36,697 nt of DNA, from positions 1 to 36,697 of IMG/VR virus record IMGVR_UViG_3300025889_000371; one strand, written 5' to 3'. This DNA comes from a virus. The notes under the pieces were generated by a model. It saw nothing but the letters and a program-made list of their open reading frames with translations, ran no database searches and was not told where the DNA came from. Shown piece after piece: positions 1 to 36,697 of the stretch (its first letter is position 1; each line of letters opens with the position of its first letter). The position numbers and the translations under genes are program-made.

Positions 1-2
1 AC

Positions 3-2696
3 ACAAAAGTTACAGTAAAGCTAGATTCCGAAAGAATTAAAGGTCTTACAACATCTGGAGTCTATAGAATAAACTTAGGTCTGTATAACGTAAACTCCAA
101 AAAGAAAAGATTCTTAGACTTCAAAACAAATACCTTCGCAACAGAACTAGAAAGTTCTGATGGGTTGGTATCCTATCCCGGAACTCTGGCAGGATTAGAC
201 TTACAAGAGGCTCAGAACCTAGATGATAGGTTCACCAAGAAGTTTGCAACTATAACGTCCTCTCTAACGGAATCAGAAGAAGTAGAATTTTCTTTTAACA
301 TTCCTCCCAGATCTGATTTGGGCAGTGATTATATCCTTCCTGATAATACTTCTCTTTTATTCTTCAATATTATTGAGCAGCCAGATACCGTAACAGAGTC
401 GGACTTAAGCCGTTCCAGAGACTCTTTGGTAAATAAAAACTTAAGACTAAAAAACTTTGAGATCTTAGGCAGATATGCAAACGCATGGCATCTAACTGGA
501 CCAATTGGAAGGGATTTTGATTTCGTTCAAAAAGGTCTTGAGTATAACTTCTCAGGAGCTTTCAGCGGCATACCTTTAGATGGGTCGGAAAGATACGGTA
601 TCGGTGAAAGAGCAAGAAGCGGTTTAGAGTCCACGTTCATAAAAGATGTTACATTAGGAGAAAAGATCGCAATACCTATTTACGGTCTGGACAACGCGGA
701 TATATCCAATAATACTGCTGTGCTAGGATCGACCTCAAGAGAAAGCACTTACGCGCTTACTTTGATTAGTAAAGGAGGTCCTGATGCTGTGATAAAATCT
801 GTAAAGCTCGTAGATGCTTCACTGCCTTCTTACCAAGGAGACACTAGGCTTGATAACAGATCAAACATAACCTCTGAGGACTCAACGGTCTACAGTGATG
901 ACGTAATGCAAAAATCCATCCGAAATGGTTGGTATATTAGATACAGAGGATCAGGGACAGAGTACCCAATACTCAAAGAAACAATTTACGAAGGAACCGA
1001 TAAGAAGTACCTTACATTTAGCGCATCAAACCCAGCGTCCACAAAGGACTTTACCTTAAACTACACAGGGACCCTGAAGGACTTAGGTCTCAGGAAAGGG
1101 AAGGAACACCTGATTAACATTGAAGGTTTCCAAGATCCAGCAGGAACAACGACCCCTCAATACGCTTTAGGGGTATACTTCGACACCGACAAGTCTTACA
1201 GATATTTGTATTCTCCTGTATCTGGTTCTTATTTACCTAAGAAAACTTTTGATAGGTTAGATACATCACTGTTTAATTTAAGCAGCACAACAAAAGATCC
1301 AGAAGCAACACTAGCGACAGATCGTTTCATCGTACCTGAGGATATTCCTGATGATGCGGTGTTTACCTTAAGTGTAACATTCACCGATTACGACATACTG
1401 CATCTCAGAAAGCCTAGAATTTTTGCTATAGAGCCTTATGCAGATGTAAGTTCTCTTTTGTCAGAGAGACCAAGACCCGACGATGAAACCATTCAGCCCG
1501 TCTATGAAGAGCCGGGTCTATTCGGACAATTCAGAAACAAGATCCAGTTCTCGGGTGTTGATAAGACAGATGCATTTTCAGTAGGAGCTTACCCTGCCGC
1601 TGAAGGAACTTTAGCTCTATCTTCAGATGGCGAAACGTCATCTACTTACTACGGCAACATGAACCGATTCTCTCTTTTGACTGAGAACGGATATATTCTT
1701 GCTAACCCATTTTATGTTGAAGGGACTACTGAATATTTTGACGCAAGTTCTGGATTTATTGTTTCAGCGACAGATCCAACCACACAAGCAATAACGGTCA
1801 TTGCTCACCTGTCTCCAGATGAGTGGGACTTCATTAACACTCATTACGGAGGATTTGGGGCGATAGGTTGTTTCACAGTGGACAGAGAAGCTACCGCTAA
1901 GAAGAGGGGGTCAGATAGAAACCTCGCAACTCTTCCATTCATATCGTCCTCCCTAAACGGACAAGATGCCAACGCATTACCTACAGCAGCACCCACAAGG
2001 GAATCTATGGCTGCCACAGGAACTGAGTTTATTAACGCTTTCTGTCTAAAAGCTCAAGAGGAAACCTCTGATGATCCTGGAACAGTGCGAGGCATATATA
2101 CAACCTTTGGGTCTGGTATAACAGACTTCAATGACGGAGGCTGGTCGGACGTAACTTCCACCACGACTTATAATCTATCTTTCAAGTATAAGGTAAGTGA
2201 TAACCCAGCTACAGCATATCAGCCCACCGTCTCTGTTCACTCACATTATTTCTCTGCTACCGATTTGACCGCAGATGGAAACTGGAATCAATTCGATGTC
2301 CAGTTTGATGTGGACGGAGATAATAAAGGTCACGATGCTATCAGGTGGCTTTTCGACCCCTCAGGAACAATTAGATCAGGAGAGAATAAGCTTTATCTCA
2401 CAGATATTTCTTTGAGTTCTGGGGGAACTGAAATATTTAATACATTATTTGAGAGTGATTCTGATCTACTTGATTTTAAAGTAATAGATTACTCTAATCA
2501 AACAAAGCCTCTATCTTTGAGCAGAGTCTTCGATGGGCAAAAATATACTACCAGCCTATATAATGAGAACCTGCTAACAGAGGACGAGCCTATCTTTAGA
2601 CTCTTTGCGAAGAAAACTTTCTATGTTGGAGGACTTCAAAAGAGAGCAGTATCACAAAAGGGCGTTATCGTATCTTGGACAATTAACTTCATCTAA
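3..2696 (+). CDS. Large tail/baseplate-type virion protein, 5' end outside window
   Basis: The reading frame is open from base 3, so the true start lies upstream; at least 897 codons are visible. A TTG at 165 exists but the upstream codons read as normal protein, so I do not take it as the start. I do not recognise a family. The visible protein is rich in Ser, Thr, Asp and aromatic residues with alternating beta-strand-like stretches, has no membrane segment, and contains a carbohydrate-binding-like segment around 2100-2440 (inference from pattern only). It ends in SWTINFI, and the next protein ends in RWTINF. The stop codon overlaps the next start (TAATG). Its position at the head of a run of fibre-like genes in a T4-type late region suggests a baseplate or tail-fibre component. 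Function is not certain. Confidence 0.75.
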   Translation, partial: TKVTVKLDSERIKGLTTSGVYRINLGLYNVNSKKKRFLDFKTNTFATELESSDGLVSYPGTLAGLDLQEAQNLDDRFTKKFATITSSLTESEEVEFSFNIPPRSDLGSDYILPDNTSLLFFNIIEQPDTVTESDLSRSRDSLVNKNLRLKNFEILGRYANAWHLTGPIGRDFDFVQKGLEYNFSGAFSGIPLDGSERYGIGERARSGLESTFIKDVTLGEKIAIPIYGLDNADISNNTAVLGSTSRESTYALTLISKGGPDAVIKSVKLVDASLPSYQGDTRLDNRSNITSEDSTVYSDDVMQKSIRNGWYIRYRGSGTEYPILKETIYEGTDKKYLTFSASNPASTKDFTLNYTGTLKDLGLRKGKEHLINIEGFQDPAGTTTPQYALGVYFDTDKSYRYLYSPVSGSYLPKKTFDRLDTSLFNLSSTTKDPEATLATDRFIVPEDIPDDAVFTLSVTFTDYDILHLRKPRIFAIEPYADVSSLLSERPRPDDETIQPVYEEPGLFGQFRNKIQFSGVDKTDAFSVGAYPAAEGTLALSSDGETSSTYYGNMNRFSLLTENGYILANPFYVEGTTEYFDASSGFIVSATDPTTQAITVIAHLSPDEWDFINTHYGGFGAIGCFTVDREATAKKRGSDRNLATLPFISSSLNGQDANALPTAAPTRESMAATGTEFINAFCLKAQEETSDDPGTVRGIYTTFGSGITDFNDGGWSDVTSTTTYNLSFKYKVSDNPATAYQPTVSVHSHYFSATDLTADGNWNQFDVQFDVDGDNKGHDAIRWLFDPSGTIRSGENKLYLTDISLSSGGTEIFNTLFESDSDLLDFKVIDYSNQTKPLSLSRVFDGQKYTTSLYNENLLTEDEPIFRLFAKKTFYVGGLQKRAVSQKGVIVSWTINFI

Positions 2697-3283
2697 TGAA
2701 ATTCAGAGATTTTTACAACTGTAAAGGACACCTTGAGATCTGGAAAATATACAAAGACTCAGGGAAGCAAGAGCTTTTCTACAAGGAAGATAACGTTGTT
2801 TGTAGCGGTATGGGCGTAGTTCTAGCTGGCTTGTTCGGAGCCTCTGGAACGTCTGATATCGCAGACTTTCAAATCACTCTTTTCCAAGTAGGTGTGAGTG
2901 GTTCAACAGGTCTACAAGTGTCTTCCAACGGTAGGTTAGGGTCAGCCTTAGCCACCGCAGATTACGGTGGAGGAGACCTTGAAGTCGTTAGTCATGATCT
3001 TGTGGCTTCGGGAACTACTTACAACAACGAAGCATTTGGTGTAATTGATACTGCATACATCGATAAGATAGGCGATACAAGCTGTAGGTGGAGAATCATC
3101 CTGGATGAGAACGCCGCGAACAGATTTGACTCAGATCCTACAATTAACGAGATAGGTATATTTGGCTATAACCCAACACAGGCAGGTACACCAGCGTCCT
3201 ACTTGGCTGCGTATAGAACATTCACGGGAATACAAAAAACCTCGGACTTCCTGCTAGATTTCAGGTGGACAATTAACTTCTAA
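2696..3283 (+). CDS. Small virion protein, tail/baseplate-associated
   Basis: This 195-residue protein has no family I can name. It starts on an ATG overlapping the previous stop codon, so translation is probably coupled. The sequence has a basic N-terminal segment (FRDFYNCKGHLEIWKIYKDS), then a Gly/Ser/Ala-rich region from about residue 35, and later a segment NEIGIFGYNP resembling turns in tail-fibre and baseplate accessory proteins. It ends in RWTINF, nearly the same ending as the upstream large protein, encoded by an identical 15-base stretch. The context (between two large tail proteins) points to a structural role in the tail tip or fibres; that is inference. Length and coding quality support a real gene. 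Confidence 0.75.
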   Translation: MKFRDFYNCKGHLEIWKIYKDSGKQELFYKEDNVVCSGMGVVLAGLFGASGTSDIADFQITLFQVGVSGSTGLQVSSNGRLGSALATADYGGGDLEVVSHDLVASGTTYNNEAFGVIDTAYIDKIGDTSCRWRIILDENAANRFDSDPTINEIGIFGYNPTQAGTPASYLAAYRTFTGIQKTSDFLLDFRWTINF

Positions 3284-3285
3284 GT

Positions 3286-6200
3286 ATGGCAAACTTCGAT
3301 AACTTTGACGTAACAGGAGGAAGCAATAATTTAGATATTACTTTCTCCGCTCAGTACCTCCACGACGCAAGTGGGTACTACAACTATGAGCAGGACAACA
3401 TCCCTCTTAGAAGACTGATCAGCAGAACCGATCTTTTACATCAGTTTGCTGGTTATCCGGGAGATGAGGATTCAAGGGCAACTACACTAGTCCTATCTTC
3501 CACGGCTGATGAGGCGAATGGAATTTTCGATAACATGACGGATATCGTCAAGAGAATTCCTCAGAGACTTACATTCCCTCTTCTTATCGAACTGGCTGAC
3601 TACGGAGATCTAGGAAGCCTTAACCTCAGAGACATCACCACCTTTGGTAACGGTCAACTAGAGATTAAGAACCTGTTGCACGGCTTTGAATACAATGCGT
3701 CCGCAACATCAGTTTCAAGTGTAAACGGTCTTACCGATAACGAGCAGATCACCAACCCTACAGGAGCTACTAGCACAGGAAATGCTCTTGTTACTGTAAG
3801 CTCTTTAGACCTTACTAACGGTTTCATGAGTCAGCTAATAGCTGCCTCCACTTCAAGAGGGTCTACTAATGTCTTTGACGCATCTCTGCTATCAGCTACA
3901 GACGCGAATCGAGTGGCTAACTCTACCGTATTCGCAACCGTAACTAACTCTACAGACCTGGATATCGATAAGCTGTATTTCTCAAAAGGTGCTGTCCAAA
4001 ATAGCACATATGCGTTGGATTTGACTCCATACCAAGGCGTTTATGATAACACTATTCCTACGGATGACATATCTCCAAGAAAGGACAGTGGAGGAGGGGA
4101 TAACCTTGAGTTCGATAGAACTCAAATATCCTTGGACGCTAGTGTCGGTATATCAGTGTACGGAAACTTCTTTAGAGGAGTTACGCTAAACAACTGTAAC
4201 GGTAGTATTAAGCTCACCAATGTCTGTGTGGACGGTGCTAGTGGACTGGATAATACAGCGGATGCTCTGAGCCACAATACATCTCACGGATTCGATATTA
4301 CTAACTCAGAAGTCATCCTGCAAAACTGCGCTTCTGCCAGAAACAGAATAAACTCTTATCGCGTAAGAAACAGCGATATATTTGTGGCTGGTAATATGTA
4401 CGGCTACAGATCTTACCAGAGGGAGACCTCAAAGAGTAGGACTACAAGTTACGAGTCTGCTGGACTATATGCGGAAAACAGTAACGTAATCTTTGCAGAC
4501 TCTGCTCTTGGAATAACTGGAGATGCGGACTTCAACAGATTCCATGTCATGTTCGCTAAGTCTGATTACGGAATCAGGCTGAAGAAGTCAGTCCTAGAAG
4601 GAGGCACTAAGCTACAGAGCGGTTCTGTGGTCCCTAACGCTGGTGATACTGATACACAGACTTCAATAATCGCAACATTCCAGAACAAGAAGTCAGGTAT
4701 ATTCTTAGACGGATCTGAATCTACCTACTTTGGCAGACTGAACAGCTTCAACAACAAGCGTGGTCTAAGATGTCTCAACTCTACTTTAACTGTAAACCAA
4801 TTCACTTTTGAAGACTGTGAAAACGAGGGAGTATTTGCAGACGCCTCAAGAATTATTTACGGTTATAGAGAGGACGAATCAACCAACAGCAATCTTCCAG
4901 ACTCCTCTACTGGAAAGAAGAGAACTACATTCAACGTTTCAAACAACGGTATAAACCTAAGAGTTGTTAGAAACTCCGCCCTAGAGCCTTATGATGCTGA
5001 AGATGTAGCCTACCCTGACTACATCGGCAAATGGGGCGGACGGGAAGCGGATACTGGAGTTACGGGATCAAACGCTATGGTCAGTCACGGTTCCACTTCC
5101 CAGTCCAGCGCATTCAGAAACCTTCCGTCAATTTATATTTCAGACGCTTCTATAGCAAGATTCCTAAACCTTGCTGTTGTAAGGGGTGCTGACGGAGTTG
5201 GTCCCGGTAGATGTGTTCTTGCCGAAAGAGACTCAAACGTTTACATACACGGTACATCCGTGTCACCAACGGTCTTCAGTATGACTGCTGCTAGTGCAAC
5301 TTGGACGAATGCAGAACTTTTCCCAACTTGGAACTCAGCGGCTGTAACTGCGGATTACAACTCAAACGTTACCCTTACAGGCAGAACTAAGATTACAAGA
5401 TTCGGCGTAGGAACATTAGCTCTTAACGGGTCGAGAGTTCAGATTACAACTCCTTCTCGTTATGGTGCTGATTCTCCTGATACTACAAAGTTTGGTCTGA
5501 CAACAGCAGCTAACCAAACTCAAGTGCAGATCCACTCAACGAGATCTTGCATGGTTGCCTCAAAGAACTCAGGCATCATTCTCGACAACATCGGAGGTAG
5601 TCCTGACAGTTACTCAAATAGTGATGGTCAAAGCTCTGATATTAGGTATAACACCTCGGCTACTGGATCTGCCGCAGCTAACGGAACTTTATGGGATGCC
5701 GCAACTTCTGCGGCTTATATTCAGTTCTTCCCTAACGGATTCGCAAAAGCAATTGCAACTGGCGATACAAAGGCTGTTTACAATAACAATGCTGCGCTAA
5801 ACAGAACTGTTGCGACGGGAGGCGTGTTTATTGCCTCTGGAAGTCACGATGATGCCACAACAGGAGGCATGGTCATCCGAGCAACCAACGGAAGTTATGT
5901 CGATGTTGATAGTGTTAACTTCCTTTTTGCAGTACCAGCATCTAGCTTGTCTGGAGTTGCATATAACTATACTGGATCTGCAAACGAATTTAACGGTATA
6001 GAGCCTGGATGTGAGCTAGTTGGAGCAGCGTCAGACGGTGGTGTTCTTTCTGGTGTAACTTATCCGCCTAACTTAGGAGATACCTTGGGAGATGCCTCCT
6101 CCTGGCAGTTCTCTTACAGCGGGTTTGATGATTGCTTCTTCCCGCCTCTGGATGGTTCTGCTTATGAACTTAGTGCTTATGGCACAAAAACCCATATGTG

Positions 6201-7089
6201 GAACATTGCCGATACTTCAAGAATAGTAGCTAAGAACATCCTCATCAATACCAACAACTCTTTCCTAGAGTGTAGCTCAAACAATTATCACGGACCTTCC
6301 GGCAAATGGAGAAACGGAGTTGCTCTAGATTATTACGGTCTTTGGGGAACAGCCACAACATATCACGCGGCTGCTAACAACAAGTTTAGAAACTACGGAC
6401 CATACAGACTACACCTTTCCCACAGAGGAGATATCAAGAGTTACTACGGCGTTAGCGGTATGAACAGACAGGGTTCTGAAAACCAGACTACTGTATTTGG
6501 TCAAACTGGTGCTGGAGCGTTTATAGATCAAGTAAACTCTCAAGGATATCAGTTCTTTACTGCACAGGCGAAGCCTTTTGATAGTGGAGACGGTCAGCAA
6601 CTTTATTGGATAAGACCTTCCCAACTTTCAGAAGGTTCTATTCAAGGTTACTTGCAGGTTTCTGGTGCTGACTCAATCTTCGGCATGGGTATGCCTTCTC
6701 CTTACTCAGGAGTTGCATCCTTTATCCAACCTCCAATAGCTGCTTACCAAGCTAGAAAATACTTCGACACTTACAACTTTGATTCATCGAACAACGTAAG
6801 TGCTGCACCAACTGATGATCTAGTGAGCTTGATGCAAGCAACCCCAGGGTTTGCCATACCTCCTGTACACATGGACTGGCAGGGATACTTGAGGAACTGG
6901 TTAGATGATAGTGCATCTAACTTGTTTGCGAACTCAAGACACCTTGCAATGAAACAGGTAAACGGAGTTTCTATCTTCCACTCAACCAACAGCCTTGGAG
7001 GTGAGGGAAGAGGAGATGACGCAGAAGGCGTAACATACGGACTCGGAGTAAGATCCCTCAACCTATTCGATCTAGATAACTTACTGTAA
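3286..7089 (+). CDS. Beta-helix tail fibre or tailspike-like protein
   Basis: This 1267-residue protein has an N-terminal part with the motif YEQDNIPLRRL (about residues 34-44) related to YFAEVDNLPIRDL in the next gene; such a segment probably anchors related tail proteins to a common partner. From about residue 270 to 560 there are repeated short units with Asn ladders, such as NNCNGSIKLTNVCV, ITNSEVILQNC, AENSNVIFADS and CLNSTLTVNQFTFEDC, typical of right-handed parallel beta-helix proteins of the pectate-lyase or tailspike type. The rest is Ser/Thr/Gly/Asn-rich. No signal peptide or membrane segment is seen. Its likely job is host-surface recognition or polysaccharide binding, possibly with hydrolytic activity; I cannot point to catalytic residues. 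The stop overlaps the next start (TAATG). Confidence 0.8.
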   Translation: MANFDNFDVTGGSNNLDITFSAQYLHDASGYYNYEQDNIPLRRLISRTDLLHQFAGYPGDEDSRATTLVLSSTADEANGIFDNMTDIVKRIPQRLTFPLLIELADYGDLGSLNLRDITTFGNGQLEIKNLLHGFEYNASATSVSSVNGLTDNEQITNPTGATSTGNALVTVSSLDLTNGFMSQLIAASTSRGSTNVFDASLLSATDANRVANSTVFATVTNSTDLDIDKLYFSKGAVQNSTYALDLTPYQGVYDNTIPTDDISPRKDSGGGDNLEFDRTQISLDASVGISVYGNFFRGVTLNNCNGSIKLTNVCVDGASGLDNTADALSHNTSHGFDITNSEVILQNCASARNRINSYRVRNSDIFVAGNMYGYRSYQRETSKSRTTSYESAGLYAENSNVIFADSALGITGDADFNRFHVMFAKSDYGIRLKKSVLEGGTKLQSGSVVPNAGDTDTQTSIIATFQNKKSGIFLDGSESTYFGRLNSFNNKRGLRCLNSTLTVNQFTFEDCENEGVFADASRIIYGYREDESTNSNLPDSSTGKKRTTFNVSNNGINLRVVRNSALEPYDAEDVAYPDYIGKWGGREADTGVTGSNAMVSHGSTSQSSAFRNLPSIYISDASIARFLNLAVVRGADGVGPGRCVLAERDSNVYIHGTSVSPTVFSMTAASATWTNAELFPTWNSAAVTADYNSNVTLTGRTKITRFGVGTLALNGSRVQITTPSRYGADSPDTTKFGLTTAANQTQVQIHSTRSCMVASKNSGIILDNIGGSPDSYSNSDGQSSDIRYNTSATGSAAANGTLWDAATSAAYIQFFPNGFAKAIATGDTKAVYNNNAALNRTVATGGVFIASGSHDDATTGGMVIRATNGSYVDVDSVNFLFAVPASSLSGVAYNYTGSANEFNGIEPGCELVGAASDGGVLSGVTYPPNLGDTLGDASSWQFSYSGFDDCFFPPLDGSAYELSAYGTKTHMWNIADTSRIVAKNILINTNNSFLECSSNNYHGPSGKWRNGVALDYYGLWGTATTYHAAANNKFRNYGPYRLHLSHRGDIKSYYGVSGMNRQGSENQTTVFGQTGAGAFIDQVNSQGYQFFTAQAKPFDSGDGQQLYWIRPSQLSEGSIQGYLQVSGADSIFGMGMPSPYSGVASFIQPPIAAYQARKYFDTYNFDSSNNVSAAPTDDLVSLMQATPGFAIPPVHMDWQGYLRNWLDDSASNLFANSRHLAMKQVNGVSIFHSTNSLGGEGRGDDAEGVTYGLGVRSLNLFDLDNLL

Positions 7090-8627
7090 TGGCTAAAAGA
7101 ATAAAAGAGAACATTCGTTTCTACCTCCCAAATGATCCGTATTTTGCGGAGGTAGACAACCTTCCTATCAGAGATCTTTTGGACAATGATGTTAGAATGC
7201 AAGATCAGATCGATGAGCTTGCAGCAAAGCTAGGAACTACCGAAGGAAGAGATAAGTTCAATGAACTTAGACCTTATGTTAATGCTGTAGAGCCAGGAAA
7301 AGTATTCGTAACTCCTGGAACCTTTATGGCTAGACAAACTCTCCCAGCTACGAGAGAAGGTGGTTTGTCAGAGCAGCTAAAATCAGAGGCTGCGACATTT
7401 AATGTAAACACTAGACAGGATGCTAAAAACTCTTTAAACAGAGCCGCTGGCATAGGCAGAATGTCTCCTGTCCGATTAAAGAAAAATTCAGAGGGGGCGG
7501 ATCAATCTATCTCTATTGAGCAAGGAAGTTTAGACGATTTCTACTCTGATGCTACCCCTCCCAAGTTTCGCGTTGACCTAGTGTACGCAAAGGGTAATCC
7601 AGGCATGGATACCGACTTCGGTAACGCTGAACTAGGCGTTGTTAAGGGGGCGTTCTTTTTAAACGGCGGTGGGACATCTGACAGAGATGGCATCCTTCTT
7701 CCACGATTTGCAGGAGACGGAGAGGTCACTGATGACGAAGTAGATCTAACCATCGCAAGAATACTCTCCCAAAGAGTTGAGGATGTACAGACTCTAAGAG
7801 ATACAGGGTTCGTAAGAGATAAGATAGACCCTGAGACGGGAAATGTTCTATACACCTCCATTCCTTGCCCAGATGTAGTAAACCTTCAAAACTCCATAAG
7901 TGAGTTTTTAGTTCCAAGCGGCATATCTCTAGACGATCTATCAGAGTTTGCTGATTTTGCCTTGAGAGGCAGAAACTATTTCGCACTTCCAATAGCATAT
8001 GTATTCGTACCTTTCACATACGTTGAGGGTACAGCAATCCCTGCTGAGAACATTCTAGATATCCGTCCTTTCTTCTCCACACCAGAGTTAACACTGTACG
8101 AAAGACAGGCTATCTTAGGTTCATACAGACCAGGACTTAGAAATAGATTTTTAACGCTAACTGATCCGAAGATCACCGATATCGATTCTATTAACACAAC
8201 CCAAGACATAAATATCGATGATCTGATAGCTAGGGTTACTGCTTTAGAGAATCCGGCTGCCCTTTTCAAGCCAATGGCAGAAACGGTCTCGGTATATAAT
8301 ACTGCTTTTCCAGTCACATCGCCAAATTCTCCTGAACTCAAGGCAGGTAAATATTTAGCTTATGTTCATTTCCAAGTAGATCCCAATAAAGATGACACCG
8401 ACTATACAATTACGGTTAATTCAGAAAGTAACCTAGAACTTGGTAGAGTGAGAATGATCCAGAGGGCTGGTGGCAATGGAGATGATGATGGTTTTGGAAC
8501 AGCCGTAGTAGCTTTTGATAATCCAGACGATGGTCGCGTTAATGTGACAATCTCAGCTGACAAAAATCAACCAAACGGCATTACATTCAGCTATTTTGTT
8601 GTACACGGTTATGCAGGACTAGACTAA
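7089..8627 (+). CDS. Tail/baseplate protein with NLPIRDL N-terminal motif
   Basis: This 512-residue protein follows the fibre gene directly, with its ATG inside the TAATG overlap. The N-terminus contains YFAEVDNLPIRDLLDNDVRM (about residues 18-37), which echoes YEQDNIPLRRL in the upstream beta-helix protein, followed by a short helical DQIDELAAKL segment. The middle reads as a mixed alpha/beta virion protein. The last 120 residues look like a beta-sandwich (AGKYLAYVHFQVDP, DYTITVNSE, RVNVTISAD, ITFSYFVVHGYAGLD), plausibly a carbohydrate-binding or receptor-facing domain. It is the last gene of the run and is followed by a hairpin. I infer a baseplate-attached or fibre-associated structural protein; no precise T4 equivalent is recognised. 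Confidence 0.75.
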   Translation: MAKRIKENIRFYLPNDPYFAEVDNLPIRDLLDNDVRMQDQIDELAAKLGTTEGRDKFNELRPYVNAVEPGKVFVTPGTFMARQTLPATREGGLSEQLKSEAATFNVNTRQDAKNSLNRAAGIGRMSPVRLKKNSEGADQSISIEQGSLDDFYSDATPPKFRVDLVYAKGNPGMDTDFGNAELGVVKGAFFLNGGGTSDRDGILLPRFAGDGEVTDDEVDLTIARILSQRVEDVQTLRDTGFVRDKIDPETGNVLYTSIPCPDVVNLQNSISEFLVPSGISLDDLSEFADFALRGRNYFALPIAYVFVPFTYVEGTAIPAENILDIRPFFSTPELTLYERQAILGSYRPGLRNRFLTLTDPKITDIDSINTTQDINIDDLIARVTALENPAALFKPMAETVSVYNTAFPVTSPNSPELKAGKYLAYVHFQVDPNKDDTDYTITVNSESNLELGRVRMIQRAGGNGDDDGFGTAVVAFDNPDDGRVNVTISADKNQPNGITFSYFVVHGYAGLD

Positions 8628-8660
8628 CTAAATAGTATATGAAATACTATTTGGCTTTTC
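8628..8660 (+). terminator. Hairpin after tail gene run
   Basis: A perfect 9-bp stem AAATAGTAT / ATACTATTT (8630-8638 and 8644-8652) with loop ATGAA extends by a U-G and a C-G pair to 8628-8654, and is followed by CTTTTC. It starts one base after the stop codon of the preceding gene. The stem is AT-rich and the T-tract short, so termination may be partial. The loop also holds the start codon of a possible mini-ORF. Confidence 0.45.
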
Positions 8661-8737
8661 TGTTTATTTGTGTCGGAATCTTGTCAAAGCTCATCCCTAA
8701 TTTCAGTAAGCGGACACAGAAAAAACTGACTAAATAG
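8639..8737 (+). CDS. Possible 32-residue single-span membrane peptide
   Basis: An ATG in the loop of the preceding hairpin opens 32 codons ending in TAG. The peptide starts MKYYLAFLFICVGILSKLIP, a compact hydrophobic segment able to span a membrane, followed by a strongly basic tail with six Lys or Arg (SKRTQKKLTK). It fills most of the 144-bp gap between two annotated genes. There is no clear Shine-Dalgarno sequence and the start lies in a stem-loop, so it could be chance. Small basic-tailed single-span peptides in late phage regions can be lysis accessory or holin-like proteins, but nothing here proves that. Function unknown. Confidence 0.3.
   Translation: MKYYLAFLFICVGILSKLIPNFSKRTQKKLTK
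8729..8737 (+). promoter_or_regulatory. Late-promoter-like box ACTAAATAG
   Basis: ACTAAATAG resembles the T4 late promoter TATAAATA with two changes at its left end. It lies 34 bases before the start of the acidic core gene, with the ribosome site CGGAGA in between, which is a normal leader length. The same core, AACTAAATAG, is present at 8626-8635 just before the mini-ORF. The gp55-like sigma factor encoded at 21995-22378 makes this type of promoter expected. Confidence 0.45.
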
Positions 8738-8771
8738 GCAGAAGATAAGTAGATATTTTACGGAGACTTAA

Positions 8772-9374
8772 ATGCGTTATCTAGAAAACAAATCCGAAAT
8801 GGGCGTAAAGCCAGTTCCCACCAACTTTGTCAGAACCCTGGTAGAAGGCAACGGCTTTTCTTACACCCAGGACGAAAATGTTGAAGACGTTATTTTCTAC
8901 AAGTCAGGTGAGGATGTTTACCGCGCTACCGAAGAAATCTTTGAGAGCGAAGATGGTCAACTCTATGCTAAGATTGATCAGCTTGATGTCGGTCTGTACG
9001 GTCAGCTTCAAGAAAGCGAACTAGAAATCGACAACATCGCCATGATTGGTGATGAGGAGTTCCAGCTTGATGAGACCATGATTGAAGTCGATGGCGAATA
9101 CTACGCTGCACTTCATCCAACCGCACAAGAGGAACTTGAAGTTCTAACCGTCGAAGGTCGTGAATTCACCTTGGTTGATAGCGAAGAAGAAGCCTCATTC
9201 GTTGCTTACCTCAGGGAGAACGAAGACGGCGAATATGAGCTAGTCGAGAACGAAGACGAAGCTGATTTCTATGCTTTTGTCAACGAGATGAAAGAAGAAG
9301 ACGAAGAAGAAGACGAAGAAGAAAAGCCAAAGAAGAAGCCCAAGCAAATGAAGAAGGGCAAGAAGGACTGCTAG
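8772..9374 (+). CDS. Acidic prohead-core-like protein with internal repeat
   Basis: This 200-residue protein is extremely acidic except for a Lys-rich end (residues 183-200, KKKPKQMKKGKKDC). It contains a tandem repeat: residues 132-149 (FTLVDSEEEASFVAYLRE) and 155-172 (YELVENEDEADFYAFVNE). The C-terminal residue is Cys. A good ribosome site, CGGAGA, lies 5 bases before the ATG. It is the first gene of the head-assembly block, in the place where T4 has the prohead core genes 67 and 68 just before gene 21. T4 gp67 is also very acidic, but I cannot show homology; the core role rests on position and composition. It is three codon-lengths upstream of the next gene with no room for a separate promoter. 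Confidence 0.7.
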   Translation: MRYLENKSEMGVKPVPTNFVRTLVEGNGFSYTQDENVEDVIFYKSGEDVYRATEEIFESEDGQLYAKIDQLDVGLYGQLQESELEIDNIAMIGDEEFQLDETMIEVDGEYYAALHPTAQEELEVLTVEGREFTLVDSEEEASFVAYLRENEDGEYELVENEDEADFYAFVNEMKEEDEEEDEEEKPKKKPKQMKKGKKDC

Positions 9375-9376
9375 TA

Positions 9377-9913
9377 ATGGCTGAAAAGACCATCATGGAG
9401 AAAGCTGACGAGATTATGAGTCAGTTTGGAATTGGAGCCCCTCTTTCTCAGGAAGAGGGGATCTCTGATCCTACTCCCATGAAGTCAGTAAACTACTCAT
9501 CCCCTGTCCAACCTCCAAGAGATCTGCCTGAAATGTCAGACGGATTTCGTTCTTCTTTATTAGAGAATATGGGGATTAAAACAGAAGAGCCTGTTGAAAA
9601 GCAGCCCGAACCAGAAAAGCGTCAAATGACAATTGAGGAAATGAAGATTGTTCTTCAAGCTGCGAAGATTCTTGGCGAGACAACTTTTGCCGGAGGCTTA
9701 GGAGTCAACATGGCTGGAGCCTCCACCTTTCAACAAAATCCTCAAAAGAAAAAGAAGGTTAAGAAAAAGAAGGTCTGCATGGACTTAGCTCCCTTGAAAG
9801 AGTTTGCTTTTACCACAGACAAGAACGCTTGGAAGCCAAGCAAAAACTCTATATATGTTAAGCCTACACCTGTTTCTCGTCTAACCAAAGGAGTATTAAA
9901 GAAGGTAAAGTAA
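9377..9913 (+). CDS. Putative prohead core or head accessory protein
   Basis: A 178-residue protein of unknown family. The N-terminus is helical (EKTIMEKADEIMSQFGIG), the middle is Pro/Glu-rich (EEPVEKQPEPEKRQ), followed by a helix IEEMKIVLQAAKILGE around residue 86-101, a Gly/Ala stretch and a strongly basic patch QKKKKVKKKKV at about 127-137. The C-terminus is basic. It starts two bases after the preceding stop and overlaps the next start by one base (TAATG), so it belongs to the head operon ending in gp23. Position suggests an internal prohead or scaffold component; the basic patches could contact DNA or the acidic neighbour. Function not established. Confidence 0.65.
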   Translation: MAEKTIMEKADEIMSQFGIGAPLSQEEGISDPTPMKSVNYSSPVQPPRDLPEMSDGFRSSLLENMGIKTEEPVEKQPEPEKRQMTIEEMKIVLQAAKILGETTFAGGLGVNMAGASTFQQNPQKKKKVKKKKVCMDLAPLKEFAFTTDKNAWKPSKNSIYVKPTPVSRLTKGVLKKVK

Positions 9914-10263
9914 TGGAAAATCTATACGACTTAATTGTAGAAAGTTCTCGCGGTCTTCGGAGGCTTCAAAGAAAGCTTGGAGCCGCAGTAAAAGCTCATA
10001 GAAGAGATGGAGGAGGTCCAGTAACTCCTAAACTTGCTAGACTCGCAAATGCGGTAGTAGCCAAGACAAAGGAAGGTGAAGCTAGAGCAAAGAATAGTAA
10101 GGAGTCCCAGAAAGCAGCACGAAGAGCCCAAGACAGAGCGGAGGCAAGAGCCCATGAACCGGCTGCGACTGCTGAAAGACGGGAGAAGCAAGGCTTGCCG
10201 AGTACTCCAAGGTTCCCAAATGTAGGACGTGAAACAAACGCTAGAGGAAGAAGAGGAAGATAA
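9913..10263 (+). CDS. Small basic, helical protein before the prohead protease
   Basis: This 116-residue protein is Arg/Lys/Ala-rich and mostly helical (RRLQRKLGAAVKAHRR, then NAVVAKTKEGEARAKNSKES and ARRAQDRAEARAHEPAATAE). The C-terminal 25 residues are disordered and end in RGRRGR. It sits where T4 carries gene 68, directly before gene 21, and its start overlaps the preceding stop. The composition would suit binding to DNA or to the acidic core protein two genes upstream. I cannot assign it to a family by sequence. It ends four bases before the chosen start of the protease gene. Confidence 0.6.
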   Translation: MENLYDLIVESSRGLRRLQRKLGAAVKAHRRDGGGPVTPKLARLANAVVAKTKEGEARAKNSKESQKAARRAQDRAEARAHEPAATAERREKQGLPSTPRFPNVGRETNARGRRGR

Positions 10264-10267
10264 TAAA

Positions 10268-10885
10268 ATGGAACTAATAAGAGACTACTATGGTTTTGGT
10301 CAGGTCGAGATTCTAAGCGAGTCTCGATCAACTGGCGTTATGAAGGTTCGTGGTCTCTTCGGAGAGGCAGAGAAAGTTAACGGCAACAAGAGAATGTATA
10401 GTCGAGACACTCTGCGTAGAGAAGTAGAAAAATTACAAGAACAAATCAAAGAAAGAAGACTGCTAGGAGAACTAGATCACCCTTCAAACGAAGTAGTACA
10501 TTTATCAAACGCGTCACATCTTATCACGAAGCTGGACATGGTTGGCAACCAAATTATTGGAGAAGCTGAAATCCTGGGTACTCCCAGTGGTCGGGTTCTT
10601 CAAGAGCTTATTAAAGCGGGTGTCAAAATAGGTACTTCCTCAAGAGCCACAGGATCTGTATCGCCTGTCATGAAAGAAAATGAAACCTACTATCAAGTAG
10701 GCGATAACTTGAAGATGATTACTTGGGACATGGTTAGCGATCCATCATGCTATGGAGCGCATCCAACACTCCAAGAAAATCAGCAACTACTAGAGACTAG
10801 AGATAGCATCGTATCCAACCTGGACAAACTCAATGCCGAAAAGGTATTACTGTTTGAATTGGAGAGAAGATTACGAAATCGCTAG
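10268..10885 (+). CDS. 21: Prohead core serine protease (T4 gp21 type)
   Basis: This 205-residue protein matches the phage prohead protease (herpes assemblin-like, family U9/S77) that cleaves the capsid and scaffold proteins during maturation. Key features are the AEKVNGNKRMYSRD segment (T4: AEVVNRNKRLYP), the catalytic His in LLGELDHP (H71), and the nucleophile in IGTSSRATGSV (S124 or S125). T4 gp21 has 212 residues, so length fits. The ATG at 10268 is chosen because it follows the previous stop by four bases and has an AGGAAG ribosome site; an in-frame ATG at 10229 would overlap the neighbour by 35 bases. A late promoter separates it from gp22. Family assignment is secure. Confidence 0.93.
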   Translation: MELIRDYYGFGQVEILSESRSTGVMKVRGLFGEAEKVNGNKRMYSRDTLRREVEKLQEQIKERRLLGELDHPSNEVVHLSNASHLITKLDMVGNQIIGEAEILGTPSGRVLQELIKAGVKIGTSSRATGSVSPVMKENETYYQVGDNLKMITWDMVSDPSCYGAHPTLQENQQLLETRDSIVSNLDKLNAEKVLLFELERRLRNR

Positions 10886-10910
10886 GAATTTTTCAGGCGT
10901 TATAAACGCA

Positions 10911-10918
10911 TATAAATA
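10911..10918 (+). promoter_or_regulatory. T4-type late promoter TATAAATA
   Basis: TATAAATA is an exact match to the T4 late promoter, placed in the only gap of the head block, 12 bases before the gp22 start. T4 late transcription starts a few bases after this box, so the leader would be only about 5-8 bases. It would drive gp22 and gp23, the most abundant head proteins, separately from the upstream genes. The gp55-like gene in the window supports use of this motif. Confidence 0.8.
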
Positions 10919-10930
10919 GATAAATTAGCT

Positions 10931-11539
10931 ATGGCAAACAAAATAGACCAAATCGTTTCAGTCCTCAGTGAAGGTGTTACTGAGGAGAGTATCAATAAGG
11001 TCGTTCGTTTGGTTGACCAGATTGTTGAAGAGCGCGTTGAAGAGGCTAACAAACTCATGGAAGCCCGTGTCGCCGCGTTCGTTCGCAACAAGGTCGAGAG
11101 TCTGAAGGACGTTGCCAGAGAAGAAGTCCTCGCTGAGAGCGGTACTGCAAGAGAACTAGAATTGTTCCGTGCTATCAAGACTCTCGTAGCTTCAGAGATC
11201 GCTGGCGAGGATATCGAGAACATGGCTGCAACCTACGAGAAAGAGATCGAAGGTTTGCAGGAATCTGTTCAATCTCTCAACACCAAGCTAGACGAACAAC
11301 TACAGAGAAACACGCTTCTAGAAGAGCAAAACGAAGTTCTAAACGAGTCAGTAATTGACGCAGAACACGCAAAGAATCTTTTAGAGGCCAAACTCGGTTC
11401 CGAATTCCACGGTTCCGATGCAGCCGAGGTCGTGACTAACGATCCTGACCGTCCCTCAGTGAGTGAGGCTGCATTACACAATCGCTTCCTAACCGAAGAC
11501 GTTATCGGTCTTTCTCGTATCAATCGAGGTATAATCTAA
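10931..11539 (+). CDS. 22: Prohead scaffold protein (T4 gp22 type)
   Basis: This 202-residue protein lies between the protease and major capsid genes, the same position as T4 gene 22, the major prohead scaffold that is digested by gp21. It is highly charged and almost wholly helical, with a coiled-coil-like stretch from about residue 100 to 155 (MAATYEKEIEGLQESVQSLN and following) and repeated Glu/Val heptads at the N-terminus. It contains several L/I-x-E sites suited to gp21-type cleavage. T4 gp22 is 269 residues, so this version is shorter. Arg codons are mostly CGT/CGC, unlike the tail genes. It has its own late promoter and its stop overlaps the gp23 start. Assignment rests on position and character. 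Confidence 0.85.
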   Translation: MANKIDQIVSVLSEGVTEESINKVVRLVDQIVEERVEEANKLMEARVAAFVRNKVESLKDVAREEVLAESGTARELELFRAIKTLVASEIAGEDIENMAATYEKEIEGLQESVQSLNTKLDEQLQRNTLLEEQNEVLNESVIDAEHAKNLLEAKLGSEFHGSDAAEVVTNDPDRPSVSEAALHNRFLTEDVIGLSRINRGII

Positions 11540-13053
11540 TGCTTACAGAAACAACTAATCCGCTAGTTCAAAAGTGGGAGCCAATTTTGGAGGGCATCGA
11601 TGATGCCGCAATTAGAGAAACTACGGCAACCCTTCTTGAGAACCAAGCCCGTTCAATACTTAACGAGTATGAGAAAGAGCATGGTCAGGTTCTTGAGGAG
11701 CAAACTTTCGTAGGTAACCTAGGTACTTTCCAAAAGTTCGCATTCCCAATCGTTCGCAGGGTCTTCCCTGAACTAATTGCTAACAAGATCTGTGGTGTTC
11801 AGCCCATGCAAGGTCCAGTCAGCCAAGTATTCTACCTTGGCTTTACTCGTCAGTATGGTGCAACTCCAGATAAGGATACTGCTTACAGCCGTTTCAACCT
11901 AACTTACGGTGGTCGTACTCCAGTTGCTAACTCAGATGGTGGCATCGATATCGACGCTGGTGTATCAAGCTATGACCAGCTAGGTTTCTCCGCCCAGGGT
12001 TCAAACGATATGACCGCAGCTTCAGGCACTGTCGGTGGTCAAATCGCAAACTGGCCGAGTTCAGTAAACGCTGACTACATCGGTGCTAAGTTCAACGTAA
12101 GTGCTGGTGAGCGTTTGGCAGGTACTGCAATTCCTGAGCTAAACCTCCACATCGAGCAGCAAGCTGTAACCGCTAGAACCAGAAAGTTCCGCGCTCTCTG
12201 GACCCTAGAGGCTTCACAGGACCTTCGTGCTTATCACAACCTCGATCTAGAGCGTGAGCTAACTGACCTTCTCTCAAAGGAAGTTCAGCTTGAGATTGAC
12301 CGAGAGCTAATCGAAGATATTCGTTATCTTGCCTACGACTACGCTACTGGTGGCGGCTTCAACCGCGAAACCCTCAAGCAGCCAAACGCTAACGACTTTG
12401 GTACTGATGGTGTTGACTTCACCCCCGGCAACTTCCTATACGAAGTAAACGGTGGTTCAGGCGATACCGTAGACGGTACTTCCGATCCTGCTGGCACTGA
12501 TCGCAACGTCTTCCTTGTTGACTTTGCTTCAACTGCACTCGGTCTAGCTCCTCGTCACGTTGGCGAAGTCTACGCTAACCTGCTCGCAGCAATTAACTTT
12601 GCTTCACAGGATATCTACAAGACTACTCTCCGTGGTGGTGCTAACTTCATCGTTACTTCACCTTTCCTCGCTGCTGCTCTCTTCTCAGCTTCCAAGCTAG
12701 AAGGTGGTGCACCAGCGGCTGAGATCGGCACTCTAGGTGCTTCAATCCAGTACAAGGGTAAGTTCCAGGGTCAGTACGACGTTTACGTCGATCCACTCTA
12801 CCCCGATGACGAGATTCTAATGGGTTACAAGGGTAATTCACCCATGGACGCAGGTTATGTTTACGCTCCGTACATCCCAATCCAGATGCTACCAAACGTA
12901 ACCGATCCAGAGACCTTCCAGCCCAGAAAGGGTTTGCTTACCCGCTACGGTAAGGTCGCTGTTTCACCTGAGTCACGATTCTACAGAATCATCCGTGTAG
13001 TCGGTAGCTCTGCTAACTTCCTACTCGCACCATTCGCCAAGCCTACCCGCTAA
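11539..13053 (+). CDS. 23: Major capsid protein (T4 gp23)
   Basis: This 504-residue protein is the HK97-fold major head protein. The strongest signature is IVRRVFPELIANKICGVQPM near residues 71-90, almost the same as the T4 stretch (VRRAIPNLIAFDICGVQPM), followed by a P-loop-like segment with QVFYLGFTRQYG. A candidate maturation cleavage is LEE|Q after E54, matching the gp21 rule (L/I-x-E) and close to the T4 site at residue 65. The C-terminal part (YVDPLYPDDEILMGYKG, YVYAPYIPI) is also typical. T4 gp23 is 521 residues. Codon use is strongly biased (CGT, GGT, AAC, CTC) as expected for the most abundant virion protein. It is translated from the gp22 message and followed by a strong hairpin. 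Confidence 0.97.
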   Translation: MLTETTNPLVQKWEPILEGIDDAAIRETTATLLENQARSILNEYEKEHGQVLEEQTFVGNLGTFQKFAFPIVRRVFPELIANKICGVQPMQGPVSQVFYLGFTRQYGATPDKDTAYSRFNLTYGGRTPVANSDGGIDIDAGVSSYDQLGFSAQGSNDMTAASGTVGGQIANWPSSVNADYIGAKFNVSAGERLAGTAIPELNLHIEQQAVTARTRKFRALWTLEASQDLRAYHNLDLERELTDLLSKEVQLEIDRELIEDIRYLAYDYATGGGFNRETLKQPNANDFGTDGVDFTPGNFLYEVNGGSGDTVDGTSDPAGTDRNVFLVDFASTALGLAPRHVGEVYANLLAAINFASQDIYKTTLRGGANFIVTSPFLAAALFSASKLEGGAPAAEIGTLGASIQYKGKFQGQYDVYVDPLYPDDEILMGYKGNSPMDAGYVYAPYIPIQMLPNVTDPETFQPRKGLLTRYGKVAVSPESRFYRIIRVVGSSANFLLAPFAKPTR

Positions 13054-13069
13054 TAGGTGAATGATCTAA

Positions 13070-13110
13070 AATAGCCTGTTCCTCAAAAGGGGAACAGGCT
13101 ATTATCTGTT
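13070..13110 (+). terminator. Rho-independent-like terminator after gp23
   Basis: A 13-bp perfect stem (13070-13082 with 13091-13103, centred on ATAGCCTGTTCC) plus a U-G and C-G pair closes on an AAAA loop, followed by the T-rich ATCTGTTT. It lies 17 bases after the gp23 stop and is the strongest hairpin in the window. It probably limits readthrough from, or stabilises the 3' end of, the abundant capsid message. Confidence 0.8.
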
Positions 13111-13117
13111 TATGCCC

Positions 13118-13142
13118 AAATAATTTCTCTATATAACTTAGG
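13118..13142 (+). promoter_or_regulatory. Upstream element of gp13, repeated before the 808-residue gene
   Basis: This stretch ends directly at the gp13 start codon. It begins AAATAATTT and ends ATAACTTAGG; the same two blocks occur at 18438-18460. Within it, TATATA (13130-13135) sits seven bases before the ATG, as in the gp19 upstream region at 17757-17762. A promoter or ribosome-site role is likely but not proven; the exact motif differs from TATAAATA. Confidence 0.4.
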
Positions 13143-14051
13143 ATGGCAAGTTTCGATACATTTTTGGATGCTGATTATATCACTCCATCTACGAGGTTCG
13201 GCATTACATTTGGTAAGCTGAAAGGCACTGCAAACAGCTTGCAGTCATCCGCAATTGAAACTCCTGGCGAAATAGACTACGATAGTCTAAACAGAAGAAG
13301 ATTCTCCGACACAGTTGCTTTTCAGGACTTCTACCAGTCAATTGCTGACTTTGTAAAGGCTAGGCTAGGACATCCTGTTGTAAGGGTAGAGCTTGCAGAC
13401 TTTCAGATTGCGACAGCCATTGATGAGGCTATCAGCAAGCTAGACTACCATGCTCCTGATTGGTGTCTAAACTACTGTACCTTTACCACACAAGCTGGAA
13501 TAGCTTACTACAAGCTGCCAAAGTTTGTGATGAACAATCTACAACTTGCCACCTATAAGAAGACCTTGTTGGCAATCAACCAGCAGAACGGAACACTTGA
13601 GTTCGACTTCTGGCTAAAGTATTTCCAAGACTTTTTTGTATACGATAATTTCTATGTAGGGGATTTGTATATCATGCAATCCTACCTAAAGGAAATTAGA
13701 AAGGTTCTCGGCAAGGACGGTATGTTCCGTGTAGTAGACGGGCAGTTCCTGTTCATCACTCCTACTCCTTTAGGGGACACCGACTCTGAGGATGTAGTGG
13801 TCATGTTTAAGTCACTGAACTCAGACACTTTACACCACTACTACATTAGCTGGATTCAGAGATTCTCACTAGCGGTGTGTAAAGGCATTCTGGGAGAGAT
13901 CAGAGGCAAATACGCCCAACTCCCTTCGCCTACAGGAGGAGCAGTCCTAAACGGTCAGGCTCTTATCCAAGAATCTGCCAATGAGCAGCAAATACTAATA
14001 GAACAGCTATTGACAGAAATAGAAGAGCCTCCAACATTCTCAATCTTCTAA
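13143..14051 (+). CDS. 13: Neck protein, head completion (T4 gp13 type)
   Basis: This 302-residue protein matches T4 gp13 (309 residues), which with gp14 forms the neck that closes the filled head for tail joining. Two segments line up clearly: FVKARLGHPVVRVELADFQI with T4 ILRRLGAPIINVELTPDQI, and the C-terminal GGAVLNGQALIQESANEQQ with T4 [20 protein letters not shown], both ending in a short LLTEIEEPP / LYLLDPPFG tail. The start follows a promoter-like element directly. The stop overlaps the gp15-type gene by one base. In T4 the gp13 gene lies far upstream of 23; here it comes right after gp23, so the order is permuted. No gp14 homologue is recognised next to it. Confidence 0.88.
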   Translation: MASFDTFLDADYITPSTRFGITFGKLKGTANSLQSSAIETPGEIDYDSLNRRRFSDTVAFQDFYQSIADFVKARLGHPVVRVELADFQIATAIDEAISKLDYHAPDWCLNYCTFTTQAGIAYYKLPKFVMNNLQLATYKKTLLAINQQNGTLEFDFWLKYFQDFFVYDNFYVGDLYIMQSYLKEIRKVLGKDGMFRVVDGQFLFITPTPLGDTDSEDVVVMFKSLNSDTLHHYYISWIQRFSLAVCKGILGEIRGKYAQLPSPTGGAVLNGQALIQESANEQQILIEQLLTEIEEPPTFSIF

Positions 14052-14785
14052 TGTCTAAGTTCCACAATCTTTACTCAAAAACTTACATGGACGTAAAGGA
14101 GGAGCTTCTCCAGTTTGAGAAAAACAACAGGTATACTGCGGACTTCTTCAGAGATCTCACTAAAGCCATGATAGGTAATCTAAAAGATCTCTACGTTATC
14201 GATCAAGACGAAAAGGTTAATGACGAGATAGAGGTTATTTTTGGTAATCAGGAAAGGGCTGTAGCAAAGATGAATGAAGACAGAACCCTAAAGCTCCCTC
14301 TAGTCTCTGTTACCATAGCTGGCAATGTTCCTACTTTTGAACGAAAAAGACCAGACTTCAACCTGATAACAGAAAGAATCTTCGTTAGATCTGAGAGAAG
14401 AGCCTATCGCTTGGTAAGTTTTTCTCCTAAACCAGTAGATCTAGTTTTCCGTATAAACCTATATTCAAAATACTTGGAAGACCTAAACCAGCTTACCGAA
14501 CAGATTGAAGATAAGTTTCAACCGTTCCTTAGGCTAGAGACCAAAAACGGTAACTCAACACACGCCTTCATAGACAGTTCTACAGATCAGTCTGCTTTTA
14601 GCGTAGCTGACAGACAGGATAGAATCGTTCAGAAATCTTTCTCTATTACCGCTCAAGGGTACATCCCTAGACCTAAGTTTATTTTAGCCTCTAATGGCAA
14701 GCTTAAACCCCTTAGCGGTGACAGGCTAGAGCGTGAGATTGTTGAAAGTATAGCTCAAGATCCAGAGCCCCGTTTAAATTTCTAA
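14051..14785 (+). CDS. 15: Tail completion / sheath stabiliser (T4 gp15 type)
   Basis: This 244-residue protein resembles T4 gp15 (272 residues), the hexameric terminator that caps tail tube and sheath and binds the neck. Matching segments are LKLPLVSVTI, the middle FSPKPVDLVFRINLYSKYLE with T4 SPSPIKMIYELSIFTRYEDD, the following LTEQIEDKFQPF with T4 IVEQILPYFQPHF, and the later KSFSITAQGYIPRPK with T4 WSLTFEVNGWMYPP. It starts inside the TAATG overlap with gp13, so neck and tail-cap proteins are co-translated. After it comes a 103-base gap with a late-promoter-like box. I base the call on these remembered alignments; a profile search would settle it. Confidence 0.82.
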   Translation: MSKFHNLYSKTYMDVKEELLQFEKNNRYTADFFRDLTKAMIGNLKDLYVIDQDEKVNDEIEVIFGNQERAVAKMNEDRTLKLPLVSVTIAGNVPTFERKRPDFNLITERIFVRSERRAYRLVSFSPKPVDLVFRINLYSKYLEDLNQLTEQIEDKFQPFLRLETKNGNSTHAFIDSSTDQSAFSVADRQDRIVQKSFSITAQGYIPRPKFILASNGKLKPLSGDRLEREIVESIAQDPEPRLNF

Positions 14786-14867
14786 ACAAAGAATAGTATT
14801 AAAGACAGACGATTCTGATATTTACGGCTAACTTCCTGAAAAATCCTTGGACTGTAGCCAGTATATA

Positions 14868-14879
14868 GATAAATAAATA
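14868..14879 (+). promoter_or_regulatory. Late-promoter-like box GATAAATAAATA
   Basis: GATAAATA at 14868-14875 and AATAAATA at 14872-14879 each differ from TATAAATA at one base. They lie in the 103-base gap after the gp15-type gene, 9-13 bases before the next start codon, as with the exact TATAAATA before gp22. The first 80 bases of the gap show only a weak inverted repeat (GGCTA/TAGCC) and no T-tract. Confidence 0.55.
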
Positions 14880-14888
14880 GAGATTACA

Positions 14889-15209
14889 ATGTTTGAGCCT
14901 GTAACCATCAATTCTTCAACTCTCAGGGGAGGTCACTATAGACTTCCTCCTGCATCTAGGATAGTTTTGGAGGAGATTCCTGGTAAGACCAAGAAGAGCC
15001 AACCCAAAATTGTCCAAACAGAAGTAAAAACAGTGGTGGAAATTCAGAATCTTTCTCAGCAAAACATCGAGATAATCATGATCGAAGGATCAGAGCCAAA
15101 GCATTACGCTTTGACCGCTGGGGGAGTTCTGACTGTCCCATATTCAGATCTATCAACGTCCACAAGGAACCTCATCTCAAGAGGTATGTTACAGGTAATC
15201 TACAAGTAG
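14889..15209 (+). CDS. Small protein between gp15 and sheath, function unknown
   Basis: A 106-residue protein with no family I recognise. The N-terminus (FEPVTINSSTLRGGHYRLPPASRIVLEE) is followed by a Lys-rich linker and then a compact beta-rich region (KTVVEIQNLSQQNIEIIMIE, HYALTAGGVLTVPYSDL), which reads like a small all-beta domain. No membrane segment or cysteine is present. It is the first gene behind a late promoter box and lies ten bases upstream of the sheath gene. The position, between tail-completion and sheath genes, suggests a tail or neck accessory protein, perhaps a decoration or head-tail fitting piece. It does not look like T4 gp14, gp16 or gp17. Confidence 0.65.
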   Translation: MFEPVTINSSTLRGGHYRLPPASRIVLEEIPGKTKKSQPKIVQTEVKTVVEIQNLSQQNIEIIMIEGSEPKHYALTAGGVLTVPYSDLSTSTRNLISRGMLQVIYK

Positions 15210-15219
15210 GGGAAAATAA

Positions 15220-17751
15220 ATGGTTAATTTTGTAAGTCCAGGAGTTTACACAGTCGAGAAAGATTTCTCTGACTATATTCCAGCAATTAATCCTAGTGTT
15301 GTTGGTGCTGTCGGCTTTGCATCCAGAGGTCCTATAAACGACCCGACATTAGTAACGGATGCTGGCAACCTTTTAGAAGTTTTTGGTAGACCTGATCAAA
15401 CAACTGGTGGTCAGGGTCTATGGGGTGCATACAATATCTTGGAGAGAACTAACTCCATGTATTTTGTTCGCGCTGCCACTGAAGCCGCTTCATCAGCATT
15501 TATTACTGTTCCTCCAGGAACTCCTGCTGTTGTAAACGTTTCAGGTCTAGACGGCGACCTCTATCAGCACGTTTTCTTTGTCGATCTTTATAACGGCACT
15601 ACCGGAGCAAAGACTACTGATTCCCCTTACGTCTTTGTTATACCAAAAGGTTCAAACGTTGCTTCCTCAATGGAAGTTCTCAACAACAAGTACGTTACAG
15701 AAGAGTTTGAAGTAACGGTAGAAAAAATCTCAGCCGATCACGCTGCTTTTGTAACTAAAGCTGCTGGCGATGATCAGGTAATGCAAGTTAGAACTTATGC
15801 TTGTAGCTCAACTGATGGTTTCTCTTCATTCACCGCTGATCTTGCCGCTGGTGGCAACGGTCTCCCAATGAGAGGTGACGGAGGAACTTATGCTGTTCCT
15901 GTAGAAAGCGATGTTGTCACTGAAGTTGGCAGTGTTTTTGCGGGAGACCTTTCAAGCTATGTTACCTACTTAGGCGTAAAAGGTTATACCGATGCCTCAG
16001 ACCAAAGCGTCAGTGGTATTTCAGGAATGAAAATTTTCGGAAACCCATCCTGGTCTGTCTTTGACGATACCGCAAGCATTCCTGATGGATACTTTACCGC
16101 TTCAGGGTCTATTGCCATTAACCAGTATACTCTAAGATTACTTGAAAATACTTTAGCGACAAGCTTAGAGGACAGCGTCCCAGCAGGTCTTAGAAGTGCT
16201 ATTGCTTCGGTTCCTTTCATCGATAGTAACCAATATTTAAACTGGGTAGGTCCAGTAGCCTGTTCAACGGGTAACAGGTACTCTCTCAGTGGGACTGACG
16301 GTGGTGGTCTAACCTTCTATTCTCTGCATCCTGGTGCTGGCTACAACTATGCCGTATCCTCCACCAACCAAGGCAATAAGACTTACGGTTTGAGAACTGT
16401 TGTCTCAGGCAGAAGAGGTAAAGATTCAACCGTTCAGGTTCAATTAGATGGTGCAACAGCCGAAAGCTACTTAGTAGACTTCCAGTCAAACTCTGATGCA
16501 TCAGGAACTTCTGTAAACAAAGTTCTTAACTTCAACACCTACAACAACGAAAACACTTCCGATGATTACTATGTCGCTTATAACAAGCTCGCGACAGAAG
16601 TAACTTCTGGTGTACCTTCAACCTCTGTTGCCAAGGCAAGCTTTGAAGTTCCCACAGCTTACAGCGGCGTTACCGTAATTAGAAGTTACTGGGGCGGTAC
16701 TGCTTCAAACCCGATTACAAGATTCGGTTTAGCACCAACAACAGTTGCACAAGATCTTGAGCAAAGATATGTTAAGCTTGCAGACGGTACTTACGATCTA
16801 GCCCAAGGTGTAAACGGTGATGCTGCTGACCACGGCGGAAGTATGTCAGACGCTTCCGTTAAAGCAGCGTTTATCGGCAGCCAAGAGGCAAGAACTGGTA
16901 TGCAAGGCTTCAGAGATGATACCCTAAACATCAGTATGCTCGCCATCCCAGGTGTAACCGAGCAAAACATCATCAATGCGGCAGTATCCCTGTCAGAAGA
17001 GACCCAAAACTTCTTGCTGGCTACTGCACCTCCTGTCGGTCTAGCTTCTGTACAAGAGGCTATCAACTGGCATAACGGCGACGATGCTACAAGATCAACT
17101 TCACTAAACAGTTCCTACGCAACCGTAACTTGGCCTTGGATAAAAGTATTCAACGTCTTTACAGGTGCTGATGAGTACATCGACCCCGCAGTCTTTGCGA
17201 TCAGACAGTACGCCTTCACCGATCAGGTAGCTGACCCATGGGTAGCCCCTGCTGGCTTCACAAGAGGCAGATTGGTCAAGCCCGTAGATGTCGAGTTCGT
17301 ACTCAACCAAGGCGACAGAGACGCTCTATACAGCGGTGGAAACGTGATTAACCCAATCGTTAAGTTCCCTCAGCAAGGTCTAGTACTCTTCGGTCAAAGA
17401 ACTACTCAGAGAGCCCCCACTGCCCTAGACAGAATCAACGTTCGCAGACTAATGATCTCCTTGAGAAAGGCTATCCTAGCAGGAACAAATAGATTCGTCT
17501 TTGAGCCAAACGATGCTGTAACCAGAAGAAGAGTCACCGAAGCTCTTCAACCTCTCCTCCAGGAGATCAAGGACCGTCGCGGTATAACTGCCTTCAAGGT
17601 TATCTGCGACGAGACTGTCAACACTCCAATACGAATCGACAGAAACGAACTTTGGTGCAAGGTCATTATCCAACCCACTAAGGCTGCTGAAATCGTAGTG
17701 TTTGAGTTCAATGTAACTAACCAGACTGGCGGTATTGCCGCAGTAGAATAA
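15220..17751 (+). CDS. 18: Contractile tail sheath protein (T4 gp18)
   Basis: This 843-residue protein is the contractile sheath subunit. The N-terminus SPGVYTVEKDFSDYIPAINP and SVVGAVGFASRGPINDPTLV are the classic sheath opening, and the C-terminal third carries the conserved core (DDTLNISMLAIPGV, then FTRGRLVKPVDVEFVLNQGD, INVRRLMISLRKAI, FEPND, and the last strand VIIQPTKAAEIVVFEFNV). T4 gp18 is 659 residues; this version is longer, with the extra length in the variable outer domains (about residues 150-500), which form the sheath surface. A strong ribosome site AGGGGAAA lies before the ATG. It is followed by the tube gene, as in T4. Confidence 0.97.
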   Translation: MVNFVSPGVYTVEKDFSDYIPAINPSVVGAVGFASRGPINDPTLVTDAGNLLEVFGRPDQTTGGQGLWGAYNILERTNSMYFVRAATEAASSAFITVPPGTPAVVNVSGLDGDLYQHVFFVDLYNGTTGAKTTDSPYVFVIPKGSNVASSMEVLNNKYVTEEFEVTVEKISADHAAFVTKAAGDDQVMQVRTYACSSTDGFSSFTADLAAGGNGLPMRGDGGTYAVPVESDVVTEVGSVFAGDLSSYVTYLGVKGYTDASDQSVSGISGMKIFGNPSWSVFDDTASIPDGYFTASGSIAINQYTLRLLENTLATSLEDSVPAGLRSAIASVPFIDSNQYLNWVGPVACSTGNRYSLSGTDGGGLTFYSLHPGAGYNYAVSSTNQGNKTYGLRTVVSGRRGKDSTVQVQLDGATAESYLVDFQSNSDASGTSVNKVLNFNTYNNENTSDDYYVAYNKLATEVTSGVPSTSVAKASFEVPTAYSGVTVIRSYWGGTASNPITRFGLAPTTVAQDLEQRYVKLADGTYDLAQGVNGDAADHGGSMSDASVKAAFIGSQEARTGMQGFRDDTLNISMLAIPGVTEQNIINAAVSLSEETQNFLLATAPPVGLASVQEAINWHNGDDATRSTSLNSSYATVTWPWIKVFNVFTGADEYIDPAVFAIRQYAFTDQVADPWVAPAGFTRGRLVKPVDVEFVLNQGDRDALYSGGNVINPIVKFPQQGLVLFGQRTTQRAPTALDRINVRRLMISLRKAILAGTNRFVFEPNDAVTRRRVTEALQPLLQEIKDRRGITAFKVICDETVNTPIRIDRNELWCKVIIQPTKAAEIVVFEFNVTNQTGGIAAVE

Positions 17752-17755
17752 ACCA

Positions 17756-17769
17756 CTATATAAAGTAGA
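17756..17769 (+). promoter_or_regulatory. CTATATAA box before gp19
   Basis: CTATATAAAGTAGA ends directly at the gp19 ATGG. The gp13 start is preceded by CTATATAACTTAGG at the same 14-base distance. The TATATA core sits seven bases before the start codon. If this works as a -10 or late box, the message would be nearly leaderless; if not, it may be a conserved translation start context. Confidence 0.35.
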
Positions 17770-18432
17770 ATGGTCTTCAACATAGATTCAGTAGACGAGT
17801 TCTTCAGACAAACTGAAAGAGCCCTTGACATCGACATTACTGATGGTCACAGACTCGTACACCAATACGATTCTTTTAGAGCTTATAGCTGGATTGTCAG
17901 AATCCCTGATATCAGCGAGCTTGTTCAAAATGTCGAGAACACCTTCAACTTCTCAGACGGTAATGACATCCTATCCCTAGCTGCAAAAAAGATCTCAGGT
18001 CTATCTTTCGCCGTAGGTGTCATCCAAGCTGACAAAGTAAACGATAAGTTCCACTATCCTGGCAGACCGACAACTAACCCTGTCACCTTCACATTCGATA
18101 ACCTTCTAAAGGGCGATGTTGAAAAACTTCTGTACACTTGGATGAGAACTTCATACGACCCAATCTTTGGTGTCCATTCCTCACCCGTTGTAGCTGGCGA
18201 TCAGTTCAAGAGAACCATCGAGATCATCCAACTCGATCACCAAAGAAACCCTGCCAAGCTAATCAAGCTCTACGGTGCTTTCCCAACTAAGTACCAGATT
18301 CAGGATCTAGATTACGCCAACGACGCATTCAACACCATTGAGTGCGAGGTCAAGTATGACTTCATGACCGTTTACAACGTCGAGGACAACGCCTTTGAGA
18401 ACTTCCTCGGGTCAATCATACCGGGACTATAA
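17770..18432 (+). CDS. 19: Tail tube protein (T4 gp19)
   Basis: This 220-residue protein follows the sheath gene, the fixed order of contractile phages, and forms the hexameric rings of the inner tail tube. Typical features are the strand segments KISGLSFAVGVIQADKVNDK and FHYPGRPTTNPVTFTFDNLL, then the LLYTWMRTSYDPIFG helix, and the later strand RTIEIIQLDHQRNPAKLIKL ahead of YGAFPTKYQIQDLDYAND with the typical ending IECEVKYDFMTV. T4 gp19 is 163 residues, so there is an extra N-terminal helix-containing region of about 40 residues (DEFFRQTERALDIDIT) seen in some larger relatives. It has its own upstream box and ends in a hairpin region. Highly likely to be right. Confidence 0.92.
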   Translation: MVFNIDSVDEFFRQTERALDIDITDGHRLVHQYDSFRAYSWIVRIPDISELVQNVENTFNFSDGNDILSLAAKKISGLSFAVGVIQADKVNDKFHYPGRPTTNPVTFTFDNLLKGDVEKLLYTWMRTSYDPIFGVHSSPVVAGDQFKRTIEIIQLDHQRNPAKLIKLYGAFPTKYQIQDLDYANDAFNTIECEVKYDFMTVYNVEDNAFENFLGSIIPGL

Positions 18433-18437
18433 AATTA

Positions 18438-18460
18438 AAATAATTTTTCAATAACTTAGG
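18438..18460 (+). repeat. Second copy of the AAATAATTT...ATAACTTAGG element
   Basis: This 23-base stretch shares AAATAATTT at its left end and ATAACTTAGG at its right end with 13118-13142; the middle differs by two bases in length. The last two G residues form the first pairs of the following hairpin. It is upstream of the 808-residue gene, as the other copy is upstream of gp13. Confidence 0.4.
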
Positions 18461-18495
18461 CTCCTCATTCTTATATTAGATGGGGAGCCATATTT
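18459..18495 (+). terminator. Hairpin after gp19
   Basis: GGCTCCTCAT (18459-18468) pairs with ATGGGGAGCC (18480-18489) as a 10-bp stem with one U-G pair, loop of 11 bases, followed by ATATTTA. It closes the sheath-tube unit and ends ten bases before the next gene. The T-tract is weak, so it may attenuate rather than stop transcription. Confidence 0.6.
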
Positions 18496-18498
18496 ACT

Positions 18499-20925
18499 AT
18501 GGGCGACATTCTAAACTACTTCCATAAGAACTACCAGAAGGTAGGGGTCAATCTATTTGAAGGCAGGACCGACTTCAATAAATACTTTCCTAAGAAAGCA
18601 GACGGAACATCACTAGGTCCAGAAGATTACCAACAGATCCTAACCGCTGCTACGTCGCCCGTCAGCCAGCCTACAGAAGAGATAGCAAAGCAAAACTCAG
18701 AGGCTGGCAATCCGTATGTGTTCTTCACCTATCCGAATTCATTTGGTGATCCTAGATATATATTCAAGGACGGAGCAGGAACGATTCATGGCTTTAAGGG
18801 CAGGGTCATTGACAAGTCTTTCTACGATATGATTGTAGCTGAGATACAAAGAAGAATAAAGGATAAAGAGATAGCAGACGAAGCTCCGCCTGACATTGTT
18901 TCTACCGAGGAGCAAGAGAAGCTAAATACTGAAACCATACAACATCAAGCATATGAATTCACAGACGAAGAGAAAGCAGAGGCAGCACAAGCCCTAAAGA
19001 AATCTGGGGTTGAAGACCTTGACGATCCAGATAAAGCAGTAGAGCAGTTTGCAGCATTTCTAACAGAAGATCCAAATAACCTGACAGGGTTCAACGCAAA
19101 GTTCTGGAAGTCTGTGTACGGCTCTGCACAAACCAGAGATCTTCCCCCAGCAGTTCAGAAAGAACTCTTTGATATCCATATAGATTACTACAAGATTGCA
19201 TCTCTAGTTGATGACAACGGAGTAATTCGACAAGAAGATTTAACTGAGAGAATGAAGGATGTTCTAGAGACAACTTACTCAAGAGACTCTTGCAAAGCTT
19301 TGTGGGCGGGAAGCTTTTCTAGTAGGTCAGCAGCACTCCAAAGAATAGCCCCATCTTACGCAGGTTGGTTTGACGGACTAGATCCAACTGGAGACCGTGA
19401 GATAGATAACTACGGGTTTAGCGTGAAGAGAGGAGGTTCAAGCCTCAAAGCCATGAGACTTGGTAATCTGCAAGACAAGCTATGTGATGCAAAGATCGTT
19501 GATGGTTTGGGTAATGAAGAACCTCTTGTAAAATCTTCAAGTTCTGAAGGCGGAGTAGCTCTTAGAGCAATAAAGACTAAAAAGGAAGATATTATTGTCA
19601 ATGCTTTGAACCTCGCTATAAACAGAAATCACTATAATGAGGAACAAACCCGCGAGGCAATTGAACAACTTACTGCTGCTGTCACGGATATCGTGAAGCA
19701 GTCCAAGCAAGTAGGCGAAGGGTTGGGGGTTCTTCTAGGAGAAAGCCAAGAAGCATTGGTAGGTGATTTACAGGAGATCTTAGGAGACTCCTTTGATGTT
19801 ACGACAACCGAAGAAGCTGTGAAAAGCTTCCTGGCTGCTACTCTCAAGGAGACCTATGCTTTTGCTTCTCTTATAAAAAAGATTGGTATTGTCCCCGTAG
19901 AAGTTGTATCAACGGGAAGATTCTCTTCTACCTCTAACAAGAGAGACTATCAATTTAAGTTCCAGACTCCAGAACAGGCAAGAGAATTTGAACAGAAGTA
20001 TGAAAAAGCAACGGGCATAAAGTTAGATAAGACAGGAGAAACTTCAATCGGTGTTTCCGTAAAAGCGTATCTAAGCTCCTCTATGAAAGGTGGAACAGGA
20101 TCTGTAAACAAGCTGTACGGAGCCTCAGAAAAAGCCCAAAGACTAAGACAAGAAAGAGATCAAGCCTTCTTCGATTCAACCGTCGCAGACCCAAAAAAGA
20201 GAGGAGATATTTATAGAAGCCTTATTGAAGGAAGGGAGATATACGACTCAATCGTCAGCCTCCCCATAAGACTAACTAGCGACCAATCCCTTTCCCCAGA
20301 GCAACTATCACACAGCCTTGAAACTATCGCTGGTGCTTTGACAAGCATGAAAGGAAAGAAGACAGATGTTGCTACCAACGTGCTTGTAAATAAAGCTTTA
20401 GCAATTTATAATGATTACCTTTCTAAAGGTCCGACTGATTCAAAGTCTTTGGGAGAGATAGGACACGTTCTCAGTAAGGCTATGAGAGTGTCAGAAGCAT
20501 CAAAGAGTGAATCCAATCTAAGAGCCTTAGCTACCACTGAGTTCTTTGATAGTGTGTTTACCCCTGAAGATGAGATTGTATCTATATCCCACAACGGAAA
20601 GCAATACAACACATCTGCCCATAAGCTAATGTTCTACATTCTTGAGAACGGAACACCTCGGATGAACAAGGAAGGAAACTTTTACTTTGAGATGGGAGGA
20701 GTCAATATTGGTTCCACCGCCTTCAGCAGAAAAGAAGGCAGAAACATTCTTGCGATGTCATTCAACGCAGAGGCACTTCTAGAAGATGGAATCCTCACAG
20801 AGATCGAAGGAGACAAAAAAGCTCTTCAAGCACTCGGTGAAATGAGATCCGAATTAGACAAAGAAGATGTCCTTGGAAAGTTTAATCAACTCATCGAATT
20901 GGTACAGAAAGCAATTACCGGGTAA
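18499..20925 (+). CDS. Large late protein of unknown function, possibly virion-internal
   Basis: This 808-residue protein is not recognised. It is hydrophilic and largely helical, with no membrane segment or signal. Residues 1-130 begin with MGDILNYFHKNYQKVGVNLF and include YVFFTYPNSFGDPRYIFKDG; 130-200 is acidic and Glu-rich; the centre contains a Ser-rich patch (SFSSRSAALQRIAPSYAGWF) and Lys/Glu-rich helices; the last third includes NGKQYNTSAHKLMFYILENG and FYFEMGGVNIGSTAF, a possible small alpha/beta domain. It is behind the tail tube, where phages often keep tape-measure, internal or ejected proteins, but the low hydrophobicity and lack of long heptads argue against a tape measure. The last 72 bases overlap a convergent gene on the minus strand. 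Confidence 0.75.
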   Translation: MGDILNYFHKNYQKVGVNLFEGRTDFNKYFPKKADGTSLGPEDYQQILTAATSPVSQPTEEIAKQNSEAGNPYVFFTYPNSFGDPRYIFKDGAGTIHGFKGRVIDKSFYDMIVAEIQRRIKDKEIADEAPPDIVSTEEQEKLNTETIQHQAYEFTDEEKAEAAQALKKSGVEDLDDPDKAVEQFAAFLTEDPNNLTGFNAKFWKSVYGSAQTRDLPPAVQKELFDIHIDYYKIASLVDDNGVIRQEDLTERMKDVLETTYSRDSCKALWAGSFSSRSAALQRIAPSYAGWFDGLDPTGDREIDNYGFSVKRGGSSLKAMRLGNLQDKLCDAKIVDGLGNEEPLVKSSSSEGGVALRAIKTKKEDIIVNALNLAINRNHYNEEQTREAIEQLTAAVTDIVKQSKQVGEGLGVLLGESQEALVGDLQEILGDSFDVTTTEEAVKSFLAATLKETYAFASLIKKIGIVPVEVVSTGRFSSTSNKRDYQFKFQTPEQAREFEQKYEKATGIKLDKTGETSIGVSVKAYLSSSMKGGTGSVNKLYGASEKAQRLRQERDQAFFDSTVADPKKRGDIYRSLIEGREIYDSIVSLPIRLTSDQSLSPEQLSHSLETIAGALTSMKGKKTDVATNVLVNKALAIYNDYLSKGPTDSKSLGEIGHVLSKAMRVSEASKSESNLRALATTEFFDSVFTPEDEIVSISHNGKQYNTSAHKLMFYILENGTPRMNKEGNFYFEMGGVNIGSTAFSRKEGRNILAMSFNAEALLEDGILTEIEGDKKALQALGEMRSELDKEDVLGKFNQLIELVQKAITG

Positions 20926-21360
20926 TTTAGCCTTATCGATTCCTGGAACATTGACGTTTGTTATTGCGATTGCTTTTCGTCTATCTTTCTTGTAGACTAG
21001 CATCCAATCCTTTCCTGCCTTCTTTCCATCTCTTTTAGCCTGTTCTATGAACTCCCATAGCTTGGACTTCCTGTTCAGCACATCGTCCAAGTTTACTTTG
21101 TAACCGTTCTTACACTCGATTACAAACCTGAAATTTTGTGGAGTTATCAGGTCGCCATATACTTTAATATGCTCGGGAAGGGCATGGGTCGTAGCAAAAG
21201 CTCCCGATCCAGGAGACCTACAAAAATCGGTTGTCTCAAAGGTTTCATTAAGAATCTTAGCCACTGAGTTCTCGTAGCGATTCCCTTTAGCCTTTCCATT
21301 AACCCTTGTTTTTCTTTTGGTGAAGTCACCATTAGAAAGAATATCTTCATAATCTTTCAT
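20854..21360 (-). CDS. Hjc-like Holliday junction resolvase / PD-(D/E)xK nuclease
   Basis: This 168-residue protein carries the nuclease core seen in archaeal and phage Hjc-type resolvases: GNRYENSVAKIL with E30, CRSPGSGAF (R48 and a Ser, the Hjc R-x-x-x-S-G pattern), YGDLI with D70, and FVIECKNGYKVN with E82 and K84, followed by basic helices (NRKSKLWEFIEQAKRDGKKA). These would resolve branched recombination and replication DNA, a job done in T4 by gp49, which is not seen here. It is on the minus strand, starts with ATG 16 bases from the divergent ribbon-helix-helix gene, and its last 72 bases lie inside the 3' end of the unrelated large gene. Nuclease fold is clear; the exact substrate is inferred. 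Confidence 0.8.
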   Translation of the reverse strand: MKDYEDILSNGDFTKRKTRVNGKAKGNRYENSVAKILNETFETTDFCRSPGSGAFATTHALPEHIKVYGDLITPQNFRFVIECKNGYKVNLDDVLNRKSKLWEFIEQAKRDGKKAGKDWMLVYKKDRRKAIAITNVNVPGIDKAKLPGNCFLYQFDELIKLSKDIFFV

Positions 21361-21364
21361 AAAC

Positions 21365-21370
21365 TATAAT
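21365..21370 (+). promoter_or_regulatory. TATAAT box before the 101-residue gene
   Basis: TATAAT is an exact bacterial -10 consensus and ends six bases before the ATG at 21377, which would place the transcription start at or beside the start codon. No good -35 (TTGACA) is visible 17 bases upstream. It lies in the 16-base gap between divergent genes. It is a candidate promoter only. Confidence 0.35.
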
Positions 21371-21376
21371 AGTAAT

Positions 21377-21682
21377 ATGGCGAAAGAAAAAACCGAAAAA
21401 CTTTCAGGAACAAAAATTAACTCCTCAGGCAGACGAATCACGATCCGCATCAAACTAGATCAAGAAGAGTCCGAAGGCTGGGAGCAGATCCTCCAAATGC
21501 TCTCAGGAGCAGGTGAGACTGTAAACGCAGATGAGCTTGCCAAGGCATTCCTCATGCGTGGTGCAAATGCGTTCCTGGCAGAACTTAGAGAAGTTGCCCA
21601 AAAAGCTCAGGAAGAGCAGGAAGGCAGCGAGCAAGAAGAATCTAAACTTATAGTACCGGATAGCAAAATCATTGTCCCATGA
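21377..21682 (+). CDS. Small ribbon-helix-helix-like protein
   Basis: This 101-residue protein has a Lys-rich start, a likely beta strand RRITIRIKLD (19-28), a helix ESEGWEQILQMLSG (31-44) and a second helix NADELAKAFLMRGANAFLAEL (50-70), the order of a ribbon-helix-helix DNA-binding domain. It continues as a Glu/Gln-rich helix and ends with two copies of a hexamer, SKLIVP (89-94) and SKIIVP (96-101), joined by an Asp. The copies use different codons. The C-terminus may be a docking peptide for a partner. It lies beside the late sigma gene, so a transcription role is possible but not shown. The final 4 bases overlap the next gene (ATGA). Confidence 0.6.
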   Translation: MAKEKTEKLSGTKINSSGRRITIRIKLDQEESEGWEQILQMLSGAGETVNADELAKAFLMRGANAFLAELREVAQKAQEEQEGSEQEESKLIVPDSKIIVP

Positions 21683-22011
21683 GATCAGTAATTGAACTGT
21701 GTTCCGAAGAGGACGTAAACAGCGTCTTCAAGAACAAAGTGAACAAGGATTTTTATGTCCTCTACACCAGCCTTTGGCAAGAAACTTGTGAAAAGATCTC
21801 CGATCTCTTAGAAGATTGGAAAGATCAAGAAGGGGAGGAGACATTGTACGTCATCAACTCTTGGGATACCCCGGCTGCCTTTGCGTCGTATTCGATCACG
21901 GTAGCTCCTTCTTTGATGCACGTTTCAGACGGAAAGATTAGTTCCGTGGACATAGAGTATCCTAAGATCTACGACTTCTTCAGCGTAGAGGAGACTACTC
22001 AAGAGGCTTAA
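21679..22011 (+). CDS. Degenerate thioredoxin-fold protein
   Basis: This 110-residue protein has the layout of thioredoxin: strand FYVLYTSLW (25-33), the active-site position WQETC (33-37), a helix, a strand ETLYVINSW and a likely cis-proline segment VAPSLMHV (P77), then a final strand and helix. In standard thioredoxin the motif is WCGPC; here the first Cys is Gln and only C37 is left. It could therefore not form the intramolecular disulfide, and may act by another chemistry or only bind, as in several phage thioredoxin-like proteins that serve as polymerase processivity or assembly partners. It overlaps the gene before by 4 bases and the convergent sigma gene by 17 bases. Fold call is from pattern only. 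Confidence 0.6.
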   Translation: MRSVIELCSEEDVNSVFKNKVNKDFYVLYTSLWQETCEKISDLLEDWKDQEGEETLYVINSWDTPAAFASYSITVAPSLMHVSDGKISSVDIEYPKIYDFFSVEETTQEA

Positions 22012-22378
22012 TAAAACCTTCAGGCGTCTTGTTCTCACCTTTTATATCTCTATATTCGTGCAGCTTCTCTTGATACCTTTTGTTTTTGGTATACTGAAGC
22101 TTGAGATGATTGAGAATAGAGGTGGTAAAGTAGTTGAAGGCTTTCCCTTTTTCTGGACTAAAGTTTGGAAGAATTTTTAAGATGAGCAAGAAACATTCTT
22201 GTTTTGCGTCATCGAAATCGACTTTAAACTTGAAGCTGTGGATAATGCTGCTGATGAGTAGATCAAACATCTTGAAAATCTCCTCCTCAAACTGCTCAGG
22301 GTCTCTCTGGTAGTTAAGTATTGTCTGCTCAAACTCCTTATTGTTTATATAGTGAGTTTTTTTCTTTTTGCTTGCCAC
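21995..22378 (-). CDS. 55: Late sigma factor, gp55-like
   Basis: This 127-residue protein resembles the T4 late sigma gp55, which recruits host RNA polymerase to TATAAATA promoters. The opening HYINNKEFEQTILNYQRDP matches T4 YNYVNNKELLQAIIDWK, and the core FDDAKQECFLLILKILPNFS with KGKAFNYFTTSILNHLKLQY and the basic NKRYQEKLHEYRD match the T4 sigma-2-like region ([20 protein letters not shown] ... [20 protein letters not shown]). It is shorter than T4 gp55 (185) and ends GFIKPLE, without the T4 clamp-binding tail. The GTG at 22378 is chosen because it places MASKKKKTHY just before the conserved part; a TTG at 22426 would run into the divergent gene. No clear Shine-Dalgarno is seen. Confidence 0.8.
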   Translation of the reverse strand: MASKKKKTHYINNKEFEQTILNYQRDPEQFEEEIFKMFDLLISSIIHSFKFKVDFDDAKQECFLLILKILPNFSPEKGKAFNYFTTSILNHLKLQYTKNKRYQEKLHEYRDIKGENKTPEGFIKPLE

Positions 22379-22391
22379 GACTAATGTAAGT

Positions 22392-23366
22392 ATGGACCTA
22401 CACAGTATTTCAGATAATTTCCGCAAAGAAGATATATTTCGTGAAGAAGTACGTCCCTCCGATATTCTGTTCCTTCACGAAAATTATATTGAGGACACCG
22501 TAAATAAAGAAGTACTACCGTATACTCCAGCGGTATTGAAGACTCTCTTTGATTGTCTAAATGAGGCTGGTATACCTCCCGAAAAGTTTAACTGCTTGGG
22601 AGTCGTTAAGTGGGTTGGTGCATCTGACCTAACCCTTCTCAACGAGGATATCGAAAAGTTCCGAGAGATGCTATGGGAAGATCTTGATAAGATCCAACCG
22701 AAAGTAATCGTAACCTTTGGAACGGTCCCCCTTAGAATCATTAGTAAGCACCGCACCGTCGGTGAAAGGCAAGGTGTACCTTTTGAAATGGAGGATGAAA
22801 AAGGGAGAGTCATCAAGGTTCTCCCTACCTTCAACCCCATCTCTGTTCACAGCGAGCCTGTATACAGAACACAGTTTATCGAAGACTTGTTCAACGCGTA
22901 CAACTGGCTACGAAGTGATGACAGACCGAAGAGGTCTAAGAACTATTTTACAGCAAAGACTGTAGAAGAAGCTCTGGAAGTAATCAAGAAGTATGCGGAG
23001 TCTGAGGAATCCATAGCTATCGATATCGAGACAACTGGTCTTGACCACAAGCTAGACAAGATGCAGACCATCGGATTCTCTAACGCCAAGCATGAAGCAG
23101 ATGTAATTCCTATACATCACCCAGAGGCGGACTTTAATGAAGATGAGATCCAGACGATCCTCACAGCCCTACAGGACGTATTCATCAACGGGGCTAGAAA
23201 GTATTTGCAGAACTGCAAGTTCGATATCAAGTTTCTTATGAACTCTGGTATCACTAGGTTCCGAAAGATCTACGATACACAGATACTACACTCTCTGATT
23301 GACGAGAACAGAAGGCATGGTCTCGCTTCAATTGTAAGACAATATTTTCCAGAAGAGGTAATGTAA
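22392..23366 (+). CDS. DNA polymerase I-family: UDG-like domain plus 3'-5' exonuclease part
   Basis: This 324-residue protein has two parts. Residues 1 to about 180 resemble the family 4 uracil-DNA-glycosylase fold as fused to the PolA of phages such as SPO1 (LPYTPAVLKTLFDCLNEAGI, KVIVTFGTVPLRIISKH, VLPTFNPIS), but the GEAPG motif is absent and the usual His-Pro is Asn-Pro, so it is likely inactive. Residues 190-324 hold the first two proofreading motifs: Exo I AIDIETTGL (D211, E213) and Exo II NCKFDIKFL (N274, D278), then DTQILHSLIDENRRHGLAS. It stops before the third motif, which is on the next gene. The ATG at 22392 is preferred over an upstream TTG at 22368. A 5-base duplication causes the break (see repeat). 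Confidence 0.9.
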   Translation: MDLHSISDNFRKEDIFREEVRPSDILFLHENYIEDTVNKEVLPYTPAVLKTLFDCLNEAGIPPEKFNCLGVVKWVGASDLTLLNEDIEKFREMLWEDLDKIQPKVIVTFGTVPLRIISKHRTVGERQGVPFEMEDEKGRVIKVLPTFNPISVHSEPVYRTQFIEDLFNAYNWLRSDDRPKRSKNYFTAKTVEEALEVIKKYAESEESIAIDIETTGLDHKLDKMQTIGFSNAKHEADVIPIHHPEADFNEDEIQTILTALQDVFINGARKYLQNCKFDIKFLMNSGITRFRKIYDTQILHSLIDENRRHGLASIVRQYFPEEVM

Positions 23367-23367
23367 T
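23358..23367 (+). repeat. 5-bp tandem duplication GTAAT GTAAT at the polymerase break
   Basis: Two adjacent copies of GTAAT create the TAATG stop/start junction between the two halves of the DNA polymerase. Deleting one copy joins the frames as ...EEVM-LTVT... with no stop, giving a single protein of about 856 residues. This is what a slipped-strand duplication, an assembly error, or a stable gene split would leave. Confidence 0.9.
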
Positions 23368-24967
23368 GCTTACGGTAACTTCCCCTAACACTGTTGATTG
23401 GGAGAATATGCCCCTTGATGAGATGGCTTACGGTAATGCCATTGATTGCGATCTCACAAAGAGATGTGGCGATCTTATGGTTGATGAGCTAGATTATCTT
23501 GGCTGCCTAGATCTGTATGAGAACTGTTTGTCCTTGATCCTGCCCATCATGGCAGAAGTAGAGAACAAAGGTCTTCTTGTAGACACTGACGAACTAAATG
23601 ATATCGCAAGTCTTCTAGAGACAGAGATCGAAAGAATCGAAGACAAGATGTTTAACATTTTGCCCAAGGGTTCTTTTGAGAAAGGAGAAGTAAACTTTGC
23701 TTCCCCTAAGCAACTAGGAGAGGTCATGTTCAGCAGCAAAGGCTTGAAGATGACTCCTAGAATGTGGTCTGAAAAGACTGGCGAACCCTCCACTAGTGAG
23801 GCACACATTAAAGATCTCTCTAAGGATCTTCGCAGAGACAAGAAAGCTAACGAGAGTCGTATTGAGTTTCTTGATTGCTTGCTTGAATACCGCAAGCGTG
23901 TGAAGCAGTTCAAGACTTATGTTAACGGTATCAAGTCTGCTCTTGAGTACAACGGTGACGGTCGTGTGTACTCGCAATACAACTTCGCAACAGTTGTAAC
24001 GGGCAGACTATCCTGCTCTGCACCGCAAGTTAAAAAGCGTGTGGAAGGAAAGAGGGGGAAGGTCAACAAGATCTTCAAAAAGGGTGTGTCTTTCCACACG
24101 CTACCACGCCCAGACGAAGAAGGTAAGGATAGAGTTAACATCCGAGATATGTTTATCGCGGATAAGGGCTACACATTCCTAGCCGCCGACTATTCCGCAG
24201 CAGAGCTACGGGTTCTTGCTCATGTGTCGCAAGAGCCTAACTTGATCCAAGCGTTTAAGTCTGGAGAAGACCTACACAAGTATACTGCAAGCCTAGTATA
24301 CGGCAAAACAATCGACAAGATCACAAAGAAGGAACGACAGATCGCCAAGAGCGTGAGTTTCCTAATTGTGTATGGCGGTGGTCCTGAGAAACTAGCTGAC
24401 CAAGTAGGCATCTCAATCGAGGAAGCAAAGGATGTTTTCTTCAAGTTCTTCAAAGCTTACCCCGGCATTAAGTTCTGGATGGAAGCCACGGCTGCAAGCA
24501 TTCGTGAGAAGAAGTATTCGGAATCAATCTTTGGTCGCCGTAGACACCTTCCTAATGTGGACTCCCCAAACAACAAGTTGAAGCATCAGGCTATACGACA
24601 AGGCATCAACTTCATCATCCAGAGCAGTGCTTCAGATATCATGCTTCACGGTATCCTTTCTCTGTATGCACGATCACGAAAGATTGGTCTAGAGATTTTG
24701 GCTACCGTACACGACTCCATCGAAGCACAAATCCCTCATGAGAAAATTTCTGAGGCTGCTGAAATTATGAGGTCTTCCTTGTCGGACACCTCAATATTTA
24801 AGAAGTTGTATGACATCGACTTTGCAGTCCCTATGGCTGTGGATGTAGAGATCGGCTCTTCTTTCGGAGACGTAAAGGAAGCCCATTTCGATGAAAAAGG
24901 AAACCTAACCAATGCCCAAGAACTCAGCGAATATGTCCAGACAAAAGCGAATAGTCGTTCTTACTGA
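23366..24967 (+). CDS. DNA polymerase I-family, polymerase half (family A)
   Basis: This 533-residue protein carries the third exonuclease motif (YGNAIDCD, residues 22-29) and the whole family A polymerase core. Motif A is DYSAAELRVLAH (D275), motif B is R324-K328-F332-Y336-G (the E. coli 762 position is Phe), and motif C is VHDSIEAQ with D450, all catalytic acids intact. A stretch of about 25 residues near 225-250 replaces the usual NLQNIP region (RVEGKRGKVNKIFKKG). Together with the upstream gene it makes a normal phage PolA of the UDG-exo-pol type. The start ATG lies in the TAATG overlap. Splitting within the exonuclease domain is odd: the two polypeptides would have to assemble for proofreading. 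Confidence 0.95.
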   Translation: MLTVTSPNTVDWENMPLDEMAYGNAIDCDLTKRCGDLMVDELDYLGCLDLYENCLSLILPIMAEVENKGLLVDTDELNDIASLLETEIERIEDKMFNILPKGSFEKGEVNFASPKQLGEVMFSSKGLKMTPRMWSEKTGEPSTSEAHIKDLSKDLRRDKKANESRIEFLDCLLEYRKRVKQFKTYVNGIKSALEYNGDGRVYSQYNFATVVTGRLSCSAPQVKKRVEGKRGKVNKIFKKGVSFHTLPRPDEEGKDRVNIRDMFIADKGYTFLAADYSAAELRVLAHVSQEPNLIQAFKSGEDLHKYTASLVYGKTIDKITKKERQIAKSVSFLIVYGGGPEKLADQVGISIEEAKDVFFKFFKAYPGIKFWMEATAASIREKKYSESIFGRRRHLPNVDSPNNKLKHQAIRQGINFIIQSSASDIMLHGILSLYARSRKIGLEILATVHDSIEAQIPHEKISEAAEIMRSSLSDTSIFKKLYDIDFAVPMAVDVEIGSSFGDVKEAHFDEKGNLTNAQELSEYVQTKANSRSY

Positions 24968-25970
24968 CCTGCATATAAGGTGTGATTACTATCATGGCTA
25001 TCTGGAAGCTCAGATAGATACCCTAACTAGGCTAGTAAACAGTAAGCCTACCGACATTGTAATTATAAACGGGGATATCTTCCACAAGAGAAACCCCAAA
25101 GGACAGGAGCTTCTAGCTTTTCAGACTCTTCTGGACGGTTTTAAATGCTCGGAGATTATCATTAACAGAGGTAATCACGATACCGTAAGAAAGGGAGATA
25201 GCACCGAAACAACCCTGTCCTTGTTTAGGGACAAGGCTCAGATCTGTGTAGACAGAGAGCGTGTCCATATTGCAGGGCAAGACTTTCACATCATCCCCCA
25301 CTTTGAAGACGATGAGAAGCTGATCGAGTATCTCAAAGAGGCAAGCTCTGAGAAGGCTAATGTCTTTGGTCACTTTGGCTTTGACGGTTGCGTGTCAAAC
25401 GGAGCTTATGCTTATGACTCGTACATCAAGAAGTCTCATGTCAGACCCAACAAAGATGGGTTCGCATTCCTAGGACACATCCATGTTCCAAAGATTTATA
25501 ATGAAAATATCTACCTCCTTGGTACACAGTATACGACCTGCTTTGGAGAAGCAAACAGAACTCTTTACTGTCACGATATCGTGATCGATAAGTCTGGTAT
25601 GAAGGTGAACAGAACTCCTATTGAGTTCGGCATCAAACACTTCCAATGCCACCTTGAAGAGTTGCCACAGTTATCTAAAAAGTTCAACTTCAAGAACTTT
25701 TATAGTTTACTGAGACTCAAGCTAGACCACATGGACGGTGGTGTAGAAGAGGAACTCAAGAACAATATCTTTTCTAAGTACGATATTAACCAACTGGAGA
25801 TTGTCTTTGAAGACATCCTACCAAAGTTTGGTTCTGGTCACGTCCCTCATGCGAGGATTACAACTATTGACGATGACCTTATCGACAAGTACATCACCGA
25901 AAGCGATTCTATCTTTAGCAGATCTGAGTTGCTAGACGGCTTGAATAAAGTTCGATCCTATGAAGATTAA
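24933..25970 (+). CDS. 47: Recombination exonuclease subunit (T4 gp47 / SbcD / Mre11 type)
   Basis: This 345-residue protein is a calcineurin-type metallo-phosphoesterase: VVLTDLHIR (D12, H14), INGDIFHK (G47, D48), RGNHDTVR (N81, H82, D83), then VFGHFGFDG and LGHIHVPK. With gp46 it forms the Mre11-Rad50 complex that resects DNA ends for recombination-dependent replication. I chose the ATG at 24933 because the family core begins a few residues later; an in-frame ATG at 24912 is possible. The start lies inside the polymerase gene (35-base overlap), and the stop overlaps gp46 by 11 bases, the usual pair order. T4 gp47 is 339 residues. Confidence 0.95.
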   Translation: MSRQKRIVVLTDLHIRCDYYHGYLEAQIDTLTRLVNSKPTDIVIINGDIFHKRNPKGQELLAFQTLLDGFKCSEIIINRGNHDTVRKGDSTETTLSLFRDKAQICVDRERVHIAGQDFHIIPHFEDDEKLIEYLKEASSEKANVFGHFGFDGCVSNGAYAYDSYIKKSHVRPNKDGFAFLGHIHVPKIYNENIYLLGTQYTTCFGEANRTLYCHDIVIDKSGMKVNRTPIEFGIKHFQCHLEELPQLSKKFNFKNFYSLLRLKLDHMDGGVEEELKNNIFSKYDINQLEIVFEDILPKFGSGHVPHARITTIDDDLIDKYITESDSIFSRSELLDGLNKVRSYED

Positions 25971-27573
25971 TAGAGTAGAAATAGAAAACTTTCTTTCGGT
26001 CCAAAAGGCTACAATCGACTTCGATAAACTAAGCAATCTAGTTCTTGTTAAAGGCAGGAACAAAGATGTAAAGCCAGAGTCATCTAACGGTGCTGGTAAA
26101 AGCACTATCATCGAAGCGGTTGTGTTTGCACTGTTCGGAAAGACCCTCCGTAAGACTTCTGCAAAAAGCCTCAAGAACTTTAACACGAAAGGTAAGTGTA
26201 GCGTAAAGCTGACCATCAACGATAACATAGTTATCGAAAGAGTCAAAAGTCCGCCTCAACTGAAACTCCACATCAACGGAGTAACGGAGATCCAGGACTC
26301 CATAGCGTCTACACAGAAGCGTCTTGAGTCTCTGCTCAACACGAATATCAACATCTTCCTAGCTTCTATGGTGTTCGGACAAGAGAACAGCATGAGCTTT
26401 CTCACAGCAACCCCGGAAGAGAAGAGAGATATCCTACAAAGCTTTCTGAATATGCAAGAACTGTTTGCACACAGGACTGCGATTAAAAAGCTCAAGTCGC
26501 AATACACAGCAGACAAAAAAGTCAAAACTGCGTTGCTGTCCGAAACCAACGGAAGGATTACTGAGATCTCGGATAAGCTAAAGACTCTCCGTAAATACAG
26601 AGAGGACTATAACAAGCTGATGACTAAGGATCAGAAGTCCTTTCTAAGAAAGCATTCTATGTCTGAGATAAGAGAACTTGAAAAAGTCAAAACTCAGAAG
26701 GAGCAACAGCTACACAAACTAGAGCTAGATTTACAGTCCTTGAACAAGGAGATAGTTTACAACAAAGCTCGCATCGATGCTTTGGAAGACTTCAAGTGCG
26801 AGCATTGTGGAAAGCAGTCATCTGATACAGAGCTAACAATCTCAAACTTGTTTAATGCGGTCAAAGAAAACTCTGAAAAGAAAAAGAAATTAAGTAAAGA
26901 TATCGAATCTCTTAAGAAGAAGATAGACGATATCTCTATCCCTATCTCCGATAGAGAACTAGATGTTGCTGAACAAATCAAAGACAGCAGCAACAAGATC
27001 TCGTTGCTCAACGATGACAAGAAATCAAAGAAGAAAGATGCTTTAAAATACGGAAAAGATCTGGCTGACCATAACAAAGATTATGAAATTATGCGGTTCT
27101 GGGAACAAGCCTTCTCGGAATCTGGCATGGTAAAATTCGTTATCCAGAACATATTGTCGTTTTTTAATGACAGGGCGAACTTTTATCTTAGTACGATCAC
27201 CAAAGGGGTGTTCACCGTAGAGTTCAACGAGACTCTAGAGGAACAACTTTACAATAACGGTACTGAGTGTTTCTTCGACTCACTTTCTGGAGGAGAGAAG
27301 AAGAGGATATCTCTAGCCGTAACTCTAGCCCTTAACGATCTTTTAGTACTTTCTGGAAAAGAAAGATCCAATCTAATCTTCTTTGATGAAGTCGCTGATT
27401 CTCTAGACGAGGTGGGGATGAAGGGACTCCATGAGCTTATCGAAGAGATCACAAAAGAGAAGAAACTCTTTTTGATCACCCACGATGAGTATTTATTATC
27501 CTTGGTAGAGGATGATGCAGAAGTTTTAGATGTCATAAAAAAGAACAAAATAACCTCATATAGCCGTAGATAA
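25960..27573 (+). CDS. 46: Recombination exonuclease ATPase subunit (T4 gp46 / SbcC / Rad50 type)
   Basis: This 537-residue protein is an SMC-like ATPase. The N-terminal half has the Walker A SNGAGKSTIIEAVVFALFG (K47). A long coiled coil (about 170-370) carries one zinc-hook CxxC (C280, C283 in FKCEHCGKQ). The C-terminal half has the ABC signature LSGGEKKRISLA (442-448) and Walker B LIFFDEVADSLDE (D476, E477), then the D-loop and a His switch (LFLITHDEYL). It works with the gp47-type nuclease to process ends for recombination and possibly host DNA breakdown. T4 gp46 is 560 residues, so the length is normal. The stop and the next start (27574) are adjacent. Confidence 0.96.
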   Translation: MKINRVEIENFLSVQKATIDFDKLSNLVLVKGRNKDVKPESSNGAGKSTIIEAVVFALFGKTLRKTSAKSLKNFNTKGKCSVKLTINDNIVIERVKSPPQLKLHINGVTEIQDSIASTQKRLESLLNTNINIFLASMVFGQENSMSFLTATPEEKRDILQSFLNMQELFAHRTAIKKLKSQYTADKKVKTALLSETNGRITEISDKLKTLRKYREDYNKLMTKDQKSFLRKHSMSEIRELEKVKTQKEQQLHKLELDLQSLNKEIVYNKARIDALEDFKCEHCGKQSSDTELTISNLFNAVKENSEKKKKLSKDIESLKKKIDDISIPISDRELDVAEQIKDSSNKISLLNDDKKSKKKDALKYGKDLADHNKDYEIMRFWEQAFSESGMVKFVIQNILSFFNDRANFYLSTITKGVFTVEFNETLEEQLYNNGTECFFDSLSGGEKKRISLAVTLALNDLLVLSGKERSNLIFFDEVADSLDEVGMKGLHELIEEITKEKKLFLITHDEYLLSLVEDDAEVLDVIKKNKITSYSRR

Positions 27574-27867
27574 ATGACCAAACCTATCAATATTAGACCT
27601 TATAAAGATCGTCTTCTCATCTTCCAAAAGGAGATGCCTAAGGAATCAGCAGGAGGTATCATCCTGCCTCCAAGCTCCGCAGGAAAGAAAGTTAACGAAG
27701 GGGTTGTAATCTCTAAAGGACACGATGTTTCGGATAATATTTCAGAAGGCGACTATGTTATTTTTGGAGAATACGACGGAGAGCCGTTGAAATTTGGAGG
27801 AGAGGAGTATCACCTAATCATTGAAGAGGACATTAGAGCAGTACTAGAACAAGAAGATGGAAATTAA
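27574..27867 (+). CDS. groES: Co-chaperonin GroES
   Basis: This 97-residue protein has the same length as bacterial GroES and the full fold: INIRPYKDRLLIF, then the mobile loop KEMPKESAGGIILPPSS (GGIIL contacts GroEL), then VNEGVVISKG, GDYVIFGEYDGEPL and the closing EEDIRAVLEQE. In T4 the unrelated-sequence gp31 replaces GroES to fold gp23; this phage carries a canonical GroES instead, probably to let host GroEL fold the capsid protein. It lies in the replication operon and overlaps the reductase start by 11 bases. No GroEL gene is in the window. Confidence 0.96.
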   Translation: MTKPINIRPYKDRLLIFQKEMPKESAGGIILPPSSAGKKVNEGVVISKGHDVSDNISEGDYVIFGEYDGEPLKFGGEEYHLIIEEDIRAVLEQEDGN

Positions 27868-29758
27868 AGAGAACTCATTAAGCGAAACTATTTTTCGGGA
27901 CAAGTATGCCTTCCCCGGTGAGACCAAGTGGAAGGAGTTAGCCAGACGGGTTTCAAAATCAGCGGCTATCGCTGAACAACCCGAAGATGTAGCAAACACA
28001 GAGAAGAAGTTTTTTGACGCTATTAACTCGGGAGACTTCTGTCCTGGAGGCAGGATTCTATTTGGATCGGGAAGACCAAAACAGAACCTACTTAACTGCT
28101 ATGTTCTAGATCCAGAGGACAGCGTTGACAGCATTTCAAAGACCATCGCGGATATGTACAAGATCTCCTGCGGAGGTGGCGGTATCGGTTTCAACTTCTC
28201 AAAGATTCGTCCCAAGGGCGATGACATCTCAAACATCCCCAATAGCGCACCAGGATCTATTTCTGTAATGCGTATGGTCAATGAGATCGGAAACCATGTA
28301 CGCGCTGGTAAGAATCGTAGAACCGCTCTCATGGCGATCCTCAATGTTGGTCACCCAGACCTCCTTGAGTTCCTAGAGGTCAAGCTAGATCGTGGAGAGC
28401 TTACCAACTTTAACATCTCAGTAGCCATCACCAACCGCTTTATCGAAGCTGTTGAAAACGACGAAGAATGGCACTTTACTTTCGGCGGTAGACACCAGAA
28501 GTATTACCGCTATTCTGTAGAGCGAACTTCAAGCGGTGAAATGGAAAAGATTCATGTCGTGGCTAAGTCAGAAGAAGACGCCTTGAATCGTGCAAAAATC
28601 CATCACCTAAAGAGCTTTGATGATACTTTTGATAACGCTGTGCATGATCCCCTTATGGCAAAGACCGTATGGGATATGTTAGTTACCAACGCTATTGAAT
28701 GCGGCGAACCAGGAATCTTTAACATCGATTTTGCTAATGAATACACCAATGTCTCTTATGCAGAGTATATGCCAAGCACTAATCCCTGCGGCGAAGAAGT
28801 TCTCCCAGCTTATGGTAACTGTTGCTTGGGTCATATTAATCTTGCGAACATGGTCAGCGATGATGGCATTATTGATTGGAAACGCCTTGCGAGAACAGTT
28901 CGTACTGGTGTTCGCTTCCTTGATAACATTCTCACCGTAAACCATTTCCCAATCCCAGAATGCCGAGAAGCTGGTATGAGAACTCGTCGTATCGGTCTAG
29001 GTGTTACTGGCTTCCACTATATGCTTATCAAAGCTGGATACAGGTACGGCAGTGAAAGTTGCGTAGAGTTTACGGAGCGTCTGTTTGATACCATTCGTAA
29101 CGAGGCTTACAAAGCATCTATGTACTTAGCAAGAGATAAAGGATCTTATGAGGCATATGACTGGCACAAACTCAAGCAAGAAAAATACTTTAAGACACTC
29201 CCTTCTAGAATCCGTTATGATATTCGTAGATACGGTCTTCGTAACGGTGTCATTCTCACTGTTGCTCCTACTGGTACTATCAGTATGGTCCTTGGGGTGT
29301 CTACTGGCATTGAGCCTATCTTTGCTCCAATCTATCGCAGACGCTGGAGAACGGGTACTGATGGCGTTTGGAATGAAACGGTCGTAGTAGATCCTTTGTT
29401 CAAGGACGCTTTCTTGCGAGGAAAAGATCTTTCACACATTGTAGGTGCTTATGATGTAAGCCCTGAGGAGCATATCAAGATGCAAGCTGTCATTCAATCC
29501 CGTATTGATTCAGCCGTATCAAAGACTTGCAACCTATCAAAGGACTTTGAAGTCACCGAAGATGTGAAAGAAACTCTTCTTGAATATGCCCGTGAGATGA
29601 AAGGATTTACCTTCTACAAAGCTGGCTCCAGAGGCAACGAACCTCTGGAAATTATCAGCCAACATGATGTAGACTTGGATAAGATTATTCACGAAGAGAA
29701 GGTAGAGTTCGTCACAGAGTCGAGAGACGATTGTGCTACAGGAGCGTGTGAACTATAA
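27857..29758 (+). CDS. nrdJ: Ribonucleotide reductase, class II (adenosylcobalamin-dependent, NrdJ)
   Basis: This 633-residue protein is a B12-dependent reductase making dNTPs from ribonucleotides. The thiyl radical Cys is in TNPCGEEVLP (C311), paired redox cysteines are C81 (LLNCYVLD) and C322 in NCCLGHINL, 11 residues after C311 as in known NrdJ, and the C-terminal CATGACEL (C626, C631) is the reductant tail. GGGGIGFNFS and TGTISMVLGVSTGIEPIFAP are typical loops. There is no N-terminal ATP cone, so activity regulation by dATP is unlikely. No NrdB partner is present or needed. The host must supply or take up cobalamin. It starts 11 bases inside the GroES end and overlaps the next gene by one base. 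Confidence 0.95.
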   Translation: MEIKENSLSETIFRDKYAFPGETKWKELARRVSKSAAIAEQPEDVANTEKKFFDAINSGDFCPGGRILFGSGRPKQNLLNCYVLDPEDSVDSISKTIADMYKISCGGGGIGFNFSKIRPKGDDISNIPNSAPGSISVMRMVNEIGNHVRAGKNRRTALMAILNVGHPDLLEFLEVKLDRGELTNFNISVAITNRFIEAVENDEEWHFTFGGRHQKYYRYSVERTSSGEMEKIHVVAKSEEDALNRAKIHHLKSFDDTFDNAVHDPLMAKTVWDMLVTNAIECGEPGIFNIDFANEYTNVSYAEYMPSTNPCGEEVLPAYGNCCLGHINLANMVSDDGIIDWKRLARTVRTGVRFLDNILTVNHFPIPECREAGMRTRRIGLGVTGFHYMLIKAGYRYGSESCVEFTERLFDTIRNEAYKASMYLARDKGSYEAYDWHKLKQEKYFKTLPSRIRYDIRRYGLRNGVILTVAPTGTISMVLGVSTGIEPIFAPIYRRRWRTGTDGVWNETVVVDPLFKDAFLRGKDLSHIVGAYDVSPEEHIKMQAVIQSRIDSAVSKTCNLSKDFEVTEDVKETLLEYAREMKGFTFYKAGSRGNEPLEIISQHDVDLDKIIHEEKVEFVTESRDDCATGACEL

Positions 29759-30360
29759 TGGGTTGCATTCATCACAGTAAGAAAGGAGTGTTCAACAAGA
29801 GTACCCAAAAGCTAGAATACTTTTGTAAAGACTGTGGTGAACCTGTGGAGAAAAAGAAGAAAGGAATCTTCGCGGGGGACACTAACACAGAAGAGTTTAC
29901 AGAGTTTACATTTGAATGTGAAAACAACGAATGTGAAATTGAATACTTTGAACTTGACTTAGAAGAACCTCCCGCAAAGATTCCTCATTATAAGTCCTGC
30001 CCAAACTGTGGCGGTCGTTCTGACTATACTCCCCAGATACAGATATGGCATACTGTTCAGGGAGAAGGTTCAGGAACTAAACTTAACATAGAGGACAGGA
30101 AGGAATACGAAAGAAAATGGATAGAAACCGAAGTTGAAAACACAAGAAAGCAAGTCGATACAGGTGGGGAAGGAGGTGCTTCTCCTTACGCCAAGTATAC
30201 GATGAACAAAGAACATTTAGCAAAACAAGGAAGACTAAAAAGAGTTTCAAAGAAAACAGCTAACGAAAGAATGAAAGCAGGAAAAAAAGTAGCCTTGGAA
30301 ACCTCCAAGGTTATGTCCGAAAACGATAAAAGATTTACAGGAAAAAGACACGATGGTTAA
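29758..30360 (+). CDS. Zinc-ribbon protein, function unknown
   Basis: This 200-residue protein carries three Cys pairs: FCKDCG (about 22-27), CENNEC (59-64) and SCPNCGG (80-86). The first and third are ordinary zinc ribbons. The C-terminal half is basic and helical (WIETEVENTRKQVDTGGEGG, SPYAKYTMNKEHLAKQGRLK, then Lys-rich). The arrangement of a short zinc ribbon then a basic tail resembles phage FmdB-like proteins of unknown role. It sits between the reductase and the dUTPase, and its start overlaps the reductase stop (TAATG), so it could be part of nucleotide or replication regulation, but that is inference. The stop overlaps the dUTPase start by 8 bases. Confidence 0.75.
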   Translation: MGCIHHSKKGVFNKSTQKLEYFCKDCGEPVEKKKKGIFAGDTNTEEFTEFTFECENNECEIEYFELDLEEPPAKIPHYKSCPNCGGRSDYTPQIQIWHTVQGEGSGTKLNIEDRKEYERKWIETEVENTRKQVDTGGEGGASPYAKYTMNKEHLAKQGRLKRVSKKTANERMKAGKKVALETSKVMSENDKRFTGKRHDG

Positions 30361-30793
30361 TGTATTTTGTGAAGACGGTTGTAAGATCTACAAAGGAAGT
30401 CCAGAAGCTAACGCTTGGGACCTAAGATCAAAAATAAATGCAACAATAGAGAAAGGAGAAACAGTAAAAATTCCTACGGGTGTATACTGTGGGTTTGGCA
30501 AAGGAGAGTATGGATTGGTTCTGCCTAGAAGTTCAATGGGCAAAAAAGGAATCTTCATTCCAAACTCACCTGGACTTATCGACACAGATTACAGGGGAGA
30601 GATTTGCGTTCTACTTTCTAATGTAGGCTCTGAAACCATGTATATCCTACCTGGATCAAGAATTGCACAATTAATGTTCCAGCCAGACACTTCTGTTACT
30701 CCAACATTTATGACTAAAAGCCTCTGGGATGTCTTTAATAAGGCGTACCCAACCGAAAGAGGTGAAGGCGGCTTTGGGTCAACAGGAGAATAA
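30353..30793 (+). CDS. dut: Trimeric dUTPase
   Basis: This 146-residue enzyme hydrolyses dUTP to dUMP and pyrophosphate, preventing uracil in phage DNA and feeding thymidylate synthesis. All five motifs are present: AWDLRS (I), LPRSSMG (II), GLIDTDYRGEI with the catalytic Asp (III), GSRIAQLMFQP (IV) and the glycine-rich RGEGGFGSTG (V). Length matches the usual 140-155. It lies between the zinc-ribbon protein and the helicase. The stop overlaps the helicase start by one base. It complements the reductase and fits the UDG-like domain fused to the polymerase, a theme of handling uracil. Confident assignment. Confidence 0.97.
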   Translation: MVNVFCEDGCKIYKGSPEANAWDLRSKINATIEKGETVKIPTGVYCGFGKGEYGLVLPRSSMGKKGIFIPNSPGLIDTDYRGEICVLLSNVGSETMYILPGSRIAQLMFQPDTSVTPTFMTKSLWDVFNKAYPTERGEGGFGSTGE

Positions 30794-32091
30794 TGTCAAC
30801 CTATCGTTTTGAAGATTCGATTCAAAGAGGAATCATCTACTTGTGCAAGTCCGACAAGGACTTTTTCTTGCAGGTGCTTCCTCTGATGAAACCTTCTTAT
30901 TTTGATGCACTATCGCATCAGAATATTTTTCAATCTATAACCGATCACTATGAGAAGTACAAGCAGCTTCCTAACGATGACTTCATCATTGAGGAGTGCA
31001 AAAAGAAAGTAAAAAAGATAGAACATATCAGTGAGTACAAGACCGAACTTGAGAGCGTAAACTCGGTTGATGTTTCTTCTCTCAACAATCGTGATTACTT
31101 ACTGGAGAAGGTTGAAGACTTCGCACAACACCAAGCAGTAGCTGGTGCTTTGGTAGAGTCTGTAGATCTTCTTAAGGATGGCAAGGTTGATAGCATCCCG
31201 ACTATGCTTCGTGAGGCAATGAATGTCGGTCGTAGCATCGACATCGGGCAATCGTACTTTGATGATATTGACGCTCGCTATGATAGGCTGACCGACGATT
31301 CACACAGAGTTACCTTCAAGACCCCGTTCCCATACATGAACGAAAAGGTTCTTGAAGGAGGTATCTCTAAGAAAGAACTCGCTATGGTTGTTGCTCCTCC
31401 CGGAGTAGGTAAGTCTCTTTACCTTGTCAACCAAGCAGCGGTAGCAATGGCGGAAGGTAGAAATGTTCTTTACATCTCTCTTGAGATGTCTGAGGATAGA
31501 GTATCCCAAAGACTTGACTCCATTATTACAAAGGTTCCTCAAAGCAGAATCAGAACTGACAGAGAGGAAGTAAAGAGGAGACTCGGTGTTGTACGCAAGA
31601 AGTATCCTAACTTCGGTAAGCTGGTGATCAAGGAGTTTCCAACTAAGCGTTGCACGGTTAATGGCCTTCGTGCTTATCTAAACCAATTAAAGAACTTCTC
31701 TGATTTTGAGCCTGACATCTTGATCGTGGACTACCTTGAGATCATGAGTACGGATTCGTCTATGCCTGAGTACAAGTCTCAAGAGATTCTCGCCCAAGAA
31801 CTAAGAGGTTTGGCGGTAGAGAACGACCTAGCAGTATGGACGGCAACTCAGACCAACCGACAAGGTAAGTCCGTGGACATCATTAAGGACACAGAACTCG
31901 CAGACTCTTACGGAAAGATTCGTACCTGCGACTTTGTAATCTCACTTAACCAGAACGCAGAAGAGCGAGATGGAGGAGAAGGCAGAGTCCATGTTATGAA
32001 GAACCGAAACGGTAGACCAGGAGACACCTTCAGAATCGAGTTCCAGTATGATGTACTCGTTATGAAGCAAGCACCCCCATCAAACCAATGA
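30793..32091 (+). CDS. 41: Replicative DNA helicase, DnaB/gp41 type
   Basis: This 432-residue protein has the RecA-like hexameric helicase core: Walker A APPGVGKSLYL (residues 201-211, K207), LYISLEMSEDRVSQRL (the DnaB H1a-like stretch), Walker B DILIVDYLEIM (D313), the sensor WTATQTNRQGKS, and a KNRNGRPGDTFRIEF closing segment. The N-terminal 190 residues are a helical domain that binds primase and loader. It drives the replication fork 5'-3' on the lagging strand. T4 gp41 is 475 residues. It fits a PolA replisome as in T7-like systems, where helicase and polymerase couple, though no primase domain is fused here. The stop overlaps the next start by 4 bases. Confidence 0.95.
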   Translation: MSTYRFEDSIQRGIIYLCKSDKDFFLQVLPLMKPSYFDALSHQNIFQSITDHYEKYKQLPNDDFIIEECKKKVKKIEHISEYKTELESVNSVDVSSLNNRDYLLEKVEDFAQHQAVAGALVESVDLLKDGKVDSIPTMLREAMNVGRSIDIGQSYFDDIDARYDRLTDDSHRVTFKTPFPYMNEKVLEGGISKKELAMVVAPPGVGKSLYLVNQAAVAMAEGRNVLYISLEMSEDRVSQRLDSIITKVPQSRIRTDREEVKRRLGVVRKKYPNFGKLVIKEFPTKRCTVNGLRAYLNQLKNFSDFEPDILIVDYLEIMSTDSSMPEYKSQEILAQELRGLAVENDLAVWTATQTNRQGKSVDIIKDTELADSYGKIRTCDFVISLNQNAEERDGGEGRVHVMKNRNGRPGDTFRIEFQYDVLVMKQAPPSNQ

Positions 32092-32444
32092 ACAGACCAG
32101 ATGTAATCAACTATGCAGGACTAAAGTTTACCGTTAGGTATACTCCAGACCCCTACAAGTCTTGGGACTCATGGGGATATGTAGACTTCGCAAAAAATCA
32201 AATCACGATTGCAACGAAATCTGAAGGCAAGCCTATCGCTGAGATAAGTATTGCTCAAACTTTGCTGCACGAAGTCTGTCATATTGTGTTGGAGTATGCT
32301 GGTATGGGAGGTTCTACCGATATGTTTGAACCTACTAACGAGTACCTGACATCGTTGATGTCATCTGGATTTACACAACTTTACTTACAAAACCCCGACC
32401 TCATAGAGTACCTTAACGAGACTTTTTACGATGAAACTAACTAA
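32088..32444 (+). CDS. Small putative zinc metalloprotease (HExxH)
   Basis: This 118-residue protein contains the zinc-binding motif LLHEVCHIVLEY (H61, E62, H65) followed by FEPTNEYLTSLMSSGFTQL, where the Glu or Asp could be the third ligand. Such small HExxH proteins are found in phages and in ImmA-like antirepressor proteases, but I cannot assign a substrate. The N-terminal 55 residues (TVRYTPDPYKSWDSWGYVDF) form a beta-rich cap. It lies between the helicase and the UvsY-like gene and is co-translated with both (4- and 14-base overlaps). It might cleave a host or replication factor; alternatively it is only structurally metal-bound. Confidence 0.65.
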   Translation: MNRPDVINYAGLKFTVRYTPDPYKSWDSWGYVDFAKNQITIATKSEGKPIAEISIAQTLLHEVCHIVLEYAGMGGSTDMFEPTNEYLTSLMSSGFTQLYLQNPDLIEYLNETFYDETN

Positions 32445-32877
32445 GATACCTGAGATCTATAAGAATATCAACGCTCTTGTAGATCAGTTTTACCAAGAAT
32501 TTATTGTGGTTGATTCCCACAATATCCAGGAAAAGATCCTAAATCACAGCGCGAACTGCACTTTTATTATGGCACTCAACGCCTATGCACAGAAGCAAGT
32601 CGGTGAGTCAGAGCTATACTTAGAAAACGCTTTTAATAAGGCAAGAGATGAAGGGAGAACGCAAATCATTTCAAGCGGTACGCGAGCTACGGACAAAGCC
32701 GTTGAAGCAAAGGCTGAAAACGATCCTGAAGTTCAAACCAGAAAGATTGAGCTTGTGGAAGCTAAGTACAAAGCTAATTTGATTAAGTCCCTTTCCATCG
32801 GAATGCAAAACCAAAAAGATATGCTGATTCAAATCTCAGCAAATCAACGAGCAGAAAACAAACTACTAACCGAATAA
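32431..32877 (+). CDS. UvsY-like recombination mediator (tentative)
   Basis: This 148-residue protein is wholly helical, hydrophilic and has a charged second half (TDKAVEAKAENDPEVQTRKI, ELVEAKYKANLIKSLSIGMQ, QKDMLIQISANQRAE). It has the length and coiled-coil character of T4 UvsY (137 residues), the mediator that loads UvsX recombinase onto gp32-coated DNA, and it lies directly before the gp32 gene. The phrase NDPEVQ..KIELVEAKYKANLIKS..IGMQNQKDMLIQI resembles phage UvsY-type endings. I have no direct homology, so this is a moderate guess; a general coiled-coil accessory of the replisome is also possible. It starts within the end of the metalloprotease gene. Confidence 0.5.
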   Translation: MKLTKIPEIYKNINALVDQFYQEFIVVDSHNIQEKILNHSANCTFIMALNAYAQKQVGESELYLENAFNKARDEGRTQIISSGTRATDKAVEAKAENDPEVQTRKIELVEAKYKANLIKSLSIGMQNQKDMLIQISANQRAENKLLTE

Positions 32878-32878
32878 C

Positions 32879-33661
32879 ATGAACATCCAAGACCAACTAC
32901 GAAAGAAGTATGCCCAACTACAGGGCAACAACTCCGGCGATAAGAGCAACGATGACTTCCTAAAGAAGTTCATGCAGCTTGACATGGGAGAGACCGAGGT
33001 ACGCATCCTACCCGCACAGGATTCTGACCGAGACCTCTTCTACGCTGAGACTGCTATTCACCGTATCCAAGACAAGAACATCCACTGCCCACGCAAGAAG
33101 GATGATAAGTGTCCGATCTGTGATCTATATTTCAACGTTTGGGATCACATCAAGACCATCGGTCGTGATAACCCAGAAGCCGAGCCTTTCATCCAGTTTG
33201 CACGAAGCATTCGCGCTGGTGAGCGTTACTATGTAAACGCTATTGATCGAAAGAGCGGTGATGTAAAGATCCTGTCAGTCGGCAAAGGTCTATTCACCAA
33301 GTTCATGGATACTATCTTTGACGAAGACTATGGAGATATTACCGATCTACAAGAAGGTTTCGACTTCAAGATCACCAAAGAGATGAAGTCCACCTCGATG
33401 GGTAACTTCCCCAACTACGACAAGTCTAAGCCAAAGCCACGCAGCACTCCTGCGGGAAGTGATGCAGATATCCGTGAATGGATGGATTCACTCCACGACA
33501 TTCATGGTCTAGTGAAGCTGAAGGAGTATGATGAACTTAAGACGATGGCTGACAGTCTGCAAGAGACCATTTTCCCAAAGACTGTTATGAGTCCAGATGC
33601 AGCCGAAAGTTTTGATAGTGAGTCTAGCATTCTTGATGATGATCTAGGTGATTATATGTAA
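32879..33661 (+). CDS. 32: Single-stranded DNA-binding protein (T4 gp32 type)
   Basis: This 260-residue protein matches T4 gp32 (301 residues). The N-terminus is basic (LRKKYAQL), for cooperative protein contacts. The core has a zinc site with H61 or H69, C70, C78 and C81 (HCPRKKDDKCPIC), as in the T4 zinc subdomain, and beta segments FYAETAIHRI and ERYYVNAIDR. The C-terminal 25 residues are acidic (SFDSESSILDDDLGDYM), the usual partner-binding tail. It coats ssDNA in replication and recombination and organises helicase loading and UvsX/UvsY action. Codon use is biased to CGT/CTC like gp23, suggesting high expression. It ends in a strong terminator, so gp32 closes the operon. Confidence 0.95.
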   Translation: MNIQDQLRKKYAQLQGNNSGDKSNDDFLKKFMQLDMGETEVRILPAQDSDRDLFYAETAIHRIQDKNIHCPRKKDDKCPICDLYFNVWDHIKTIGRDNPEAEPFIQFARSIRAGERYYVNAIDRKSGDVKILSVGKGLFTKFMDTIFDEDYGDITDLQEGFDFKITKEMKSTSMGNFPNYDKSKPKPRSTPAGSDADIREWMDSLHDIHGLVKLKEYDELKTMADSLQETIFPKTVMSPDAAESFDSESSILDDDLGDYM

Positions 33662-33689
33662 ACTAGCATAAACTTTTGAATTTTTCTAC

Positions 33690-33722
33690 GGGTACTTCTT
33701 TAATTAGAAGTACCCTATTTTT
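33690..33722 (+). terminator. Intrinsic terminator after gp32, abutting the next start
   Basis: GGGTACTTCT (33690-33699) pairs perfectly with AGAAGTACCC (33706-33715), loop TTAATT, followed by TATTTTT (33716-33722). The next start codon is at 33723, so any transcript reading through would place its ribosome site inside the stem. Confidence 0.85.
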
Positions 33723-34910
33723 ATGGTTAAAGTCTCATACGAAACGGAGAAGAAGAAGAAACTAAAGATTCTAGCTTGCCCCGCTAACAAAGGTGGCTGT
33801 GCATACTACCGCGTAATTATGCCAGCAGAAAAGTTGCAGGAACTATACCCTGACCGTGTTGAAGTTCGATTCAACTACAACCCACTTGATTGGGATGAAA
33901 CAACGAGACAACCAAAACAAGAACCTAACCTGTCTGATATTGAGTGGGCTGATGTCGTATTCACTCAGAATATTCATCAGTTCGGTGGTCCTTACACTTA
34001 TTCTTTTATGCGTTATGTAAAGGAGCAAGGAAAGTTTCTTCACTACGACACAGACGATCTACTAACGAATCTGTATCCAGAGCATAAGCTTTTTCAAGTA
34101 TACATAGATCAGAAGTTATCGGAGTTAACACAGCATCTGTACAACATGGCAGACTTAGTTTCCGTTACTCAGAATAAGTTCGCTCACCGCATCTCTCAGT
34201 ACTGCACAGGCACATTAGCCGTCATCAAGAACGCCATAGACTTCAACCTTGATTGCTGGAACGCTCCAAAGACTGAGGCTAAGGTAACACGCATAGGCTG
34301 GGCTGGAGGCATCCACCACAGGGTCGATGTTCAACAGTTCAGAGGCGTTATAGCGGGTGTTAACAGGACTATAGGAACGAAGAAGAACCACTGGATATTT
34401 ATGGGAAGACCTCCCAAAACTCCTGACGGTAGCCGTAACTGGGAGCAAGAGGTTTGGGACGAATATGAAAGAAACTTCTTGACAGGAGCAAAACACCCTA
34501 ATGTTACATGGGCAGAAGCCCTACCGCCAAATATGTATGGCTTCTTGTACCAGCACTTAGACATTGCTATAGCCCCTCTTCAGATGAACGACTTCAACGA
34601 TTCTAAATCAGAGATCAAGTTGATGGAGTGTGGTCGTTATGGAGTTCCTCTTGTATGCACTAATGTCGGTTGCTATGAAGAGGTTATCAAGAACTATGAG
34701 ACTGGCTATCTCATTCCTGAAGAGAACGATAAAAAGGAATGGGTAAGAGTCTTGAGCAAACTTAGTAAGGACAAGCAACTTGTAAAGGAGATGGGACAGA
34801 ATCTTAAGAAGGTTGTTGACGAAAGGTACGACATCAACAAGCATATCCACTTACGCATAGACCTTTATGAAAGACTTTTAGAGGAGAAGCAAATTGCCGC
34901 AACAAGTTAA
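33723..34910 (+). CDS. Glycosyltransferase, GT-B fold (family 4-like)
   Basis: This 395-residue protein has an N-terminal domain opening LKILACPANKGGCAYYRVIM, a pattern of phage glycosyltransferases with an AYYR motif, then HYDTDDLL (an internal Asp cluster) and a C-terminal half with KVTRIGWAGGIHHRVD and the nucleotide-sugar region IKLMECGRYGVPLVCTNVGC and ETGYLIPEENDKKEW, the GT4-like EX7E area. It probably transfers a sugar from a nucleotide donor to phage DNA, phage protein or a host surface component; acceptor unknown. It starts right after the terminator and overlaps the next gene by 17 bases. First of four linked transferase-like genes. Confidence 0.88.
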   Translation: MVKVSYETEKKKKLKILACPANKGGCAYYRVIMPAEKLQELYPDRVEVRFNYNPLDWDETTRQPKQEPNLSDIEWADVVFTQNIHQFGGPYTYSFMRYVKEQGKFLHYDTDDLLTNLYPEHKLFQVYIDQKLSELTQHLYNMADLVSVTQNKFAHRISQYCTGTLAVIKNAIDFNLDCWNAPKTEAKVTRIGWAGGIHHRVDVQQFRGVIAGVNRTIGTKKNHWIFMGRPPKTPDGSRNWEQEVWDEYERNFLTGAKHPNVTWAEALPPNMYGFLYQHLDIAIAPLQMNDFNDSKSEIKLMECGRYGVPLVCTNVGCYEEVIKNYETGYLIPEENDKKEWVRVLSKLSKDKQLVKEMGQNLKKVVDERYDINKHIHLRIDLYERLLEEKQIAATS

Positions 34911-35694
34911 GATTGTTACTGGGTGGTCAAACCCTGGAGGGTCAACCACTTGCATCATTAACCTTGCGAAAAAGTTGATAGACTCAGGGTACGATGTAGA
35001 GGTATTTGGTCCCCACGATTGGCATATACATGAGCTTGCAAGACAAGGGTACAATGTGGGATTTGGAAGCAAATACTTCTCTTGCAAAGAGGACGATATC
35101 GTCATTAGCCACTTCGCCATGCTTGGTCCAATCAAGGCAAAGAAAAAGATCTACTGGTGTCATGAGATGTCTAACTTCATGAACCTAACGGATGATATGA
35201 TGGAGCCATACGATAAAGTAGTTTTTGTGTCCGAAACACAAAAGAAAACTCACTCACTGAAAAGTGATAGATCTATAGTAATACCCAACTTCATAGAAGA
35301 GTTCCCAAAGATGAAGCATGAGAGAGCTTGCGGTATTATTGGAAGCATAGACACAAACAAGCAAACCCATATGTCCATACAAAAAGCTCTGCACGACGGA
35401 GAAAAGAAAATATACCTATTTGGAAATGTCACAGATAAGGTCTACTACGACAATTTCGTCAAGCATTATGTAGATTCTGGGTTTGTATCTCCTCCTATGT
35501 ACGAGGCTGATAAAGTTAAGATGTATTCTATGATCGACAAGGTTTATCACAGTGCTTTGTACGAGTCTTTTGGTCTTGTGAAAGCGGAGTGCTACGCTTT
35601 GGGCATTGATTATATGGGAACAGTTGGTGAGGATGAATGTTCTTACAAAACAAACGATGAGGTTTTTGAGCTATGGAAAGAAATCCTAAAGTAA
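34894..35694 (+). CDS. Glycosyltransferase, GT4-like
   Basis: This 266-residue protein starts at a TTG with a strong ribosome site GAGGAG seven bases upstream, giving MPQQVKIVTGWSNPGGSTT, the usual GT-B N-terminus. The C-terminal domain contains KIYLFGNVTDKVYYDN and HSALYESFGLVKAECYALGI, an EX7E pattern (E...E) of GT4 enzymes. It is shorter than typical GT4 proteins (350-400), so the acceptor domain is compact. It overlaps the gene upstream by 17 bases and the next by 22, hence co-translated. It is likely a sugar transferase in the same modification pathway; donor and acceptor not known. Confidence 0.82.
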   Translation: MPQQVKIVTGWSNPGGSTTCIINLAKKLIDSGYDVEVFGPHDWHIHELARQGYNVGFGSKYFSCKEDDIVISHFAMLGPIKAKKKIYWCHEMSNFMNLTDDMMEPYDKVVFVSETQKKTHSLKSDRSIVIPNFIEEFPKMKHERACGIIGSIDTNKQTHMSIQKALHDGEKKIYLFGNVTDKVYYDNFVKHYVDSGFVSPPMYEADKVKMYSMIDKVYHSALYESFGLVKAECYALGIDYMGTVGEDECSYKTNDEVFELWKEILK

Positions 35695-36380
35695 CTATAG
35701 TATGCTCAACCTTCAACTCCGCAAAGTGGATTGATGGATACCTGGAATCTGTGAATAATCAGCTAGAGAAGGAGTTTGATATTATCTTTGTCGATGCGGG
35801 ATCAGATGACGGCTCCTGGAAAACAATCACAAACTATCAGTTTCGGAAAGGCATTAGCCCTCAGTATATCCAAGAGCCAGGATGCTCTATTTACGAAGCA
35901 TGGAATACTGGGTACAGCAAAAGCAAAACCGAGTATACCATGAACTTCAACACCGATGACAGGCTGTACCCTGCCGCAATATCTACTTTGCTGGCGTATG
36001 CTATAGCCAATCCCCAAGCAGATATGATCTATTCCTCATATCTGACGGTGAAGGATAAGGAGCATAAGCAAATAGTGAACCTGTCCATAGCTCCAGAAAT
36101 GAGCAAAAATACTCTGTTAGGTCTTTGCATTTGCGGTCCCTTTCCCCTTTTGAGAACGAAAGCGATTATTGAAGCTGGACTATTCAACCCTAAGTACACT
36201 ATCTCTGGAGACTATGAGATGTGGCTAAAGCTGCTATCAAGAGGCTGTGAGCTTATGAATATTTCAGAAGCGATTGGAACATATTTCTTCAACCCCGAAG
36301 GAATGAGTACCAATAGGGAAAGCAAGCATTGGCAGGAACACATTAAGCAAGACACAGAAATACGGAGGATTTACGCTTGA
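35673..36380 (+). CDS. Glycosyltransferase family 2 (GT-A fold)
   Basis: This 235-residue protein has the GT2 N-terminus KVTIVCSTFNSAKWIDGYLE and FDIIFVDAGSDDGSW, followed by the metal-binding DD of TMNFNTDDRLYPAA (DxD position) and the later SGDYEMWLKLLSRG, which holds the catalytic-base region of GT2 enzymes. It ends with MSTNRESKHWQEHIKQDTEI. Typical length is 230-350. It should use a UDP- or dTDP-sugar. It overlaps the genes on both sides (22 bases upstream and 4 downstream) in the same operon. Confidence 0.9.
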   Translation: MERNPKVTIVCSTFNSAKWIDGYLESVNNQLEKEFDIIFVDAGSDDGSWKTITNYQFRKGISPQYIQEPGCSIYEAWNTGYSKSKTEYTMNFNTDDRLYPAAISTLLAYAIANPQADMIYSSYLTVKDKEHKQIVNLSIAPEMSKNTLLGLCICGPFPLLRTKAIIEAGLFNPKYTISGDYEMWLKLLSRGCELMNISEAIGTYFFNPEGMSTNRESKHWQEHIKQDTEIRRIYA

Positions 36381-36697
36381 AAAGGGTAATATCGTTTAGC
36401 CTTTGGGGAGACAATCCAATATATACGCAAGGTGCAATAAAAAATGCGGAACTAGCATCAACAGTTTACCCCGGATGGAAGACTAGGTTTTATATTGGAA
36501 CCTCCACCCCAGACCATGTTGTGCATACTTTGGAAAGCACAGAAAACTGTGAAGTTTTTCTGAAAGACGGAGCAGGAGATTGGAGAGGTATGTTTTGGAG
36601 GTTTGAAGCTGCCTCAGACCCTAGCATTGAGGTGATGCTGTCGAGGGATTGTGACTCAAGACTAAATCATCGGGAAGCAGCCGCTGTTAATGAGTGG
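36377..36697 (+). CDS. Glycosyltransferase-like protein, 3' end outside window
   Basis: The first 107 codons of a further gene, from a TTG with a strong GGAGGA ribosome site seven bases before it, overlapping the previous stop. It opens KRVISFSLWGDNPIYTQGAI and reaches WRGMFWRFEAASDPSIEVML and SRDCDSRLNHREAAAVNEW, where DCDSR is a DxD metal-binding motif of GT-A-type transferases; the RE..AV.EW ending of the visible part is also typical. It is cut by the window edge. I cannot assign the donor or acceptor. Confidence 0.7.
   Translation, partial: MKRVISFSLWGDNPIYTQGAIKNAELASTVYPGWKTRFYIGTSTPDHVVHTLESTENCEVFLKDGAGDWRGMFWRFEAASDPSIEVMLSRDCDSRLNHREAAAVNEW

Follow-up and report, generated by a model that had tools for sequence, protein, structure and literature searches.

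The exonuclease and the polymerase of family A DNA polymerases are usually found on a single polypeptide, though this arrangement is not strictly defining. Phage enzymes that are split have been known singly, in many cases with a link to mobile elements. The polymerase of phi18, an SPO1-like Bacillus phage, is a single chain made up of a UDG-like domain, a 3'-5' exonuclease and a polymerase, and has an Exo III motif of Y-x3-D. The clade described here shares this domain order and its motifs, but has two chains and an Exo III motif of G-N-x-x-D.

The replicative polymerase of the Aeromonas T4-like phages 25 and 44RR is encoded on two genes, 43A and 43B, and the products of the phage 25 genes co-purify with polymerase activity (PMC2988022). 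That co-purification is a precedent for the reassembly of two halves, whereas the halves considered here are known from their sequences; 43A/43B is, in addition, a family B enzyme with either a seg endonuclease or an untranslated spacer, while the present polymerase belongs to family A. The split nrdA of Aeh1 (PMC2988022) is likewise an essential enzyme that is cut through a critical region and is active as two chains but, unlike the present polymerase, it is a ribonucleotide reductase and is accompanied by the mobE endonuclease. In the marine OM43 phages MEP401 and MEP402 (Zobellviridae; PMC10580990) the family A polymerase is likewise encoded by two ORFs, which a third, small one separates. 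Their cut is inside the polymerase domain, at about 78 to 159 of the polymerase profile, rather than in the exonuclease, and as the site differs the event must have been independent of the one described here. We found no published description, mainly in the freely accessible literature, of a clade-wide polymerase split between Exo II and Exo III, nor is the present split described in the available portions of the papers on virioplankton PolA and on polymerase swapping.

The polymerase locus and its carriers

The window, by which we mean the whole stretch of 36,697 nucleotides that was analysed (IMG/VR record IMGVR_UViG_3300025889_000371), contains genes for a tail sheath, a sheath stabiliser, a head-tail adaptor, a major head protein, SSB, a DnaB-like helicase, RNR and SbcCD. 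Given the tail sheath and the sheath stabiliser, among others, it derives from a contractile-tailed phage. Two glycosyltransferase-like genes (phrog_7162, GtrB-like) are situated close to its right-hand end (33723-36380). The regions 3-8627 and 18499-20925 contain large ORFs of 897, 1267, 512 and 808 residues without a PHROG match; these may encode tail or baseplate components in a group of phages that has not been sampled.

The polymerase is carried on two ORFs of the plus strand. The exo half (ORF1, 22392..23366) encodes 324 residues ending in FPEEVM and comprises a family-4 UDG-like domain and the 3'-5' exonuclease through Exo II. The C half (ORF2, 23366..24967) encodes 533 residues, begins MLTVTSPNTVDW and comprises the Exo III helix (G23...D27...T31) and the thumb, palm and fingers of a family A polymerase. 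In Pfam ORF1 matches UDG (PF03167) and DNA_pol_A_exo1, the latter match ending at profile position 128 of 173, while ORF2 matches DNA_pol_A (PF00476; E 3.9e-90, profile 2-380 of 381). The exonuclease residues of ORF1, assigned from invariant alignment columns, are D211 and E213 in DIETTG and N274 and D278 in NCKFD. The Exo III aspartate is found 26 residues after the start of the C half, followed by the polymerase, in which the residues of motifs A, B and C are conserved in the C-half alignment. SbcD-like and SbcC-like genes are positioned downstream (24912..27573, plus strand) in an order shared with the distant relatives L008, L012 and L125.

The two frames meet at GTAATGTAATG (23358..23368, plus strand), where the TAA stop of the exo half and the ATG start of the C half overlap by one base to give TAATG. 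A sequence-only reading of this DNA had described two ORFs meeting at a GTAAT repeat, and its coordinates, frames and junction were all exact. The division that it made, with the UDG-like domain, Exo I and Exo II on the first ORF and Exo III and the polymerase on the second, agrees with Pfam, its placing of the cut after Exo II and before Exo III is correct by domain and motif mapping, and the SPO1-like order that it recognised, UDG-like domain included, is that of the phi18 enzyme. In fused homologues the position of the junction corresponds to a loop of variable length that leads from the helix after Exo II to the Exo III helix. We take this to be around residue 474 in E. coli Pol I numbering, with the Exo III aspartate as D501, and a Klenow profile match (profile 199-318 to chain 6-126) agrees with this placement.

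Modelled alone with AlphaFold, the exo half and the C half gave pLDDT values of 85.7 and 87.0, respectively. In Foldseek the model of the exo half matched UdgX/family-4 UDG and the Klenow exonuclease, UDG-type proteins and Klenow also being found by a profile search, and the model of the C half matched the Bst, Taq and Klenow polymerases with E about 1e-28. Residues 1-30 of the isolated C half are poorly ordered, with pLDDT below 50 for the first 15 and block means of 37, 51 and 64. This predicted disorder is suggestive of a piece that would complete a fold supplied by the exo half.

A search of annotated phages at the DNA level gave no match, and among the matches listed from 50,697 phage records no cultured relative exceeded about 32% protein identity. 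A scan of genomes gave one clade member only, L125 (QCKN01000003.1, 130,604 bp), a contig in the single-cell assembly of Prochlorococcus sp. AG-409-P03 with a tail sheath, a major head protein and a polymerase in three pieces. As a hint of the host, it is possible that Prochlorococcus is infected by one subclade, or that the virus was co-sorted with the cell. The clade is a large one of environmental, uncultured phages with contractile tails, which by our guess are mostly aquatic.

A single split, conserved across the clade

Loci were gathered through iterated searches of IMG/VR and of genomes, and all of them were then classified with profiles. Both regions are present in 126 sequence-distinct loci, of which 114 are split at the Exo II/Exo III position and 12 are fused. 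The fused loci (among L073-L086, plus L121, L123 and L126) form a remote outgroup. Within the clade none of the 114 is fused, the polymerase being on two or three ORFs in every one, and relatives with 31-34% identity in the exo half carry the same split. In a quick maximum-likelihood tree (LG+G4, 93 rows), where the outgroup branches are long and their exact placement is unsure, a single change explains the split at the first junction, with an SH-aLRT of 96 at the base. Of the two main subclades, one includes the window, which branches off deeply there. The split of the polymerase is ancient and fixed and is not a recent break.

Both halves are under purifying selection, with dN/dS between 0.02 and 0.28, far below 1, in either half for every close pair where it was computable. 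They also occur together without exception: where more than 4 kb follows an exo half the C half is present in 154/154 cases, and where more than 4 kb precedes a C half the exo half is present in 184/184, always in order, though these counts overlap where loci share a contig. The distances between loci for the two halves are correlated (Mantel r 0.92, compared with at most 0.11 when permuted). In five relatives of 70-102 kb, each record has a single PF00476 match and none to the family B polymerase PF00136, though these contigs may be incomplete; the split enzyme is therefore probably the replicative polymerase of the clade.

D211 and E213 of Exo I and F277 and D278 of Exo II are invariant in 48 exo halves, and the Exo III aspartate D27 is invariant in 34 C halves. 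All four metal-binding carboxylates of the DEDDy site are thus conserved, three on the exo half and one on the C half. The Exo II asparagine varies in a few members (L108, L135, L136 and L196). In place of the tyrosine of the DEDDy site, four residues before the last aspartate, members of the split clade have a glycine (G-[NC]-x-x-D), while Y-x3-D is present in the fused phi18, L121 and L078. The exonuclease chemistry may have been weakened or changed by this substitution, and it is because of it that we consider proofreading by the two-chain enzyme likely but not certain. Since the change from tyrosine to glycine goes with the split across the whole clade, it could also be read as the mark of an exo half that is now independent or purely structural, in a complex without proofreading. 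This seems unlikely to us, as the four carboxylates are kept across the two chains over deep divergence under strong purifying selection, and the Exo III aspartate is on the polymerase chain, where neither a dead nor a stand-alone exonuclease would need it.

The junction and the genes inserted there

Exo halves mostly end in ..(Y/F)FPxEL.., and C halves start with the motif M-L-T-V...W...GNAxD, the first four residues being MLTV or MLTI in 108 of the 114 loci and VLTV, MLSI or MLNI in the others. In the 34 aligned C halves M1, L2, W12, L17, G23, D27 and T31 are invariant. The halves are adjacent in 47 loci, and 39 of these junctions have a one-base overlap, which is TAA/ATG in 36; the stop and the start are kept although the surrounding bases differ. 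Other genes of the window frequently overlap by one base too, and TAATG is commonly found where genes of this phage meet. A Shine-Dalgarno-like stretch is found immediately 5' of the C-half start of the window (23352..23359, plus strand, the AGAAGAGG region), which we regard as weak evidence; similar motifs are present at 23/47 adjacent junctions and 13/67 junctions with inserts, compared with 10% of control windows. Stop-start translational coupling at TAATG would be the usual means of expressing the C half.

In the other 67 of the 114 loci the halves are separated by 172-3732 nt, often by entire unrelated genes. Glutamine synthetase is found at 31 loci, where Pfam matches the N domain but, of the catalytic domain, only its beginning (e.g. 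9-156 of 344). By eye, those of L025, L027, L093, L100, L103 and others look GSII-like. ThyX is found at seven loci and a saccharopine dehydrogenase-like protein at four; phage genes of the latter kind are seen at the polymerase insertion point in L029, L035 and L192. A 2OG-Fe(II) oxygenase, a DUF3310 protein and a glycosyltransferase of family 2 are also encoded there, along with small ORFs for membrane or unknown proteins; some of the inserts are on the opposite strand. On the tree the presence of an insert requires 15 changes, and sister loci differ: L031 is adjacent while L027 has glutamine synthetase, and L008 is adjacent while L012 has a 91-residue ORF. Gain and loss of inserts must therefore be recent and repeated.

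A second cut is found in 51 loci, in the thumb region some 160 residues beyond the start of the C half, giving a polymerase in three pieces; it was noted in L007-L016, L045-L072 and L092-L098 (e.g. L008:6372-6388). Two changes on the tree are needed to explain it. In L011 the second junction is in frame, with two bases different from its neighbours. Separately, a remote family A polymerase on the 119,995-bp contig L085 (3168-7146) is uncut at the first junction but is broken within the palm, where the pieces are separated by three ORFs of unknown function, with no Rfam intron; the site resembles that of the MEP401 split.

The recurrence of insertions at the junction would suit an origin in which a homing endonuclease split the gene and was later lost or replaced, as has been argued for T4-like split genes, and such a route is known for nrdA of Aeh1 and possibly for gene 43 of phage 25 (PMC2988022). 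We find this origin doubtful here, because the inserts recognised by Pfam are metabolic or other non-endonuclease genes and no homing endonuclease family was recognised among the inserts tested, though many small inserts have no assigned family. An endonuclease gene at the break, the hallmark of genes split in this way, is absent from the tested inserts, and the window has no insert.

It is very improbable that the two ORFs yield one protein by a programmed frameshift, an intron (including one of an undescribed class) or an intein. The frames of the window are adjacent and a shift of -1 or +2 would read through, but there is no X-XXY-YYZ slippery heptamer in the final 60 nt of ORF1, as the sequence-only reading had noted, and what is conserved between loci is the stop and the start while the bases differ. 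Whole genes between the halves cannot be bridged by a frameshift, which excludes frameshifting as a general route of expression. No Rfam family was matched in the window and no Rfam intron in 12 insert-bearing loci, the RNA fold at the window junction is nothing unusual (z = -0.64), and an intein would have no room, since one half stops and the other starts exactly at the junction.

The claim that a recent 5-bp slippage or an assembly error had broken a normally fused gene in one genome can be given almost no credence. The 5-bp tandem repeat in GTAATGTAATG is perfect and the loss of one GTAAT copy does fuse the frames, but 114 distinct loci are split alike from one origin, the junction bases are identical in two other metagenome contigs (L002/L005 and L003), and the repeat, absent from 45 of the 47 adjacent junctions and private to the window and the near-identical L003, cannot have caused the split. 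That the frames fuse when 5 bp are removed seems to be coincidental, arising from the TAATG overlap. The other option offered by that reading, a fixed split with reinitiation at TAATG, is by contrast strongly supported.

A probable two-chain polymerase

Taken together, we are confident in an ancient, fixed split that most likely gives a functional two-chain enzyme with translational coupling at TAATG. A single event in the clade ancestor interrupted the polymerase gene at the variable loop that separates Exo II from Exo III, and thereafter an N-terminal protein (UDG-like domain, Exo I and Exo II) and a C-terminal protein (Exo III and polymerase) have been made separately, the stop-start overlap probably in most cases linking their translation. 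Most likely the two chains reassemble into a Klenow-like enzyme, with an exonuclease site that takes acidic residues from both; we infer this reassembly, and with it proofreading and the coupling. Since the split the junction has behaved like any intergenic position, with unrelated genes coming and going there. A fuller reading adds a proofreading site of two polypeptides fixed since the ancestor, an altered chemistry through the change of tyrosine to glycine, and a junction serving as a platform for metabolic cargo, with the essential halves flanking and co-expressing that cargo; this combination we put forward tentatively, as a little short of an even prospect.

Annotation pipelines are likely to label such polymerases as truncated or frameshifted, and the inserted glutamine synthetase or ThyX is likely to be read without its position inside a polymerase being noticed. 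Throughout a deep clade, what is probably the replicative polymerase is in several parts: one cut runs through a catalytic domain, and large subclades have a further one in the thumb. These phages would provide a natural system for testing the limits of polymerase fragmentation, proofreading in trans and the sheltering of cargo within a split essential gene.
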